This document shows positions 1 to 47,972 of a stretch of 47,972 nt of DNA, in pieces (within the stretch, counting starts at the first letter, position 1; the number at the start of each line of letters is the position of its first letter). Under the pieces are notes generated by a model. That model worked only from the letters and a program-made list of their open reading frames with translations. It searched no databases and had not been told where the DNA came from. Position numbers and translations under genes: made by a program. The stretch comes from a virus, in the IMG/VR virus record IMGVR_UViG_3300006917_000006, positions 1-47,972 of that record, one strand, 5' to 3'.

Positions 1-123
1 AGATTGTATTCGCAGGAGGAAATAACGGCGCGACTACCTTCGCCACCCTCAAGGCGAACTCGCTCGACCTCGGCACCTCGGCCGTCCTCGGCACGGGGAC
101 CATCGAGCTCGGCGCAGCCTCCG
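1..123. repeat. Terminal direct repeat, left copy (circular overlap)
   Basis: Bases 1-123 are identical to 47850-47972. The open reading frame of the tail gene continues in frame across the joined ends. This is what an assembler leaves on a circular or circularly permuted genome; a true 123-bp terminal repeat is less likely because it lies inside a coding sequence. Confidence 0.95.
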
Positions 124-863
124 ACACCACCGTCACCCGGTCCTCGGCGGGCGTCATCGCCGTGGAAGGGGTTGAGGTTCCTCTCAATAGCGTCACGAAT
201 ACCCATACGGCGCAGCAGATAGAGCTCGGACACGCTTCGGATACCACCGTCTCGCGCGGGGCAGCCGGATTCATCGCCGTCGAGGGCAAGCGCGTCCCGT
301 CACCCGCATCGCAGGCGGCGGGGGATATGCTCTATCGAGGCTCGACCGAATGGGAGCGGCTCGCGAAAGGAACGGCCGGACAAGTCCTGACCATGAACGC
401 CGGGGCCACCGCCCCCGAGTGGGCGGCCGCTTCCGGCGGCTCTCCGGCAGGTTCGGGAACGGAGCTTCAGTACCGAAACTCCGGGGCGTTCGGCGCGGTC
501 GATTCGAGCTATTCCTCGACGACGAAGGCCGTTACCCTCAAAGGGTCGGCCCTGACGCAGCAGACCCTCACGGACGGGGCTACGATCAACTGGGACGCCT
601 CCTCCGGCGCGTATGCCAAGGTGACGCTCGGCGGGAACCGGACGCTCGCCGCCCCGACCAATCTTACGACCGGGGGCAGGTACATCCTCGAAGTCATCCA
701 GGACGCCTCCGCTCCCCGCACGCTGTCGTGGAATAGCGCCTACAAGTTCCCCGGTTCCGTCACGCCCGTCCTCTCCGCATCCAATAACGCCGTAGACGTG
801 TTCGAGTTCTACTCCCCGGACGGCACGAACCTCCGCCTCATCAGCGCAGCCTTCGGATTCTGA
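3..863 (+). CDS. Tail fiber-like virion protein, C-terminal part (split by contig ends)
   Basis: This is the 3' part of the gene that starts at 46907; joined across the ends it encodes about 601 residues. The first in-frame codon here is base 3 and the frame stays open to the TGA at 861-863. It contains two related segments of the type ELGxASDTTVxRxxAGxIAVEG, then a Gly/Ser hinge, then a compact C-terminal domain with a GGNRTLAAPTNLTTGG stretch and a DVFEFYSPDGTNL stretch. That last module recurs at the C-terminus of many phage tail or head fiber proteins (family knowledge). The stop overlaps the next start (TGATG), so the two are translationally coupled. Receptor or virion-surface role is inferred from composition and position. 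Confidence 0.85.
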   Translation: MVFAGGNNGATTFATLKANSLDLGTSAVLGTGTIELGAASDTTVTRSSAGVIAVEGVEVPLNSVTNTHTAQQIELGHASDTTVSRGAAGFIAVEGKRVPSPASQAAGDMLYRGSTEWERLAKGTAGQVLTMNAGATAPEWAAASGGSPAGSGTELQYRNSGAFGAVDSSYSSTTKAVTLKGSALTQQTLTDGATINWDASSGAYAKVTLGGNRTLAAPTNLTTGGRYILEVIQDASAPRTLSWNSAYKFPGSVTPVLSASNNAVDVFEFYSPDGTNLRLISAAFGF

Positions 864-1546
864 TGGTAGCCTCTAACACCCTCGTCCTGAACCTTCCCCT
901 GGAGAACGTCGTGACCGACGTATCCAAGTCTCCTGTCTCGCCGACCGGCTCGAACATGAGCTACCAGGCCGGGAAGATTGGCCGTGGCAACCTCTTCAAC
1001 GGCAGCAGCACGCAGATAAGCGTGCCGGACGCGAGCAAGCTCCGGCTCACCTCGGAAATCACGGTCTGCGCCTGGGTGAAGAAGGGGGCGAGCAACATGT
1101 TCGGCTGGCTGCTCGCCAAGCGCGTCGACGGCAGCAACAGCATCAACTACAGCACGCTCATCGGCGACGCGACCGACGTCCGCATCCTCCAGTATTTCAC
1201 GACGACGAACGTCAACACGGCCTGGGTGCCCACCAGCCAGTCCACGGTCTACAACACCCTCAACGACGGGAGCTGGCACCACATCGCCTACTCGTTCGTC
1301 TACGGGACGGGCAGCAGCTTCAAGTTCTACCTCGACGGCGTGAGCACCTCCGGCTCGTGGGTGATCGGGAACGGGAACGTCGGCCCGCTGACCAGCACCG
1401 ACGAGCTGTACGTCGGCAGGCAGAAGGCCGCTGGCTCGCCCGGATACGCGAACTACAACATCGACGAGGTGCATGTCTACAACAAGGCGCTCGGACCCAG
1501 CGACATCAAGCGCGACATGCTGGGACTCCCCCCTCTCTCAGGCTGA
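863..1546 (+). CDS. LamG-like (concanavalin A-like) virion protein
   Basis: A 227-residue protein that is almost entirely one LamG/laminin-G jelly-roll domain. Landmarks are VCAWVKK near residue 73, DGSWHHIAYSFV near 137, FKFYLDG near 153 and IDEVHVYNKAL near 210, the usual strand pattern of the family. Such domains bind glycans or act as bulk surface domains on phage tails. It begins inside the stop codon of the upstream fiber gene and precedes the holin, so it is the last or near-last adhesion component. No signal peptide or membrane segment is seen. The sugar specificity cannot be told. Confidence 0.8.
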   Translation: MVASNTLVLNLPLENVVTDVSKSPVSPTGSNMSYQAGKIGRGNLFNGSSTQISVPDASKLRLTSEITVCAWVKKGASNMFGWLLAKRVDGSNSINYSTLIGDATDVRILQYFTTTNVNTAWVPTSQSTVYNTLNDGSWHHIAYSFVYGTGSSFKFYLDGVSTSGSWVIGNGNVGPLTSTDELYVGRQKAAGSPGYANYNIDEVHVYNKALGPSDIKRDMLGLPPLSG

Positions 1547-1622
1547 CATGGCTACCACAAAGCAAGCACAGGACCATCTCGTAGAGGCGCGGCATTAGGC
1601 GCGGTCATAGAAACATCATCTT

Positions 1623-1955
1623 ATGGACTTCAGGAATTTCAACATAGACTCTCGCGTTGTGCTTGAGATCGGATATGCGGTCATTGCGATGGCCGGAGGA
1701 GTCGCCCAGTACCTCGAGAGATACATCAGGGAGGGCAACTTCCGCATAGGTCAGTTCCTCGCGCAGGTATTCGTCTCCGGATTCTCTGGGTGGATCTTCG
1801 CCCATTTCTGCGCGAATCTCGGACTCCCCAACGACCTCAGCGTCGCCTTGTCCGGTATCGGAGGATTCTTCGGCGTAAACGCGCTGAACTATCTCTACGA
1901 GCGCGTCACCAACTCAAAGGCCAAGAGCGACGATGGAGCAGGACTTCCAGGTTAA
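1623..1955 (+). CDS. Holin, LydA-like
   Basis: A 110-residue membrane protein with three hydrophobic segments at about residues 12-31, 43-67 and 72-92, separated by a basic turn (YLERYIREGNFR) and a short loop, with a charged C-terminus. Size and order fit the LydA-like phage holin family (PF16083 by recollection). It would form the inner-membrane lesion that times lysis and releases the muralytic enzyme. There is no Shine-Dalgarno before the ATG. It sits among tail genes, while the candidate endolysins are on the other strand near 22 and 25 kb, so the lysis genes are split. The last 23 bases overlap the next gene. Confidence 0.75.
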   Translation: MDFRNFNIDSRVVLEIGYAVIAMAGGVAQYLERYIREGNFRIGQFLAQVFVSGFSGWIFAHFCANLGLPNDLSVALSGIGGFFGVNALNYLYERVTNSKAKSDDGAGLPG

Positions 1956-2454
1956 CTTCGACCAGGGATTTTCCCCGAGCGCCCTGCCGAAGCCACCGAC
2001 AGCGACGCCGATAGACCTCCCAGACTACCTGAGGCAGTGGGTACACCAGGTTATCCCGCAGCCTTCGCTCAACGTCGTCAGGCTCGCGCTTCCTTATACG
2101 GTTTTTCAGGGGGGGTCTACCACCAAGGACGTGGACCTCTTCACGCTGCCGAACTACTGCGAGATCGTGAGTTGCTGGATGAACGTGCTGACTGCGTTCG
2201 ACGGGCCAGCAACGGTGACCATGAGCGTTGGTCCTGACGGGACGGAGACGACGCTTCTGACGGCACAAAACGTGAAGACTACGGGGCTCAAGAAGGCAAT
2301 AGGTACGGATCTTACTACTAATAGGGCGATCTACTCGACCACGGCCAAGACGACCATTCAGGCCCGCTGCACGGCTGCAACGAATACGTCGAACCTGAGC
2401 GCGGGGCAGATCGAGTTCGGATTCACCTACACCGACTACTACAATGCCAGGTAA
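1933..2454 (+). CDS. Virion structural protein, unknown role
   Basis: A 173-residue soluble protein with a proline-rich N-terminus (PKPPTATPIDLPDYL) followed by a beta-rich body (VRLALPYTVF, DVDLFTLPNYCEI, ATVTMSVGP) and a C-terminal FTYTDYYNAR. No catalytic motif is seen. It overlaps the holin at its start and the next structural gene at its end (2444-2454), so it is part of the tail operon. Small beta-sandwich proteins in this position are often tail or neck decoration proteins, but I cannot assign it to a family. Confidence 0.75.
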   Translation: MEQDFQVNFDQGFSPSALPKPPTATPIDLPDYLRQWVHQVIPQPSLNVVRLALPYTVFQGGSTTKDVDLFTLPNYCEIVSCWMNVLTAFDGPATVTMSVGPDGTETTLLTAQNVKTTGLKKAIGTDLTTNRAIYSTTAKTTIQARCTAATNTSNLSAGQIEFGFTYTDYYNAR

Positions 2455-4027
2455 TATCAAGCAGGGAACGCTGACGTTCTCGGGATTCCTCGGGATGGCA
2501 CCCGCGGGGTCTTCGCGCACCAACCTCCAGTTCGGAGAATCCTATCACGTCGCGAGCACCTCCTCGGTAGACACGATCGCCACCATCGGCGTCCTCGCTC
2601 CCGGAAAGGCTCCAGGGACCAATATAGACGGAAGCTCGAACCTGAGCGCGCCTATCAACCGCTTCATATGGACGAGCGGTCTCGCGCCGTACTCTGCCGT
2701 ATTCGCCATAGAGCGCGGCACGAAGCTCCACCTTGGCGTTGCCGACGGATCTCAGTGGAACACCGGTGGCGTGGTTCCCTCCGGCTGGCCGACGACGCTC
2801 ACGGTGACGGGCTCGCACACGGGCCACACTAGCATAGTCGGCGATGACGTTCTGTACTACGCGAGCAACGCGTACGTTACGTACACGGACTCGAATGACG
2901 GCGATGTTGCCAAGGTAGACCTGTCCGGATCAGCGACGACGAACTGGTTCTCTACGCGCACTGGCGGTGCCGTCCTGTCGGCAAGCCGACCGCATCCTAT
3001 CGTTCTCGGGGAGAACGGATTCGGGTACGTCGCAGATGGAAATGCTATTCATAAGATCGACTTCTCGGGGTCTGGCACGGTAACGACTTCGGCTATCGAT
3101 CTCGGCGCAGAGTGGACCATCTACGATATGATCCCCTATCAGGGCAACCTGTGGATCATCGCGTTGCGCACCGATCAGAACTTCATCCCATACGACTCTA
3201 CGCTCGCCGAATCGATCTACGCCATCAGGCAGGCAGGCGTTTTCCGCTGGAATTACCAGTCGCGTAAGTCGTCAGAGTTCGCGGGCTTCGAGCGTGGAAC
3301 GCCGTATATTCTCGACTCTGTATCCCGCGTCTCGAATATCTTCATCTATGACGGCGTTCCTCACACGATCACGCTCGGCTCGAATTTCAGCACACAGCTG
3401 CGCAGGTTCACCGGGACCGGGTTCCAGGTCATCCACGAGGAGCCGGGGGACATCATGCCGATAAAGGGTGGTATCGGGACGTATTTCCGCAACATCCTCT
3501 GGGCGGCAAAGGCGACGGGCGATCTGTACACCTACGGACGCATGAGCCTCAACATGCCTGAGGTATTCAACAAGATCGGTTCTACCGGGGCTGCGTCGCG
3601 TGCGCTCTTCCTGTCCGACACCGGAGATATCTGGGCGAGCTACGGAACGTCCAGCCTGAAGAAGATGGACGGTATGGCACTCGCGGCATCGGCGACGACG
3701 CTGACCAAGCAGCTGCCAAAGTTCAGCCGCATCACGAGGATCACGGTGTTCTTCCAGCCGCAGTCTGACACGACGGCCAACAATACGCTGACGATCTCTA
3801 CCTATAAGAACTTCTCGACCTCAGCGATTTCGAAAACCCTCGTGGCGACACACGCCGGCGACCTCGCTCGCGGATGGGTGACGTTCAATAACCTCGGTGG
3901 AGAGGACTGGGCTGGCTTCCACGCAGCTTCATTCAAGCTCGACTGGGCTAACACGGCCGGCGTGACTACCTCATTCAAGCCGTACCGCATCGAGGTCGAG
4001 TATCAGGTCGAGGGCCAGGACGTATAG
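2444..4027 (+). CDS. Large beta-rich tail protein, unknown family
   Basis: A 527-residue protein made of repeated short beta motifs such as DDVLYYASNAYVTYTD, ENGFGYVADGNAIHKID, GNLWIIAL, NIFIYDG and GDIWASYGTSSLKKMDG. The recurring blade-like pattern between residues 120 and 400 suggests a beta-propeller, followed by a C-terminal beta-sandwich ending VEYQV. Tail hub or nozzle proteins of podoviruses can have this build, but I do not recognise the family. It overlaps the upstream gene by 11 bases and its stop lies just before a strong promoter, so it ends the transcript from the left or is read through. Confidence 0.75.
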   Translation: MPGNIKQGTLTFSGFLGMAPAGSSRTNLQFGESYHVASTSSVDTIATIGVLAPGKAPGTNIDGSSNLSAPINRFIWTSGLAPYSAVFAIERGTKLHLGVADGSQWNTGGVVPSGWPTTLTVTGSHTGHTSIVGDDVLYYASNAYVTYTDSNDGDVAKVDLSGSATTNWFSTRTGGAVLSASRPHPIVLGENGFGYVADGNAIHKIDFSGSGTVTTSAIDLGAEWTIYDMIPYQGNLWIIALRTDQNFIPYDSTLAESIYAIRQAGVFRWNYQSRKSSEFAGFERGTPYILDSVSRVSNIFIYDGVPHTITLGSNFSTQLRRFTGTGFQVIHEEPGDIMPIKGGIGTYFRNILWAAKATGDLYTYGRMSLNMPEVFNKIGSTGAASRALFLSDTGDIWASYGTSSLKKMDGMALAASATTLTKQLPKFSRITRITVFFQPQSDTTANNTLTISTYKNFSTSAISKTLVATHAGDLARGWVTFNNLGGEDWAGFHAASFKLDWANTAGVTTSFKPYRIEVEYQVEGQDV

Positions 4028-4030
4028 CCC

Positions 4031-4059
4031 TTGACAAAATAGACAAAAACTGGTATAAT
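4031..4059 (+). promoter_or_regulatory. Sigma70-type promoter with extended -10
   Basis: TTGACA at 4031-4036 and TATAAT at 4054-4059 with a 17-bp spacer ending TGG (extended -10). Transcription would start near 4066, only about five bases before the ATG at 4071, so the message is predicted leaderless or nearly so. Confidence 0.9.
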
Positions 4060-4070
4060 CCACCCATTGT

Positions 4071-5306
4071 ATGGCAACGACAGTCTCAGCTATCCAGACC
4101 AAGGTCAATAACGCTATCCAGGATAGCTCGACCAACTCAATCTCGGCCGCACAGCGCCTCGAGGCTATTTCCGTCGCTTGCCAGGACACCATCACCGCGA
4201 TGGGGCTGCCGATGCAGGACGTGTCCTACGCGGTCAGCTTCTATGACGGCGTAAGCAGGTATAACGTCACCTCATCCATTCCGGGCTACATGGATTCGGT
4301 CGATCTTGTTCGCGACGAAGGAGACCGGCTGGTAACGTTCTCGCGCGTCACGCCACGCGAGATCTACGTCGACATCGATACCGGATACGGACAGACCGAT
4401 ACGTTCGCGGTGGAGCGGCTTGATGGGAAGACATATCTGATAATCAACGCAGAAGCGAAGTATCCAGCCGTCCTGCTCCATGACTGCGACTCGCTGACCT
4501 CGAACGGAACCTGGGCCGCGGATACGAGCACGTCCGATGCCTCGAATATCTCGGCCGACGACTTCGTGTTCAAGCAGGGATCGGGATCGATCAAGTTCGA
4601 CACCACGGTTGCCCAGTCGGTCAATAACCGCGCGACGATCTACAACTCGACCCTGGATGCGGTCGACCTCTCTCGGTACGTCGGCTTCTCCTCGCTCCTG
4701 TTCTGGGTGTGGATCCCTGAGGACACGAATTTCAGCTCGGTTACTGCGTATTGGGGCTCGTCGTCGTCGGACTACTATGCCGGCTCAGCAACCACCGACA
4801 TCAACGGTAATGCGATCGTCGAGGGACAGTGGAACCTGCTCAAGGTGGATTGGGCTACGGCCTCGACGACAGGATCGCCAGACTCTTCGGCTATCGATTA
4901 CCTGCGTTTCGACTTCAACTACACGGGATCGTACACGAACCAGAGCGGATTCCGCCTCGATCACGTACGCATGGTGCGCCCCGAGACGCTGACGATAAAG
5001 TACCAGTCGAACTATATCGGACAGTCTTCGGGAGGAACGAAGCTCTTCGCCTTCACGGCTACGAGCGATATCCCTTTCTACTCTGGCCAGTACGACTACC
5101 TCGATAACGTCGTATGGCGCAGGGCGGCAGCTCTTCTCCTCGAGTCCGTGGGCAGGGTGGACGAGTCGGCACGGCGCAACATGGAGTGGCAGAACTCGAT
5201 GGCTGACGTGCGCAAGCGGTTCCCATCCACGCGCCTGACCGAGCGCAATTCATTCAAGACAGGCGGCATGAGCACCTCGCGTCGTAGGATTGGCCGCAGC
5301 TTCTAA
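4071..5306 (+). CDS. Head-tail connector-like virion protein with inserted jelly-roll domain
   Basis: A 411-residue protein. Residues 1-130 are helical then beta, in the style of phage neck/adaptor proteins (an N-terminal helix, then DVSYAVSFYDGVSRYNV). Residues 135-310 look like an inserted carbohydrate-binding or concanavalin-type beta-sandwich (LLHDCDSLTSNGTW, GSGSIKFDTT, LLFWVWIP, NLLKVDWATA, YLRFDF). Residues 310-411 return to a helical tail with a basic end (STSRRRIGRSF). The gene has its own strong promoter and is followed two bases later by the next gene. Connector role is inferred from position and end segments; the insert suggests surface exposure. Confidence 0.7.
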   Translation: MATTVSAIQTKVNNAIQDSSTNSISAAQRLEAISVACQDTITAMGLPMQDVSYAVSFYDGVSRYNVTSSIPGYMDSVDLVRDEGDRLVTFSRVTPREIYVDIDTGYGQTDTFAVERLDGKTYLIINAEAKYPAVLLHDCDSLTSNGTWAADTSTSDASNISADDFVFKQGSGSIKFDTTVAQSVNNRATIYNSTLDAVDLSRYVGFSSLLFWVWIPEDTNFSSVTAYWGSSSSDYYAGSATTDINGNAIVEGQWNLLKVDWATASTTGSPDSSAIDYLRFDFNYTGSYTNQSGFRLDHVRMVRPETLTIKYQSNYIGQSSGGTKLFAFTATSDIPFYSGQYDYLDNVVWRRAAALLLESVGRVDESARRNMEWQNSMADVRKRFPSTRLTERNSFKTGGMSTSRRRIGRSF

Positions 5307-5308
5307 CA

Positions 5309-6445
5309 ATGGCACAGTTTCAGTACGTAGACACCGGAGGCAATCTCCAGAGCGTAGAGGCGGCGGACGCACAGGCGGCCCTCGCCGCGGCTAAGAACAT
5401 CGCGCCTAATAGCGGTGTCATCGCGCCGCCTATCGGTCAGCAGGCCGCGTCCCCCGCAGCTCCGGGTGCGCCAGCACCAACGGACACATCGGCGTCGACG
5501 CAGGCATTCTTCGATCAGCTGACCAAGCGCCTTCTCGGAGAAACAGGCGGAACTTCTTCGGTAAACCCTGTTTCCGGCGCGGTCGATTCTGCCATCAAGG
5601 ACCTGCAGTCGGGACTCGAAGCGTCCCAGAAGGGAATCAAGGCCAAGTACCAGCAGCAGCGCGATCGTATCGGGTACGATTACGAGCTTGCGACGACAGG
5701 GGCTCGGGAGGGAATGATGAACCTCGGCGGCGCTTCCCAGCTCGCTATCCTGACGCAGTATGACGAAAGGAATCGCCGCGCTCTCAACGACCTCAACCTT
5801 GCGGAGCAGCAGGCTCTCGCTACGGGACAGTACGAGGTAGCGAGCAAGATCGCCGATCTCAAGATCCAGCGTGCGCAGTCTCAGCTGGACTTCGAGCAGA
5901 AGACGTTCCAGAACCTCTTCCAGGCGACGCAGCTCTTCATGCAGCGCGACGCGGCGGCTCGTGAGGCACAGCAGCAGCAGTTCCAGCAGAAGGCGAAGAT
6001 GGCTGAGATCGCGCTCACCTACGGCCTTAAGCTCAATCCGACGGATACCCTGGAGTCGGTCATCGACCGGGCCATGCCTATGGCGAGCGAGGATCGGAAG
6101 CTCCAGCTTGCCAAGATCCGCGCGGAAATCGCCGCGACCAATCGCAGCAACGTATCTTCTGGCGGAGGAAGCGTCAATTGGGCACCGTTCGCCGCGAAGC
6201 TCGATGAGTCGCGCCGGGACAACGGCGGCTACATCCAGTCGGACGCCTATCGCCAGGTCCTCCAGCAGTACCTCGCTACGGTCCCTGGTGCTACGAAGAC
6301 CAAATTTGACGAGCAGTTCTCGAGCGGCCTCAACGGCGTAGACCGTGCGATGTTCGGAGACGGAGGATCCTCTGGTGGTGGCGGAGGGGTAAGCCCGGCA
6401 CTGCAGTACCTCCAGTCGTACGGCTCTACGGCCCCGACACGATAA
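5309..6445 (+). CDS. Gln/Ala-rich coiled-coil virion protein
   Basis: A 378-residue protein. An Ala/Pro-rich N-terminus (to about residue 65) leads into a long helical, probably coiled-coil region (residues 90-240) rich in Gln, Ala, Arg and Lys, for example KAKYQQQRDRIGYDYELATT and FQQKAKMAEIALTYG. A Gly-rich linker (GDGGSSGGGGG) is near the C-terminus. No enzyme motif is seen. Its place directly before the 1345-residue protein suggests an internal virion or ejection protein of the podovirus type, but a tail component is also possible. Start ATG follows the upstream stop by two bases. Confidence 0.7.
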   Translation: MAQFQYVDTGGNLQSVEAADAQAALAAAKNIAPNSGVIAPPIGQQAASPAAPGAPAPTDTSASTQAFFDQLTKRLLGETGGTSSVNPVSGAVDSAIKDLQSGLEASQKGIKAKYQQQRDRIGYDYELATTGAREGMMNLGGASQLAILTQYDERNRRALNDLNLAEQQALATGQYEVASKIADLKIQRAQSQLDFEQKTFQNLFQATQLFMQRDAAAREAQQQQFQQKAKMAEIALTYGLKLNPTDTLESVIDRAMPMASEDRKLQLAKIRAEIAATNRSNVSSGGGSVNWAPFAAKLDESRRDNGGYIQSDAYRQVLQQYLATVPGATKTKFDEQFSSGLNGVDRAMFGDGGSSGGGGGVSPALQYLQSYGSTAPTR

Positions 6446-6452
6446 TTAAGCC

Positions 6453-9400
6453 ATGTTCGGTTTCCTCTCCCCAGAAGCAATTGCGGAGAAGGCGAAGACG
6501 GCTGGCCGAACCTTCTGGTCTACGTTCGAAGACGAGGTTCGGAACAACAAGGCGTTCTCGACCATCTCGAAGACCCTGGACTTTATGAACCAGGGTCATT
6601 CGCCTACGGTGGCGAAGACGCTCGGCATGGCTGCCTATATGGGCCCATCGGCGCTCATCGGAGCGACGGCGGAGAAGCTCGGAACGGAGATTTTCAAGGG
6701 GTTCACGCGGTCCGGTGCCTCACTGTGGACTCAGGGGTTCGGGATGGCACCGTGGAAGCCGGTTACGCCACTTGAGAAGAACTTCCTCGGCGACGAGGAG
6801 ATCAAGCCGTACGGAGAGAACGTCTCAGACGCCATCAAGTCCGGCTATAAGTTCGCCGACTGGTCCAACCTCAATGCGCCCGGCGACAAGAAGATCACGG
6901 GTCTCGGATTCGGTATCGGTTTCGCCGGTCTCTCTGCGCTCGACTTCACGCCGGCAGGAGAGGGCAAGCAGGCGATCAAGCTCGCTGGAAAGGCAAAGGG
7001 AGAGTTCGAGGCTGCGGTGAAGATCGCTGACGAGCTCCTCGATGCGCGGAAAGCCGCCAAGGCCGGAGCGGAAGTCCCGTTCAAGCAGCAGGCAGTCGAG
7101 TTCGGAAAGAAGGCGACCAACCAGATCGTCGACTTCAGCGCACAGCTGGCACGGGACGAGAAGGTGGTCGATAAGGCGTACCAGTCGAGGCAGGTGGTCA
7201 GCGCGGAAGACGTTGCGAACGAGCTTAAGTCACTGGGTACGGCGGGCGGGGCGAGTGACTTCCTCCTCGATCAGGTGCGTTCTGCCGGCTCGTATACGAA
7301 GAGCGAGGTCAATATCAAGGAGCTGCTCAAGCGTGACGGCGGTATCGCCGATTACATACGCAAGGGTGGTGAGCAGTTGCGCCGTTACAGCGGACCAGCC
7401 AACATGGACCGCCCGATCATCATCGGTCCAGATGGCGACGTTCTCGACGGGTTCAACAGGATCCATCGTGCATCGAAGGAGGGGATCGAGAAGCTACCGG
7501 CATACATAGCAGATTCTCAGGTAACGAAGCCGTCGGTAGGCACGATCGACGATCTCGTCGACTACTCGCTCGACTACGTGAAACAGGCGGGTCAGTTCAT
7601 GGACGACCAGGGCGTTACCGGAGCGATCCAGGACATGGTGCAGAAGGGCTATCGTCCCGACCACTTCGGCATGTACCTCATTGCCCAGCAGGCGGATGAC
7701 GTGGCGAAGGCAGGGTTCAAGACCGGCCTCAGCGACGCAGAGATCCAGGCGCTCAAGGGCCTCAGCCACGTGTACGAGCCGTATGCGCAGAAGATCTATT
7801 CGGCCAACAAGGCCATGCGCGACATGCTCGTCGAGAACGGCGTGTGGTCGCGCGAGTTCGCGGACAAGCTCGAGAAGCTCTACCCGAAGTGGGTTCCGCT
7901 CAAGCGCGTCATGGAGGTGTTCGGCGAGAGCTCGGGGTCGAGGGCCATCGGAGGACTGTCCGAGCAGACCATTGCCCGAAGGCTTGTCGGATCCGAGCGC
8001 GAGATCGAAGACCCGCTCGAGTCGCTGTTCGGTACCTACACGCAGGCGTTCCAGCAGGCGACGAAAAACAAGCTGGCGCAGACCTACGCTGATTTCTACA
8101 AGGCACCGGGAAACCCGCTCGGCATCAAGCCGATCAGGACCGTCGAGATGGTCAAGGAGCGGATCCGGCTCGCAGAGCAGTATACGAAGGCGAGCGACTC
8201 CTACCGGTCATTCGTCAAGGACGGAAAGGCGGTCAACAAGGACCTCAAGGCGCTGGCGAAGAAGTCCGCCAAGGTAGAGGAAGACTACAAGTCCATCATG
8301 GAAGAGGCGGCGGTACGCGCCGCGGAGTTCGACAGCGAATCGAAGCTCTGGGACCTGATCGAGAAGGCGGATACGCGTCTTCCTAAGATGGAGGAGCTGG
8401 CGAGAAAGACCAAGCTCGCCGAAGGAGACAAGCAGCTCTACGAGACGCTCGCGAACGAGCAGAAAGCGGCGATGGAAGAGATCCGCCAGGAGCTTATGCA
8501 GTACAAAGAGCCGGCCCGCGATCTCTCGCAGGGAACGCTGTCCCTCTACCGGGATGGCGTGAAGGAACTCTACGAGATCTCGCCGGAGGCGGCGACCGCG
8601 ATGAAGATGCTCGGCGTAGAGTCGATGAACCTCATCACGCGCGTGACCAGGCTGGCGGTTCGCACCCTCAAGTTCGGAACCTCGGGCGTGAGCGCACCGT
8701 TCGCCGTTGCTAACGCGTTCTTCCGCGATCTCCTTGGCGGACTGCTCAACACGCCGAACTCGCTTCGCGTGCTGAAGAACTATCCTAAGGCCCTGGGCGT
8801 AGCGGCGGCGCATGACTCGTGGTGGCTTCCGAAGAAGTATCGCGTCAACGCTGACAAGATCTACGACGAGCTCGTGCGCAACTCCGCTGGAGGAACGAGC
8901 TGGGACGTGGTGCGCGGCGAGGAGGCGAAGACCCTTCAGGACATCATCTCGCGGGCATCGCTGAGCAACCGGCTCGACTTCGCGACAGGCGTGCGCGAGG
9001 GAATCAAGGCGTACACGGAAGGAGGGATAAAGGCCGGTGCCAAGGCGGCGTTCGACAACGCGCACCCGCTCCAGTTCCTCGGCAGCGTGATACGCGACGT
9101 GGAGGACTTCTTCGGTCGCTCGGAGGAGATGGGTCGCCTCGCGCAGTACCTCGGCAACAAGGAGGCGTTCCTCAAGGCGGGGTACACGGAAGAGGAGGCG
9201 ACGCAGCAGGCCGCCCGCGTAGCACGTTGGGCGACGGCTAACTTCCGCCGCCACGGAGAATCGTCCCGTGCGCTCGATGCCCTGATCGCCTATTTCGGCG
9301 CTTCGATCCAGGGAAGCCGCGCGACGGTTCGTGCCGCAAAGGCTGATCCGAAGTGGTTCGCCACGAAGTTTATGACGATGGTGGGCGTTCCGACGGCAAT

Positions 9401-10490
9401 CGTCACGCTCTACAACCTCATGGACGACGACCGCAGGAAGGCGTACAACAGCCTCAACGACTATGAGAAGGAGAACAATCTCGTGTTCGTGTCCAATGAT
9501 GCCGCTATGGACCCTGAGACGCGGCGGTTCGGCGGCGTGTTCAAGTTCCCGCTCAACTCGAACCTCGGCGCAGCGCAGACGCTCATCCGCGCAGGAATCG
9601 AGAAGCTCGTGGGCAACAACTCGCCAGAATTCGACAAGGATCTCGCGAAGAAGCTCTTCGACCAGCTCGTGGGCACGGTCTCGCCGATCGAGCCGAGCAA
9701 GAAGGGCCTTATGAACAACTTCGCCACGCAGCTGTTCCGCCCGACGCTCGAGGTGGTGTCGAACTACAACTTCTTCACGGAGCTCCCTGTCGTGCCGCAG
9801 AGGCTCCAGAATCTCCTGCCCGAGGATCAGCGCATCAAGGGAGAGACCCCGGAGAGCGCGGCGGTGCTTTCCCGCGCACTGCGTGCGATGGGCGTCAACA
9901 TGAACCCCATCCAGACCGACCACTGGATCCGCGGTACGTTCGGGTCAGCGGCTTCGACGGTGCTTAACGCAACCGATCGCGGCGCTGCAGCGCTCGGACT
10001 GATCGACGAATCGCAGGTGGGAGGACGCGGCGTGATGGAAGACCTCAGCCGCCGCCTGTTCTCTGCCTCGGGAGGGGCGGACGAGAAGGGCGTGCAGGAC
10101 GAGATCACCCAGTACCAGCTCGAATCCAACTCGCTGAGCTACCGTCGCACCGACGCTGCGCAAGAGCTGCTCAAGAAGCTGCCGTCTCTCCAGGGAGACG
10201 AGCGCAGGAAGTACTTGCTCGAGCAGGAGCAGAAGTATCCGGGGATCATCGAGAAGGCGGCCGACATCGCAAAGGGTCAGGCGCTCGGCATGACGACGGC
10301 AGACAAGCGCGTCCAGTCGCTCGGCGTAGAGAACGGGACGCGTGCCCGGTACATCTACGACCACTGGAAGAAGATCAAGGATCCGGAGGAAAAGAGGGCC
10401 TACCTGACCAACCTGGCGCTCAAGCGCATCCTGACCGATGACGTGGCGGAGCAGGTCGTGACGCTCCTGGTGCAGGACCAGGCGAAGTAG
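6453..10490 (+). CDS. Large polyvalent internal virion protein with ParB-like motif
   Basis: At 1345 residues this is the largest protein. The N-terminal third has hydrophobic stretches (TLGMAAYMGPSALIGATAEK, GLGFGIGFAGLSALDF). Around residues 325-345 the motif GPDGDVLDGFNRIHRA matches the core of ParB/sulfiredoxin-type nuclease domains. A long coiled coil covers roughly 560-720. Then follows a segment with MNLITRVTRLAVRTLKFG and APFAVANAFFRDLLGG, reminiscent of the large polyvalent-protein-associated (LPD) domains. Such proteins are packaged and injected with the genome in many podoviruses. The gene ends the plus-strand block and its stop abuts the stop of the minus-strand block without any intergenic base. 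Ejection role is inference. Confidence 0.75.
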   Translation: MFGFLSPEAIAEKAKTAGRTFWSTFEDEVRNNKAFSTISKTLDFMNQGHSPTVAKTLGMAAYMGPSALIGATAEKLGTEIFKGFTRSGASLWTQGFGMAPWKPVTPLEKNFLGDEEIKPYGENVSDAIKSGYKFADWSNLNAPGDKKITGLGFGIGFAGLSALDFTPAGEGKQAIKLAGKAKGEFEAAVKIADELLDARKAAKAGAEVPFKQQAVEFGKKATNQIVDFSAQLARDEKVVDKAYQSRQVVSAEDVANELKSLGTAGGASDFLLDQVRSAGSYTKSEVNIKELLKRDGGIADYIRKGGEQLRRYSGPANMDRPIIIGPDGDVLDGFNRIHRASKEGIEKLPAYIADSQVTKPSVGTIDDLVDYSLDYVKQAGQFMDDQGVTGAIQDMVQKGYRPDHFGMYLIAQQADDVAKAGFKTGLSDAEIQALKGLSHVYEPYAQKIYSANKAMRDMLVENGVWSREFADKLEKLYPKWVPLKRVMEVFGESSGSRAIGGLSEQTIARRLVGSEREIEDPLESLFGTYTQAFQQATKNKLAQTYADFYKAPGNPLGIKPIRTVEMVKERIRLAEQYTKASDSYRSFVKDGKAVNKDLKALAKKSAKVEEDYKSIMEEAAVRAAEFDSESKLWDLIEKADTRLPKMEELARKTKLAEGDKQLYETLANEQKAAMEEIRQELMQYKEPARDLSQGTLSLYRDGVKELYEISPEAATAMKMLGVESMNLITRVTRLAVRTLKFGTSGVSAPFAVANAFFRDLLGGLLNTPNSLRVLKNYPKALGVAAAHDSWWLPKKYRVNADKIYDELVRNSAGGTSWDVVRGEEAKTLQDIISRASLSNRLDFATGVREGIKAYTEGGIKAGAKAAFDNAHPLQFLGSVIRDVEDFFGRSEEMGRLAQYLGNKEAFLKAGYTEEEATQQAARVARWATANFRRHGESSRALDALIAYFGASIQGSRATVRAAKADPKWFATKFMTMVGVPTAIVTLYNLMDDDRRKAYNSLNDYEKENNLVFVSNDAAMDPETRRFGGVFKFPLNSNLGAAQTLIRAGIEKLVGNNSPEFDKDLAKKLFDQLVGTVSPIEPSKKGLMNNFATQLFRPTLEVVSNYNFFTELPVVPQRLQNLLPEDQRIKGETPESAAVLSRALRAMGVNMNPIQTDHWIRGTFGSAASTVLNATDRGAAALGLIDESQVGGRGVMEDLSRRLFSASGGADEKGVQDEITQYQLESNSLSYRRTDAAQELLKKLPSLQGDERRKYLLEQEQKYPGIIEKAADIAKGQALGMTTADKRVQSLGVENGTRARYIYDHWKKIKDPEEKRAYLTNLALKRILTDDVAEQVVTLLVQDQAK

Positions 10491-10697
10491 CTACCAGGGA
10501 CGCTCCTTGCTCTCGGCTACGTCGAACACCTTGGCGACGCGTACGGTCATGGCCCCACGCATAACGCCGAGAGGAGAGACGCACATATAGCACATCACCA
10601 GAGGAAGCTTCTCAGGAAGCCAAAGCACCCCATTGCAGTTCGAGCATCGGTACTCGTACAGCTCTACGGGGTGCTTTTCGTTAAGCCAGCTGATCAT
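10491..10697 (-). CDS. Small zinc-ribbon protein
   Basis: A 68-residue protein with two CxxC pairs (YRCSNCNGV near residue 18, MCYMCVSP near 36), a rubredoxin-type zinc ribbon. The start ATG overlaps the stop of the upstream secreted protein (ATGA). Its stop touches the stop of the convergent polyvalent gene. Function unknown. Confidence 0.7.
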   Translation of the reverse strand: MISWLNEKHPVELYEYRCSNCNGVLWLPEKLPLVMCYMCVSPLGVMRGAMTVRVAKVFDVAESKERPW

Positions 10698-11095
10698 CGG
10701 AGGTCGGGAAGGTTGTCCGATGCGGAGACGAATCCGTCAGTCATGGTCTGGCGTACGCACTCGCGGTACACGGCACCCGAGGTGAGACGGGGCTCGTTAT
10801 CAGACAGGACGTAGGTGTCGCGCTGGCACGAGCTTACCGCGCCCGAGGGCGTGATGGCACAGCTCAGGTTGCAGACGACGCGATAGGAGATCTTGGGCTT
10901 GGGTGTCTGTGCGGGCTTATCGAGCTTCTTGGCCTCGAGCTCGGCAAGCTGCAGGCGCAGTACCTCGACCTGCTGGATAAGAAGTCGAATGAGCTGCTGG
11001 ACCAGGATGTCGTTGCTGCTCGCCGCGAATACGGGGCGGACGACGAAGCCTGAAATCGCCAGGGTTACGAGAAAGGCTGCTAGATATTTCTTCAT
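10694..11095 (-). CDS. Secreted coiled-coil protein with signal peptide
   Basis: A 133-residue protein with a classical signal peptide (MKKYLAAFLVTLAISGF, probable cleavage after VFA at about residue 24). A leucine/glutamine heptad coiled coil (LLIQQVEVLRLQLAELEAKK, residues 38-57) follows, then a C-terminal part with four cysteines that could form disulfides. The Gln/Leu coil after a signal peptide is common in Parcubacteria secreted proteins. It has its own promoter. A role at the cell envelope, possibly in lysis or superinfection exclusion, is a guess. Confidence 0.75.
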   Translation of the reverse strand: MKKYLAAFLVTLAISGFVVRPVFAASSNDILVQQLIRLLIQQVEVLRLQLAELEAKKLDKPAQTPKPKISYRVVCNLSCAITPSGAVSSCQRDTYVLSDNEPRLTSGAVYRECVRQTMTDGFVSASDNLPDLR

Positions 11096-11115
11096 GGTAG
11101 TGGATATACCGAAGA

Positions 11116-11143
11116 ATCATAGCAGCCTCTTTTCGTGTGTCAA
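11116..11143 (-). promoter_or_regulatory. Sigma70-type promoter for the secreted coiled-coil gene
   Basis: On the minus strand: TTGACA at 11138-11143 and TATGAT at 11116-11121 with a 16-bp spacer. The -35 overlaps the end of the upstream gene (stop at 11140). The leader contains ATCCACTACC directly before the ATG. Confidence 0.75.
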
Positions 11144-11895
11144 CCCTCGGCGACCATGCGCATGGCTACCGCGAGCGAATACTCGTCCCTGATAGCCGAC
11201 ATCTCCTCGAGGGTGATCTTCTTCTCAACGATCTTCTTCCACAGCTCGGGGATGAATGCGGCACCGTGAAGGAGGTATTCCTCCCTGCCCGAGTGGTACG
11301 TTATCGCCGGACCGCTGGTGGAGTGCAGCTCGCTCATGTCGTCGAGAGCAACCTTGGGAGCGGGGATGAGGTACAGCTCGTCATTGACCTCGGCGAGCCA
11401 CCCGAGCCCTGCCTCGCGTGCCTTCAGCAGGCATTCGAACAGGTCGAGCGCGTCGCGCTCCGAGACCGTCATCATGCCCGTCTGCTGCCAGTGCTCGTTG
11501 CAGAGGACGAACATGTCGAAGTCGTAGTCGATGGCAAACTGGGTCGGGTAGACGAACGCGGCTCGTGCCGCACGCGCGGGGCCGGCCATCCACGCCTGCC
11601 ACGCCTCTTCCACGGCCTGGGCAGAGAAGTAGTCGACACGAAGCATGCCGAGGATCCCGGACGCGACGCTTGAAGGATTGAAACCCCCGTGCTCGTCCGT
11701 GAGGTCCCACAGGTCATCGCAGTCGGGATCGCCGATCACGATTCCCGTTTCAGGGAACCGGGCGTCTGCTACCGCATATGCCTCCCTAAGGGCAGAGATT
11801 GCACGCTCGAAGTCGAAGTCTTCCTGGCTGAGATTGGCGCGTGCCATCCGCGCGATGAGGTTAGAGGTGGCTTCCGAGAAGCCTGGTTTGATCAT
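11140..11895 (-). CDS. DUF6745-like protein
   Basis: A 251-residue acidic protein. The C-terminal part has ELHSTSGPAITYHSG followed by a Trp-containing LWKKIVEKKITLEEMSAI, and the centre has the PTQFAIDYDFDMFVL strand with a following helix. This arrangement (a short LHxxxGPAxxxxDG beta hairpin, then W...ITxEE) is what I know as DUF6745, seen in actinobacteria, planctomycetes and phages. Its biochemical function is unknown. It starts three bases after the kinase-phosphatase stop codon, so it belongs to the same operon. Confidence 0.7.
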   Translation of the reverse strand: MIKPGFSEATSNLIARMARANLSQEDFDFERAISALREAYAVADARFPETGIVIGDPDCDDLWDLTDEHGGFNPSSVASGILGMLRVDYFSAQAVEEAWQAWMAGPARAARAAFVYPTQFAIDYDFDMFVLCNEHWQQTGMMTVSERDALDLFECLLKAREAGLGWLAEVNDELYLIPAPKVALDDMSELHSTSGPAITYHSGREEYLLHGAAFIPELWKKIVEKKITLEEMSAIRDEYSLAVAMRMVAEG

Positions 11896-11898
11896 GGG

Positions 11899-12771
11899 TT
11901 AGAACTCGATGCCTGATCCGCAGTCCACCACGTCCAGCCCGTGCTCGCGCCACATGCGGATGACGCTCGGACGGTCGTCGAAGACCTTGTGAATGTGCTT
12001 TCCGCCTCCAAGGTACTTGTTGAGGATGTCCTCCTTGACCTCGGTATCGGGGCGGCGGTCCCCCGATCTGCGCATGATGAGCGTCAGGTAGTCTATGTCG
12101 TCGAGCACGTGGTCGGTGAGCCACGCGGTCGTCTCATTCCTGTACGTGTCGGGTCGGGCGGATACGAATACGATATCGTACCCGGCGTCGTAGAGAGGCT
12201 TGAGCTGGTCGAGCACGTCGATCCGGAGCGTGTCGAGCGGGATTGCTTCGAAGAACCCCTTCCAGTCCTTCTTCTCGACTCCTTTGACAAGGTGCAGGCG
12301 ATGGCTGATGTCAGCGATGGTCCCGTCCAGGTCGCAGACCACGTATCCCTTCTCGGGAGGATCCATGTAGCCGTGCTGCATCGCCATCTGGACGATCATG
12401 TCCTGGCCGACGGTCTTCTCCCGGAACACGTCGCGTAGGACGCACTCCTTCCAGCCGGTCTTGATCCTGACATGCTGGAACTTCGCTCCGTAGAGATCTG
12501 CGATGTGCTGCCACATGTCCTTGTGGCCGGGAGAGAGGTTGGTGTCATCAACGATCACGTTGACACCATCGGCGAGGAACATCCCCGCAAGCTCTTTCTC
12601 TGCCTCGATGGTCTTCTTCTCGTTGAGCGGCGTCCACTTGCCGAAGTGGAGCATCTCGCGGAGAAGGTCGCGGTTCAGGCGTACGCCGTTGCCTGCCTTA
12701 GCGAGCATTTCCTGTGCCGTCGTGGTCTTCCCTGACGCGGGGAGGCCAGACAGCATGATGAGCTTCGACAA
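11899..12771 (-). CDS. pseT: Polynucleotide 5'-kinase / 3'-phosphatase (T4 Pnkp type)
   Basis: A 290-residue bifunctional end-healing enzyme. The N-terminal kinase has the P-loop GLPASGKTT (residues 9-17). Lys15, Asp35 and Arg38 fall at the same numbers as the catalytic residues of T4 Pnkp. The C-terminal HAD phosphatase has DLDGT at 147-151, SARPDTY at 204 and a late DDRPS motif. It transfers phosphate to 5'-OH ends and removes 3'-phosphate or cyclic phosphate, preparing broken RNA for ligation. The partner Rnl2-type ligase is encoded 2.8 kb upstream in the same direction, and tRNA genes are present, so repair of cleaved tRNA is the likely job. Confidence 0.92.
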   Translation of the reverse strand: MSKLIMLSGLPASGKTTTAQEMLAKAGNGVRLNRDLLREMLHFGKWTPLNEKKTIEAEKELAGMFLADGVNVIVDDTNLSPGHKDMWQHIADLYGAKFQHVRIKTGWKECVLRDVFREKTVGQDMIVQMAMQHGYMDPPEKGYVVCDLDGTIADISHRLHLVKGVEKKDWKGFFEAIPLDTLRIDVLDQLKPLYDAGYDIVFVSARPDTYRNETTAWLTDHVLDDIDYLTLIMRRSGDRRPDTEVKEDILNKYLGGGKHIHKVFDDRPSVIRMWREHGLDVVDCGSGIEF

Positions 12772-12773
12772 GG

Positions 12774-13040
12774 CTACTTGCTCTTGATGGGCTTGCCGTC
12801 CTTCGTGACGCGGACCGTGCGGGCAGGAACCTCCTGGTAGTAGAACTTCTCCCCGGGGCAGATATCGACCGAATCGTACGGGGGCTTGTGCTCGGGGCAG
12901 TAGTATTCGACGTACTGGTTGTGGAAGATCCAGTTGGTGACACGCACCCTGTTGGCGTCATCGAGGCGCACGAGATGCCGGCACGTCTCGCACGGCACGG
13001 CGTCCAGCGCAGGATCGGGTTTCTTATTGAAGATGGACAT
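12774..13040 (-). CDS. Cys/His-containing small protein, unknown
   Basis: An 88-residue protein with CETCRHLV (residues 17-24), YYCPEH and a third cysteine in DICPGE, suggesting one zinc site. It ends three bases before the Pnkp start and has its own promoter, so it leads the operon containing Pnkp and the DUF6745 protein. The leader reads CCCACTAACTAACACCA before the ATG, without Shine-Dalgarno. Function unknown. Confidence 0.7.
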   Translation of the reverse strand: MSIFNKKPDPALDAVPCETCRHLVRLDDANRVRVTNWIFHNQYVEYYCPEHKPPYDSVDICPGEKFYYQEVPARTVRVTKDGKPIKSK

Positions 13041-13078
13041 TGGTGTTAGTTAGTGGGCCCTGTAATCGGGCTGGGCGG

Positions 13079-13108
13079 ATTATAGCTTCACGCAGAATTC
13101 ACCCGCAA
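13079..13108 (-). promoter_or_regulatory. Promoter with upstream DnaA-box variant
   Basis: Minus strand: TATAAT at 13079-13084, an imperfect -35 TTGCGG at 13103-13108, 18-bp spacer. A TTTTCCACA DnaA-box variant lies 7 bp further upstream. The predicted leader before the ATG at 13040 is about 30 nt. Confidence 0.6.
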
Positions 13109-13115
13109 GCCAGGC

Positions 13116-13124
13116 TGTGGAAAA
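13116..13124 (-). promoter_or_regulatory. DnaA box variant TTTTCCACA
   Basis: Matches the TTWTNCACA DnaA-box consensus. It lies 7 bp upstream of the -35 element and overlaps the U-tract of the preceding terminator. Confidence 0.55.
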
Positions 13125-13142
13125 GGCACCCGAGAGGGTGCC
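13121..13142 (-). terminator. Intrinsic terminator after the 13170-13622 gene
   Basis: Perfect 7-bp hairpin GGCACCC/GGGTGCC with loop TCTC on the minus strand, followed by TTTT. Confidence 0.85.
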
Positions 13143-13169
13143 CCATCCAGCTTCGTAAGCCGCTTAAGC

Positions 13170-13622
13170 TTACTTCTTCTCCTCGGCGAGCTTGTCGGCC
13201 ACCTCGGCCTTGAACTCGTCCTGGTGCTTCTCGAGCAGCCAGGTGAGGAAGATCTTGGCTCCGTCATCGGTGAGGATGTTGTCGCCGTTGGTGAGCCCGA
13301 GCTTGCGGAAGGTCCGCATCGGCTCGGGGGTGAGTGCGAGAGTGAACTTCTCGCGGAGGGTAGTGGGTGTTGCTTCCATGGTAGTTTTGGTCGGATAGGC
13401 TGGAGAGACGAGTTCGAGCCAGTGGTCGAGCCAGTAGTATTCACATGCTTTACTGTGCGGATTCCACCTGACTCTTCCGAGTTCGTCAAAGCTTTCGACG
13501 AGAAACTCCTCTCCGCGAAGACTGATCATAACTCCGTTGACTGTCGCACCCGGAGCATTTGATCGCTGGAGGTCTCTTCTTACCCGAACAAGATCTCCGA
13601 CAACGTATTTCGACTGGTTCAT
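13170..13622 (-). CDS. Two-part small protein, unknown (SH3-like N-terminus)
   Basis: A 150-residue open frame. Residues 1-70 look like an SH3/KOW-type barrel (YVVGDLVRVRRDL, EEFLVESFDELGRVRWNP, YYWLDHWLELV). Residues 81-150 are helical and acidic (TLREKFTLAL, LTDDGAKIFLTWLLEK, ADKLAEEKK). An internal ATG at residue 81 is preceded by ACCAAAACTACC, like other starts here, so two products, or two genes in one frame, are possible. Both a promoter upstream and a strong terminator downstream delimit it as a single-gene unit. Function unknown. Confidence 0.65.
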   Translation of the reverse strand: MNQSKYVVGDLVRVRRDLQRSNAPGATVNGVMISLRGEEFLVESFDELGRVRWNPHSKACEYYWLDHWLELVSPAYPTKTTMEATPTTLREKFTLALTPEPMRTFRKLGLTNGDNILTDDGAKIFLTWLLEKHQDEFKAEVADKLAEEKK

Positions 13623-13650
13623 TATCGTTAGTGGCCTGTGGCCAGGAACG

Positions 13651-13680
13651 ATTCTACCCCCTAGCTGGATGGATTGTCAA
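13651..13680 (-). promoter_or_regulatory. Sigma70-type promoter
   Basis: Minus strand: TTGACA at 13675-13680 and TAGAAT at 13651-13656, spacer 18 bp. The start codon of the next gene is at 13622 after a GCCACTAACGATA leader. Confidence 0.75.
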
Positions 13681-13781
13681 GATTCGAGATAGCACTTCTC
13701 GCACAGCCGCTCCTTCTTGCCCAGGATGCCATAGGTGATCCTGGTCTTCTGGCGGCACTTCGTGCAGGTATATATGATCAT
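13677..13781 (-). CDS. 34-residue zinc-ribbon microprotein
   Basis: A short gene reading MIIYTCTKCRQKTRIT and ending CEKCYLES, with two CxxC pairs 18 residues apart: a minimal zinc ribbon. The ATG overlaps the end of the metallopeptidase gene (stop at 13778). A longer in-frame extension upstream is possible but has unlikely composition, so I chose this start. Confidence 0.6.
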   Translation of the reverse strand: MIIYTCTKCRQKTRITYGILGKKERLCEKCYLES

Positions 13782-14194
13782 GGTAGGTAGTCTTCCGGCT
13801 TGACGAAGGAGAAGATGGTCCGGGCGATCCGCTCCGTCTGCCGCTCGTTTATCTTCCTCAGCTCCTCGTAGTGTCCTGAGGCCCACAGCTCCTCGAAATA
13901 GGGGTCGGTGAGGTTGTGTGCGAGCTCGTGGATGACGCATAGGGCGATCCAGCGGTAGTTCTCCTGTTTCCAGTACTTGTCGTACACCTTCTTGGAAACG
14001 TCGATGTCGAGCGAGAGGTACACCTTGTCGGGAGCGATCTGCATGCTTGCACCTTCCTTGACGCCCTTCAGGGGAATCTTCTGGACGTACCTGATCTGCG
14101 GAAGGAACTCGCCGAGCCCCATGCGGTGCAGGAAGTGATCGAAGAGCTTCTCAATGTACTGGCGGAATGGCTCCGGGGCGTTCCAGGTCTTCAT
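13778..14194 (-). CDS. Zinc metallopeptidase-like protein (HELAH)
   Basis: A 138-residue protein with IALCVIHELAHNLTDPYF; the HExxH motif is His89-Glu90-x-x-His93, with acidic residues at 101-102 that could be the third ligand. The preceding beta strand (KVYLSLDIDV) and the helix carrying the motif fit a small SprT/Wss1-like or minimal gluzincin core. There is no signal peptide, so it acts in the cytoplasm or in the virion. The start ATG overlaps the stop of the nuclease gene (ATGA). Substrate unknown. Confidence 0.7.
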   Translation of the reverse strand: MKTWNAPEPFRQYIEKLFDHFLHRMGLGEFLPQIRYVQKIPLKGVKEGASMQIAPDKVYLSLDIDVSKKVYDKYWKQENYRWIALCVIHELAHNLTDPYFEELWASGHYEELRKINERQTERIARTIFSFVKPEDYLP

Positions 14195-15000
14195 ATTCCG
14201 AGTAGGTTCTCGATGGTGATCAGGTCCTCGTTCGCATCCTGCGTGTGGTCGAGCCACTTGCTGAGGAACTTGCCGCACATGAAGGCCGTGAAGTCCTCCT
14301 TGAAATGCTCGTTATCGCGGAAGTGCAGCGAGTAGCTGGCGATACCCGTATCCTTGTCCGTCGAGAGCAGGATGATGACGCGGCCGTCGTACTGCTCCTT
14401 CGTCTCTTCCTGGAGGGCCTGCTGGTAGGCGGCGGTCTGCGCCCAGTAGGTCTCCCTGACAGCGGTCCCGGTCTTGATGTCGCCCACGTACTTCTTTCCG
14501 TGGAGCACCATCGTGCAGTCGAGCTTTCCCACGTAGTCGTATTTCTTCGAGTAGACGACGCGCTCGGTATCGATGAAGTCGGGGCGCTGCTCGGCGATGA
14601 GCTGGCGGAACGCGTTGAGCTTGTCGAGGATCGCCGGCTCGTCAGGCTCGGGGAAATCGACGCCCTTGACGGTAAGTTCGGCGTACTTGTGGACCGACCT
14701 GCCGCGATCTGCCGCCCCACCCTTCTCTCTGAGGTGAGACTTCCGTGCGCCTTCGAGGATGTCCTCGAGCTCGTAGACCGTCAGCTCCCTGCCGGCCGTG
14801 AGCTGCTCGCGCACGTAGTTGAGCGCCATCTTAACCGTCCAGAAGTGGAGCGGCTTGGCGATGGAATCCAGCGCGGAGCTCACGCCCTGGATCACCGGAC
14901 CGTTCGGCTTTCCCTTCGTATAGCGGTGACGGTCGTCGTCGTAGTAGATCTTGACCTTCCCGTTATAGAGCTTGTGTTCCTCGAGGGATCCGGCGTTCAT
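14191..15000 (-). CDS. PD-(D/E)XK exonuclease, RecB/Cas4-like
   Basis: A 269-residue nuclease with the RecB-family layout: His104 (SVHKYAEL), KLDCTMVL with Asp161, GDIKTG with Asp174 and Lys176, and the C-terminal motif WAQTAAYQQAL (Gln188, Tyr192). These are the metal and DNA ligands of the lambda-exonuclease/RecB/Cas4 superfamily. It probably resects DNA ends in recombination or genome concatemer processing. It sits between GroES and the metallopeptidase, overlapping both by four bases, and travels with the NinG and DnaQ-like genes upstream. Confidence 0.85.
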   Translation of the reverse strand: MNAGSLEEHKLYNGKVKIYYDDDRHRYTKGKPNGPVIQGVSSALDSIAKPLHFWTVKMALNYVREQLTAGRELTVYELEDILEGARKSHLREKGGAADRGRSVHKYAELTVKGVDFPEPDEPAILDKLNAFRQLIAEQRPDFIDTERVVYSKKYDYVGKLDCTMVLHGKKYVGDIKTGTAVRETYWAQTAAYQQALQEETKEQYDGRVIILLSTDKDTGIASYSLHFRDNEHFKEDFTAFMCGKFLSKWLDHTQDANEDLITIENLLGI

Positions 15001-15299
15001 TTCCTGAGTACCGCCACCACGTCCTCGGCCCTGACGATGAGCGCCTTGCCGAGGTCAACGGGCGTCGAGCTGTACTTGTTGAAGAGCACGATGTCGCCAG
15101 GCTTGATGTACTGGCTCACGTCCACGTCCTTGGTGCCGGAGCCGACGGCGATGACCTCGCCCATCTCGGACTTGTCCTCCTCGTTCTGCGGGCGCTTGAA
15201 CTGACCCTTCTCCTCGATCTTGAACGGCTGGATGAGCAGGTTGTCCCAGAGGGGAAAAACGTTGGCTATGGTGAATTTAGGTGTCTGCTTAGATGTCAT
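14997..15299 (-). CDS. groES: Co-chaperonin GroES
   Basis: A 100-residue protein with the whole GroES beta-barrel: VFPLWDNLLIQPFKIEEK, GEVIAVGSGTK, YIKPGDIVLFNKYSSTPVD and ALIVRAEDVVAVL. The mobile loop (about residues 30-46) is charged and lacks the usual Ile-Val-Leu contact triplet, so its docking to GroEL must differ, perhaps tuned to the phage GroEL at 18957-20561. It would cap the chaperonin ring for ATP-driven folding of phage proteins. It overlaps the HAD gene by 11 bases and the nuclease by four. Confidence 0.93.
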   Translation of the reverse strand: MTSKQTPKFTIANVFPLWDNLLIQPFKIEEKGQFKRPQNEEDKSEMGEVIAVGSGTKDVDVSQYIKPGDIVLFNKYSSTPVDLGKALIVRAEDVVAVLRK

Positions 15300-15606
15300 T
15301 GACGTTGATTGCTTTGTCGTCGAGATAGCAGTCCGCGGGGATCTTGATGTTCGAGAAGGCGTGGTAGCGGATGTTGTTCTGCCTCAGCCACTTGAGCGTG
15401 ACGGGGATGTTCTCGTCCCTTCGGGCCGTGTAGATGACGACGAACCCGTGGCGGAACGCTTCCTCGACCTTCTCCGCTATGCGGTGGTTGACCGTCGATA
15501 CCGCTATCTCTTCCGGGGTCCAGCACTGCTCGTTGCAGAGCGTGCCATCGAGGTCTACGGCGAAGATCTTACCCCTGAGATCCATCCGCGATGCTGATTG
15601 AGTCAT
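15289..15606 (-). CDS. HAD-family phosphohydrolase
   Basis: A 105-residue minimal HAD fold: FAVDLDGTLC (nucleophile Asp, residues 17-21), VIYTARRDE (motif II region) and CYLDDKAINV (motif IV). No cap domain. Small phage HADs of this sort act on nucleotides or polynucleotide 3' ends. It lies between the RNA ligase (overlap 38 bases) and GroES, so a part in RNA end healing with the ligase is plausible but unproven. Confidence 0.8.
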   Translation of the reverse strand: MTQSASRMDLRGKIFAVDLDGTLCNEQCWTPEEIAVSTVNHRIAEKVEEAFRHGFVVIYTARRDENIPVTLKWLRQNNIRYHAFSNIKIPADCYLDDKAINVNDI

Positions 15607-16471
15607 TGAGTATGTCGACGTAGACCTGCTTCGCCTTCCGCATGACGAGGCCCTTGAGTTTCTTGAAGTCGAGCTTCGGTACCTTCTGCACGATTTCCCA
15701 TGCCTCTTCGGTGATCAGGTCGTGGTACACGGAGTTGGTGATGCGCGGGATGTCCTGCATGTCGAGACGATGGTCGAGAAGCGGTTGCGTCTTCTCCATG
15801 ATCTTCTTCACCCTCGGGAGCGTCACGTACTTGTTTACGACGTACATCTCCCAGTAGGTGTCGGAGTGCTTGTTGTTTCCGCCGAAGGTGATCGCGTTGT
15901 CCTCCTTGAAGGACTGCGTGACGATCTTCGCGTAGCAGAAGTCTCCGAACTGGTTGACGAACTCCATGTTCTTGAGCACCACGCCCTCGCCACGGTCGCC
16001 GAACGAGGACTTGCCGACGAACTCGTTGATCTCGTCGAGCGCAGGGTTGTCGATAGTGCAGATGATCGGAACCGTCTCTATGCCGTACTTCTTGGCGAGA
16101 TAGTCCACGTCGTTCGGAGGGAGATACTCGTGTCCGGTGTGGATGTCGAACAGGTAGAACTTCCGGTAGGCTGTCTCGTTGTACTGGATCGTGTGCCGCA
16201 CGAGCCACTCGCCGTAGAGCCGGAGATCGGGCTGTTCGGTCAGAAGCCGTACGATTCCCGGATGCGACTGCACGTACTCGACGAGCCCGTTGAATCCCTT
16301 CTCGGTGACATCCTGGTTGCGCGAACCGCAACGGATCACTCCGTCCTCGATCCAGACAGAAGCGTTAGCTCCGTCTACCTTCTCCTGGACCGTGACGGTT
16401 CCGTTCAGGATGCCATCAGTCTCTTCCTTGCCGAGCCGGTGGATCTTCTCGTACTTCCTGAAGTTGCTCAT
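15569..16471 (-). CDS. RNA ligase, Rnl2 type
   Basis: A 300-residue ligase. The nucleotidyl-transferase motif I EKVDGANAS puts the AMP-accepting lysine at Lys31. Motif III is LYGEW (85-89), motif IV is GEGVVLKN, and motif V follows as AKIVTQSFK. The length and order match the T4 Rnl2/RnlB family (PF09414), with a C-terminal helical domain. It seals 3'-OH/5'-phosphate nicks or breaks in RNA. With the Pnkp at 11899 it makes a complete heal-and-seal pair. I start at MSNFRKYEK because an upstream in-frame extension overlaps the exonuclease gene; the chosen ATG overlaps that gene's stop and follows ACCACTATCAA. Confidence 0.9.
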   Translation of the reverse strand: MSNFRKYEKIHRLGKEETDGILNGTVTVQEKVDGANASVWIEDGVIRCGSRNQDVTEKGFNGLVEYVQSHPGIVRLLTEQPDLRLYGEWLVRHTIQYNETAYRKFYLFDIHTGHEYLPPNDVDYLAKKYGIETVPIICTIDNPALDEINEFVGKSSFGDRGEGVVLKNMEFVNQFGDFCYAKIVTQSFKEDNAITFGGNNKHSDTYWEMYVVNKYVTLPRVKKIMEKTQPLLDHRLDMQDIPRITNSVYHDLITEEAWEIVQKVPKLDFKKLKGLVMRKAKQVYVDILNDSISIADGSQG

Positions 16472-17247
16472 TTGATAGTGGTAATGCGTTCTGATTGCAC
16501 ACTGTGCGACCAGCTTCCGCAAGCCTGACACTGGTACCGTTGCTGGCGGCCCGTGGAAGTGGACTGGAACCCGCGACGCTGAAGCTTTTCTCCGAGGCAC
16601 GCAGGGCACACGTTGACCTGTCCCGCGATGACGCCGAGGTTCGGGTGATTCTTTATCCACGGACGGACATAGAGATAGAGTTCTCGGAGCAGCGCTACGT
16701 CCTGTACGTTATAGGTGCGCATCTGCTTCCAGTACCTCTTGTTCCCGGCGATACAACCGAGCCACATCTCGAATCCTTCGTGTCTGACCTTCTCGCCGAG
16801 CCCGAGGAACTTGGACGCGTCCTGGAGCTTGTTGCTGTTGAGCTTGAAGTACTTCTTGAGAACCTTCTTCGTGTCGATCGACTTGAAGGGGCTGTAGGGC
16901 GGGAGTCCCCATTGCAGGAAGCGTGCATTGAGCTTCTTGATGTCGAACTCGTCCCCGTTGTGGGCGATGACGATATCTGCCTCGTCGAACAGCTCGTAAG
17001 CTTTGTTCACGAGGAACGCGTCATCAAGCTGGTACGGCGTATAGTTCGGATCGTCGCACAGCATGAGGCTATGGATCTTCCGATCGCCGTTCCAGCAATA
17101 TGCGAATCCGAGAAGCGTAGTCTCGCGTTCGAACTCGATGACGTTCTGCTCGTACTTTCCCCAGGTATATCCCAGGTTCGGAGCGGTCTCGATGTCGATG
17201 TAGAGTATCCTAGGCTCTCGGGACTCGACGACGTTGGCTTTTGCCAT
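16468..17247 (-). CDS. DnaQ-like 3'-5' exonuclease with C-terminal zinc ribbon
   Basis: A 259-residue protein. The RNase H-like exonuclease core has LYIDIET (Asp18, Glu20), IAHNGDEFDIKKLNARF (Asp102) and YNVQDV (Tyr179, Asp183), the DEDDy pattern. Residues 214-243 hold a zinc ribbon of two CxxC pairs (CPAC, CQAC), an unusual addition. It may process DNA or RNA ends; no polymerase is encoded with it. It leads the segment with RNA ligase, HAD and GroES, with an ATGA overlap downstream and a TACCACTAAACTAACAC leader. Confidence 0.85.
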   Translation of the reverse strand: MAKANVVESREPRILYIDIETAPNLGYTWGKYEQNVIEFERETTLLGFAYCWNGDRKIHSLMLCDDPNYTPYQLDDAFLVNKAYELFDEADIVIAHNGDEFDIKKLNARFLQWGLPPYSPFKSIDTKKVLKKYFKLNSNKLQDASKFLGLGEKVRHEGFEMWLGCIAGNKRYWKQMRTYNVQDVALLRELYLYVRPWIKNHPNLGVIAGQVNVCPACLGEKLQRRGFQSTSTGRQQRYQCQACGSWSHSVQSERITTIK

Positions 17248-17250
17248 GTG

Positions 17251-17862
17251 TTAGTTTAGTGGTATACCGTGTATCTTCCTTAGCTCACGCCAGTGCACTT
17301 TAGTCTTGTCGTGGCATGGCCTGCAGAGCGTCCTCCCGTTAGAGATCTCGTACCTGAGGTCGGGGAAGTATGCGAACGGCTTGATGTGATCTGCCTCTAG
17401 GTATGACCCGCGCATACCGCATGTTTGGCAAGTGTAGTTATCGCGCTCGAAGACTGACTTGCGCCACGCCCTCAGTTCTTGACTATTCCTTGCGAGGCGA
17501 TCGAGTTGATGCTTGGTGTATCCAACCCTCCTTTCGTTTGCTCGTTTCGTCATAAGAGCAGAGCGGCACTGGATCGAGCAGGTTTTCCTCTTGCGATAAA
17601 AAACCTGGGCCGGCTGAGTAAAGAATATCTTCTCACAAACGATACAGCACATCCTGAAAGAGTTAATCCTTTGGAATGTCACCCTGTGCTCCCTTGTGCA
17701 AAAATATTGACTGCGGGCTGGGGTTCCGGGCCTGTAATAACGAGCTGCACCACACAATGAACAATGCTCGACCCTACCCCTTCTTGGCTTGTTTCCTCTG
17801 GAATCCAGGAGGCTTGTTCCCTCCGTGGATGATGAAGTATTCCCTTTCGTAGTTGGATCCAT
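17251..17862 (-). CDS. HNH endonuclease
   Basis: A 203-residue Cys-rich protein. Residues 33-95 hold zinc-finger pairs ([31 protein letters not shown]). The C-terminal half is an HNH domain: [41 protein letters not shown]. The gene overlaps NinG by 89 bases if the ATG at 17862 is used; no closer good start codon exists, so the true N-terminus is uncertain. It may be a free-standing homing-type nuclease or a packaging-associated HNH. Confidence 0.8.
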
Positions 17863-18316
17863 TTTGAAGAACTTCGATGAGTCGTCCTAGGTCTTCTTCA
17901 GACCACCGCTTATCAATCCTGCTTTCGTGAATGAGGTACTTAAATGTCGGGAGTCCTAGTTTCTCAATCAGCGCCTCTGAGTAAACAGCGAGGTTCCCGT
18001 GCAGGTACAGATTGCACGACGCGCATTGGCCCCAAACATTAATCGGATTGAATTTGAGGTTCTGCCGCGCCCTTGAGATAAAGTGCCCGGCATGCATTCC
18101 TCGGCCGATCTCGCGCTTGCCGCAGGTGATGCACGTCCACCCGTCTCGCTCGCGAACGTACTTAGAGAAGAGTCGCCACAGTTTATCCTGTAGACGAGCC
18201 GCTGGTGTCTTCGATCTCCTGCGTAGCTTCTTCCCAGAACGCTTCAGCGGCTTACGGGCAAGGCTCGATGTCTTCTTTAACGTCTTCTGCGAGCGCTTCA
18301 GGGGGGTTCGCTTCAT
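17774..18316 (-). CDS. ninG: NinG/Rap-like recombination protein
   Basis: A 180-residue protein with a very basic N-terminus ([24 protein letters not shown]) and the NinG signature: [44 protein letters not shown]. In lambda, NinG (Rap) is a structure-specific nuclease acting on recombination intermediates. Zinc-binding cysteines and the HAGHF histidines are present. It overlaps the zinc-ribbon gene upstream by 65 bases and the HNH gene downstream by 89. Confidence 0.9.
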
Positions 18317-18503
18317 GGTAGATTCCGATCTTCGCGGGACTCATCCTCTTCTGTTCGGTGACAGGAATCTGTCGGAGCTCCATCGTCGCGCACGCGCAGT
18401 ACGGGCACGTGACGTTGGAGACCTTGAGTCCCCGTGGGACCTGGGTGAAACCCTCGGCCCCACAGTTGGTGCATATCGTCGGAACTCGGTACGTCCCGAA
18501 CAT
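18252..18503 (-). CDS. Zinc-ribbon protein
   Basis: An 83-residue protein with CTNCGAEG and CPYCACA, a treble-clef or ribbon zinc site, then a charged tail. I use the ATG at 18503, 11 bases after the upstream stop, rather than the longer frame which would overlap that gene. Function unknown. Confidence 0.65.
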   Translation of the reverse strand: MFGTYRVPTICTNCGAEGFTQVPRGLKVSNVTCPYCACATMELRQIPVTEQKRMSPAKIGIYHEANPPEALAEDVKEDIEPCP

Positions 18504-18514
18504 GGAGTGAACGA

Positions 18515-18949
18515 TTACAGTTCGAGAGCTTCCATGGCCTCGCACCATGCTTCGTACTCAGTTGCGAGCGGTCCGGCGAGCTTCTGGTCGGTGTTCAGGA
18601 CCAGATCCTTGACGGTCTTAACCTTGGTGAAGTTCCCGTCGTCGATGGACAGCGTGAAGTCCTGTTCCATGAGCTCGTTGAACTCCTTCTCGAACGCCTT
18701 CTGGGCGTCCGGGGAGATGTCGTAGGTCATAGTTCCGGTTCCGTTGTCGAGCATGATCGCGTTGCCATCCTCGTCCCGGTCGGCGTACTTCTCTGCCATA
18801 GCGAGCCGCTGGGCCTCGAGGGCGTCGATCGTGGGCTGGCACGCGTTGATGAACTTGACGCGCTCGCGGCTCTCCTTGGCTCCGAGGGGGAGCTGGTAGA
18901 GGAAGCGGCAGAGCGTGACGATATAGCGGTTCTTGATTCTGAGTTCCAT
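18515..18949 (-). CDS. DUF1617-like phage protein
   Basis: A 144-residue acidic helical protein: LYQLPLGAKESRERVKF, then a helix with IDALEAQRLAMAEKYADRD, and a C-terminus DLVLNTDQKLAGPLATEYE. The arrangement (short N-terminal strand, PLxGKESRxRxKF, charged helix) resembles DUF1617 found next to replication or packaging genes in phages of Gram-positive hosts. It lies seven bases after the GroEL stop codon. The ATG at 18949 follows GACTAACACACCT. Function unknown. Confidence 0.65.
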   Translation of the reverse strand: MELRIKNRYIVTLCRFLYQLPLGAKESRERVKFINACQPTIDALEAQRLAMAEKYADRDEDGNAIMLDNGTGTMTYDISPDAQKAFEKEFNELMEQDFTLSIDDGNFTKVKTVKDLVLNTDQKLAGPLATEYEAWCEAMEALEL

Positions 18950-18956
18950 AGGTGTG

Positions 18957-20561
18957 TTAGTCTTTCTTTTCATCCTCGATGAGAACGAGGTAGTCGCCCG
19001 ACAGGAGGGCCTGTGCGACGCTGATTGAGTTCTGCACGGAGTTCCTGAGCACGACGACGGGCTCGATGATCCCCGCCTCGCTCAGATCCTCGTATTGTCC
19101 GGTGTTCGCGTTGTAGCCGATCTTGTCGGTGACGTTCGCGAGCATGGTCTTGAAGTGCTCGTTGCAGTTCAGCGCGATCTGCTTGAGCGAAGACTGGCAG
19201 TAGACTTCCACAAGTCCGCGAATGTCCGTGTGGAGCTTCTTGAACTTCGTCTTCGAAAGCTTCTGGTAGATGTCCCAGAGCGTGATCCCTCCTCCGAGGA
19301 CGTAGCCCTCCTGAAGTGCGGAGCGCGTAGCGTTGATGGCGTCCTCGTAACGATGTAGCTTCTCGGTCACTTCGGGGAGCGTCGCTCCTCCGACGCGCAC
19401 GGTGGTGATGCCGTTGGTCAGGCAGGCGATGCGGCGCTTGAGGGTCTTGCCCTCTACGGAATCAGGGTCAACCTTGTCGAGCTGCTTGCGCAGGGCGTCG
19501 ATACGGAGATCGAGTCCTACGTTCCTGCCCTCTCCTGCGAGGAGCATGGTGCGGCGGTTGTCGGCAAGGGCCTTAGTGGCGTGGGTGAAGAACTCGGAGA
19601 GCTTCTTCCCGTCGCCCGACTCTCGTGCGGCCATGAGGCGGTCGGCGATCGACCCGTTCTTGTCGAGCACGACATTCCCCCTGAGATAGATCGCAAGGTC
19701 ATCGAGCGCGTCAGGATCGGACTCCTTGATGAGAAGGATCTCCATGTTCACCTTCTGGTCGAGGTGGTTCGTGATGAAGATGCCGGGTGCCTGCCCGATG
19801 AAGTCGGACGCGACCACGACGAGACGGTTCTCGCCGAGGGCTGCGGCAGCCTGCATGATCTCCATGACCTCCTCCTCGTAGTAGAGGCGCTTATCCGTGA
19901 TGAACACGAGCGGGTTCTCGTGAACAGCAGCCATGCCGCCGGGACGGTTGGCGAGATGCTGGCTGAAGAGTCCGCGCTCGATCACGAACCCGTTCTCCTC
20001 GATGATCTCGACGCCGAGCTTGCTATGCGCCTCGAGGAAGATGAGTCCATCGAGTCCCGCACGCTTCACCGCCTTCGCGACGTTCTTCGCGATGTCGGTA
20101 TCGTTGCTGGCAGAAACGGACGCTACGTACTCGAGCTGCTTGTCATCGTCTACTTTCCGTGCCCGTGAGTTGATCTCATCTACTAGGCACGATGCGACGT
20201 AATCGAGTTCCCGCGTAAGGTCGGCGTTGTTCCATCCTCGGTCGAGCAGGGCGAAGCCTGCGCGGATCAGAGTGTCAGAAAAGAGGATGGTGGTCGTCGT
20301 TCCGTCGCCCGCTACCGCATTGGTGCGGAACGAGGAGTTCTTGACGAACTCGACGATGGCGTTCTCTACGGGATCCTTGAGCTGGATATGGCGGGCGATC
20401 GTGAACCCGTCCTTGGTGATGAGGAAGTTGCCGTTCTGGTCCTCATAGACGACGTTCTTGCCCTTGGGCGTCAGGGTTCCCACTACGGGTCCTACGAGCT
20501 TGGCGAGTCCGGAGAACATGCGCTCCCGTACTGCGCTGTACTGGTAAGGTTCTGTATTCAT
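18957..20561 (-). CDS. groEL: Chaperonin GroEL
   Basis: A 534-residue group I chaperonin of full architecture. ATPase residues are intact: TKDGFTIARH with Asp51, AGDGTTTTIL (residues 84-93), and the distal EDAINATRSALQEG with Asp407 followed by GYVLGGGITL. Equatorial, intermediate and apical regions are all present (YVASVSASND, IEENGFVIERGLFSQHLA, ASDFIGQAPGIFI). It ends LIEDEKKD without the Gly-Gly-Met tail. Start chosen at 20561 because the promoter is at 20592-20620 and the longer frame would begin upstream of transcription. It forms the folding chamber with the phage GroES at 14997. Likely clients are the capsid or the large virion proteins. Confidence 0.95.
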   Translation of the reverse strand: MNTEPYQYSAVRERMFSGLAKLVGPVVGTLTPKGKNVVYEDQNGNFLITKDGFTIARHIQLKDPVENAIVEFVKNSSFRTNAVAGDGTTTTILFSDTLIRAGFALLDRGWNNADLTRELDYVASCLVDEINSRARKVDDDKQLEYVASVSASNDTDIAKNVAKAVKRAGLDGLIFLEAHSKLGVEIIEENGFVIERGLFSQHLANRPGGMAAVHENPLVFITDKRLYYEEEVMEIMQAAAALGENRLVVVASDFIGQAPGIFITNHLDQKVNMEILLIKESDPDALDDLAIYLRGNVVLDKNGSIADRLMAARESGDGKKLSEFFTHATKALADNRRTMLLAGEGRNVGLDLRIDALRKQLDKVDPDSVEGKTLKRRIACLTNGITTVRVGGATLPEVTEKLHRYEDAINATRSALQEGYVLGGGITLWDIYQKLSKTKFKKLHTDIRGLVEVYCQSSLKQIALNCNEHFKTMLANVTDKIGYNANTGQYEDLSEAGIIEPVVVLRNSVQNSISVAQALLSGDYLVLIEDEKKD

Positions 20562-20591
20562 AAGTTGTAAATCCCTTTGCAGGGCACATAC

Positions 20592-20620
20592 ATTATAGCA
20601 GACTTTGACGGAAAAGTCAA
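20592..20620 (-). promoter_or_regulatory. groEL promoter
   Basis: Minus strand: TTGACT at 20615-20620 and TATAAT at 20592-20597, spacer 17 bp. Leader of about 24 nt with a weak AAAGGG 11 bases before the ATG. Confidence 0.9.
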
Positions 20621-20627
20621 ATGAAAC

Positions 20628-20636
20628 TGTGGATAA
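20628..20636 (-). promoter_or_regulatory. DnaA box TTATCCACA upstream of groEL promoter
   Basis: Perfect consensus DnaA box, 7 bp upstream of the -35. The same placement occurs at 27454 and 33549. Confidence 0.7.
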
Positions 20637-20639
20637 CGC

Positions 20640-20660
20640 AAAGCCCCCGGTGTCGGGGGC
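20640..20660 (-). terminator. Terminator of the tRNA/RNA operon
   Basis: Perfect hairpin GCCCCCG/CGGGGGC with a 4-base loop, then TTT on the minus strand. It separates the tRNA cluster from groEL. Confidence 0.75.
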
Positions 20661-20946
20661 CATGCGCATGATTTCTTACTGGATCGGCCGGCAGATTCGA
20701 AAGGCACACTGCCTGGGCGATCGTTCGGATGACTCCTGTTCGAAGTCCGTTCGCTGCGTCCGTGTGAGCACCCTCTGTAGGGGGCACCGACACACTGAGC
20801 GAACAATTACAGTATCCACTAACTGCTTCTTGATCAGGGACCAATGCAAATCCCTGGAAGCATATATGTGACGGGCGCGAGAGATGGCGCTTACGCACCA
20901 CCTTCGCCTAGGGAAACTAGACTACCCCTGTGGATAAGTCAAGCTG
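20661..20946 (-). other. Non-coding region between tRNA-Trp and terminator
   Basis: No convincing gene on either strand. It would be transcribed as the 3' end of the tRNA operon. Inverted repeats are visible (GTGTG...CACAC around a CCC/GGG pair at about 20760-20795), so a folded 3' segment is possible. A DnaA box (TTATCCACA, 20929-20937) overlaps a TTGACT on the minus strand but has no matching -10. Confidence 0.5.
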
Positions 20947-21019
20947 CGGGCGGCCAGGGAATCGAACCCTGCCAGCAGGATTTGGAGTCCCGCTCGCCAG
21001 CCTTGGAACATGGTCGCCC
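20947..21019 (-). tRNA. tRNA-Trp (CCA)
   Basis: Acceptor stem GGGCGAC/GCCGCCC with one A-C mismatch, anticodon loop CTCCAAA (CCA), T-arm CAGGG-TTCGATT-CCCTG, discriminator G. The D-arm is weak. CCA is not encoded. Confidence 0.85.
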
Positions 21020-21125
21020 TACAATCGATTCTAAGGCGCGTTATGTCAGAAGACGTAGCTGGGGTCATCTTTTGACAAAACGTCGCTCTCGTGGTCTTGT
21101 GGTGCAAATGCGAGCGTCCTGGCGG

Positions 21126-21197
21126 AGCGTCGTACGGGGCTCGAACCCGTTCCTTCTGATTGGAAGTCAGATGTGCTACCGGTAACACCTACAACGC
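21126..21197 (-). tRNA. tRNA-Gly (TCC)
   Basis: Seven-base acceptor stem GCGTTGT/ACGACGC, anticodon loop CTTCCAA in a TCTGA/TCAGA stem, T-arm ACGGG-TTCGAGC-CCCGT. Confidence 0.92.
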
Positions 21198-21199
21198 GG

Positions 21200-21271
21200 A
21201 GCCTCATAACGGATTCGAACCGATCTCTCCAATTTACAAGATTGGGGCTTTTCCTACTAAGCGAATGAGGC
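21200..21271 (-). tRNA. tRNA-Thr (TGT)
   Basis: Acceptor GCCTCAT/ATGAGGC, anticodon loop CTTGTAA in a CCAAT/ATTGG stem, canonical T-loop TTCGAAT. Two bases separate it from tRNA-Gly. Confidence 0.92.
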
Positions 21272-21312
21272 GCTATTATCATTATACCTATATCTTCATG
21301 TTTTGTCAAGTG

Positions 21313-21384
21313 CTCCCCAGGCAGGACTCGAACCTGCAACCTTCTCGTTAACAGCGAGCTGCTCTACCATTGAGCTACCAGGGA
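21313..21384 (-). tRNA. tRNA-Asn (GTT)
   Basis: Anticodon loop CTGTTAA, D-arm AGCTC...GAGC, T-arm GCAGG-TTCGAGT-CCTGC, acceptor TCCCTGG/CTGGGGA with wobble pairs. It lies directly downstream of the structured RNA. Confidence 0.92.
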
Positions 21385-21395
21385 ATATTCAGCAA

Positions 21396-21796
21396 GCCAA
21401 GGAGCGAGAGTCGTCGGGGGATTAATTCAGGAGGCCCGAAGGCCGTCCTGTCTGCCTTATTTATTCGGCAGCACCTTTCCACTCCCGCTCGCTGGCCTCC
21501 TGTTTTCTGACGGTGCGCTGGTGGAGGGGGCTAACGAAGTTACAACCTATTTCTCCTATCGGGAGCAACCCCGAAGGCGACTTGTTTCTCCTGGCGTGTG
21601 AGTGGCTGTCTCAGATACCTTTTGGGAGCGACCCCATATTCTCTCTGAGCCCTTAAACCTAGTTCCAGGAAGGCCGTCTAACCCCCACCATCAACGCGCC
21701 GCCCTTTGTTCGGACAGCCTGGTGCGCTGGGAGAGGGGCACTGCTAATTATTCACAGTCTAGCCGCGCGGCTTCGCCCCTCTCCAAACGCGCCAGG
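21396..21796 (-). ncRNA. Large structured RNA candidate inside the tRNA array
   Basis: About 400 nt with no plausible gene, between tRNA-Pro and tRNA-Asn. Three long-range stems partition it: 21396-21411 with 21481-21496, 21512-21530 with 21682-21700 (19 positions), and 21718-21738 with 21776-21796 (21 positions, 17 Watson-Crick). Inside lie smaller hairpins, e.g. 21428-21450. On the minus strand two hairpins close with the stable cUUCGg tetraloop, and G-U pairs favour that strand, the same as the tRNAs. The second and third stems share GGTGCGCTG/AACGCGCC halves, as if duplicated. Large ornate RNAs (GOLLD, ROOL) are known beside phage tRNA genes; I cannot assign this to either. Confidence 0.75.
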
Positions 21797-21809
21797 TTGT
21801 AAGGAACTG

Positions 21810-21880
21810 TCAGACTACGAGGGCTCGAACCCCGGCCAGATGGTCCCAAACCACCCGTGCTACCGCTACACCATAGTCTG
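21810..21880 (-). tRNA. tRNA-Pro (TGG)
   Basis: Acceptor CAGACTA/TAGTCTG, anticodon loop TTTGGGA in a GGTGG/CCATC stem, T-loop TTCGAGC, discriminator A. Immediately upstream of the structured RNA. Confidence 0.92.
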
Positions 21881-21885
21881 ATCTG

Positions 21886-21958
21886 TGGGCCATGAGGGAT
21901 TCGAACCCCCGACCACCTCCGTGTAAAAGAGTTGCTCTACCAGCTGAGCTAACGGCCC
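21886..21958 (-). tRNA. tRNA-Val (TAC)
   Basis: Acceptor GGGCCGT/ATGGCCC, D-arm AGCTC...GAGC, anticodon TAC in loop TTTACAC, T-loop TTCGAAT, discriminator A. The anticodon stem has a terminal A-G mismatch. Confidence 0.9.
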
Positions 21959-21961
21959 TGG

Positions 21962-22032
21962 GGTGGCTAATGGGACTTGCACCCATGTCGCCAGGTCCAC
22001 AACCTGGAGTTCTACTGCTGAACTATAGCCAC
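21962..22032 (-). tRNA. tRNA-His (GTG)
   Basis: Acceptor GTGGCTA/TAGCCAC, anticodon loop TTGTGGA in CCAGG/CCTGG, discriminator C as expected for His. The T-loop reads TGCAAGT rather than TTCRANY, and the base before position 1 is A, so G-1 would have to be added after transcription. Confidence 0.88.
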
Positions 22033-22079
22033 TATAAGGCCCCTACCGTTGTATGTCGTCCCTACAACGTCGGCTGATC

Positions 22080-22556
22080 CTAAAGAACGGGCGGTAGCTC
22101 GCGCATCCTGACGGACACGGTGTAGCTCCAATGCTTCCAGTTCGAGTACTTCGTGAGAATCATGTTACGCGCAACGGCTCTCTGTAGGTCGCAGTCGTAG
22201 ATATTCTCCTCAGTCGCGCCGAATGACTTCCCGTAGGAGAGCCATGTGCCCATCTGGAACTGGAGACAGCCGTAGCTGTACTTTCCATTCACGTCGAGAA
22301 CCTTAGCGTTAGGATTGTTTTCACTCTCGTACTTTCCAAGCCTAGTAAGCCAGGTGTCGAGAGAGTCTTCCGAGACGCGCGGTTTCTCGCGAGGAACAGC
22401 GTATGTGGTCGTAGCGGTTGTTGGGGTCGTCGAACCCGTGGTGATCATCTCCGTTACCGGAGCGGATGCTTGCGCGGGCAGTGCCGTAAACAGAGAAATC
22501 GGCACCATGAGACTTACTGCCAGACTCGCTACGAGCCTTGTCTTGTAGTTATTCAT
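22080..22556 (-). CDS. Secreted transglycosylase/lysozyme-like protein
   Basis: A 158-residue protein with a signal peptide (residues 1-30, ending ALPAQA), a Thr-rich linker (residues 36-55) and a small SLT-type catalytic domain: LGKYESENNPNA with the candidate catalytic Glu77, then YSYGCLQFQMGTW (residues 93-105). It would cleave peptidoglycan glycan strands, acting as endolysin or at cell entry. The short SLT core with Ser-Tyr-Gly-xx-Gln-Phe after a Thr linker is a style common in Patescibacteria. Hairpins end six bases before its ATG, so translation may be controlled. No Shine-Dalgarno. Confidence 0.8.
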   Translation of the reverse strand: MNNYKTRLVASLAVSLMVPISLFTALPAQASAPVTEMITTGSTTPTTATTTYAVPREKPRVSEDSLDTWLTRLGKYESENNPNAKVLDVNGKYSYGCLQFQMGTWLSYGKSFGATEENIYDCDLQRAVARNMILTKYSNWKHWSYTVSVRMRELPPVL

Positions 22557-22561
22557 AGGTC

Positions 22562-22660
22562 GGCAACCAAGACGGCGGGGAGCAACAATCTTGATCTGAG
22601 AACCTTCGGGGTTCTTGGCTGCCTAACACGGGGTACGATGGAGATGTCTCGATCATACCC
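22562..22660 (-). promoter_or_regulatory. Double-hairpin leader before the transglycosylase gene
   Basis: Stem 22562-22572 with 22613-22623 (ten of eleven Watson-Crick, the other a G-U on the minus strand) encloses a GAACC/GGTTC hairpin. A second stem pairs 22631-22639 with 22652-22660 around a GAGA/TCTC tip. Together they fill the gap before the ATG at 22556. Confidence 0.6.
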
Positions 22661-22672
22661 CTCGCTAGGGAG

Positions 22673-22789
22673 CTAAGTCTTCTTTTCCTTATTCCTTAGA
22701 AATTCAATGAGCTGAAAGAGTCGCCGGCCGACGATGCGGTGCCTGGAGAGGCGCTGCTTCTTCGTGGCTTCCCTGCGGTGTGCCTTCAC
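22673..22789 (-). CDS. Putative 38-residue basic microprotein (GTG start)
   Basis: Open frame from GTG at 22789: Lys/Arg-rich first half (KAHRREATKKQRLSRHRIVG), then an amphipathic helix (RRLFQLIEFLRNKEKKT). The candidate promoter's -10 ends 10 bases upstream, giving the same nearly leaderless geometry as the genes at 4071 and 37010. It could be a nucleic-acid-binding peptide. Evidence is composition and promoter position only. Confidence 0.35.
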   Translation of the reverse strand: MKAHRREATKKQRLSRHRIVGRRLFQLIEFLRNKEKKT

Positions 22790-22799
22790 GTACGCGGGT

Positions 22800-22828
22800 A
22801 TGGTATACGGGTTGGATCAATGAGTCAA
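22800..22828 (-). promoter_or_regulatory. Candidate promoter for lysis gene and tRNA cluster
   Basis: Minus strand: TTGACT at 22823-22828, TACCAT at 22800-22805, spacer 17 bp. The -10 is weak. Confidence 0.45.
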
Positions 22829-22834
22829 TACCGG

Positions 22835-22902
22835 TTACGGCATCGGGAATCGGACCCGATCGCCAGCCTTATGAGAGCCGGGTCAGCGCCAGCTGTGCCG
22901 CG
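22835..22902 (-). tRNA. tRNA-Met-like (CAT), degenerate
   Basis: Anticodon loop CTCATAA in a CGGCT/GGCTG stem, T-arm TCGGG-TCCGATT-CCCGA, acceptor about CGCGGCA/TGCCGTA with mismatches at the tip, short D-arm. Only 68 nt. It could be a divergent tRNA-Met or a tRNA-like element. Confidence 0.65.
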
Positions 22903-22909
22903 TAAAATA

Positions 22910-22934
22910 GGGGGTTTTTAGGATTGGTACCCCC
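22910..22934 (-). terminator. Hairpin terminator after the 22966-24954 module
   Basis: GGGGG/CCCCC stem (22910-22914 with 22930-22934) followed by TATTTT on the minus strand. Confidence 0.6.
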
Positions 22935-22965
22935 GGACCAGGATAGAAAACGTGAGAGTAGCGGA

Positions 22966-23151
22966 TTACTGCGGGGCATCGGTCACCCTTTGGGGGCGAC
23001 GGCGGGATTGCCAACAGTCGAAGTGCACGACCGTGACGGGGCGGGTAAACGTAGCCGCGTATTTGCCGCATATCTGGCAGTTAGCCGGATAGCGCGGCGC
23101 ATTCTTCAGGCGTTCGGCTATCGCCTTCTTGATGATCTGCTCTTCGGTCAT
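22966..23151 (-). CDS. Small zinc-binding protein
   Basis: 61 residues with NCQICGKYAATF and a later HFDCW, a probable single zinc site. GGGAGG lies upstream of the ATG, one of the few Shine-Dalgarno starts in this genome. ATG overlaps the upstream gene (stop at 23148). Function unknown. Confidence 0.7.
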   Translation of the reverse strand: MTEEQIIKKAIAERLKNAPRYPANCQICGKYAATFTRPVTVVHFDCWQSRRRPQRVTDAPQ

Positions 23152-23369
23152 AGGAATATCCTCCCAGGAACCGACAGGAACAGCTCCATGATGGCGATGC
23201 GGAACATGAGTTCCTCACCGCACTTGGAACAGATGCCTCGGAAGAGCAGATGCTCGTCCTCAGTCACCCAGAACGCGACGGGGAGCTTCTGTTCCTCGCT
23301 TCTCAGCGAGGTCATCAGGAACGCACCCCGCTCGCAGTGGCAGCGTATGACGCATTCCTTAGCTCGCAT
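23148..23369 (-). CDS. Small Cys-rich protein
   Basis: 73 residues with CVIRCHCERG and GICSKCGEEL, probably zinc-binding, with a hydrophobic C-terminus (MELFLSVPGRIFL). Strong AAGGAG six bases before the ATG. Starts three bases after the stop of the membrane-anchored gene. Function unknown. Confidence 0.7.
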   Translation of the reverse strand: MRAKECVIRCHCERGAFLMTSLRSEEQKLPVAFWVTEDEHLLFRGICSKCGEELMFRIAIMELFLSVPGRIFL

Positions 23370-23372
23370 GGC

Positions 23373-23714
23373 TTACTCCTTGCAAGGAACAAAGAAATAA
23401 ACGAAGTTGTGCTCCTTGCAGTACACAGCCCAGTGACATCCGCCTTTCGGCGGCTTGCCATCGGGGAACTTCGAGTACTTGTCGTACGCGAACGAACCGA
23501 GTTCGACGCGCATCTTCAAGTTCCGTTTCCAGTACACGAGGCGTTCGTCGAAGGACATGATCTCAACCTTCTTCAGGGCGATCGTATCCTCGAAGTCTTC
23601 CTGCGTCTCGTGCTTAGGGTGTACGTCCTGCTGACACCGGACCTGCGCTGCCCACAGCAATAGCGAGCAGAGCAGGATCACGATGGCGAGGACGGTGCTC
23701 CTTTTCAGTCGCAT
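23373..23714 (-). CDS. Membrane-anchored or secreted protein, unknown
   Basis: A 113-residue protein. The basic MRLKRS leads into a hydrophobic segment (TVLAIVILLCSLLLWAA, residues 7-23), a signal anchor or cleavable signal peptide. The rest is charged and soluble with a Cys pair region (GGCHWAVYCKEH). GGAGGAGG lies four bases before the ATG. Spanin, lysis regulator and exclusion protein are all possible; nothing decides. Confidence 0.7.
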   Translation of the reverse strand: MRLKRSTVLAIVILLCSLLLWAAQVRCQQDVHPKHETQEDFEDTIALKKVEIMSFDERLVYWKRNLKMRVELGSFAYDKYSKFPDGKPPKGGCHWAVYCKEHNFVYFFVPCKE

Positions 23715-23722
23715 ACCTCCTC

Positions 23723-24727
23723 CTAGTCGAAGCAGATGGGAAACGTCGCCGTCTTCCCACGCCTCTTGTCTATGAGAAACAACGCCTGTCGCGGTTTCTC
23801 GAACGATGCTTTGATAGACAGGGCAAACGCGTTGTATCCGATCAACGACCCGTTGCAGACGAAGTTGCCGCCGTCGAAGAACTGGTGCCAGTGACCGAAG
23901 ACATCGATGTCCGCGGGGATGGCTTTGTTCCACTGGGCGATCGCCTTGTTCACGGGGATCGTGATACCCCCCACTCCTCCGAGATACCTCATGGCGTGGC
24001 CATGATGGAACCTCAGCGTCGTGTCGTAGATCTTGACGTAGCTGTGGTATCCCTCAGCCACGAGGAACTTCACGCGGGCGTTCCCGGCGAAGTGATGCTC
24101 GAGGTTCTTGTACATGAAGTACTCGAGGCTATGACCCGGCTCGGTGGAGAAGTGCGTCTTGCGAGACACCCGTCCGTGATTCCCGCTGTGGCAGGGAATG
24201 AGCAGGTCATAGTCCGAGTTGTCCAGCACGTACTGGATTCCCGAGGCGATGAGGTTCTGCGCGTAGATTATCGCCTTGATAGGCTGCGTCTCGTTGACTT
24301 CCACCAGCTCATCGTGGATGTAGTTGGTGATGAAATCGCCGAGAAGCGCCAGGACGACGGTCTTTATCTCGATGTCGCGCCCGAGCATCTTGGTGATGCG
24401 GAGCGAGGCACGGAAGAACGTCTCCGCGCGTTGCTTTGCTATCCGCATGTTGTAGCGGTTCAGGTTGTTGACCTCGGGGCCTGCAACCTTCTCCTCGACA
24501 TGCCAGTCTGACGCAACCCAGACGCACGTAGCCTCGGAAGTTCCCTTGTTCGCACGCGGGATGATCTTCTCGACGCGGACCGTGCCGCTGAGCTTCCTTG
24601 AGCTTGAAGCGGACGCTTCCAGCTCGCGGATGGATTGCAGTGCCGCGGCATACTTCTTCTGAAGCGCCTTGAGCTTCTGCTGATCGGTCTGCTTGCGCTG
24701 GTCGCGCTTCAGCTCGTTCGGTTTCAT
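23723..24727 (-). CDS. Calcineurin-like metallophosphoesterase
   Basis: A 334-residue protein. A charged coiled coil occupies residues 1-45. The metallophosphoesterase motifs follow in order: VASDWHVEE, LLGDFITN, PCHSGNHGR, RFHHGHAMR and FGHWHQF. All metal-ligand positions (DxH, GD, GNH, GH, GHxH) are present. This family in phages often hydrolyses cyclic nucleotides or nucleic acid ends; substrate cannot be read here. GGAGGAG sits just before the ATG. Neighbours are a small HNH-like gene and a membrane protein in the Shine-Dalgarno-bearing module. Confidence 0.88.
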   Translation of the reverse strand: MKPNELKRDQRKQTDQQKLKALQKKYAAALQSIRELEASASSSRKLSGTVRVEKIIPRANKGTSEATCVWVASDWHVEEKVAGPEVNNLNRYNMRIAKQRAETFFRASLRITKMLGRDIEIKTVVLALLGDFITNYIHDELVEVNETQPIKAIIYAQNLIASGIQYVLDNSDYDLLIPCHSGNHGRVSRKTHFSTEPGHSLEYFMYKNLEHHFAGNARVKFLVAEGYHSYVKIYDTTLRFHHGHAMRYLGGVGGITIPVNKAIAQWNKAIPADIDVFGHWHQFFDGGNFVCNGSLIGYNAFALSIKASFEKPRQALFLIDKRRGKTATFPICFD

Positions 24728-24735
24728 AACTCCTC

Positions 24736-24954
24736 CTATGTGCACAGCCACTCGGCCGTGATGTCTAATATCTGTCGCCTCGTCAGCGACGGGTCAAGGA
24801 CCAGCCTGTCGAGCTCCTTGTGGCATTTGCCACAGAGCCAGAGAAACGGTCCGTTCGGCTGCTCTCCCCAGTTGGTCTGCGGAAAGACGTGGTGTGCTTC
24901 TTTTGGGCGTATGCGAAAGCAATGGGGGCAGAAAACCCTCGTGCTCGATGCCAT
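24736..24954 (-). CDS. HNH-like zinc endonuclease, small
   Basis: A 72-residue protein: FCPHCFRIRPKEAHHVFPQT, then LWLCGKCHKELDRL. The CxxC - HH - CxxCH order is that of a minimal HNH nuclease. AGGAGGAG eight bases before the ATG. First gene of the module, close after the cell-wall peptidase hairpins. Confidence 0.7.
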   Translation of the reverse strand: MASSTRVFCPHCFRIRPKEAHHVFPQTNWGEQPNGPFLWLCGKCHKELDRLVLDPSLTRRQILDITAEWLCT

Positions 24955-24997
24955 ATACTCTCCTCCTTTTGAAAGTGCTACGAGGGAGTTGTGATCC

Positions 24998-25045
24998 CCC
25001 GCACCGAGAGTCGCGACGCCCGGTGCGGGAGGCGCAACCGCCTCC
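24998..25045 (-). terminator. Twin hairpins after the peptidase gene
   Basis: Stem CCCGCACCG/CGGTGCGGG (24998-25006 with 25021-25029) and an adjoining 7-bp stem (25028-25034 with 25039-25045). No U-tract, so termination or mRNA protection is uncertain. Confidence 0.5.
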
Positions 25046-25051
25046 TCCTAC

Positions 25052-26083
25052 CTAGTGAGAATTGACGTAACCGCGGGTGATCGGGCCGAAGTAGCCGACG
25101 GAAGGTTTGATCCCCTTCGCTGCCTGGAACTTCGCCAGCGCGGAGCGCGTGAGGGATCCGAAGTAGTTCGTCTCGTTTCCCGGAGATCCGGGACCGGATG
25201 ACGCTACCGGGAATCCGTTCTTGTTGAGATACACCTGGAGGAAGCGAACATCCTCTCCTACCGAACCGATAGTCAGGTCGCGCGTGAACTGGTACGACGG
25301 CGGGGCCGGGAGCGGCTTCATCACGATCGTGACGCCGGCCTCCATCCACTGTCCGTTGAACCACTCCTCGCCGAACCACTGCCACCCCGGCTCATCACCA
25401 GACCCTACCGATGATCCCCATGACTGGAGTCCGCCTACGTAGAACTTGCCGTTGATAGTGCGGACCTTGCCGAAGTACATGAAGTGCCCCCACTGCCGAT
25501 ACGTCGGCGGCTTGGGAAACGCGGAGAACCACGTGCCGTTGTTCTCCCCGGCGAGCAACATCACGCATCCTCCGTTGTGCTTGATAGCCTGCGCTACCTG
25601 GTCGATGGTCGGCCTGATAAGGAACGCGTACGTCTCTCCCTTGCTGAGGAGGGCGTTCTGGCGCATCGCCTCGGTGATGACCACATTGAGATAATGGGCA
25701 TCGGTCTGCGGATTGCTCGAGCAGAGCGATTCGTAACAGACCCCCTGCGTGTAATCGAGGTGCGCGTTGTCGCCAAGGTATGATCCAAGAGCGACGCCGT
25801 TCGATACGACGGCTGTCTGGCGGTAGACGTATGCCGCGCTGCGCTCTACGTATTCTCCTCCGCGGAGCTTGGCCCTGACGGCGTTGTACTTGGAGAACGC
25901 CTGCCCGCCGCATGAGGTGGATTGTCCCTGATCGTTGATCGGGAGCTTTATGCCCAGTTCGTCTTCGATGTTGTAAGGAACGGAACGGTCGTTCGGTGCT
26001 ATCGCCGCGCCGAGTTCAGACCACTTGATGTCTGTGGGAGTCTCGACGTACGGGAGACCACCTGGGTTAAAGATGTCGATCAT
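25052..26083 (-). CDS. Papain-like (C1A) peptidase with peptidoglycan-binding domain
   Basis: A 343-residue protein. The papain-type core has INDQGQSTSCGGQAFS with nucleophile Cys58, WGHFMYFG with His200, and GLQSWGSS where papain has Asn-Ser-Trp-Gly, so the usual Asn is Gln220. Residues 268-341 form a peptidoglycan-binding domain: VGEDVRFLQVYLNKNGFPV, GPGSPGNETNYFG, ALAKFQAAKGI, GYFGPITR. This repeat wording is characteristic of Parcubacteria wall proteins. No signal peptide, so release by holin or virion carriage is implied. Likely the endolysin, cutting peptide cross-links. It has its own promoter and a structured leader. Confidence 0.85.
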   Translation of the reverse strand: MIDIFNPGGLPYVETPTDIKWSELGAAIAPNDRSVPYNIEDELGIKLPINDQGQSTSCGGQAFSKYNAVRAKLRGGEYVERSAAYVYRQTAVVSNGVALGSYLGDNAHLDYTQGVCYESLCSSNPQTDAHYLNVVITEAMRQNALLSKGETYAFLIRPTIDQVAQAIKHNGGCVMLLAGENNGTWFSAFPKPPTYRQWGHFMYFGKVRTINGKFYVGGLQSWGSSVGSGDEPGWQWFGEEWFNGQWMEAGVTIVMKPLPAPPSYQFTRDLTIGSVGEDVRFLQVYLNKNGFPVASSGPGSPGNETNYFGSLTRSALAKFQAAKGIKPSVGYFGPITRGYVNSH

Positions 26084-26094
26084 AGTAAAGGGGC

Positions 26095-26134
26095 GGCGGG
26101 GCTAAGGTTCCTATCCGGAAGCTTTCACCCCGCC
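26095..26134 (-). promoter_or_regulatory. Leader hairpin before the peptidase ATG
   Basis: Seven-base stem GGCGGGG/CCCCGCC (26095-26101 with 26128-26134) around an inner TTCC/GGAA hairpin, 11 bases upstream of the start codon. It could delay lysis-gene translation. Confidence 0.55.
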
Positions 26135-26211
26135 ATCAGGCACCCGAGAACCTGACGAGCGGGCCGTCAAAGTTACTTTGTCCCTGTGAGATTCCGGGTG
26201 TTCCGTGGTGG

Positions 26212-26240
26212 ATTATACCATCAACGGAGCGATTTGTCAA
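26212..26240 (-). promoter_or_regulatory. Sigma70-type promoter with extended -10
   Basis: Minus strand: TTGACA at 26235-26240, TATAAT at 26212-26217 preceded by TGG, spacer 17 bp. Same consensus as the plus-strand late promoters, which suits a lysis gene. Confidence 0.9.
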
Positions 26241-26390
26241 GTCCCTGGCCCCTACATTCAGAAACCTTCTATGCCTGGCTGGCACTACACGGATCGTCCC
26301 ATTTAACTCGTGTGGCAAGCCCTCGAGGGTCTTGGCGGTGGGGTATAAAAACGTGCAAGCGCGTAATTCCGGCCCACGAGCACCAGGCTT

Positions 26391-26678
26391 CTAACTAAGG
26401 ATCCTGATCTTGTCGTTTTGCGCCGAGGGTGTCGCGCCGAGGCGCGGCCGGTTCGGCCAATACTTGTTGAAAAGAGCTATGAAGTTAGGATGCGACTTCG
26501 CCGTGAGCATGAACTCGACCTCCTCGTAGAGCATCTTGAGGCGATCTGCTTCGGTAGCCTTGGCGAACGCTTCCTTGTCGAGGTTGGCGCGTGCCGCGCC
26601 GAGCGTGATACCGAACTCGTACGACCAGTCCTTGGCCTCGAGGTTGGCAGACGGTCGGGCCTGCCAGCTTCCGGCCAT
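26391..26678 (-). CDS. Hypothetical helical protein
   Basis: A 95-residue mostly helical protein: LEAKDWSYEFGITLGAARAN, LKMLYEEVEFMLTAKSHP, ALFNKYWPNRPRLG. No known motif. Its start touches the stop of the next gene upstream, in a three-gene replication operon with the candidate ssDNA-binding protein. Confidence 0.7.
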   Translation of the reverse strand: MAGSWQARPSANLEAKDWSYEFGITLGAARANLDKEAFAKATEADRLKMLYEEVEFMLTAKSHPNFIALFNKYWPNRPRLGATPSAQNDKIRILS

Positions 26679-26902
26679 TACTTGTGCCCCGTCACGCGGA
26701 CGGAACCGACGTGGACAACCTTGAGCTTGATGATCGGCACGCCGTCCTCTCCTTCTCCGTCAACCGGAGTCTCGATGCTGATAGGGGATGCGACGAGCGT
26801 TACCTTCCCTTCGCTGTTCGGATCAAGGAGCTGTTCGTAGGTTTCCCGGTCGATGATGCACGGCATACCGCGCGTCCCGGTAACGGTGAGCTTGATCTCC
26901 AT
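26678..26902 (-). CDS. Hypothetical beta-rich protein
   Basis: A 74-residue protein: MEIKLTVTGTRGMPCIIDRE, then beta strands GKVTLVAS, IIKLKVVHVGSVRV. Acidic loop in the middle. Shares a base with both neighbours' start/stop codons. Unknown function. Confidence 0.7.
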   Translation of the reverse strand: MEIKLTVTGTRGMPCIIDRETYEQLLDPNSEGKVTLVASPISIETPVDGEGEDGVPIIKLKVVHVGSVRVTGHK

Positions 26903-27378
26903 TACCAGTCGATCTCGGTTCCCATGTTACCGTCGACGGGAGCACCGAAGGTGCCGGTTGCGGGAGCGTCCCACGGATCGGGATCGTTCGCCTGCTGCGG
27001 GTACGGGTTGGCTACGGGGCGCTGGGCCGGCTGGGGGCCGTACTGGACCACGCCGTTTCCCATATTCTGGACGCGCTGGACGACCCAGTGACGGAACGTG
27101 CGGTCCGAGTACGGATCCTTGAGGGATACGGACAGGACGATAGCTTCGTCTCCGGGGTTGAGCTTCGCGTCCTTGAAGGCTTTGGTAAGCCCGTAGGAGG
27201 TAGATTGGAGCATCACTTCCTCGCCCGACTGGAGGCGAAGCAGGACGCGGTTGGTGTTTCCCTTGCGATCCGCGTAGCGTGCGCCGACCTCTGCGGCAGA
27301 CACGTACTGCGCGAATCCGAAGGTCACGATCTGAGGGGTCTCGAAGTCCTCAGGACGTGCGAACTTTGCGTTATTCAT
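26902..27378 (-). CDS. Possible ssDNA-binding (OB-fold-like) protein
   Basis: A 158-residue protein. The first 110 residues are beta-rich (IVTFGFAQYVSA, RVLLRLQSGEEVMLQST, GDEAIVLSVSLKD, RHWVVQRV). A low-complexity Pro/Gln/Gly linker follows, and the protein ends EIDW, an acidic-aromatic tip like that of bacterial and T7 ssDNA-binding proteins. It heads the operon next to the helicase gene. The assignment rests on architecture, not on a motif. Confidence 0.5.
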   Translation of the reverse strand: MNNAKFARPEDFETPQIVTFGFAQYVSAAEVGARYADRKGNTNRVLLRLQSGEEVMLQSTSYGLTKAFKDAKLNPGDEAIVLSVSLKDPYSDRTFRHWVVQRVQNMGNGVVQYGPQPAQRPVANPYPQQANDPDPWDAPATGTFGAPVDGNMGTEIDW

Positions 27379-27416
27379 ATATGAAAGTGGTAAGTGTTAG
27401 TGGAGCTAACGGCTAT

Positions 27417-27445
27417 ATTATAGCACAATTTACTAGAAAAATCAA
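27417..27445 (-). promoter_or_regulatory. Promoter of the ssDNA-binding operon
   Basis: Minus strand: TTGATT at 27440-27445, TATAAT at 27417-27422, spacer 17 bp. The leader contains TCCACTAACACTTACCAC. Confidence 0.85.
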
Positions 27446-27453
27446 GGGCAAAC

Positions 27454-27462
27454 TGTGGATAA
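27454..27462 (-). promoter_or_regulatory. DnaA box TTATCCACA
   Basis: Perfect box 8 bp upstream of the -35, just after the helicase stop codon. The flanking GTTATCCACAGTTT is the same as at groEL. Confidence 0.7.
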
Positions 27463-27464
27463 CT

Positions 27465-28334
27465 CTAAAGCTCCTTATAGCGTCCGTCCTCAAAGACGTA
27501 TTCGATCTTGCCGAGCTTGCCGCCGCGGCGACGGACCTTTTCTATGAAGAGCGTGGCCTCGTTGCTGACCTCCTGGACCGCATCGGGGTCGGAGAAGTCT
27601 GGCTTCTTCTCCCAGAAGTCGTCATCATCGTCCTCTTCCGTCTTCTTCGAGCGGACGCGGGAGTTGGCCTTCTTGCGCGGCTTCTTCGCGCCCTTGCGAT
27701 GCATGAACATCACGGCATCGGCTTCCTGGACGATACCCGACGAGTCCTTGATGTCGTCGAGTGTCGGTCGGGCACCGTCTACCTTGCGCACATGACAGAG
27801 AAGGAAGATGACTACCTTGTAGTGCCGGGCGATCTGCTTGAACTGCCGGCAGAGCTGGCCGAGCATCTCGGAGGTGTTGCGGTTCCTCGAGGTGGCATCG
27901 TCCACGAGATAGTGAAGGTGGTCGATGAACACGATCTTGGTACCGAACTGCTTCTGCGCCTCGCCGATCTTCTGCCCGATCCAGATCGGGGTCTTGGACT
28001 TGGGGATCCTGGGAAGGTAGAAGGTGGGAAGATCGACGCCTTCCTCGTAGAACCGCTCGATGAGCTCAGCAGAGCTGATCTCGTAGCTGAAGAAGGTGGG
28101 ATGGATGCCCTGCTCGATGTACCGCTTGGCCAGCGACACGGCGAACTCGGTCTTCCCGTTCCCCGTCACCCCCGAGATGATGACGAGATCGCCCTCCTTG
28201 AACCCGTTGGTCATGCGGTCGAGGTGGTAGTACCCCGTCCGGAATTCCTGTTGCGGCTCGTACTGGGCCAGCTCCCTCGCCATGTCATGCGAGGAGATGA
28301 TGCGGTCTTCTTCGAGGACTACTCCAGGCTCCAT
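27465..28334 (-). CDS. DnaB-like replicative helicase (RecA-fold ATPase)
   Basis: A 289-residue protein consisting of the DnaB C-terminal ATPase: FRTGYYHLDRMTNGFKEGDL, Walker A SGVTGNGKT (54-62), FSYEISSAELIER, Walker B KIVFIDHLHYL with Asp138, FLLCHVRKVDG and SGIVQEADAVMFMHR. The DnaB N-terminal domain is missing, so it may be a phage helicase or a helicase loader-like ATPase. A Lys-rich then Asp-rich segment (about 210-240) is inserted near the end. It unwinds the fork for the host polymerase, since none is encoded. Confidence 0.88.
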   Translation of the reverse strand: MEPGVVLEEDRIISSHDMARELAQYEPQQEFRTGYYHLDRMTNGFKEGDLVIISGVTGNGKTEFAVSLAKRYIEQGIHPTFFSYEISSAELIERFYEEGVDLPTFYLPRIPKSKTPIWIGQKIGEAQKQFGTKIVFIDHLHYLVDDATSRNRNTSEMLGQLCRQFKQIARHYKVVIFLLCHVRKVDGARPTLDDIKDSSGIVQEADAVMFMHRKGAKKPRKKANSRVRSKKTEEDDDDDFWEKKPDFSDPDAVQEVSNEATLFIEKVRRRGGKLGKIEYVFEDGRYKEL

Positions 28335-28501
28335 GTGCCGTCAGGCTTTAGAGAGATGGAAAGGAAGTCATCGTCTCCGGGGATGGGTACGCAGATCTCG
28401 TCGGCGTAGTGATAGAACCGGAGACCGCTATTGATGATGGCGTTGACGAGAGCGATGTACGCCTCGTTAAGCTTCTTTTCCTTGAGTGTGATTTTTGGCA
28501 T
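28319..28501 (-). CDS. Small hypothetical protein
   Basis: 60 residues: ITLKEKKLNEAYIALVNAII, then a beta-rich C-terminus (EICVPIPGDDDFLSISL). Overlaps the helicase start by 16 bases and the upstream gene by 35. The leader reads TTCCACTTTTCA. Unknown function. Confidence 0.65.
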   Translation of the reverse strand: MPKITLKEKKLNEAYIALVNAIINSGLRFYHYADEICVPIPGDDDFLSISLKPDGTWSLE

Positions 28502-28856
28502 TGAAAAGTGGAACTGCCTTTTTATTAATGATCTTGGACGGGTCGATAGGCATGTTGGGAACGCCGCAGTGGAAGCAGATCCGGCCTATCACTTCCTGGA
28601 GTGGAGGAAGGTTGTTGTATTGCTTTGTATAGAGTACGGCCTCGAGAGAGTCCTGGCTGCAAGAAGAACACGTAACCGTTCTACCCTTGATAAATGTTGG
28701 ATATGCCATGAAGTGCTTGGGGAACAGGTAGAGTACGGGTAAAAGCCATAGAAGATAATAGTAGACATAGAGAAAAACTACTATCAGATGGCGACTCAGA
28801 AGCGTGATCGGTTTTGTATCTCCGAGCTTCCTACTTACCGCTCTCCAGCCTGCCAC
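28467..28856 (-). CDS. Membrane protein with zinc ribbon, unknown
   Basis: Open frame of 129 residues from GTG at 28856. A strongly hydrophobic Tyr/Leu-rich segment (LIVVFLYVYYYLLWLLPVLY, residues 24-43) is followed by a cytosolic zinc ribbon with CSSC and CFHC. An ATG at 28709 would give an 80-residue soluble version starting MAYPTFIKG. I keep the longer form because a random frame would rarely encode such a clean membrane segment, but the start is uncertain and no ribosome-binding site is visible. Confidence 0.5.
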   Translation of the reverse strand: MAGWRAVSRKLGDTKPITLLSRHLIVVFLYVYYYLLWLLPVLYLFPKHFMAYPTFIKGRTVTCSSCSQDSLEAVLYTKQYNNLPPLQEVIGRICFHCGVPNMPIDPSKIINKKAVPLFNAKNHTQGKEA

Positions 28857-29092
28857 GTCGATGTGGGGGAGGGTTACGTCGGAACAGGTCGGTAAGACGA
28901 ATCATCCTGTCCGCACATACTTGGGTCTACAGGTCCGTGGATGCTGCCACGGCTCATCAGAGTACCAAGTCCTAGCTACTCAAGAGGCCAGCGCGGGGGG
29001 ATTACTAGGTTCGCCACAGCCCAACCCGCACGATGTTTTAGTATTGAAACGATGGTTGCCCCTGTCCTTCGTATGATACTACTTTAGGAGCG
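28857..29092 (-). ncRNA. Long structured leader or non-coding RNA
   Basis: About 236 nt between a strong minus-strand promoter and the next possible start codon, with no credible frame. Pairings on the minus strand include ACTTGG/CCAAGT enclosing a perfect CCGTGG/CCACGG hairpin, GAGTA/TACTC, and GGACAGG/CCTGTTCC. It may be a small RNA or a regulatory leader. Confidence 0.45.
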
Positions 29093-29098
29093 TGGTGG

Positions 29099-29127
29099 AT
29101 TATATCACACCCGGAGACAAAAGTCAA
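29099..29127 (-). promoter_or_regulatory. Sigma70-type promoter
   Basis: Minus strand: TTGACT at 29122-29127, TATAAT at 29099-29104, spacer 17 bp. It overlaps the stop codon of the 29124 gene and drives the long leader. Confidence 0.88.
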
Positions 29128-29363
29128 GCATCTGGATTTGACGTTGATCCACTTGCCCCGTTTGAGTTTTCCACAATCTCGACGATCGTGACGACGACGT
29201 TGCGATCCTCGACGGGAATCGGATTATCGGTGCGCACGTAGAGCTGTTGGCCCACGGCATACGGATCGCCGAAGATGAAGTCGATCTGGTGCTGGGGAAG
29301 CCAGTGCCAGAGCTGACCGGGCTTCACGTTCCTCAGAAAGTCGCGCGTCGTCTTGATGGTCAT
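29124..29363 (-). CDS. Small hypothetical protein
   Basis: 79 residues, beta-rich SH3-like order: VKPGQLWHWLPQHQID, GQQLYVRTD, NVVVTIVEIVE. A GQLW start of this kind occurs in small barrel proteins. A DnaA-like TTTTCCACA lies inside the coding region but is probably chance. Overlaps the upstream gene by four bases. Confidence 0.7.
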   Translation of the reverse strand: MTIKTTRDFLRNVKPGQLWHWLPQHQIDFIFGDPYAVGQQLYVRTDNPIPVEDRNVVVTIVEIVENSNGASGSTSNPDA

Positions 29364-29713
29364 GCCTCTAGTATGGACGGGTAGCGGGGGAGGTCATTGC
29401 ACTCCGGCCGCGCCTCCTCGAAATGGATGGCCGCGAAGAGGTTCCATGCCGCCTGCGCGAGATGATCCTCGTCCCGCATCCCCTCGCGGTACTGATTTAT
29501 GTGGCGCAGGGCCGAGTCGAGGGCGCGGCTGATCGGGAATCCTCCCTCCCAGTTGCGCTCCCCCTTCTGTGATGCCCCGCGCTCGTATACGCCGGCAAGC
29601 CTGCGCAGGGCGATCGGCGAGATGAGGTCGAACCTTCCCTTGCCGGTCGTGTCAGAGCGTACAGCCCCGGTCCCGAACTCCACCACCTTGTCGTGGTGCG
29701 TCTGGTATTGCAT
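29360..29713 (-). CDS. dATP/dGTP diphosphohydrolase N-terminal domain protein (DUF5664-like)
   Basis: A 117-residue protein with GRFDLISPIALRRLAGVYERGA, GERNWEGGFPISRALDSALRH, NQYREGMRDEDHLAQAAWNL and AAIHFEEARPECND. This is the conserved block of the domain named dATP/dGTP diphosphohydrolase, N-terminal (formerly DUF5664), a MazG-like helical fold whose acidic residues (ERGA, DEDH) bind metal. It probably hydrolyses purine dNTPs or a related nucleotide, shaping the pool for replication. Start ATG at 29713 after ACACTACCA. Confidence 0.8.
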   Translation of the reverse strand: MQYQTHHDKVVEFGTGAVRSDTTGKGRFDLISPIALRRLAGVYERGASQKGERNWEGGFPISRALDSALRHINQYREGMRDEDHLAQAAWNLFAAIHFEEARPECNDLPRYPSILEA

Positions 29714-29963
29714 TGGTAGTGTGAAGCGTTTTGATGCGTTTGTGCTCCTGCCCCATAGCCAGCGGCAGGTGCGGCGAGAAGTGTTCCTTCTCGTCAAGAT
29801 AGAGATCGTAGTGGACCTGCCATCCGCGGGGCGTCAGCTTCGCGTGCCAGCGCCCCGAGCTGTCCGGCTTGACCCAATCTCCATGCTTGCGTTTCGTGTA
29901 TCCGGCACGAGCGAGCGCCCTCTGGGCGTGCCCGCCGAAGCCGGTGAGCGTGAAGTGCCCCAT
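29652..29963 (-). CDS. Hypothetical protein overlapping its neighbours
   Basis: A 103-residue frame. The first 75 residues look real and structured (GFGGHAQRALARAGYTKRKHG, GWQVHYDLYLDEKEHFSPH); the last 28 are Gly/Arg-rich and overlap the next gene by 62 bases. It also overlaps the upstream gene by 130 bases. Unknown function. Confidence 0.55.
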   Translation of the reverse strand: MGHFTLTGFGGHAQRALARAGYTKRKHGDWVKPDSSGRWHAKLTPRGWQVHYDLYLDEKEHFSPHLPLAMGQEHKRIKTLHTTNAIPDAPRQGGGVRDRGCTL

Positions 29964-30127
29964 GATATGGTCATTTCCTCAACGCGAGCGCCCACGAAAT
30001 TGCTTGTCTTGGAGCGGAGCGCCTCGAGGTGCGACTGGTAGATGCGAGCGATCGGCTTGTTGCCGATGTACATCCACATCAGCTCGCCGTCCTTATCGAC
30101 GAGCCCGTGTACCTTGATGCTAGGCAT
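29834..30127 (-). CDS. Hypothetical protein, C-terminus doubtful
   Basis: A 97-residue frame. Residues 1-54 look natural (SIKVHGLVDKDGELMWMYIG, RIYQSHLEALRSKTSNF). After VEEMTIS the sequence turns Ser/Arg/Gly-rich and shadows the start of the next gene for 130 bases. A frameshift near 29970 or a long true overlap would explain it. Confidence 0.5.
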   Translation of the reverse strand: MPSIKVHGLVDKDGELMWMYIGNKPIARIYQSHLEALRSKTSNFVGARVEEMTISWGTSRSPASAGTPRGRSLVPDTRNASMEIGSSRTARGAGTRS

Positions 30128-30356
30128 TGCGCGTCTCGTACTTCGTCTGACGACGCTTGCAGTGCTTACACATCAGGAGGATCCAGCGGCACTCCTTCTT
30201 CTCCCAGGGCCAGCGGTGCCATTCTTGCATCCGTTCCTCGAAGGCGTTGCGGGGAGTCCCCGCCACCCATTCGTGGCCCTTCTCGCTCTTGCGGCAGATC
30301 CTCCTCGATCCCCCGCGCCCCCGTACTATAGGTCGTTCGTTTTCGCGGTACTGCAT
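30120..30356 (-). CDS. Small basic Cys-containing protein
   Basis: 78 residues rich in Arg, Lys and Trp, ending with CRWILLMCKHCKRRQ, a possible zinc site; the middle has WHRWPWEKKE, like HNH-adjacent phage proteins. ATG preceded by ATCCACTACCACA. Overlaps the next gene by eight bases. Unknown function. Confidence 0.6.
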   Translation of the reverse strand: MQYRENERPIVRGRGGSRRICRKSEKGHEWVAGTPRNAFEERMQEWHRWPWEKKECRWILLMCKHCKRRQTKYETRNA

Positions 30357-30372
30357 TGTGGTAGTGGATAGT

Positions 30373-30410
30373 GGGTGGTGCGTACACCTCGCGGATAGTA
30401 TACACCACCC
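30373..30410. promoter_or_regulatory. Inverted repeat flanking a possible -10
   Basis: GGGTGGTG (30373-30380) and CACCACCC (30403-30410) form a perfect 8-bp inverted repeat around TATACT (minus strand, 30397-30402). It could be an operator or a weak promoter; the -35 is poor. Confidence 0.4.
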
Positions 30411-30423
30411 CAGCAATCCATGA

Positions 30424-30645
30424 CTAGTTGAGGATCTTCTTGAGCTTCTCGAGCACGCGCACCGCCCGGTCGACCTCTGCCTTGCGCGTCTCCTTGTCGC
30501 CAATGAGATTTTCGATCATCTCGTCAAGGTCGTTGATGGCCTCGTTGGCACGGATGATATAGCGCTCGAGCTTGTCAACCACGTCGGCGAATCCCCGGAG
30601 GATGCCGTCTACGCTGCCCGTGAATAGGAATCGTGTGATTTTCAT
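30424..30645 (-). CDS. Coiled-coil small protein
   Basis: 73 residues, almost fully helical: GILRGFADVVDKLERYIIRA, then NDLDEMIENLIGDKETRK and VRVLEKLKKILN. Heptad spacing of Leu/Ile suggests a helical hairpin or coiled coil. Similar short proteins are frequent in phage early regions; function unknown. Confidence 0.65.
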   Translation of the reverse strand: MKITRFLFTGSVDGILRGFADVVDKLERYIIRANEAINDLDEMIENLIGDKETRKAEVDRAVRVLEKLKKILN

Positions 30646-30653
30646 TGTAAATA

Positions 30654-30872
30654 TTAGCCGAAAAGGACTCTCGTGTCCTCGGCTGTGAGTTCTGCGTCTT
30701 CCTGGATGCCGCAGTTATCGCAGGCCATCCCGGTAAGGTGGTCCGAAACGATGCGATTGCCGATCTTGAGCGTGATGCGGACGCGTTCGCACGTGTCCCT
30801 CCCGCCACAGGCCGGGCAATCGGTCCAGACGATCGTGATAGATCGCTTCGGACGCGGTGTTGATACTGGCAT
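30654..30872 (-). CDS. Zinc-ribbon protein
   Basis: 72 residues: TDCPACGGRDTCERV, beta strands VRITLKIGNRIVSDH, then MACDNCGIQED. Two CxxC pairs frame a zinc ribbon. Start chosen at 30872 (leader AATCACACA); a longer frame to 30965 exists. First gene after the promoter at 31120. Confidence 0.65.
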   Translation of the reverse strand: MPVSTPRPKRSITIVWTDCPACGGRDTCERVRITLKIGNRIVSDHLTGMACDNCGIQEDAELTAEDTRVLFG

Positions 30873-31119
30873 TGTGTGATTTTTAATGGGCATGGGGATG
30901 CAAGAGCCAATCCCCGGTACCTCGATGAAGTGAAGTTTATATCCGTGGAGCCGATGCCCCACCATGCCCTCGGAACGTTGGAACTGCCGTCAGGTCGTCG
31001 GCGAAATGAGATGGGGTAAGGTTCGTAGTGTTAAAAACCCCTTGTGCGTACAGCGTTATTCTCATATGCCCCGTGCCGGGAAGCCCCTATCCGAGTTCTC
31101 AACCTTCGCTTCTGTCCCG
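30873..31119 (-). other. Long leader region, no gene seen
   Basis: About 240 nt between the promoter at 31120-31148 and the start at 30872. No convincing gene or strong hairpin seen. Confidence 0.5.
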
Positions 31120-31148
31120 AGTATAGCGCACATCTCCAGGAATGTCAA
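31120..31148 (-). promoter_or_regulatory. Sigma70-type promoter
   Basis: Minus strand: TTGACA at 31143-31148, TATACT at 31120-31125, spacer 17 bp. Confidence 0.85.
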
Positions 31149-31383
31149 TGCCCCACCGTCTGGTCTTCTTCGTCGAGCGATGAGCCGCATTCTCTGGGAA
31201 TATCCAAGAGCATGACGAATACCCTGATACGCAGTAACGACACCTATGCATGGTGCCGCTCAGACTGTACGGTTTGGTCTTTCGTGTCGCGCACCGGCCC
31301 CGCCTTTCCCCGGCCGGCCGATCGGCAGACGGATGGATTGTCTCGTCGCAAATATTTTGCGACACTAACGGATCGCGGTACAC
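31149..31383. other. Intergenic region with repeats and palindrome
   Basis: No gene. It holds two copies of a GTYTGGTCTTY repeat (31155-31168 and 31271-31284), and a perfect inverted repeat GTCGCAAA-TAT-TTTGCGAC near 31345-31364. Confidence 0.55.
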
Positions 31384-31412
31384 AAAAAACCGCACACGCT
31401 AGTACTGTGCGG
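31384..31412 (-). terminator. Intrinsic terminator
   Basis: Stem CCGCACA/TGTGCGG (31390-31396 with 31406-31412), followed on the minus strand by six T. It ends the 31431-32332 operon. A T-rich stretch on the other side might let it work in both directions. Confidence 0.88.
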
Positions 31413-31430
31413 CCTTTTGCTTTTCGGCTT

Positions 31431-31766
31431 TTACTCGTGCCAATGGGGAGGGGTGCAACCTGCGTACTTTCCACGCTGGTGTTCCTCGTGACACTCGTAG
31501 CCCTTTTGCTTTTCGCCTTTTCTCATGTCGAGTACGCCCGGTGTCTCGTCAATCATTCCCTCGACCAGGGCAAGCACCTTGTCCTCGTCCCGGCGTCGCA
31601 TGTCCACCAGCTCGAGGCGGTAGCTTTTGCCATCCGTCCCGACCTGGATACTGAGCAGGAATTTAACTTTATTCCGATCGCCTATCTTGATTTCCGTGTC
31701 GAGGTTGCGGTTTCCGCCCTGGCCCTTGCTGGCCCGCTCTGAGCTTACTGTAGCGTAGAGCTTCAT
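31431..31766 (-). CDS. Hypothetical protein
   Basis: 111 residues: KLYATVSSERASKGQGGNRN, beta-rich KVKFLLSIQVG, YRLELVDMRRRDED, and a Cys/His-rich C-terminus (GYECHEEHQRGKYAGC). The N-terminus resembles small phage proteins that make a beta hairpin over a helix. ATG overlaps the upstream gene (ATGA). Unknown function. Confidence 0.65.
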   Translation of the reverse strand: MKLYATVSSERASKGQGGNRNLDTEIKIGDRNKVKFLLSIQVGTDGKSYRLELVDMRRRDEDKVLALVEGMIDETPGVLDMRKGEKQKGYECHEEHQRGKYAGCTPPHWHE

Positions 31767-32332
31767 GCTTCGTGGTCGGCACAGAGCGAGATACGACAAT
31801 CCCCGCAGTTCTTAATATCCTCGAGGGCCGCGACCTCGTTATCGCTATGCCACCGTAACCCGAGCGTGTCGTATAGGCTCGGCCATACGTGCTCATAGAA
31901 GTTGAAACCCGCTCCGTTGACGCCGAGTACGTACTCGCCGCCGATCTGGTACAGGTAGATACCCGTGGTGTTGCCGTCCTTGTCCAGGATGCAACGCTCC
32001 CCGGCCATCTCTTCATCCACGTACTTCTCGAGCAGGGCCGTCTCGCCCCAGCTGATGCGGTCTTCCTGAAGGGCCTCGATTGCCAGGCGTACCGCTTCGC
32101 GCTCGTCCTCGTCGGGGATGTCGTCAAGATAAATGTCCGACGCTTCCCCTTGCATGACGCGGCTCTTTCCCATCAGTTGCTCGCCGATAAAGTCCTCGAC
32201 GATAAACATAGTGCCCCACATGGGGAGGTTCGGATACTCGTGGTCGCTTTCGGCCACGATACGCACCCACTCGGTGGGAACGCCGGCCAGATCGCGCTCG
32301 ACTAATAGCCTGACTGCTTCCGATTTCTTCAT
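31763..32332 (-). CDS. Hypothetical acidic protein
   Basis: A 189-residue acidic protein: KKSEAVRLLVERDLAGVPTE, IYLDDIPDEDEREAVRLAIE, GEYVLGVNGAGFNFYEHVWP, ending DCRISLCADHEA. The C-terminal half looks like a small alpha/beta fold ending in a Cys pair. Similar to uncharacterised proteins of phages and plasmids that lie near anti-restriction genes; that is only an impression. Function unknown. Confidence 0.65.
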   Translation of the reverse strand: MKKSEAVRLLVERDLAGVPTEWVRIVAESDHEYPNLPMWGTMFIVEDFIGEQLMGKSRVMQGEASDIYLDDIPDEDEREAVRLAIEALQEDRISWGETALLEKYVDEEMAGERCILDKDGNTTGIYLYQIGGEYVLGVNGAGFNFYEHVWPSLYDTLGLRWHSDNEVAALEDIKNCGDCRISLCADHEA

Positions 32333-32566
32333 TTATGCTTTTAATGTCCCACGCTCCAACTAGCATAAGCTGGACGGGCGGCGGATTTAGTGAATGTCCC
32401 GCGCGCCGTTCCGGGTCGCTATGCGGCCCGGCCTCGGTGCGTGCGACCTGCTAGCTGGCTAGGTATTCATATGTTTGGTTTGGTCTTGGTGTTTGGTCGC
32501 GCCGTTTGGTCTTTAACTATGCGGAAACGCGCCGTCTGGTCTTTCTGATCAGCTCACGCCCTGGAC
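32333..32566. other. Intergenic region with GTYTGGTCTTT repeats
   Basis: No gene. Two near-identical 14-mers GCCGTTTGGTCTTT (32501-32514) and GCCGTCTGGTCTTT (32531-32544), plus partial copies at about 32470-32500. They could be operator sites or iterons. Confidence 0.55.
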
Positions 32567-32605
32567 AAAAGGCCCGATAGGGCCGGGAGTTACCCCGGCC
32601 TATCG
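32567..32605 (-). terminator. Intrinsic terminator after the 32607 gene
   Basis: Long stem CGATAGG-CCGGG paired with CCCGG-CCTATCG (32575-32605), then GGCCTTTTG on the minus strand. Confidence 0.85.
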
Positions 32606-32606
32606 T

Positions 32607-32816
32607 TTACAGTTCCTTTTTGATTATTTCGTCCACGATTTCCCCTAGCGGCCGCTCGTCCCCGTCCAGGTACGCGCTCAGCCGCAGGATGTCGAGGAAG
32701 ATGTGTCCCGTGTCGTACTCGTTATCGTCATCTACGGTTTCCAAAAAGCTCCCTAGCTCCTCGGCATAGTTGTACTCGATAACCGCACGCACGCTCTCCA
32801 TTGTCTCGTTGTCCAT
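32607..32816 (-). CDS. Small acidic protein
   Basis: 69 residues: ESVRAVIEYNYAEELGSFLE, DNEYDTGHIFLDILRLSAYL, ending IVDEIIKKEL. Strongly acidic and helical, a profile seen in DNA-mimic or inhibitor proteins, but without specific evidence. Leader TCACTAACATCACAACACAC. Confidence 0.65.
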   Translation of the reverse strand: MDNETMESVRAVIEYNYAEELGSFLETVDDDNEYDTGHIFLDILRLSAYLDGDERPLGEIVDEIIKKEL

Positions 32817-32861
32817 GTGTGTTGTGATGTTAGTGAGTGCCTTTCGGCTATGGCGGCGGCA

Positions 32862-33194
32862 TCACTCGTCCTCGTCCGGGCAATCGCATTGTAGCGTCAT
32901 CCCGTCCGCGTTAGTGATGTCCTCCTGCCATAGCTCCGGGTCGTTCAGGTTCCGCGTCTCGTCTGTCAGCTCGAAACGTTCCAAGATTTCGTTGATCGTG
33001 TACCAGCTCTCGCAAACGCAAAAGTCCGCGTACCCGCTCAGGTGGATATAGTTTTCGCCGTTGTCCTGGTACTCGCTCGGAGTCTCGAACACGAGGCGCA
33101 ACTGTCCGTCCTCCCGGTCCTTCAGCACCATGCCCGGCCGTAAGAGCCGGAATAGTGCTTGCTCCAATTCTGCTTGCTTAGTTGCTATTGTCAT
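32862..33194 (-). CDS. Hypothetical acidic protein
   Basis: 110 residues: ELEQALFRLLRPGMVLKDRE, YIHLSGYADFCVCESWYTIN, EILERFELTDETRN, C-terminus with CDCPDEDE. Mixed alpha/beta, acidic; no motif. Start at 33194 overlaps the stop of the 33191 microprotein; leader TCACTAACATCAAAACA. Confidence 0.65.
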   Translation of the reverse strand: MTIATKQAELEQALFRLLRPGMVLKDREDGQLRLVFETPSEYQDNGENYIHLSGYADFCVCESWYTINEILERFELTDETRNLNDPELWQEDITNADGMTLQCDCPDEDE

Positions 33195-33313
33195 TGTTTT
33201 GATGTTAGTGATTTCTCTTTGCATGAGTAGCAGAGATTGCCGCAACAAAGAGTATTGAACGCGCCGCACTTCACGCATGAGCGCGAGTAGGGCGCACCGC
33301 ACCTAGCACGCAT
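33191..33313 (-). CDS. 40-residue Cys-rich microprotein
   Basis: MRARCGAPYSRSCVKCGAFN then TLCCGNLCYSCKEK: a dense set of CxxC motifs, a likely zinc ribbon. It overlaps the membrane peptide gene (33303) by 11 bases and the next gene by four, typical of this operon. Confidence 0.5.
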   Translation of the reverse strand: MRARCGAPYSRSCVKCGAFNTLCCGNLCYSCKEKSLTSKQ

Positions 33314-33458
33314 ACGCACCGCAGGTTGCAACGTTGTAAAGCGCCGCGAGCCATACCATGACGTACACCGCAAGTAGAAAGAGCATCGCGCCGCCGAGCA
33401 AGGTTGCAAGGCGTGGCGCGGACTCGTCAGGCTTGTAGCCTGTGTCGTATTTCCGCAT
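33303..33458 (-). CDS. Small single-pass membrane protein
   Basis: 51 residues: charged N-terminus (RKYDTGYKPDESAPR), then a long hydrophobic segment (LATLLGGAMLFLLAVYVMVW, residues 17-36) and a Cys-containing end. First gene after the promoter at 33513. Possibly an early membrane effector; unknown. Confidence 0.6.
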   Translation of the reverse strand: MRKYDTGYKPDESAPRLATLLGGAMLFLLAVYVMVWLAALYNVATCGAYAC

Positions 33459-33512
33459 AGTTATTTTCAAGCATTGTAAGGCGTGGATACTGTTTATTGC
33501 CTTACTGCGTCC

Positions 33513-33539
33513 AGTATAGCACACCCGGAGGGAAGTCAA
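33513..33539 (-). promoter_or_regulatory. Candidate promoter beside a DnaA box
   Basis: Minus strand: TATACT at 33513-33518 and TTGACT at 33534-33539. The spacer is only 15 bp, so strength is doubtful. Confidence 0.5.
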
Positions 33540-33548
33540 TAGCCCGCC

Positions 33549-33557
33549 TGTGGATAA
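33549..33557 (-). promoter_or_regulatory. DnaA box TTATCCACA
   Basis: Perfect box 9 bp upstream of the TTGACT, at the edge of the TTGAC-repeat region. Confidence 0.65.
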
Positions 33558-34234
33558 CTCCACAAGGGACATAAAGGAACACGCGGGGACATAGGTGTCA
33601 ATAGCACGCCCGTAATAGGCCCTAGAAGGCCACGAGCGGCCCGTTTATTCTCTACATGACCTGGGTATCGTCTTAGATAAAAACGAGGCTTAGAATGGCG
33701 TATATGAGCCTCCCGGCCCAGCAGTAACACATATTGAAGGACAGTCAATTGAGCGGAGCGAAATGCTGTCCGCATGAACACCAACCAACCAGGATACCAT
33801 AGAGCGATAGAAGAAGTCAATACCCCTTGACAAAAGGGAAACACATGGTCCTACCTTCTTACCATACCAGACATAGGGAAGGAGGATATGTCAAGCACAC
33901 ATAGGAGGGGATTGTCAATACCACCAACACCCCTGGCCAGAGGCCGGGCCGGAGGCTTCTTTAGCAAGCACACGCGAACACAAAAAGAAAAACAGTCAAG
34001 CTATACCCCTTGCCCCACCAGGGATATTTGCCCGTATGCGTGTAAGAGCTTTATTTATAAGGCTTGTTTTATGTGTCGGGAATGAACTATTTTGCGACGT
34101 ATGTAATGCAGGGGGTACGGCCCCCGCCGGGCCGGGCCAAAGCTATCCTACCCCCACAAAAATTCTCACCTAAAAAATTCTCGGTATTCCTGGCCCCCAC
34201 AAAATTTTCGCTGTAAAAAATCAGGGCCCCCGAT
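33558..34234. other. Long intergenic region with TTGAC repeats (candidate origin or promoter array)
   Basis: About 680 bases without a convincing gene and more AT-rich than the surroundings. GTCAAT/GTCAAG recurs at 33597, 33744, 33816, 33890, 33914 and 33995, plus 33535 just outside, all in one orientation. On the minus strand these read as TTGAC. One has a usable -10. The right part holds G/C homopolymer blocks and A/T runs. Confidence 0.6.
33791..33820 (-). promoter_or_regulatory. Candidate promoter in the TTGAC array
   Basis: Minus strand: TTGACT at 33815-33820, TATCCT at 33791-33796 preceded by TGG, spacer 18 bp. Confidence 0.5.
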
Positions 34235-34450
34235 CTATAGGGAAAGGGCCCCCCACGGGGCCTTTTTGGGCTTCTTCTTCCTGGCTTTATGCTCCTCTAT
34301 CCAGGGATCGGGCGTGTAATTGCCTCCGGGGAGGGCTACGTGTATGGACTTTCGGAGCCGTTCGTGCCGATGGGGGCCGATATTGGGGATTTCCTCGAGC
34401 ATTTCGAGGAGTATGGAGCGGAGGAGGTTGATGTGGTCGGGATCAAGCAT
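34235..34450 (-). CDS. Small hypothetical protein
   Basis: 71 residues: DPDHINLLRSILLEMLEEIP, HRHERLRKSIHVALPGG, ending KARKKKPKKAPWGALSL. Amphipathic helix then a basic tail. The C-terminal codons overlap a strong hairpin. Unknown function; last gene of the rightmost early operon. Confidence 0.6.
   Translation of the reverse strand: MLDPDHINLLRSILLEMLEEIPNIGPHRHERLRKSIHVALPGGNYTPDPWIEEHKARKKKPKKAPWGALSL
34247..34267. terminator. GC-rich hairpin with T-tract
   Basis: GGCCCC-CCAC-GGGGCC followed by TTTTT on the plus strand; on the minus strand only CCCTTT follows. It lies within the 3' end of the 34235 gene and could block antisense transcription or end the early operon. Confidence 0.6.
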
Positions 34451-34485
34451 CTTATCAGCATACTCCTCAAGGAAGGGCGGTCAAG

Positions 34486-34962
34486 CTAGTGGGCCTTTCC
34501 ACGGTGGATCGCCAGTCCGCGGTCGTTCTTGCACTCTTTTCCGCAGTCTCCGCACACCAGGAGGGGTTCTGAGGCGGAAAGGACCGATTTCGGGTCGTCC
34601 AGGTAGTTGGTCAGGGGGCGGTTGGGGTCCAGATCGAGGGGTTTCATGCCGCGGCTGTCATAGCCGTCCTCCTGCTCGAAGCCTTTTCTCTGCCCTGCGC
34701 CGCGGAACGCCTCGTCCAGCTCGTTCAGGGACGGGGGCATGGGCAGGTGCTTCTCGACGATCTCCTCGAAGTCCGCGATAGCGGCCTGCTTGACGTACAG
34801 GGTCTTGGTCTGGGTGGAGTACGCGTGCTCGTCGGGGATCTCGCGCATGAGCTCGTGGTTCAGGGCGCGGAAGATCTCCTGCGGGATGAAGTAGTTCCAC
34901 TTGAGGGCCATCCATTGCTGGCCGCGGATCTCCTGCGACCCTATGTAGCGGTATGGTTCCAT
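34486..34962 (-). CDS. C2H2 zinc-finger-containing protein
   Basis: A 158-residue protein. An alpha/beta N-terminal region (QQWMALKWNYFIPQEIFRAL, DEHAYSTQTKTLYVKQAAI) is followed by a linker and a C-terminal zinc finger: LLVCGDCGKECKNDRGLAIH, ending RGKAH. A classic CxxC...HxxxxH finger is unusual in bacteria but known in phages. It starts three bases after the upstream stop. Possibly DNA-binding. Confidence 0.7.
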   Translation of the reverse strand: MEPYRYIGSQEIRGQQWMALKWNYFIPQEIFRALNHELMREIPDEHAYSTQTKTLYVKQAAIADFEEIVEKHLPMPPSLNELDEAFRGAGQRKGFEQEDGYDSRGMKPLDLDPNRPLTNYLDDPKSVLSASEPLLVCGDCGKECKNDRGLAIHRGKAH

Positions 34963-34964
34963 GA

Positions 34965-35120
34965 TTATCGGGTGATCCTGAGCCACCACCGCCCGAGCCA
35001 GCCGAGGCTATGGCACGGGCAGTCGCAGCGGTACCGGGTGCCTACGGTCTTGTCGAAGTAGGAGCCGTGGCAGACCCGGTGGTAATTCTCGATGCAGTCG
35101 GGGGAGAGGTGGACGTTCAT
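34965..35120 (-). CDS. 51-residue Cys/His-rich protein
   Basis: MNVHLSPDCIENYHRVCHGS, then YRCDCPCHSLGWLG: Cys/His spacing suggests one or two zinc sites. Starts within the overlap with the upstream gene (ATGA). Unknown function. Confidence 0.6.
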   Translation of the reverse strand: MNVHLSPDCIENYHRVCHGSYFDKTVGTRYRCDCPCHSLGWLGRWWLRITR

Positions 35121-35470
35121 TTGGTGTCTTTGAGGATGGATGCGAGGTAGCTTTCTATGGTCTTTCCTTCTGCGAGGGCGTCTATGAGGCCGTGCCATTG
35201 CTTGAGCCAATAGGTATCTGGGTCAGCGTCAGCGTTTTCGCCGTCTATGCCGTCCCACCACCCCTCCACCTTCCCTACCGCTTGCCAGGCGAGGGGGTCG
35301 AGGATGTAAACCTCGATAGGTAGTAGTTCCACGCGGCCGTAGTTATGGAATGTCAGGAGAACAAACGAGCCAGTATCCTCTTGCTCGATAGAGCTGAACT
35401 TCGGGCGTTCATTCTGTCGCCACCCTCCCTCTATCGCCTTCTCGATGAACTTCTGGGTCGCGTCAGTCAT
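35117..35470 (-). CDS. Hypothetical protein
   Basis: 117 residues: TQKFIEKAIEGGWRQNERPK, beta strands GSFVLLTFHNYGRVE, YILDPLAWQAVGKVEGW, C-terminal helix with WLKQWHGLIDALAEGKTIES. The FIEKAIEGGW opening and the DPxAWQAVGK motif are common in small uncharacterised phage proteins. It overlaps the next gene by eight bases. Confidence 0.7.
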   Translation of the reverse strand: MTDATQKFIEKAIEGGWRQNERPKFSSIEQEDTGSFVLLTFHNYGRVELLPIEVYILDPLAWQAVGKVEGWWDGIDGENADADPDTYWLKQWHGLIDALAEGKTIESYLASILKDTK

Positions 35471-35738
35471 GGTTCTTGGTTTCTTTGAGGTCGCGGAGGG
35501 CGGCGAGGGCTTCCTGAGTCTTGGTGTCGTAGCCATCGTCCCACCCCGCATCGAAGTCATTGTCTGCGCCTGTTTTGCGGAATTCGTCACTAGGGGCTAT
35601 CGCCTCCTCCGCTTCCTTCAGGGCTTGGGAGCGGGCGTGGAAAAGAAGGGCTTTGATTTCTCTAATCTGTTCGGAGTTCTCGTCCCAGTCGAAATACTTA
35701 GCGAGGTCTTTGATGTCCTGGGTCATGGTTTCAGTCAT
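35463..35738 (-). CDS. Hypothetical acidic helical protein
   Basis: 91 residues, helical and acidic: DIKDLAKYFDWDENSEQIRE, FHARSQALKEAEEAIAPS, DAGWDDGYDTKTQEALAAL. No motif. Member of a run of overlapping small genes between 34.2 and 36.9 kb. Confidence 0.65.
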   Translation of the reverse strand: MTETMTQDIKDLAKYFDWDENSEQIREIKALLFHARSQALKEAEEAIAPSDEFRKTGADNDFDAGWDDGYDTKTQEALAALRDLKETKNHD

Positions 35739-35743
35739 TGGTT

Positions 35744-36058
35744 CTACTTAGGGGAGGAGAGATGGTCGAGCAACCTTTCCATGCGTACTGCCAGGTCATG
35801 GCTCGGCCCGGCTCCCGCATCGGGGAAAGTTGCCGCTTCGCGCATGAGAAGTTGGCGCACCTCCTTCAGGGTCGCCGCTCTCGTCCGTTCCTCCACCTCG
35901 TCAATGATGGAGGAGAGGAAGGCCTCCAGGCGACCCGTAGAGATATTCCAAGAGAACACGTCCTCGCCCTCTACCTCGGTATAGTCCTCCATGCTGCGGA
36001 GTAGGTTTCGGAACCTCTCCCTGACTTCTTTCTTGTAGGCTTCGAGGTTAGGAGACAT
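35744..36058 (-). CDS. Hypothetical helical protein
   Basis: 104 residues: NLEAYKKEVRERFRNLLRSM, FLSSIIDEVEERTRAATLKE, DLAVRMERLLDHLSSPK. Predominantly helical with charged faces, no motif. Start at 36058 overlaps the neighbour by 11 bases. Confidence 0.65.
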   Translation of the reverse strand: MSPNLEAYKKEVRERFRNLLRSMEDYTEVEGEDVFSWNISTGRLEAFLSSIIDEVEERTRAATLKEVRQLLMREAATFPDAGAGPSHDLAVRMERLLDHLSSPK

Positions 36059-36254
36059 GGGAGTTGCGGGCGTTGTAGTAGCTGATGAAGGTGTCGATGA
36101 GCTCTTCCCACTGATCATCTTCTACGTGGAAGATATCTTGCGGTCCGGGGCCAATCAGATTGGAGACGAGCTGACCGAGCCGCCAGTCGGGTACATTTAC
36201 CCATGCCTGCGCGAGTTTGATCGCGATCCTATGGATCCGGTTCGGGTCCCTCAT
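36048..36254 (-). CDS. Small hypothetical protein
   Basis: 68 residues: RIHRIAIKLAQAWVNVPDWR, LGQLVSNLIGPGPQDIFHVE, DTFISYYNARN. The pattern RxxxLGQLVxNxxG...DxFxxED resembles a widespread small phage/bacterial protein whose role is not known. ATG overlaps the upstream stop (ATGA). Confidence 0.7.
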   Translation of the reverse strand: MRDPNRIHRIAIKLAQAWVNVPDWRLGQLVSNLIGPGPQDIFHVEDDQWEELIDTFISYYNARNSHVS

Positions 36255-36529
36255 AGCGAGTACATCTGATCGTTGTAGCAAAAACGCGCGAACTGCATAC
36301 GGAGCGACCCAGAAGGGCAGTCTTTCTTCTCGAACGAGCAGTTCTCGACGTGCATGCCGTTGAAGTCAAGCACTACCGCCTGGCTCTTATTCTGCTGAAG
36401 CGCTTCGAGCGCGTCGAGGACGTGGTAGAAGCGGTGGAGGTCCTTCTGGCCGTAGAGGCGGAGGCCGGAGAATTTGATCTTGAGTACTTTGGAGCGCAGG
36501 CAATGCGCGCAGGTGTTATTTTTCTTCAT
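36251..36529 (-). CDS. Hypothetical protein
   Basis: 92 residues: MKKNNTCAHCLRSKVLKIKF, RFYHVLDALEALQQNKSQAV, VLDFNGMHVENCSFEKKDC. Several cysteines (CAHC and two later), possibly one zinc. Leader TCACTACAACTACCA before the ATG. Unknown function. Confidence 0.65.
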   Translation of the reverse strand: MKKNNTCAHCLRSKVLKIKFSGLRLYGQKDLHRFYHVLDALEALQQNKSQAVVLDFNGMHVENCSFEKKDCPSGSLRMQFARFCYNDQMYSL

Positions 36530-36725
36530 TGGTAGTTGTAGTGATGAGCGGGATTCCCCAGATGAGGGTTCCGCGGTGGATGGGGTCGGGGCAGGTCCAG
36601 CCCTCCCTGTCTCCGATGGTGATGAGAATGGCCTTCTTGCCGCACCTCTCGCACTTGTTATGGCACACGCGGCACCACTTCTTGGTGCATGTCTCCTTAT
36701 GCGGGAGGTTGTTTTTCCTGATCAT
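36516..36725 (-). CDS. Cys-rich zinc-binding protein
   Basis: 69 residues: HKETCTKKWCRVCHNKCERC, GKKAILITIGDREGWTCPDP. Six cysteines in a ribbon-like order. Overlaps genes on both sides. Unknown function. Confidence 0.65.
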   Translation of the reverse strand: MIRKNNLPHKETCTKKWCRVCHNKCERCGKKAILITIGDREGWTCPDPIHRGTLIWGIPLITTTTNEEK

Positions 36726-36913
36726 GCGACGAGTTCGTAATTGATGAGTAGGTCCTTGGCGGTTGTCCTGTGGACGATGTTGCTCGAGATTCTCTGGATC
36801 GCCCACACGTTATCCCCGAGACTCTTCCTGACGTATACCCTGCTTCCGCGGCGCTTGTGTTTCCATATCTGGCCGCGGGAGACTTTACCTAATGCCCGTT
36901 TAGCGATTTGCAT
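36722..36913 (-). CDS. Small basic SH3-like protein, first early gene
   Basis: 63 residues, basic and beta-rich: VSRGQIWKHKRRGSRVYVRK, SLGDNVWAIQRISSN, TTAKDLLINYELV. The RGQIWKHKxRGSRVYVRK start looks like a KOW/SH3-type barrel. It is the first gene read leftward from the divergent hub, so it may be expressed earliest. Leader ATCCACTACA. Confidence 0.7.
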   Translation of the reverse strand: MQIAKRALGKVSRGQIWKHKRRGSRVYVRKSLGDNVWAIQRISSNIVHRTTAKDLLINYELVA

Positions 36914-36939
36914 TGTAGTGGATAGATGAGTGCGGAGTT

Positions 36940-36967
36940 AGGGTATCAAGCGTGAATTCCTTGTCAA
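36940..36967 (-). promoter_or_regulatory. Leftward early promoter
   Basis: Minus strand: perfect TTGACA at 36962-36967 and weak TACCCT at 36940-36945, spacer 16 bp. The -35 is one arm of the palindrome. Confidence 0.55.
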
Positions 36968-36978
36968 GTACTTGACAA
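36961..36978. promoter_or_regulatory. 18-bp perfect palindrome with back-to-back -35 boxes
   Basis: TTGTCAAGTACTTGACAA is its own reverse complement and supplies a TTGACA to both directions. A dimeric repressor or activator bound here would set both blocks at once. Confidence 0.8.
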
Positions 36979-37000
36979 ATTACGATTTTCCTGGTATAAT
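36972..37000 (+). promoter_or_regulatory. Rightward promoter for terminase genes
   Basis: TTGACA at 36972-36977, TATAAT at 36995-37000 preceded by TGG, spacer 17 bp. The ATG at 37010 lies about three bases from the predicted start of transcription: a leaderless message. Confidence 0.92.
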
Positions 37001-37009
37001 CCGGCTAAT

Positions 37010-37582
37010 ATGACCGTTACGGACACGCAAAAGCACGCGATCTTCAAGACGCTTGCATCAAAGAGTCAGTACGCGACCGGGCTCGAGTTCGGGTTCGACA
37101 AGCACTACAAGTCGAACACCGCGATCATCAACGCGGTGAACAAGATCTATCGTCAGGTTAAGGAGAATCCTGAGCGGTATGCGGTGAACCCAGACATGAT
37201 CGATATGGTGGAGAAGGGCATGGCATCGCGTAAGACTATGGGAATCGCAGCGGTGGTTGAGCCTGGCAAGTCTGCGTCGGAGCAGAGTCTCGACAAGCTC
37301 GATACCAAGGATCTCGTTCTCGGCGCGAAGAAGAAGGCATGGGTTCTCATGCATCGCAAGCTTGACCATCTTTCGAAGAATCGTTCAGCGTTCAACAAGG
37401 AGAGCCTGATGTCTATCGCCAAGGTCGCCGGCATTACGTTCGACAAGGGGCAGCTCGCATCCGGTGGCGCTACCGATCTTATCGGGATCAAGGCGCACGT
37501 GGACACCAATATGAGCGTCGAAGAGATGCTCAAGATGATGATCGGCATGAAGAGGGCTGCCGAGGATACTGATGGAGAGTAG
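37010..37582 (+). CDS. Probable terminase small subunit
   Basis: A 190-residue helical protein directly before the large terminase, overlapping it by 11 bases. The N-terminal part (TQKHAIFKTLASKSQYATGL, then NTAIINAVNKIYRQVKENPE) looks like a helix-turn-helix DNA-binding region; the middle is a basic helix (KKKAWVLMHRKLDHLSKNR), and the end is Met-rich (MLKMMIGMKRAAED). It would recognise the packaging site and recruit the motor. The assignment rests on position, size and helical profile. Its message is predicted leaderless. Confidence 0.75.
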   Translation: MTVTDTQKHAIFKTLASKSQYATGLEFGFDKHYKSNTAIINAVNKIYRQVKENPERYAVNPDMIDMVEKGMASRKTMGIAAVVEPGKSASEQSLDKLDTKDLVLGAKKKAWVLMHRKLDHLSKNRSAFNKESLMSIAKVAGITFDKGQLASGGATDLIGIKAHVDTNMSVEEMLKMMIGMKRAAEDTDGE

Positions 37583-39185
37583 GGAGGAACTAGAGAAGAA
37601 TGTAGAATTCAAGCGTCGTGAGGAGCGGATGGCCGAGTACCAGAACTCGGACGAATACCGCTCCAAGCTCCTGACGCGCCTCCAGGTATTGGAGGCATGT
37701 CAGAATTCTGTGGAGGCTCGCGTATGGGCTATGGAGGCGTGCCGCAAGGATCCGAAGTTCTTCATCAATAACTTCTGCTGGACGCCGAACGACAAGTACA
37801 AGCAGTACGATTTCCCGTTCATCCTCTTCCCCTTCCAGGAGGAATACGTCGACTGGCTTCGCGAGCATGTCGAGGAGGGCAGAGACGGACTTACTGAGAA
37901 ATCTCGTGAAATGGGCGTCACGTGGGTCATCACGGCAACGATGCTGTGGTTCTGGCTATTTAGCGACAACTTCAACGCCCTGCTCGGATCCTATAAGCAG
38001 GAGCTCGTTGACGATAAGACCAAGGACTCGCTCTTCGGCATGCTCGACTATAACCTCCGGTCGCTTCCGAAGTGGATGCTGCCTAAGCGCTATAAGCACA
38101 CCATGCATCGCACGCGGATGAAGCTGGTCAACCCAGAGAACAACAACGTGATCAAGGGCGACACGATGAACCCGGAGTTCGGTCGCGGATCACGCCGCTC
38201 CGTCGTCTTTCTCGACGAAGGCGCGTTCTGGGAGTACTTCCAGGATGCGTGGGACGCCGCTGCGGACACGACGAACTGCCGCCTGACCGTATCGACGCCG
38301 AACGGATACAACGCGTTCGCCGTACTTCGGAACTCGGACATCGACAAGATGACGCTCCATTGGCGCAGGCATCCGCTCAAGGACGAGGCGTGGTACGAAT
38401 ACGAGAAGTCGCGCCGTACCGTCGAGCAGGTCGCCCAGGAGCTCGACATCAACTACAACAAGTCTCAGACGGGGCGCGTCTATCCGGAGTGGGAGAATGT
38501 GGAGTACGGGGAGTTCCCCTACGACCCGCAGAAACCGCTCTATGTATCGTGGGACTTCGGCCGCTCTGACGATACGGCACTGATCTGGTGGCAGCGCAAC
38601 GATGACGGGACGTTCACGATTGTCGACTGCTACTGGAACACTGGAAAGCTGATCGATTTCTATGTCCCGTTCGTCACGGGCATCATACCTTCCGATGGGT
38701 ATGGTTATAAAACCACTGATCTTGCCGTCATCGAGGAACACCGTGGATGGCACAAGGGCACGCATTTCGGAGATCCATCTGGGAGGTTCCAGAATCAGGT
38801 CACGAACGCGACCGTTCTCACCGTGCTCCGCGACAACGGCATTCACGTAAACTTCCGCGATGACTGGAAGCGGTTCAATCTCCGCATCCCCGCGGCGAGG
38901 AAGGTGATGATGAATGGTCTCAAGGTGAACCGCAACAAGAGGACGGAGTATCTCAACATCTGCATGATCAATTCACAGTTCACCGAGGTCAGCCGCGGCG
39001 GCATGACGATCACTAACTCAAAGGGTCTCGAGCCTCGGCACGATGCCACCTCTCACCTGAGGAGCTCGTTCGAGTACGGTGCCCTGGGAATCGACGAGTA
39101 TTCACGCACGGTCCGCAAGGTCTGGGACCGGAAGACAGTATCATCAACAGGATATGGAAGAAGGCGCGTCACAGGAGGTTACTAA
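37572..39185 (+). CDS. terL: Terminase large subunit
   Basis: A 537-residue packaging motor. ATPase: the Walker A-like EKSREMGVTW (residues 109-118) and Walker B SVVFLDEGAF (210-219) with the catalytic Glu, followed by the coupling motif region STPNGYNAF. Nuclease: the RNase H-like VSWDFGRSDDTAL with a metal-binding Asp near 327 and a later HFGDPSGRFQN stretch. It cuts concatemers and pumps DNA into the prohead. Length is normal for the family. It overlaps the small subunit upstream and the next gene by 32 bases downstream. Confidence 0.95.
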   Translation: MESREELEKNVEFKRREERMAEYQNSDEYRSKLLTRLQVLEACQNSVEARVWAMEACRKDPKFFINNFCWTPNDKYKQYDFPFILFPFQEEYVDWLREHVEEGRDGLTEKSREMGVTWVITATMLWFWLFSDNFNALLGSYKQELVDDKTKDSLFGMLDYNLRSLPKWMLPKRYKHTMHRTRMKLVNPENNNVIKGDTMNPEFGRGSRRSVVFLDEGAFWEYFQDAWDAAADTTNCRLTVSTPNGYNAFAVLRNSDIDKMTLHWRRHPLKDEAWYEYEKSRRTVEQVAQELDINYNKSQTGRVYPEWENVEYGEFPYDPQKPLYVSWDFGRSDDTALIWWQRNDDGTFTIVDCYWNTGKLIDFYVPFVTGIIPSDGYGYKTTDLAVIEEHRGWHKGTHFGDPSGRFQNQVTNATVLTVLRDNGIHVNFRDDWKRFNLRIPAARKVMMNGLKVNRNKRTEYLNICMINSQFTEVSRGGMTITNSKGLEPRHDATSHLRSSFEYGALGIDEYSRTVRKVWDRKTVSSTGYGRRRVTGGY

Positions 39186-39591
39186 AGGATACGTGGTCAA
39201 GTGGCAGCCAGACGAGATCTCCGAGGGGAGCGTCTGGTTCCGACGCACGTACAAGGAGTCGAAGAAGATCAGCTCGCACATCAGGTTTAAGAGGATCAAG
39301 CATGGGTTCTACCGCATGTACTTCCGCCAGGCGTATCTCCACGAAGTATACAAGGAGATGCCGATGCTCGGATACGACTGGGACGATACCGACATGCGCC
39401 TCGCCGAAGGGAGTCAGAAGTATTACGAGGAGTTCGAGGACAAGGTTGACCTGACCAGGAAGATCAAGAACTTCAAGGAGGGTTTTTATGACACCAGGGA
39501 CAAGCTCTGGACGCGCGTATACCTCATGCGAACGAACGAGGAGTTCTATCAGAACGCGAGAAACGCTTATAAAACAGTAACTATTCACTAG
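39154..39591 (+). CDS. Hypothetical protein between terminase and portal
   Basis: A 145-residue basic, mixed alpha/beta protein: GYVVKWQPDEISEGSVWFRR, KISSHIRFKRIKHGFYRMYF, EMPMLGYDWDDTDMRLAEGS, then a helical end. No motif. I use the ATG at 39154, which overlaps the terminase by 32 bases. It is followed by a promoter, so it closes the terminase transcript. Function unknown. Confidence 0.7.
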   Translation: MEEGASQEVTKGYVVKWQPDEISEGSVWFRRTYKESKKISSHIRFKRIKHGFYRMYFRQAYLHEVYKEMPMLGYDWDDTDMRLAEGSQKYYEEFEDKVDLTRKIKNFKEGFYDTRDKLWTRVYLMRTNEEFYQNARNAYKTVTIH

Positions 39592-39595
39592 CTAC

Positions 39596-39624
39596 TTGAC
39601 AAATGTCGCAAAACGTGGTATAAT
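39596..39624 (+). promoter_or_regulatory. Portal promoter
   Basis: TTGACA at 39596-39601, TATAAT at 39619-39624 preceded by TGG, spacer 17 bp. Leader about 14 nt. Confidence 0.92.
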
Positions 39625-39644
39625 CCAGCATACTTGGGTCCTAA

Positions 39645-41705
39645 ATGGGAGAAGTAGACGTAACCGCCCCCCTCAGCATCTCTAGCCGCATAGAAAACGG
39701 CGGAGCTATTCGGCGCGAGGAATACAAGCACTCCGATAAGGAATCGGAGGTTGTCTCTCAGGTATACGCTCTTTTCCGTGAGTCTGCGGACGATCGCAAT
39801 CGCAGTTTCGCCTATTTCGACAACCGCACCCTGACCGAGTACATCGAGGACTCGGTTCGTCGCTTCTATACCAATATCGACGAGCGCGACGGCATCGACG
39901 AATGGCAGTCGATCCTCCATGATCCGTTCACGCGCAACAAGCTGCTCGCTATCCTCGGGCGCGTCGTTGATGCGCTTCCCGTAGCGGAGATTACCGGACG
40001 AGGAGACCAGAACGCCATGAAGGGCGAGATCATCGGTGCGCTCTTCGAGTACTCCGAGGACGTGTCCGATTCTGATCAGTTCATGGTCGACCTCATCGAG
40101 GACGCTATGGTCAAGGGTACGGCTGTCGGATACGAGGGCATCGAGACGACAACCAAGAAGCGGCGTGTCGTCATCGACTACAAGAACGGCGACGATCTCG
40201 TGGTCAAGGAGCGCACCGTCAGGACGCGCAAGCTCATTTCCGCGCTCGTTCCCCTCGAGGAGTTTTATCCTTCGAGCGTAGGAATCAGGCGCATCAAGGA
40301 CATGCCGTATGCGTTCTGGCGTACGGAGCTCTCCCTGGCCAAGTTCCTCAAGGAATATCAGAATTACGAGAAGGCGGAGTACGTCTGCGGCTACCAGTCT
40401 GCGACCGAGGGATCGGAGTCGGTTGCCCGTCCGTACTATCAGGACTTTATCACGCCGACCACTACCGACGGGAACGTCGAGGTCATCAAGTATTTCAACC
40501 AGGAGACCGATGAGTACATCATCGTCGCCAATGGCGTATGGCTGAACCCGCTCAAGGGGGATATCGTTTCCCCGCTTCCGTTCAACCATAAGGCGCTCCC
40601 ATTCTTCGAGGTTCGCTACGACAATTACGGTATCGACTTCTTCTATGGAAAGTCGTTCCCTGATCGTATCAGCGTTCTCCAGGACACGCTCAACGTCCTG
40701 CACAACATGTTGCTCGACCAGAGCTTCCTCACGATCTTCAGCCCGATCCTCATCGCAGGCGTGGATGACATCGAGGACGACTTCCTGGTTCCAGGGCGGC
40801 GCATCACTATCGATACTCAGGGCCTTCCGGTGCGCGACGTGTACCAGAAGATGGACCTCGGTACGCCGAACGGATGGCACCAGTGGATCATGCAGTACAC
40901 CAAGCAGGTTCTCGAGGAGTCGTCGATCGACTCGGTATCTCAAGGATCTGCCGGTGTCGGAGGGCGTACGACGGCTACCGAGATCCGCTCTGCCGCAGCC
41001 GGCCTCACCTCGCTGCTCGGCCTGTTCGGAAGGTTCATCAAGTTCGGCGTCAAGGAGCGTGCGCGTCTTCGCGTGGAGAACATCCTGCAGTTCTATTTCG
41101 ACGAGAAGAATCCGATCAGCGACCACGTGCTGTCGCAGAAGCAGAAGGAGGATCCCAACATCTTCAATAGCTTCTATGTGAACTCCGGAGCAGCTACCCC
41201 AGGAGACCGTGGCGAGAAGATCATCGACGTGTATAAGCGCGGGGCGAATCTCCCGACCAATACCGATAACCAGATCAACGCCAAGGTTGATGAGGTCCTA
41301 TCAGGAAGAAAGGTGACGAGGTTCACGATCACACCGGAGTTCTTCGATGACTGGGAGGCGTGCATCAAGATCGTCCCGAACACGCAGTCTGAGATGTCAA
41401 AGGACGTTGATCGTGCGCTCGAGCTCCAGTTCCAGCAGGCGTTCCTCGGCCTCTACCCGGATCTGGCGAACCGGAAGGCGCTTGCATCGACACTCGCAGA
41501 GAAATTCGGCCGCGATCCGTCCAAGGTAATCATGGAGCAGCAGCCGCAGGGCCCACAGCTCCTCGGCCCCGACGGACAACCCATCCAGTCACAGGGATCC
41601 ATGATGCCTAACGGAGGTGGGGACAACTCAGCCAACGTGGTGAAGGGAGAAACCGGGGTCGGAGGAGAAGGAATCGACCTCCGCGCACTCATGGGAGGAT
41701 CGTAA
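39645..41705 (+). CDS. Portal protein
   Basis: A 686-residue protein in the classic place after terminase. Typical portal features are an N-terminal helical wing (RNRSFAYFDNRTLTEYIEDS), a central beta-rich clip with LPFNHKALPFFEVRYDNYGI, the stem region RISVLQDTLNVLHNMLLDQS, and the late helix TTATEIRSAAAGLTSLLGLF. The last 80 residues are Gly/Gln-rich and probably flexible. It forms the dodecameric DNA gate at one capsid vertex and docks the terminase. Family is not the SPP1 or HK97 type by eye; length resembles podovirus portals. Confidence 0.88.
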   Translation: MGEVDVTAPLSISSRIENGGAIRREEYKHSDKESEVVSQVYALFRESADDRNRSFAYFDNRTLTEYIEDSVRRFYTNIDERDGIDEWQSILHDPFTRNKLLAILGRVVDALPVAEITGRGDQNAMKGEIIGALFEYSEDVSDSDQFMVDLIEDAMVKGTAVGYEGIETTTKKRRVVIDYKNGDDLVVKERTVRTRKLISALVPLEEFYPSSVGIRRIKDMPYAFWRTELSLAKFLKEYQNYEKAEYVCGYQSATEGSESVARPYYQDFITPTTTDGNVEVIKYFNQETDEYIIVANGVWLNPLKGDIVSPLPFNHKALPFFEVRYDNYGIDFFYGKSFPDRISVLQDTLNVLHNMLLDQSFLTIFSPILIAGVDDIEDDFLVPGRRITIDTQGLPVRDVYQKMDLGTPNGWHQWIMQYTKQVLEESSIDSVSQGSAGVGGRTTATEIRSAAAGLTSLLGLFGRFIKFGVKERARLRVENILQFYFDEKNPISDHVLSQKQKEDPNIFNSFYVNSGAATPGDRGEKIIDVYKRGANLPTNTDNQINAKVDEVLSGRKVTRFTITPEFFDDWEACIKIVPNTQSEMSKDVDRALELQFQQAFLGLYPDLANRKALASTLAEKFGRDPSKVIMEQQPQGPQLLGPDGQPIQSQGSMMPNGGGDNSANVVKGETGVGGEGIDLRALMGGS

Positions 41706-41711
41706 TCACAC

Positions 41712-41975
41712 ATGATTGAAGAAACTGACGCACTAGAAGAGGGTTATGACACGGAAGAGCTCGTGAAGATCTTCTCTGCGGCATCGGAGATCGAAGGATT
41801 CTGCGATCTGCTGCGGAAGATGATCTACCGCGATATGGTGCTCCACGTGAACACGCCTAAGGAGAACAGCGACATGATCCGCGGGGCGATCATCAGGACC
41901 AAGTATCTCCTCAAGCTGGTACAGACGAAGGGCGACCCCCGTAAGCTGCGCCAGGTACTTGACAAAAAGGAATAA
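41712..41975 (+). CDS. Small hypothetical protein after portal
   Basis: 87 residues: ETDALEEGYDTEELVKIFSA, GFCDLLRKMIYRDMVLHVNT, GAIIRTKYLLKLVQTKGDP. Acidic then basic helices. GGAGG ends 12 bases before the ATG inside the portal end, perhaps by chance. The next promoter's -35 lies inside its last codons. Unknown function; it may help assembly. Confidence 0.7.
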   Translation: MIEETDALEEGYDTEELVKIFSAASEIEGFCDLLRKMIYRDMVLHVNTPKENSDMIRGAIIRTKYLLKLVQTKGDPRKLRQVLDKKE

Positions 41976-41987
41976 AAATGGTATAAT
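41959..41987 (+). promoter_or_regulatory. Promoter of the scaffold-capsid operon
   Basis: TTGACA at 41959-41964, TATAAT at 41982-41987 preceded by TGG, spacer 17 bp, overlapping the end of the previous gene. Drives a leader of about 245 nt. Confidence 0.92.
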
Positions 41988-41993
41988 CCAGGT

Positions 41994-42239
41994 AGGCAGG
42001 GTTAGAGTGTCCGAATTGGTGGGTGAATAGAATAGCTTTCGAGTTATTCGCCCCTACCGTTCACCCACCGCTTCGGGCCCTTTAATCCCCCGAGGGTGAT
42101 GATCATCCGAGATCGTTATCCTGAGAGCTTGTATTTGTGCGCGGACTCAACCGCCGATGGACTCAACCATCGTTAAAAAAGGGAAGTGCTTTTTTGCATA
42201 AGACAAGGGTAACAAAACACAGCAATCAAATTCGAGTAC
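41994..42239 (+). ncRNA. Structured leader of the scaffold-capsid operon
   Basis: No gene fits. A perfect 10-bp stem (42018-42027 with 42060-42069) encloses an AATA/TTATT arm. Further on, two hairpins in tandem carry the same six-base loop ACTCAA: GCGG/CCGC (42141-42154) and CGATGG/CCATCG (42155-42172). An A6G/CT6 stem (42175-42195) follows, which resembles a weak terminator. The array suggests a protein-binding leader or an attenuator that sets capsid expression. Confidence 0.65.
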
Positions 42240-42878
42240 ATGGACAACAACATCCCCACTGACCCCCAGGGTCAGGACCCTACAGAACTTCAGTCGAAGA
42301 TCGCGGAGCTGGAAGCAGCGAAGCGAGCCGCTGAGGAGGCTGCTGCCGCGGAACGTGCAGCGAAGGAGGGCCTTGTTGCCGAGCTGAAAGAGCTCCGCAC
42401 CAAGAAGACCGACCTTGAGCCCCCAAAGCCGGCCACTGAAGATATCGATGCCAAGATTCGTGCCGCCCTCGAAGAGAAGGAGAGGCAGGACGCTAGCCGC
42501 AGTAAGGAAGTCGCTCTCGAGCGCTTCAAGGCCGAGCATAAGGATTTCCATCCGGACAACGATCCGGGCGGGCTGAAATTCGCCGCGCTCCTCAAGGAGT
42601 TCGAGAGTTTCGACACCTCAGGTGCTCGTAGCGTAGAGGATTTCTCCTCTTACCTGCAGAAGTCTCTTCGTCTCATCGCTCCCGCTAAGGGAAGCGAAGC
42701 GGAGACGGTCACGGATGAGCCGCCGGCTCCTGCTAAGTCAGGAGAACCGAAAGCGACGCCGGCATCGAAGCTTACCGCTAGAGAGCGTGAAGTAATCTCG
42801 CAGCTTGGATGGACCGAGGAGCGATTCCTCGATCTCAAGACCAAGAATCCTGATTACGTTAAAAGCGTTCTCGCTTAA
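42240..42878 (+). CDS. Scaffold-like protein
   Basis: A 212-residue highly charged helical protein: coiled coil at residues 15-60 (IAELEAAKRAAEEAAAAERA), an acidic linker, FKAEHKDFHPDNDPGG in the middle, and a C-terminal helix (SQLGWTEERFLDLKTKNPDY). This is the usual composition and place of a capsid scaffold, upstream of decoration and major capsid genes. It would guide procapsid assembly and then leave or be cleaved. No protease gene is seen next to it. Confidence 0.75.
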   Translation: MDNNIPTDPQGQDPTELQSKIAELEAAKRAAEEAAAAERAAKEGLVAELKELRTKKTDLEPPKPATEDIDAKIRAALEEKERQDASRSKEVALERFKAEHKDFHPDNDPGGLKFAALLKEFESFDTSGARSVEDFSSYLQKSLRLIAPAKGSEAETVTDEPPAPAKSGEPKATPASKLTAREREVISQLGWTEERFLDLKTKNPDYVKSVLA

Positions 42879-42920
42879 AGATTCTGTAGTCTACATTCAG
42901 AAACCTAGACAAGAACACCT

Positions 42921-43439
42921 ATGGCATTTAAGCAGGCGGGCACTCTTAGCCCGTTCGGTGGTCCGGTTCTGCGCAGCGACATCATCGCCAATTCAACAAC
43001 ACGTACCGAGCTTGATTCTGTAAAGATCTCCTCGGGATTCGTGGCTGCTGGAACGGCAGGTGCGCTCGTATACGGCCACGTTATGGCCCTCGTCACAAAC
43101 AACGGTATCGGTCTTAACACGACTGGTGCGGCTGGTGCGGCGATCGGCAGCTTTGTAAATGCGTACACGGTTGCTTCGAACAACCAGACGGTAGCTAAGG
43201 TTCGCGCGGTATCGGATATCTCCAAGGAGACCATCTATTCCGTCGATCCTGATGCGACTATCGGTACGACAACCGGATCCAACCTTCTCGGCTACTTCAC
43301 GGACATCGCGTCCGCGACGCAGACCGACGAGGACACCGCGGCAGCGACAACCTGCCAGTACGGAATCCTCGGCGTTGATCCGCTCGTGTCGGCGAACCAG
43401 CTCGTACACATTTTCGAGTCACAGGTATTCGGCGTATAA
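42921..43439 (+). CDS. Head decoration or minor head protein
   Basis: 172 residues, small and Gly/Ala/Thr-rich, beta-rich: GTAGALVYGHVMALVTNNGI, SNNQTVAKVRAVSDISKETI, ATTCQYGILGVDPLVSANQL. The alternating small residues and position directly before the major capsid gene suit a capsid-stabilising protein. It starts AFKQAGTLSPFGGPVLRSDI. No motif proves it. Confidence 0.65.
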   Translation: MAFKQAGTLSPFGGPVLRSDIIANSTTRTELDSVKISSGFVAAGTAGALVYGHVMALVTNNGIGLNTTGAAGAAIGSFVNAYTVASNNQTVAKVRAVSDISKETIYSVDPDATIGTTTGSNLLGYFTDIASATQTDEDTAAATTCQYGILGVDPLVSANQLVHIFESQVFGV

Positions 43440-43451
43440 CTCTAAGCTCTA

Positions 43452-44429
43452 ATGGAAAATCGTGGTAATTGGACAGATCTCATCAAAGGCGTAGGCCTGA
43501 TGATGGGTGAGGTCTTCAACCAGGCCTCCGAGGAGTATACTCCGGGTATCTTCTCGCTTCTCAACCGCAAGTCGGTTGATGGTGCTGTACGTAATGTCAC
43601 CGGTAAGACAGGACTTGGAAAGCTCGGTCGTTTCGACGACGGAGACGACCTCCCGTCGCGTCGGCGCTACAAGACGTACACAACCCGCATCGAAGTAAAC
43701 AACTACGGTGCGTTCATCGACGTTACGAAGAACTCGATCGTCGACCGCGACGAGCAGTTCCGTGCTGACCTCGACGAGATGCGCGATCTCACCATCGCTG
43801 CTAACTACTCGATGGATCAGGCAGGCGTACAGCTGTTCAATGGCGGATTCGCGACCTCCGTTGATGTAAACGGATATCGCATGACATGGTACGGAGACGG
43901 CAAGCCGCTCTTCTCGACCATTCACCCGACCGTTGTTCCTGGTGGAAGCACCCAGAGCAACGCGTCCTCGACAGGCATCCTGTTCACGCATGACAACCTC
44001 GAGACTGCTCGCGTAGCCCTCGTGCTCCAGCAGACCGACGACGGTCTTGCGCTGACCATGACAGGAAAGCCGATGCTCGTGCTTCCGGAGAACCTCCAGA
44101 AGGAGGGACTTGAGATCACCGCGTCGCAGCTGAAGCCGGATACGGCGAACAACGCGATCAACGTGTTCAGCAACGGAATGGGCGTAGACATGACAACCTC
44201 GGCGCTGTTCGACTCCGTTAACGGAGGAAGCAACACCGCGTGGTTCCTCTGTGTTCCGGGCCGTCACAAGCTCAATCACGAGGAGCGTCAGGCTCTTACC
44301 CTCGAGCAGGACACCAACATTAAGAACAAGGTAGTTACCTTCACGGTCGATGCCCGTTGGGCGAACTCAGTCACAGACTGGCGTCGCACTTGGGGATCGA
44401 AGGGTGACGGGGCTGCGTATAGCTCTTAA
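43452..44429 (+). CDS. Major capsid protein
   Basis: A 325-residue protein with HK97-fold features: an N-terminal arm with EVFNQASEEYTPGIFSLLNR, the E-loop-like stretch RRRYKTYTTRIEVNNYGAFI, the spine helix region DEMRDLTIAANYSMDQAGVQ, and the C-terminal P-domain (RKVVTF-type strands near GVDMTTSALFD and WFLCVPGRH). Length is normal for the simpler HK97 capsids. Position after scaffold and decoration genes supports it. The gene is followed by a strong hairpin that may hold back downstream transcription. Confidence 0.85.
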   Translation: MENRGNWTDLIKGVGLMMGEVFNQASEEYTPGIFSLLNRKSVDGAVRNVTGKTGLGKLGRFDDGDDLPSRRRYKTYTTRIEVNNYGAFIDVTKNSIVDRDEQFRADLDEMRDLTIAANYSMDQAGVQLFNGGFATSVDVNGYRMTWYGDGKPLFSTIHPTVVPGGSTQSNASSTGILFTHDNLETARVALVLQQTDDGLALTMTGKPMLVLPENLQKEGLEITASQLKPDTANNAINVFSNGMGVDMTTSALFDSVNGGSNTAWFLCVPGRHKLNHEERQALTLEQDTNIKNKVVTFTVDARWANSVTDWRRTWGSKGDGAAYSS

Positions 44430-44441
44430 TGCTCGGGCTTT

Positions 44442-44465
44442 GGCGGTGTGCCCTTAAACACCGCC
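44442..44465 (+). terminator. Hairpin after the capsid gene
   Basis: Perfect 8-bp stem GGCGGTGT/ACACCGCC (44442-44449 with 44458-44465) but no U-tract. It may stabilise the capsid message or partly terminate. Confidence 0.55.
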
Positions 44466-44511
44466 CCAACTATAAGTGATCGCTCTCGTCTCCGAGCAAT
44501 CATTTCAAGGT

Positions 44512-44802
44512 ATGAGACGGAACTTAACAACCAAGCACTTCACGCGCGCGGAACGGGTATTCGGAGAACTGCTCAAGCAGTTGCGGATACCGTATCAGGC
44601 CAAGGTTTCTGTTGGCGGGAGGGAGGCGGATTTTGTCGTAGGCAACTATGCCATCGAGATCGACGCGCACCCCCAGGCGTCAGATAAGAATGTCCTCCTC
44701 CTCGCCCACGGATTCACGCCGATACACTTCACGAACGCTGACGTGCTCAACAACAGACAATCAATAATCACATGGCTGGAACAAACTTTTTCACACCAGT
44801 AA
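44512..44802 (+). CDS. Small PD-(D/E)XK nuclease (DUF559/Vsr-like)
   Basis: A 96-residue protein: TRAERVFGELLKQLRIPYQA, then KVSVGGREADFVVGNYAIEI with an Asp and the E-x-D pair, FTPIHFTNADVLNN, and a C-terminal helix. Helix, ADF, IEID and a final strand match the fold of very-short-patch-repair and DUF559 nucleases, although the lysine of the canonical ExK is replaced by Asp. Its insertion between capsid genes suggests a homing-type selfish nuclease. It overlaps the next gene by 31 bases. A GTG at 44476 would add 12 residues. Confidence 0.6.
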   Translation: MRRNLTTKHFTRAERVFGELLKQLRIPYQAKVSVGGREADFVVGNYAIEIDAHPQASDKNVLLLAHGFTPIHFTNADVLNNRQSIITWLEQTFSHQ

Positions 44803-45392
44803 ACTCGACGCTCGATTCTGCGCTTACCGACCAGAACGGATACGTCTACTACGCTCGCTGCTCGGGGGCCGCTCCGACTACCGCGGGTGTCTTCGCGCAC
44901 GGCGCGATCATCGTTCAGTCCGATTCTACGACCGGACAGGGAGCGGTCTTTCAGAACGTAGGAAGCGTCGCTTCGCCGTCGTGGACCTCGCTCGATGAGC
45001 GCTCGCTCTCGACCGCGCCGATCACGATCGCGACCACCTCTACCTCGGACTCGTACGTTATCGCCCCTAAGGCGGGAATCGTCACGAGCATCCGCTTCTC
45101 GGGAGTAGACGCGCTTGCGACAAGCGATACGAACTACATCACCTTCTCGGTAACGAATCTCGGTCAGGCCGGTGCCGGCTCCGCCGCGCTGCTTGCCGCG
45201 TCCGACGCGAACACGACCAAGGCGACTGGAGGATCCGCGCTTGCTGCTAACACGGTCCGCTCGCTTACGCTGACCTCCACTGCCGCTGACCTCGTGGTTG
45301 CCGCGGGAGATCGCATCCGTCTCCGTGCGACCGCGACGGGAACGCTTGCTAACACGGTTACGTTCTCGACGTACCTGATCACCATCAAGTAA
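44772..45392 (+). CDS. Head or fiber protein, Thr/Ala-rich
   Basis: 206 residues, very rich in Ala, Thr and Ser: GYVYYARCSGAAPTTAGVFA, VIAPKAGIVTSIRFSGVDAL, DLVVAAGDRIRLRATATGTL. Repeating beta strands without motif suit a decoration or short fiber protein. It overlaps the nuclease gene, has no Shine-Dalgarno, and is followed five bases later by the next structural gene. Confidence 0.7.
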   Translation: MAGTNFFTPVNSTLDSALTDQNGYVYYARCSGAAPTTAGVFAHGAIIVQSDSTTGQGAVFQNVGSVASPSWTSLDERSLSTAPITIATTSTSDSYVIAPKAGIVTSIRFSGVDALATSDTNYITFSVTNLGQAGAGSAALLAASDANTTKATGGSALAANTVRSLTLTSTAADLVVAAGDRIRLRATATGTLANTVTFSTYLITIK

Positions 45393-45397
45393 ATCAC

Positions 45398-45721
45398 ATG
45401 ATTCTCAAGAACCCAACCAAGGAGGACCTTTCGATCGTATATCGCGGGGTCGAGTACTCGATTCCCGCGGGAGGCGAGCTTGGTCGTGCGGTTCCGGATG
45501 ATGTGAAGGCTTATTGGAAGAATAATATCCACGCATTCCTCGTTCTCGTCTCCGACAAGGGGGACGAGATCGAGGCGATTCCGGAGCCCCAGGGCCGCGT
45601 AGAGGAAGTCGTCGACGTTCCGGCTGATGAGCCGATCGACGAGCCTGAGGCAGAGGAGGTGATCGAGGAGGAGCCCAAGAAGGCTACCAAGAAGGCCGCA
45701 ACCAAGAAGTCAGCCAAGTAA
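45398..45721 (+). CDS. Small virion protein with acidic-basic tail
   Basis: 107 residues. N-terminal beta domain (LSIVYRGVEYSIPAGGELGR), then a Pro/Glu-rich linker (PADEPIDEPEAEEVIEEEPK) and a Lys/Ala tail (KKATKKAATKKSAK). The first part resembles small capsid-associated beta proteins; the tail is like histone-like Lys/Ala repeats and might touch DNA. Unknown role. Confidence 0.7.
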   Translation: MILKNPTKEDLSIVYRGVEYSIPAGGELGRAVPDDVKAYWKNNIHAFLVLVSDKGDEIEAIPEPQGRVEEVVDVPADEPIDEPEAEEVIEEEPKKATKKAATKKSAK

Positions 45722-45722
45722 C

Positions 45723-46172
45723 ATGGGAGGAGGGCTTGGTTACACCTATCAGAACGCGGTCGTTCTTATCGGATCTAAGACAGGAACGACCCGCACGCCG
45801 GCGACGCTGACCAATGCGTACGCCTCTGGCCTCAGTGCCACGGTCAAGACCGGAGGAATGTCGAAGATCAATCTCGACATCCTTTATACGACCGGTACCG
45901 GAGAGACTAACAACTCAATCGAGATCAAGGTGGAGTCTTCCCCCGATGGGACGAACTTCTACCAGATCCCGAACGAGGCGGTCTCCGGAGCGACATCGAC
46001 GCTGACGCAGCGCGAATTCACGTTCGTCGGAGCATCCGCTGCGACGGCATACAGCATTTCTCTTCCGATCGACGTACAGGACGCCTACTACAAGTTCTCC
46101 TTCAAGGAGTCCGGAGTAGCGTCCAACGCGGGAACACTGTACGTAGAGGCTGTTCTCGGAGGAGCAAAATAG
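45723..46172 (+). CDS. Virion structural protein, unknown
   Basis: 149 residues, beta-rich: NAVVLIGSKTGTTRTPATLT, SKINLDILYTTGTGETNNSI, REFTFVGASAATAYSISLPI. Small-residue beta-sandwich profile of tail or decoration proteins, starting two bases after the upstream stop. No family recognised. Confidence 0.7.
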   Translation: MGGGLGYTYQNAVVLIGSKTGTTRTPATLTNAYASGLSATVKTGGMSKINLDILYTTGTGETNNSIEIKVESSPDGTNFYQIPNEAVSGATSTLTQREFTFVGASAATAYSISLPIDVQDAYYKFSFKESGVASNAGTLYVEAVLGGAK

Positions 46173-46176
46173 AACA

Positions 46177-46899
46177 ATGGACGGTCTCGAGCTCAAGGCC
46201 GCGAACACACAGGCGCTCTACGAGTCCCTTCGTAGCAATCTCGCCGATGTGTCTTCGCAGCTCAACGCGGCGCACGAGGAAGCATCTGCGGCGAAAGCAG
46301 ATGCAGAATCGGCCCGCACCGAGCTCGAGGCTATCCGCACAGAGGTAGGAGAACTGGAGGAGCGCAAGAAGTCGCTCGTCGCGTTCCTCTCGGAAGCAGA
46401 AGAGGCTCATGCCGCCAAGCTAGAGGCTCGTGAGGCCGAGTCCGCCATGCGCGTAGAAGAGCTCGAGTCACAGGCAGAAGAGCTCAGGTCTGCCGTAGCA
46501 GAGGCAATGACGAGGATCTCGGAAACGAAGGGTGACATAGAGACGCTTGCAGAGAATGTAAGGGCGGCAGAGTCGATGGTCTCCGAGCTTGATGCCCGCA
46601 AGGAGCTCCTCGAGTCCGAGATGGCCCAGCTCAACGATGACCGCAGGGCGCTCCTCGCAGAAATCGGCAACTACGAGGACGATCGCAACGATCTCATCGA
46701 CGATATCAACGAGCTAAACAAGCTCATCGCGGATCTGCACGACAAGCATGCTGAGGCGGTAAGGATGGGGGCAGATCGCGAGGCGAATCTTGTAGCGCGT
46801 GAAGCGGCCGTCAAGAAAGCGGAAGAGGCTATAGAGATCATGCGCAACCGCTTTGACGAGTATTCAATGAAGCAGTTCGGTTTCCGGGCAAACATCTAA
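46177..46899 (+). CDS. Coiled-coil virion protein
   Basis: A 240-residue protein that is one long coiled coil (residues 15-225): LRSNLADVSSQLNAAHEEAS, ESQAEELRSAVAEAMTRISE, NDLIDDINELNKLIADLHDK. Rich in Ala, Glu and Leu with heptads throughout. It ends with a short YSMKQFGFRANI. Its position before the fiber gene suggests a stalk or fiber-attachment protein. No enzymatic motif. Confidence 0.75.
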   Translation: MDGLELKAANTQALYESLRSNLADVSSQLNAAHEEASAAKADAESARTELEAIRTEVGELEERKKSLVAFLSEAEEAHAAKLEAREAESAMRVEELESQAEELRSAVAEAMTRISETKGDIETLAENVRAAESMVSELDARKELLESEMAQLNDDRRALLAEIGNYEDDRNDLIDDINELNKLIADLHDKHAEAVRMGADREANLVAREAAVKKAEEAIEIMRNRFDEYSMKQFGFRANI

Positions 46900-46906
46900 C
46901 TACACT

Positions 46907-47972
46907 ATGGGATTTCGAGAACCACAAACACCGGGAATCGGCCTTTCTGGATCTGGCCAGCTTACCCCATCCGAGGTACTGACCGTCCAGAACATCTCCG
47001 CGCTCGGAGATCCGGGTGCTGACCGCATCCTGTTCTGGGACGCATCTGCCGGATCGTTCCAGTATCTTGAGGTGGGGGCGAATCTTACGATCACGGGAAC
47101 GACTCTTGATGCTTCGGGAGGAGGTGGAGGAAGCCCAGGAGGCTCAGACACGCAGCTCCAGTACAACAATTCGTCCGCGTTCGGCGGAATTTCTGGGGCG
47201 ACTTCGGACGGGACAAACCTGACCGTACTCGATGCGAACTTCATAATCGCCGACGATGGTGATGCAACCAAGAAGCTCAAGTTCCAGGTATCGGGTATCA
47301 CCACCGGGACAACACGAACCGTAACGCTTCCTGACGCGTCTGGAACGATGACGCTGCTGGGCAACTCTTCTACCGGCTCCGGGTCGGTAGTGCTTGCCAC
47401 ATCGCCAGTTCTGGTGACGCCGAATCTCGGCACGCCTTCGGCAGTAACACTGACCAATGCTACGGGCCTTCCGGTTTCTACGGGTATCTCTGGTCTTGGA
47501 ACGGGCGTCGCCACGGCCCTTGCCGTCAACGTCGGCTCGGCAGGAGCCTTCGTTACATTCAATGGTGCGCTCGGTACGCCGAGTTCCGCAACGCTCACGA
47601 ACGCAACCGGCCTCCCTATCAGTACGGGTGTTTCAGGCCTGGGAACAGGAGTCGCGACATTCCTCGCCACGCCGTCCTCCGCGAACCTCGCCTCTGCGAT
47701 CACGGACGAGACCGGTTCTGGCGCTCTCGTTTTCGGTACCTCGCCGACGTTCACGACGAGCATCATCACGCCGAAGATCGTTGGTGGTTCGGCGACCACG
47801 GGTACGCTTCTCACCATCCAGACGACATCTGGTAATGGAACGACCGACCAGATTGTATTCGCAGGAGGAAATAACGGCGCGACTACCTTCGCCACCCTCA
47901 AGGCGAACTCGCTCGACCTCGGCACCTCGGCCGTCCTCGGCACGGGGACCATCGAGCTCGGCGCAGCCTCCG
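46907..47972 (+). CDS. Tail fiber-like virion protein, N-terminal part (continues at base 3)
   Basis: The 5' part of the split gene: 355 complete codons to the contig end, of which the last 123 bases repeat the start of the window. The N-terminus is GFREPQTPGIGLSGSGQLTP. A Gly-rich hinge follows, then two related repeats with the core LGTPSxxTLTNATGLPxSTG and GxxGLGTGVAT, then ITDETGSGALVFGTSPTFTT. This repeat wording is frequent in fiber-like proteins of environmental phages. Together with 3-863 it gives about 601 residues. It likely forms a trimeric fiber or baseplate spike for host contact. Confidence 0.85.
   Translation, partial: MGFREPQTPGIGLSGSGQLTPSEVLTVQNISALGDPGADRILFWDASAGSFQYLEVGANLTITGTTLDASGGGGGSPGGSDTQLQYNNSSAFGGISGATSDGTNLTVLDANFIIADDGDATKKLKFQVSGITTGTTRTVTLPDASGTMTLLGNSSTGSGSVVLATSPVLVTPNLGTPSAVTLTNATGLPVSTGISGLGTGVATALAVNVGSAGAFVTFNGALGTPSSATLTNATGLPISTGVSGLGTGVATFLATPSSANLASAITDETGSGALVFGTSPTFTTSIITPKIVGGSATTGTLLTIQTTSGNGTTDQIVFAGGNNGATTFATLKANSLDLGTSAVLGTGTIELGAAS
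47850..47972. repeat. Terminal direct repeat, right copy
   Basis: Identical to bases 1-123. Marks the circular join. Confidence 0.95.

What the first reader, a model, noticed from the sequence alone, without database searches (positions are those of the whole stretch)
14997..20561. Phage encodes both GroEL and GroES
Seen: a 534-residue GroEL with all ATPase motifs and a 100-residue GroES, same strand, 3.7 kb apart. Known: most phages borrow host GroEL; some carry only a GroES-like protein (T4 gp31) or only a GroEL. Both in a genome under 50 kb is rare. Oddities are the missing Gly-Gly-Met tail and the charged GroES mobile loop without the usual hydrophobic triplet, suggesting a co-evolved private pair.
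Basis: partly seen in the sequence, partly recalled or inferred. Interest (0 to 1): 0.78.

Follow-up and report, generated by a model that had tools for sequence, protein, structure and literature searches.

The report
Small phage's private GroEL-GroES pair
This complete 48-kilobase phage genome carries its own protein-folding chamber (GroEL) and lid (GroES); having both is common among phages with a GroEL, but here they belong to an unnamed family of small phages whose chamber and lid have both changed at the usual contact points, as if they now fit only each other.

Summary
A 534-aa GroEL (18957-20561, -) and a 100-aa GroES (14997-15299, -) pass Pfam cut-offs and fold as predicted. The window is a complete genome of 47,849 bp: it has a 123-nt terminal repeat, and an independent identical contig crosses the ends. 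A missing GGM tail is normal for phage GroELs. What is unusual is the lineage. Ten records (the window and nine unnamed relatives; eight of the ten are 45-51 kb) carry this GroEL, and all ten carry this GroES. Each protein forms one clade (GroEL 100/100 for 8, GroES 97 for 9). The GroES mobile loop is mostly two residues shorter and its third docking residue (E. coli L27) is charged in 9 of 10. The matching GroEL groove keeps 4-5 of 8 large hydrophobic residues, against 7-8 in bacteria. Published E. coli mutants at L27 abolish docking, so these lids probably fit only their own chambers. The private interface is inferred, not shown; a mirror-tree test gave little support beyond shared ancestry.

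The parts
18957..20561 (-). GroEL-like group I chaperonin, 534 aa
   Evidence: PF00118 2.5e-36, phrog_5725 3.1e-100; model pLDDT 89.6, best PDB match GroEL 4ki8 E 4e-41
14997..15299 (-). GroES-like co-chaperonin, 100 aa
   Evidence: PF00166 1.5e-12; model pLDDT 85.7, Cpn10 1wnr Z 12.9
15165..15227 (-). GroES mobile loop (residues 25-45), 21 aa instead of 23, no hydrophobic triplet
   Evidence: pLDDT block 31-40 = 56
15192..15200 (-). residues F34-K35-R36, at the place of E. coli GroES I25-V26-L27
19839..19877 (-). GroEL helix H (residues 229-241), L234 -> M; charged or polar in 6 of 8 full-length lineage GroELs
19761..19805 (-). GroEL helix I region (residues 253-267): L259 -> P, V264 -> T, N265 kept
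20592..20620 (-). sigma-70-like promoter TTGACT-17-TATAAT with TG before the second hexamer, just upstream of groEL
   Evidence: 11 of 12 matches, sequence; but 4 promoter-like sites found against 3.6 expected by chance in this stretch
15300..18956 (-). genes between the pair: 152-aa phrog_1401 protein, 98-aa ORF, NinG, HNH, DnaQ-like exonuclease, RNA ligase, HAD/PNKP-like
   Evidence: the closest sister G075 also has relatives of the 152-aa gene and of the DnaQ exonuclease between groEL and groES
1..123 (+). terminal direct repeat, left copy
47850..47972 (+). terminal direct repeat, right copy

Best explanation
A complete small tailed-phage genome encodes its own group I chaperonin and lid, inherited as a unit in a lineage of about 45-51 kb phages. 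A host-type promoter would drive groEL (inferred). The GroEL ring binds ATP and unfolded phage proteins, and the phage GroES closes it. The lid docks through an altered contact: a two-residue-shorter mobile loop with a charged residue at the place of L27, onto a groove that has lost the hydrophobic residues L259 and V264 and, in most members, L234. It is therefore expected to work with its own ring and not with the host's. Shown: gene identity, complete genome, co-inheritance, paired departures at the interface. Inferred: folding activity, docking, exclusivity, substrates (capsid or other virion proteins).
For: Both genes pass family cut-offs and fold correctly. Catalytic residues are kept; N265, whose A mutant blocks GroES binding in E. 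coli GroEL (PMC3514286 passage), is kept in 9 of 9 lineage GroELs examined. Of 40 portal relatives, 8 have GroEL and the same 8 have GroES; all 6 records of 46 kb or more have both. A ninth relative, found through GroEL, also has both and a 42% identical portal. GroEL lineage is one clade, 100/100, 8 sequences; GroES one clade, 97 SH-aLRT, 9 sequences. Gene order groEL-groES in 10 of 10 lineage records (window) against groES-groEL in 46 of 47 other viral contigs with GroES in their flanks. Loop span 21 aa in 8 of 9 lineage GroES, against 23 in 67 of 76 bacterial and 43 of 48 viral. Position 27 charged in 9 of 10. Large hydrophobic residues at 8 groove positions: 4-5 in 8 lineage GroELs, 7-8 in 81 bacterial, 7-8 in 80 viral. 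In E. coli, IVL contacts L234, L237, V264 and L27A, L27D, I25A or I25D abolish binding (PMC5575113 passages).
Against: Mirror-tree: GroEL-GroES distance correlation 0.70, but only 0.25 after removing the portal distances (8 taxa), so no clear coupling beyond shared ancestry. A salt-bridge model for positions 27 and 234 failed: among six pairs in which both residues are charged, four are opposite (two of these four are close relatives) and two alike (D/E in G076, R/R in G081). Among 17 named phage GroELs the groove varies widely (3-8 of 8), so groove erosion alone does not show a new lid contact. G32 is T or S in 6 of 8 lineage GroELs, which could weaken ATP use. NCBIfam cut-offs are missed. 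No complex was modelled and nothing was tested in the laboratory.
Confidence: 0.62

Rival explanations
1. The two proteins do not work together: the phage GroES caps the host GroEL (as T4 gp31 does) and the phage GroEL acts alone as a holdase, as the EL, OBP and AR9 chaperonins do.
For: Groove erosion recalls the EL chaperonin, whose groove is narrow and which ignores GroES (PMC7185714 passages; PMC9598537 introduction). The genes are 3.7 kb apart here. One distant relative, G039 (portal 25% identical), has a GroEL and no recognisable GroES.
Against: All 10 lineage records with this GroEL carry this GroES, and none was found with one alone. Charged residue 27 predicts loss of docking to a canonical GroEL. 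The window GroEL is nearer to bacterial GroEL (E 1.9e-71) than to EL (1.9e-20) or the chaperonin 6hdd, which I recall to be OBP's (7.1e-14), in the PDB search.
Confidence: 0.17
2. The pair has been turned to another use (for example a scaffold, a virion part or a decoy) and no longer folds proteins.
For: Divergence is extreme (end branch 4.3 in the C20 tree without sisters); G32 and D495 are changed; the hydrophobic binding groove is eroded.
Against: Catalytic aspartates and the GGG motif are kept across 8 lineage GroELs; both proteins keep the full fold.
Confidence: 0.12
3. Ordinary phage chaperonin pair: the loop and groove changes are drift without functional meaning, and the lid works with any GroEL.
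For: Both proteins evolve fast; the partial correlation is weak (0.25); GroES of G057 keeps V-V-V.
Against: The E. coli lid loses binding with a single change at position 27, and 9 of 10 lineage lids have a charge there, while 10 of 10 named and 48 of 48 viral-contig GroES keep at least two of three hydrophobic residues.
Confidence: 0.08
4. Host contamination or a recent copy of host genes.
For: Some public phage records with GroEL look like host DNA (for example Enterococcus and Listeria 'phage' fragments).
Against: At most 33% identity to any bacterial GroEL returned, a long branch outside the bacterial radiation, sister phages with the same pair.
Confidence: 0.01

Closest known systems
Bacterial group I chaperonin GroEL-GroES (E. 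coli)
   Same: Fold, domain layout, catalytic aspartates, one GroEL with one GroES
   Different: 29% identity to E. coli GroEL, 33% at most to any bacterial GroEL returned; gene order reversed and split; GroES docking triplet and GroEL groove changed; no GGM tail; fails NCBIfam GroEL and GroES cut-offs
GroEL+GroES pairs of Flavobacterium elemo (60 kb), Cellulophaga phi38:1 (72.5 kb), podovirus MW202828 (60.9 kb), Maribacter phage Panino (77.2 kb)
   Same: Tailed phages with both genes; elemo and MW202828 also have groEL before groES; Panino from passages
   Different: Adjacent or nearly adjacent genes in the three read here, larger genomes, GroES of those three keeps at least two hydrophobic residues in the triplet; their GroELs are not in this clade
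Marine and soil viral chaperonins (Marine et al. 2017, recalled, only its reference entry seen; Wu et al. 2021, PMC8390657 passages)
   Same: Uncultured phages with divergent group I chaperonins
   Different: Marine et al. is recalled to infer genomes over 70 kb; this lineage is 45-51 kb
Phage EL / OBP / AR9 chaperonins
   Same: Phage-encoded, divergent, altered groove (EL)
   Different: Those work without a co-chaperonin; this lineage always has one and is nearer to bacterial GroEL
T4 gp31
   Same: Phage lid with the Cpn10 fold (1g31 Z 9.4)
   Different: T4 uses the host GroEL (that it has no GroEL of its own is recalled); little sequence likeness (9-12%)

Membership tests
Group I chaperonin (Cpn60/GroEL) | Cpn60_TCP1 profile over its cut-off | tested here: met
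   125.9 bits, cut-off 34.3
Group I chaperonin (Cpn60/GroEL) | Three-domain GroEL fold | tested here: met
   pLDDT 89.6; 4ki8 E 4e-41, TM 0.81
Group I chaperonin (Cpn60/GroEL) | Catalytic residues D52, D87, D398 and GDGTTT motif | tested here: met
   kept; G32T and D495E changed
Bacterial GroEL proper (TIGR02348 equivalog) | Score over the curated cut-off | tested here: not met
   312.2 bits, cut-off 582.1; subfamily NF009487 343.8 against 352. Elemo and MW202828 GroELs also miss TIGR02348
Group I chaperonin (Cpn60/GroEL) | Heptameric ring capped by a co-chaperonin | not testable with these tools
   no complex prediction or experiment possible
Cpn10/GroES | Cpn10 profile over its cut-off | tested here: met
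   47.8 bits, cut-off 21.1
Cpn10/GroES | Cpn10 fold | tested here: met
   1wnr Z 12.9, 79 residues, rmsd 2.4; first rows of other families Z 7.4
Canonical GroES docking | Hydrophobic tripeptide in the mobile loop | tested here: not met
   F-K-R; 74 of 75 bacterial and 58 of 58 other phage GroES have at least 2 of 3
Bacterial GroES proper (NCBIfam) | Score over any curated GroES cut-off | tested here: not met
   best 50.7 against 96
EL/OBP/AR9-type phage chaperonin | Works without co-chaperonin | not testable with these tools
   but a GroES gene is present, and EL is a far weaker match than bacterial GroEL
T4 gp31-type lid | Phage lid used with host GroEL, phage has no GroEL | tested here: not met
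   the genome has its own GroEL

The most novel reading that the evidence does not exclude
A lineage of small phages has rebuilt the chamber-lid contact that is almost invariant from bacteria to mitochondria: the lid's hydrophobic triplet is replaced by a short loop ending in a charged residue, and the chamber's groove has changed to match, giving a chaperonin pair that does not cross-react with the host's GroEL or GroES.
Probability: 0.42. Interest if true: 0.74.

Novelty: new variant of a known kind. Interest (0 to 1): 0.52.

Why it matters
Phage-encoded GroEL-GroES pairs are known but little studied as pairs: the phage chaperonins with structures described in the papers read here (EL, OBP, AR9) work without a lid. 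This lineage offers ten natural pairs in small genomes, with departures at residues that single-mutant work shows to be indispensable in E. coli. That makes the question 'what can replace the hydrophobic triplet?' directly testable, and could yield a chaperonin system that runs in E. coli without touching the host's. It also shows that a full pair is affordable, and kept, in genomes of about 46-48 kb.

Tried and rejected
Rarity of the pair: rejected. Missing GGM tail as a special sign: rejected. Contaminant or recent host copy: rejected. Single-sequence scans for close relatives of GroEL and GroES, and an exact DNA pattern for ten GroEL residues: no relative found; relatives came only through the DnaQ exonuclease, the portal alignment and GroEL alignments with sisters.

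Salt bridge between GroES 27 and GroEL 234: looked at on nine pairs, then tried on a tenth (G081), which gave R/R; not supported. Mirror-tree coupling beyond ancestry: weak. Lifestyle of the phage and its host: not determined. Named relatives of the phage: the portal has no match in 50,697 phage records. The genome-size comparison rests on the 40 and 60 rows listed out of 246 matching records; shorter records there were fragments, unannotated or host-like. Marine et al. 2017 could not be read. Literature searches for phages with both genes; none of the listings names this lineage, but most subscription journals are not held.
Full report
What is there. The window is a whole IMG/VR virus record. 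Window 18957-20561 (-) encodes a 534-aa GroEL and 14997-15299 (-) a 100-aa GroES. Both pass Pfam cut-offs (PF00118 125.9 bits against 34.3; PF00166 47.8 against 21.1) and match PHROGs chaperonin families. AlphaFold2 models built on alignments of window and viral or bacterial loci have mean pLDDT 89.6 (GroEL) and 85.7 (GroES, mobile-loop block 56); their best PDB matches are GroEL (4ki8, E 4e-41) and Cpn10 (1wnr, E 2.6e-6, Z 12.9).

The genome is complete. Bases 1-123 equal 47850-47972. A separate IMG/VR contig (L230, 22,058 bases held) is 100% identical to window 29645-47972 and continues into window 1-3853. It does not cover the chaperonin genes. The unique length is 47,849 bp. Around the pair lie replication and RNA-repair genes (NinG, HNH, DnaQ-like exonuclease, RNA ligase), and seven tRNA genes just upstream. 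A promoter-like site TTGACT-17-TATAAT ends 30 nt before the groEL start codon; the scan as a whole found no more sites than shuffles give (4 against 3.6), so this is a lead only.

The pair is not rare. PF00166 searched in 47 records with GroEL (the window, 10 named phages, and 36 of the 80 viral contigs) gave GroES in 34 (32 over the cut-off): the window, 9 of 10 named phages, and 24 of 36 contigs. Elemo, phi38:1, Calle_3, immuto and podovirus MW202828 are annotated with both side by side or one gene apart. Papers on Panino and Pv27 report both (passages). The lost GGM tail is also usual in phages.

What is not usual is the lineage. Single-sequence scans found no close relative of either protein. 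The DnaQ exonuclease led to contig G038 (46,444 bases), a true sister: terminase 51%, portal 47%, capsid protein 68%, GroEL 40%, GroES 37% identical over the aligned parts. A portal alignment found 40 related contigs. Of these, 8 have GroEL and the same 8 have GroES. All six records of 46 kb or longer have both. The 32 with neither are G080 (38 kb, portal 29% identical) and 31 records of at most 26 kb; one of them (G042) is the window's own virus, cut short. A last scan with lineage GroELs found one more, G081 (45,460 bases, portal 42%), again with both. With the window, that is ten records with this GroEL and ten with this GroES. The portal has no match among named phages.

Phylogeny. Without the sisters the window GroEL sits alone on a very long branch. 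With seven sisters, all eight form one clade (100/100) with a stem of 1.79 changes per site; window and G075 pair at 97/94. The nine GroES known at that point form one clade (97 SH-aLRT). G057 (GroEL split) and G081 (found later) were not in the GroEL tree, and G081 was not in the GroES tree. The simplest reading is that the pair was inherited together. Gene order is groEL then groES in 10 of 10 (and the window), while 46 of 47 other viral contigs with GroES in their flanks have groES first, 43 of 47 within 45 nt. In most lineage members the pair is close; in the window and G075 the DnaQ exonuclease and other genes lie between, so the 3.7-kb gap looks like a shared later rearrangement of that branch.

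The interface. In E. coli the GroES mobile-loop residues I25-V26-L27 touch GroEL L234, L237 and V264 (PMC3514286 passage), and I25A/D or L27A/D abolish binding (PMC5575113 passages). In the lineage the triplets are FKR (window), VVK, FIR, LID, VFR, TYD, IIK, VVK, VVV and TSR: position 27 is charged in 9 of 10. The loop span is 21 residues in 8 of 9, against 23 in most others. Among 58 other phage GroES, all have at least 2 of 3 hydrophobic residues, as do 74 of 75 bacterial (the exception is probably a truncated ORF). On the GroEL side, L234 is E, Q or K in 6 of 8 full-length lineage sequences, L259 is P in 6 of 8, V264 is A, S, T or G in 8 of 8, while L237 stays L (M in the window) and N265 stays N. 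Counting large hydrophobic residues at eight groove positions gives 4-5 in the lineage, 7-8 in 81 bacterial and 80 viral-contig GroELs, and 3-8 in 17 named phages. G32, invariant in the other 178 sequences, is S or T in 6 of 8 lineage GroELs.

Reading. Retention of both genes in every member, one origin for each, and paired changes at known contact residues make a functional private pair the best explanation. What weakens it: distance matrices of GroEL and GroES correlate (0.70), but little beyond what both share with the portal (partial 0.25; 8 taxa); and a simple charge-pairing model failed on the tenth genome. Docking, folding activity, ring number, substrate and host remain untested.

Noticed in passing
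window 15569-16480 (-), 11899-12771 (-), 20946-22032 (-): RNA ligase (PF09414 3.6e-27) and a polynucleotide kinase-phosphatase (phrog_505 1.2e-61) in one genome with seven tRNA genes: a possible tRNA-repair set against host anticodon nucleases.
   Followed up: no
window 21281-21309 (-): A perfect 12-of-12 sigma-70 promoter match inside the tRNA cluster.
   Followed up: no
G039 (L223), record 35232-36824: A distantly related phage contig (41.7 kb) has a GroEL close to a terminase-like gene and no recognisable GroES (the terminase reading is from its sequence by eye).
   Followed up: partly
L276 404-1441 and 1486-1878 (G057): The GroEL of G057 is split into two open frames of 345 and 130 aa, from a frameshift, an insertion or an assembly fault.
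   Followed up: no
Cellulophaga phi38:1 (KC821614) 50246-50428: A second Cpn10-like match inside a hypothetical protein gp089, far from the annotated Cpn10; also seen in Calle_3.
   Followed up: partly
window 6453-10490 (+): A 1345-aa protein at the end of the structural block, matching only PHROGs of unknown function.
   Followed up: no
window 46900-47952 (-): A 350-aa ORF on the opposite strand between structural genes, overlapping the right terminal repeat, with no PHROGs or Pfam match.
   Followed up: no

Follow-up and report, generated by a model that had tools for sequence, protein, structure and literature searches.

A candidate three-domain structured RNA between the tRNA genes of a phage that probably infects Patescibacteria

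Does a long spacer inside a phage tRNA array specify an RNA of its own and, if so, of what kind? The question is raised by the virus contig IMGVR_UViG_3300006917_000006 (47,972 b, the whole of which is called the window here), in which 424 nt separate tRNA-Pro from tRNA-Asn. Large RNAs occur in such places in other phages. GOLLD, a structured RNA often longer than 800 nt, is found beside or within tRNA arrays, and ROOL, which is elaborately folded, is found close to tRNA islands; the function of both is unknown (PMC12286853).

Position within the tRNA array and the genome

The tRNA genes lie on the minus strand in the order His-Val-Pro-[424 nt]-Asn-Thr-Gly-Trp (Table 1). The candidate RNA unit, 21385-21808 on the same strand, fits exactly between tRNA-Pro and tRNA-Asn and occupies their entire spacer. 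The preliminary description had placed these two tRNAs at about 12 bases from the candidate, and both are confirmed on the minus strand. The predicted structure begins 1 nt past tRNA-Pro and ends 5 nt short of tRNA-Asn, so 21385-21808 is taken as the true unit. A perfect sigma-70 promoter sequence sits between tRNA-Asn and tRNA-Thr. The Thr, Gly and Trp genes are therefore probably transcribed from a promoter of their own, and the 424-nt RNA would be part of the upstream transcription unit His-Val-Pro-RNA-Asn.

The unit is non-coding. Its longest ORF is 66 aa and stops occur in six of six frames, which excludes a protein-coding gene and agrees with the earlier remark that no plausible gene is present. 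No cloverleaf or tmRNA model matches, so a missed or degenerate tRNA or a tmRNA was also rejected. A check of both strands found no terminator-like site inside 21385-21808, and intrinsic terminators were discarded as a reading.

A near-identical 25-kb contig (G001) links window position 47972 to position 1 (protein matches 98-100%), and the genome is accordingly near complete and either circular or circularly permuted. The encoded proteins include TerL, a DnaB-like helicase, GroEL, an RNA ligase and a polynucleotide kinase-phosphatase, and the last two are likely a tRNA-repair pair. The peptidoglycan-binding domain of the endolysin shows 72% identity to Ca. Paceibacterota and has 72 genome matches, mostly in Patescibacteria. 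These matches suggest that the host is probably a member of the Patescibacteria. A search with TerL in GTDB genomes gave no match.

Table 1. Features of the tRNA array, the 424-nt unit and selected genes, in window coordinates
Feature	Position	Strand	Remarks
tRNA-Val + tRNA-His	21885-22032	-	first tRNAs of the array
tRNA-Pro(tgg)	21809-21880	-	upstream neighbour of the 424-nt unit, same direction
Domain I	21708-21807	-	long stem with single mismatches (5 / C.A / GCGUU:AGCGC / 10 bp); head of two small hairpins; z -6.1 alone
Domain II	21509-21703	-	long stem with C.A + GCGUU:AGCGC element as in domain I; large branched head; z -3.6 alone
Domain III	21390-21502	-	long stem (3/7/10 bp, 1x1 mismatches between); head of two hairpins, one with cUUCGg tetraloop; z -5.2 alone
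5' arm motif GGCGCGUU, stem I copy	21786-21793	-	
5' arm motif GGCGCGUU, stem II copy	21693-21700	-	
3' arm CCCCUCUCCCAGCGCACC, stem I	21721-21738	-	
3' arm CCCCUCCACCAGCGCACC, stem II	21512-21529	-	
Purine-rich repeat AGGAGAAAYARGU	21545-21592	-	two copies 35 nt apart; domain II head
tRNA-Asn(gtt)	21312-21384	-	downstream neighbour of the 424-nt unit
Sigma-70 consensus TTGACA-17-TATAAT	21281-21309	-	12/12 positions; downstream of tRNA-Asn
Small secreted-protein gene	22080-22556		upstream of the array
GroEL-like gene	18957-20669		downstream of the array
RNA ligase	15569-16660	-	
Polynucleotide kinase-phosphatase	11899-12771	-	

Predicted fold and repeated stem element

The predicted fold of the unit is exceptional. 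Its minimum free energy on the minus strand is -197 kcal/mol, compared with -152.9 +/- 5.9 for shuffles (z -7.45), and the plus strand folds less strongly (z -5.42). No equal-length window of the genome folds better: none of 450 windows of 424 nt, scored against a regression on shuffles, falls below the unit. Predicted stability of a single GC-rich sequence nevertheless does not prove that an RNA is functional.

The three long stems of the preliminary description are all found on the minus strand. Each closes a self-contained domain, and pairing between domains amounts to about 0-1 expected pairs. Folded singly, every domain is lower in energy than all 100 of its shuffles. Pair probabilities in the main helices are 0.9-1.0, with less certainty for the inner head of domain II. 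Co-folding with the adjoining tRNAs leaves the structure unchanged. Domains I and III follow a common plan of mismatch-separated short helices, a 10-bp helix and a two-hairpin head. Both of the cUUCGg strings reported earlier exist in the sequence. The predicted fold uses just one of them, that of domain III, as a hairpin loop; the hairpin favoured in domain II is UCGGGG-UUGC-UCCCGA.

Stems I and II share both of their arms, as had been claimed. The 3' arm GGTGCGCTGG(T/G)(G/A)GAGGGG occurs at 21512 and 21721 with 16 of 18 positions identical, and the 5' arm AACGCGCC occurs at 21693 and 21786. Of 200 shuffled versions of the region, 4 contained a direct repeat that equalled the shared 18-mer in quality. 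The element common to the two stems consists of a C.A mismatch and GCGUU:AGCGC. Five pairs lie outside it, and three of these differ on both sides between stems I and II with pairing retained, as read off the predicted helices.

Comparison with known RNAs and with related phages

The covariance search suggested in the preliminary description matched no Rfam family beyond chance. This search (cmscan, all Rfam 15 families, 20800-22100, both strands, E<=10, run without a positive control) returned the tRNAs and chance matches only, and nothing for the 424-nt unit reached an Rfam gathering cut-off. Membership in GOLLD is not supported, because no covariance model matched at E<=10 and because 424 nt between intact tRNAs is compared with a length often >800 nt. 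Nor is ROOL membership supported, for lack of an RF03087 match at E<=10; when the genome was searched for ROOL specifically nothing was found, and the 14 control genomes gave no match either. Class A RNase P RNA was rejected, since RF00010 has no match in the window whereas it matches the related phage G012 and five Paceibacteria genomes. The proposed GOLLD/ROOL kinship thus survives as to setting, with a large non-coding segment that folds strongly amid phage tRNA genes, but not as to membership, given the size and the Rfam result.

The setting of the candidate RNA is comparable to that of GOLLD and ROOL. Like GOLLD, the 424-nt RNA is encoded by a phage with tailed-phage genes and has tRNA-Pro and tRNA-Asn on either side, but it is about half as long and the universally conserved 3' half of GOLLD is not seen in it. 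GOLLD assembles into a 14-mer cage. ROOL shares with the candidate RNA a phage setting close to tRNAs and an elaborate fold, but its model has 574 positions and multiple pseudoknots, whereas three separate hairpin domains are predicted here.

Homologs were sought in several collections. Blastn against INPHARED and PLSDB gave no significant match, and the best match among about 90 related phage records, gathered through GroEL, helicase, TerL and MCP, had E 0.05, which is chance. Two IMG/VR motif scans on the internal repeats of the RNA returned 47 and 80 loci among the matches listed, without a blastn match beyond chance. Those examined were rejected as coding sequence, mostly collagen-like Gly-rich repeats besides a gene of 628 aa, or as repeats of no relation to the RNA (L180). 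Covariance models, each built on the one available sequence of domain I, II or III, found only the window itself in 1.3 Mb of related phage DNA. Neither blastn nor the domain II model found a match in 384 Paceibacteria-class genomes. Neither the window nor the collections examined yielded a second copy of the element. The closest relative that spans the array, G005 (TerL 66%, GroEL 45%), has 25 tRNAs and lacks the RNA. The 424-nt RNA is a strong candidate for an orphan non-coding RNA, modelled from a single sequence.

Other structured RNAs are present in or next to the tRNA arrays of related phages. In G437, where tRNA-tRNA spacers were folded, two paralogous 131-nt hairpins lie between tRNAs on the minus strand (L439, 6047-6178; L440, 6612-6742). 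Their z values are about -6 each, against a background of 3 in 400 random windows there with z<=-5; their outer stem is identical and their heads differ. A further long-stem hairpin in G437 (8136-8293) directly follows a promoter and precedes tRNA-Asn. G005 has two long hairpins adjoining tRNA-Trp (z -5.8). The long hairpins of these relatives have no Rfam match beyond chance and no match to the 424-nt RNA. They share with it a long stem, a branched head, a position close against tRNAs and a strong folding signal, but their sequence similarity to it is not beyond chance. Strongly folded non-coding inserts thus recur in the tRNA arrays of the clade, and their sequence is not shared.

G012 carries an RNase P RNA inside its tRNA array, between tRNA-Phe and tRNA-Leu (contig IMGVR_UViG_3300024518_005648, L117:1840-2111, plus strand). 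It matches the full-length RF00010 model with 76 bits, below the Rfam cut-off of 100, and E 1e-23, and it retains the conserved GAGGAA.GUC, GGUAACGC and AACAGAA. A literature search for RNase P RNA in phages found no report. This class A RNA resembles the 424-nt RNA in being structured, in its comparable size and in lying inside a tRNA array, and the two phages belong to one clade. The ends of the 424-nt RNA, in contrast, are not paired together, and it lacks the conserved ACAGAA segment.

Proposed role, alternatives and further elements

That the 424-nt stretch is a real structured RNA seems likely to us. We give about even weight to the fuller reading, in which this non-coding RNA is transcribed together with the tRNAs, is excised by their maturation and folds so as to present repeated binding sites. 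It would be carried as a stand-alone RNA of about 424 nt in the transcript His-Val-Pro-RNA-Asn. Its 5' end would arise from 3' processing of tRNA-Pro, and its 3' end from an RNase P cut at tRNA-Asn. The released RNA would act in its folded form, with three long stems and single mismatches at regular spacing. A protein, the ribosome or a further molecule of the RNA may bind repeatedly to these stems, two of which have the C.A-mismatch element, and the folded RNA would probably be protein-binding. Transcription, excision, binding and function are what we infer for it. Counting against this explanation are the lack of the RNA in G005, the lack of shared sequence among the structured elements of relatives and the lack of homologs.

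It is somewhat unlikely that the hairpins instead serve to process or space the tRNA transcript, as RNase III-cut stems like those around rRNAs that separate or protect the tRNAs and have no later role. Long-stem hairpins are indeed found repeatedly in the tRNA transcripts of this clade, as in the paralogous pair and the promoter-proximal hairpin of G437 and the long leader-trailer stem around a tRNA-Met-like sequence in G441. However, most neighbouring tRNAs of the array are 0-40 nt apart without such a stem, three domains with elaborate heads over 424 nt far exceed the needs of a cleavage site, and mismatches interrupt the stems. The likeness of stems I and II, which resemble diverged copies of a single hairpin, raises the further idea of a palindromic and perhaps mobile element, or of a tandem-duplicated hairpin, inserted in the array without an RNA function. 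The element is missing in relatives, and these genomes have long inverted repeats elsewhere too. We nevertheless consider an insertion quite improbable: no second copy or target-site duplication was seen, both tRNAs are intact at the exact borders, and the tRNA strand folds more strongly than its complement.

The polynucleotide kinase-phosphatase and RNA ligase genes bear on another alternative, an anti-defence or decoy RNA whose long stems would sequester a host nuclease or sensor. Such a role is consistent with phage tRNA repair, and proteins that bind double-stranded RNA would naturally be drawn to long stems. The support is purely contextual, and this alternative appears very improbable.

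If the preferred reading, a folded RNA excised from the tRNA transcript, is true, a smaller three-domain RNA that matches neither GOLLD nor ROOL would extend the habit of carrying big RNAs in tRNA arrays beyond these families, and the repeated stem element would be a concrete candidate binding site. To our knowledge, GOLLD and ROOL, as large phage RNAs beside tRNA genes, have no settled function. That the tRNA arrays of these phages may carry working RNA machines is suggested by the RNase P RNA of G012. A broader and speculative view, which we rate as unlikely, is that tRNA arrays of Patescibacteria phages are carriers of changing large RNAs. One lineage would have a second RNase P RNA, and the phage described here a new three-domain class whose docking site is the repeated C.A-mismatch stem element. 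Freed during tRNA maturation, such RNAs would act in the processing of tRNAs, in translation or in defence.

Further elements were noted in these genomes. Non-coding elements of about 210-230 nt occur in G431 (L433, 15402-15614, minus), G438 (about 7290-7520, minus) and G461 (L436, 30044-30262, plus). All three have the segment GGUGACUAYUACGAG in common, and the long closing stem differs in sequence each time; those of G431 and G438 additionally share (U/G)CAAAUCCUUGC. They may make up a separate family of non-coding RNAs whose closing stem covaries. A long leader-trailer helix, UAGUACACAGA/UCUUUGUGUACUA, encloses a tRNA-Met-like sequence in G441 (L442, 30025-30116, plus). G438 has a tRNA-like sequence (7271-7700, minus) with acceptor, D and T arms, seemingly without an anticodon arm. 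The relative G020 has 33 tRNA genes over 7 kb with long spacers (L111, 10783-17923). In the window itself, the structural operon has a 90-nt hairpin (41999-42088, plus) with 28 of 30 positions paired, which follows the portal gene downstream and is the strongest 200-nt folding signal of the genome (z -6.4).

Follow-up and report, generated by a model that had tools for sequence, protein, structure and literature searches.

Tailed phages are known to encode, or to have acquired, xylellain-type C1A papain-like peptidases (PMC10380794); the enzyme described here is likewise encoded by a tailed phage, and the accessible part of that paper mentions neither Patescibacteria nor lysis. In a broad sense the papain-like fold is also that of the NlpC/P60 and CHAP endolysins, which combine Cys-His catalysis with wall-binding domains in phage lysis. 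According to the accessible sections of the relevant study, these form another superfamily cluster (PMC10318531), whereas the best matches of our enzyme are C1 enzymes, and a Pfam search of its catalytic half returned no CHAP or NlpC match. Xylellain itself (3ois), a short bacterial C1A cysteine protease, shares with our enzyme the Gln/Cys/His/Trp site, a similar length and an N-terminal stretch. It is, however, a cellular enzyme whose solved chain has no wall-binding domain, while ours carries one; the two are 16 percent identical over the structural alignment, and our enzyme has Gln220 where papain has Asn. Cwp84 (4ci7) is similar in its C1-type fold and in being a surface-linked cysteine protease (Z 16.0 against our structure model), but it is cellular, has a lectin-like domain and showed no PG_binding_1 in the match. 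The "peptidase C1A papain" of Thermoanaerobacterium phage THSA-485A matches an enzyme from a Patescibacteria prophage (L092), not ours. Phages and prophages of Patescibacteria have already been reported, as far as the available text of the two papers goes (PMC6509639; PMC7940616), and few such phages have been described so far (PMC6509639), since these bacteria have seldom been grown in culture and rarely have CRISPR systems. A full-text search of the open-access literature turned up no description of a papain-type lysin from a phage of these bacteria.

The stretch analysed here, which we call the window, is a 47,972-base virus record whose two ends carry an exact repeat of 123 bases. Another viral contig (L098) has the same sequence over 22 kb and crosses the terminal junction; together with the repeat, this indicates that the window genome, of about 47.85 kb, is complete or circularly permuted. 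The features referred to below are as follows.

25052..26083 (-): papain-fold (xylellain-type C1) peptidase with a C-terminal PG_binding_1 domain, proposed endolysin; 343 aa, ATG start
25298..26083 (-): catalytic part of the peptidase, residues 1-262, with Gln52, Cys58, His200, Gln220 and Trp222
25052..25291 (-): Parcubacteria-type peptidoglycan-binding domain, residues 265-343
26084..26205 (-): untranslated leader of the peptidase gene, about 120 nt, from a presumed transcription start
26210..26240 (-): promoter of the peptidase gene, TTGACAA-N13-TGGTATAATCC
4031..4061 (+): 31-bp promoter before the virion gene 4071-5306, ATG 12 nt after the -10 box
36972..37002 (+): 31-bp promoter before the packaging genes 37010 and terminase 37572, ATG 10 nt after the -10 box
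39596..39626 (+): 31-bp promoter before the portal-like gene
41959..41989 (+): 31-bp promoter before the head genes
1623..1955 (+): holin, LydA-type Phage_holin_3_3, 110 aa, presumed partner of the peptidase (E 1.1e-12)
22080..22556 (-): possible secreted transglycosylase-like protein, 158 aa, presumed second lysis enzyme
20946..22032 (-): seven tRNA genes, those for Asn and Val resembling Patescibacteria tRNAs
37572: terminase
39645-41705: portal-like protein
42240-44429: head genes
43452: head protein
6453: very large protein with an LPD38 domain
11899: polynucleotide kinase/phosphatase-like protein
18957-20669: GroEL-like protein
27465: DnaB-like helicase

A phage of 44 percent GC (L099) has terminase, portal and head genes in common with the window, in the same order and with the head protein at 64 percent; the papain-type enzyme was not found in its 24-kb contig. 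The GroEL-like protein of the window shares about 30 percent identity with the GroELs of other phages. The small protein encoded at 14997-15299, 3.7 kb from the GroEL-like gene, matches an ORF adjoining GroEL in two Patescibacteria genomes and is therefore probably the phage's own GroES. Within the annotated GroEL-like ORF lies a TGCTATAAT box (20592-20600, minus strand), which suggests that the true start is a later Met, about 36 codons in.

A first-pass annotation, made from motif wording, had proposed a papain-type peptidase fused to a peptidoglycan-binding domain, and had pointed to GPGSPGNETNYFG, GYFGPITR, Cys58, His200 and Gln220 in this ORF; all were found in their places. Single-sequence searches with the catalytic half gave no match in Pfam, PHROGs, NCBIfam or the PDB sequences, nor did the whole protein as a single query match anything in the PDB, and a first structure model, built from a three-row alignment (A1), reached a pLDDT of 37.6 and was set aside. 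Taken by themselves, the empty searches and the poor model would suit a chance likeness in which both domain calls are spurious. Profiles gave a different picture. The closest catalytic relatives in IMG/VR are L001, which is 56 percent identical and full length, and L002, which is 36 percent identical and lacks the binding domain. Both are phage contigs that have no host assignment, and a profile of these two with the window matched xylellain 3ois over positions 6-253 (E 4.7e-11). Adding three proteins from Patescibacteria genomes brought the match to E 7.8e-24, with many cathepsins and papains also matched, and one of these three, L092, passes the Pfam Peptidase_C1 cut-off on its own (E 2.2e-8). 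The Gln, Cys, His and Trp of the active site (Gln52, Cys58, His200 and Trp222 in the window) are invariant in 11 of the 11 aligned proteins. The papain-fold domain covers about residues 8-256 of the 343. An AlphaFold model from an eight-row alignment (m13329981ec3d) was of moderate confidence (pLDDT 70.9, pTM 0.67); Foldseek and VIA-align of this model ranked xylellain 3ois first (Z 19.9, 229 residues, rmsd 3.3). When A3 was compared by hhalign with one of the prophage enzymes, the probability reached only 63.5 percent. With profile, alignment and structure model concurring on papain, and with the binding domain above its curated cut-off (see below), a chance likeness is hardly credible. Thus the papain assignment, first claimed from motifs, is backed by agreement of the three approaches, and the catalytic half is, as predicted from sequence, a xylellain-type C1 papain-fold peptidase domain fused to a wall-binding domain. 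In L002 the papain-type enzyme is followed by a second 343-aa protein (5913-6944), which on visual inspection may have a Cys/His pattern and has no Pfam match.

The one departure from the canonical site is Gln220, which occupies the place of the papain Asn and is followed by Ser221-Trp222. This position is variable in the 11-row alignment, with Gln in the window and L001, Gly in L120, Ser in L117 and Asn elsewhere. Papain variants altered at this Asn retain some activity. Since the fold, the profile match and the Cys, His and Gln all hold, and since such variants are partly active, we keep the enzyme in family C1; its peptidase activity may nevertheless be lowered.

The C-terminal domain was recognised directly: residues 276-336 match PG_binding_1 (PF01471) at E 1.2e-9 with 38.6 bits, against a gathering cut-off of 23, which bears out the peptidoglycan-binding domain of the first reading. 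Its wording had been said to be typical of Parcubacteria surface proteins, and the link to Parcubacteria held. When three such binding domains were scanned against 84,980 GTDB species genomes, 183 relatives were recovered. Among the best 80 of these 183, titles named Patescibacteria lineages in 68 cases, "bacterium" in 11 and Polynucleobacter in 1; two of the lineage names among the 68 were confirmed as Parcubacteria in the taxonomy, and we take the remaining names to belong to Patescibacteria as well. The closest relative within the best 80 comes from a Kaiserbacteria genome and is 68 percent identical. In drawn samples, 26 of 192 Patescibacteria genomes, counting the centre G004, had the domain at E 0.001, against 1 of 200 control genomes, all from a single phylum, the lone positive being the centre genome G050, labelled Polynucleobacter and chosen because it matched. 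Without both centres, the counts are 25/191 and 0/199 (Fisher p 7.5e-9). Phage isolates gave only weak matches (E 0.2 or worse), so that the best matches do not lie in Gram-positive or proteobacterial phages to the exclusion of Patescibacteria. We therefore regard it as close to shown that the binding domain was taken from Patescibacteria. The genome labelled Polynucleobacter (L080/G050) has two Parcubacteria-type binding domains, possibly through a binning contaminant. At a contig end, L003 (1-393) shows the tail of an ORF with NSWG, then a Parcubacteria-type binding domain and then an amidase-like ORF; the end ORF is probably another papain-type lysin.

We then considered where relatives of the catalytic domain occur. 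They were found in 8 of 286 genomes of the Patescibacteria phylum at E 0.1 (3 at 1e-4 or better) and in 6 of 383 genomes of the class Paceibacteria at E 0.01 (5 at 1e-9 or better), the two samples overlapping. The strong matches were G162, G257 and G213 in the phylum sample and G213, G611, G538, G273 and G401 in the class sample. Of these 7 distinct genomes, 5 have the gene in a phage context, G538 in a cellular one, and in G401 it is a fragment with an internal stop. The control phylum gave matches in 4 of 249 genomes at E 0.01 (G741, G909, G703 and G751), and the two that were inspected, G741 and G909, were both in cellular context by eye. Since the raw frequency per genome is similar in both phyla, the difference between Patescibacteria and control lies in the context. 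None of 46 Patescibacteria genomes with the binding domain (G004-G049) had the catalytic domain as such. A tree of 16 catalytic domains put the enzymes of the window, L001, L002 and the G162 and G611 prophages on one side (support 99/97).

As for the phage contexts, G611, G162 and G273 have recognisable integrases, terminases, portals or head proteins, and G213 a tyrosine recombinase. The G273 phage (L131/L122/L132) is flanked by GAPDH and ribulose-phosphate epimerase genes and the G213 phage (L134/L119) by GAPDH and ribose-5-phosphate isomerase/epimerase genes, which suggests that these two prophages sit at the same chromosomal place, among GAPDH and pentose-phosphate genes, and share an integration site. 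The G611 phage adjoins murC, and the G162 phage adjoins gltX on the one side visible. Exact att repeats of at least 13 bases between the compared flanks were not found in three comparisons; one 15-base flank match in G213 lies within coding sequence. Integration of these prophages therefore rests on gene order. The genes that the window has in common with Patescibacteria prophages are the lysin gene and a few others, which match weakly.

Is the host itself a member of the Patescibacteria? The first-pass annotation had held that the phage infects such a cell or took these modules from one. The second half of this statement is now nearly shown for the binding domain, and the first half is supported by the catalytic clade, the tRNAs and the style of translation starts. 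The tRNA-Asn of the window is up to 89 percent identical to Patescibacteria tRNAs, against 85 percent for the best control, and a tRNA bit score of at least 84 was reached in 23 of 117 Patescibacteria genomes and in 0 of 125 control genomes, with up to three candidates scored per genome and the 84-bit line set after viewing the lists. A Shine-Dalgarno core precedes 5 of 41 window ORFs and 80 of 250 control-phylum ORFs (Fisher p 0.009); in Patescibacteria loci it precedes 11 of 123 ORFs at a GC of 0.5 or more and 26 of 359 over all loci, the ORFs having been picked by length, some of them spurious. Other groups too lack Shine-Dalgarno leaders, so that their scarcity here supports a Patescibacteria host and does not prove it. 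The k-mer comparison, which left out sequences shorter than 8,000 bases as well as L080 and every later L locus, did not separate the phyla by correlation (means of 0.53 for Patescibacteria and 0.47 for the control; 27 and 11 sequences of GC 0.50-0.66; p 0.33). The mean absolute difference was smaller for some Patescibacteria sequences (best 0.223) than for any control in the same list (best 0.312), and we give this little weight.

The virion genes give no indication of a Patescibacteria host. The portal matched in 7 of 383 Paceibacteria genomes at E 0.01 or better, with one good match, in G407 (E 1.3e-15, on a 7.7-kb contig). The terminase matched 942 phage records from many hosts and is thus uninformative. 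Nor does the GroEL-like protein resemble Patescibacteria GroEL (27-29 percent) more closely than the GroELs of other phages (29-31 percent). These results leave room for a phage of some other bacterium that acquired its binding domain from Patescibacteria, for instance from an epibiont of its host. A lysin binding domain should, however, suit the wall that is to be opened, and tRNAs, start-site style and catalytic clade all indicate the same host group; acquisition by a phage of another bacterium is accordingly rather improbable. Infection of a Patescibacteria cell is well supported, though not proven.

The expression signals bear on when the peptidase would be made. The gene lies among non-structural genes, outside the virion operon and far from the holin gene at 1623. 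A 31-bp element (TTGACAA, 13 bases, TGGTATAATCC) nevertheless precedes it, as it does virion and packaging genes; the window holds exactly five copies of the element, and 100 shuffles gave none. A scan of other phage loci with a looser form of the pattern did not find the shared promoter there. The sharing of a virion-gene promoter by a putative lysin gene is new here, and a gene so placed and so driven would fit a late-expressed endolysin. The promoters at 4031-4061 and 36972-37002 are perfect in both -35 and -10 boxes, and since the start codons at 4071 and 37010 follow so closely, their messages would be nearly leaderless. A hairpin just before the peptidase start codon had a folding z of only -1.62 and is not claimed.

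A common promoter with virion genes would also be expected if the peptidase rode in the virion and aided entry through the wall rather than exit. Consistent with this, the catalytic relative comes after fibre or tail genes in five Patescibacteria genomes, directly so in several relatives. But the window gene is not part of the virion operon, and what follows the gene in the relatives is a small holin-like membrane protein or a lytic enzyme, an arrangement like that of a lysis cassette; at the same loci a small coiled-coil or membrane protein often comes before the peptidase. Such lysis-cassette-like neighbourhoods were seen in L001, L002, L117-L120, L122 and L180-L182. We consider a role in entry distinctly unlikely.

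The domain plan is likewise that of a phage endolysin, with a catalytic domain, a wall-binding domain and no signal peptide seen by eye. We therefore favour, as probable, that the peptidase is the late-expressed endolysin of a tailed phage infecting a Patescibacteria (Parcubacteria/Paceibacteria) cell. Because no signal peptide is seen, the enzyme would accumulate in the cytoplasm late in infection until the LydA-type holin opened the membrane and released it. The C-terminal domain would then dock onto the wall and Cys58/His200 would cleave peptide bonds in the envelope, while the secreted protein encoded at 22080 would cut the glycan. The first-pass annotation had listed the latter as a small secreted transglycosylase. 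Its hydrophobic N-terminus is evident by eye, but the transglycosylase match is sub-threshold (PF06737, E 0.0035, 18.4 bits, cut-off 27). A further protein, the signal-peptide coiled coil at 10694, had been offered as a hint of the host. The signal-like N-terminus and a coiled-coil-like stretch can be seen, again by eye; the ORF had no Pfam match and no phmmer match among the loci compared, and the host hint from it is thus unconfirmed.

Which peptide bonds would be cut is a separate matter. Endolysins usually attack stem or cross-bridge peptides, and these seem somewhat the better candidates; wall-anchored surface proteins come next, with a considerable though smaller chance. C1 peptidases usually cut proteins, and we know of no C1 enzyme that cleaves peptidoglycan peptides. 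Since C1 enzymes are proteinases, it has to be taken seriously that wall-anchored surface proteins, and not wall peptides, may be what is cleaved. In its full form, this alternative keeps the same host and makes the enzyme a wall-anchored protease that digests wall-attached or S-layer proteins, leaving the peptidoglycan to the 22080 protein. Cwp84, the S-layer-associated cysteine protease among the structural matches, matures the S-layer protein, and ultra-small bacteria carry a layered surface coat. On the other side, the gene of the relatives occupies the endolysin position and true endolysins commonly have wall-binding domains. We judge a dedicated surface-protein protease to be a minority prospect, and retain the endolysin as the preferred reading.

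What is new, as far as our literature search could find, is the combination: a C1-type lysin with a Parcubacteria binding domain, recurring in Patescibacteria prophages. More speculatively, Patescibacteria phages, both temperate (the prophages of G611, G273 and G213) and apparently lytic, may share a lysis solution undescribed for other phages. In this solution a C1 thiol proteinase would replace the CHAP, NlpC or amidase enzyme and would be aimed at a protein-rich envelope by the cell's own surface-anchoring domain; we hold this broader proposal to be possible and would not yet bet on it. If it is true, the C1 lysin would be a marker for Patescibacteria phages in metagenomes, since a lysis enzyme recognisable by sequence, in free phages and prophages alike, would allow unassigned viral contigs to be assigned to hosts. 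The finding also raises the question of whether a papain-type proteinase opens such cells by way of wall peptides or of surface proteins, and it makes the peptidase a candidate tool for opening the cells of a large uncultured bacterial branch.
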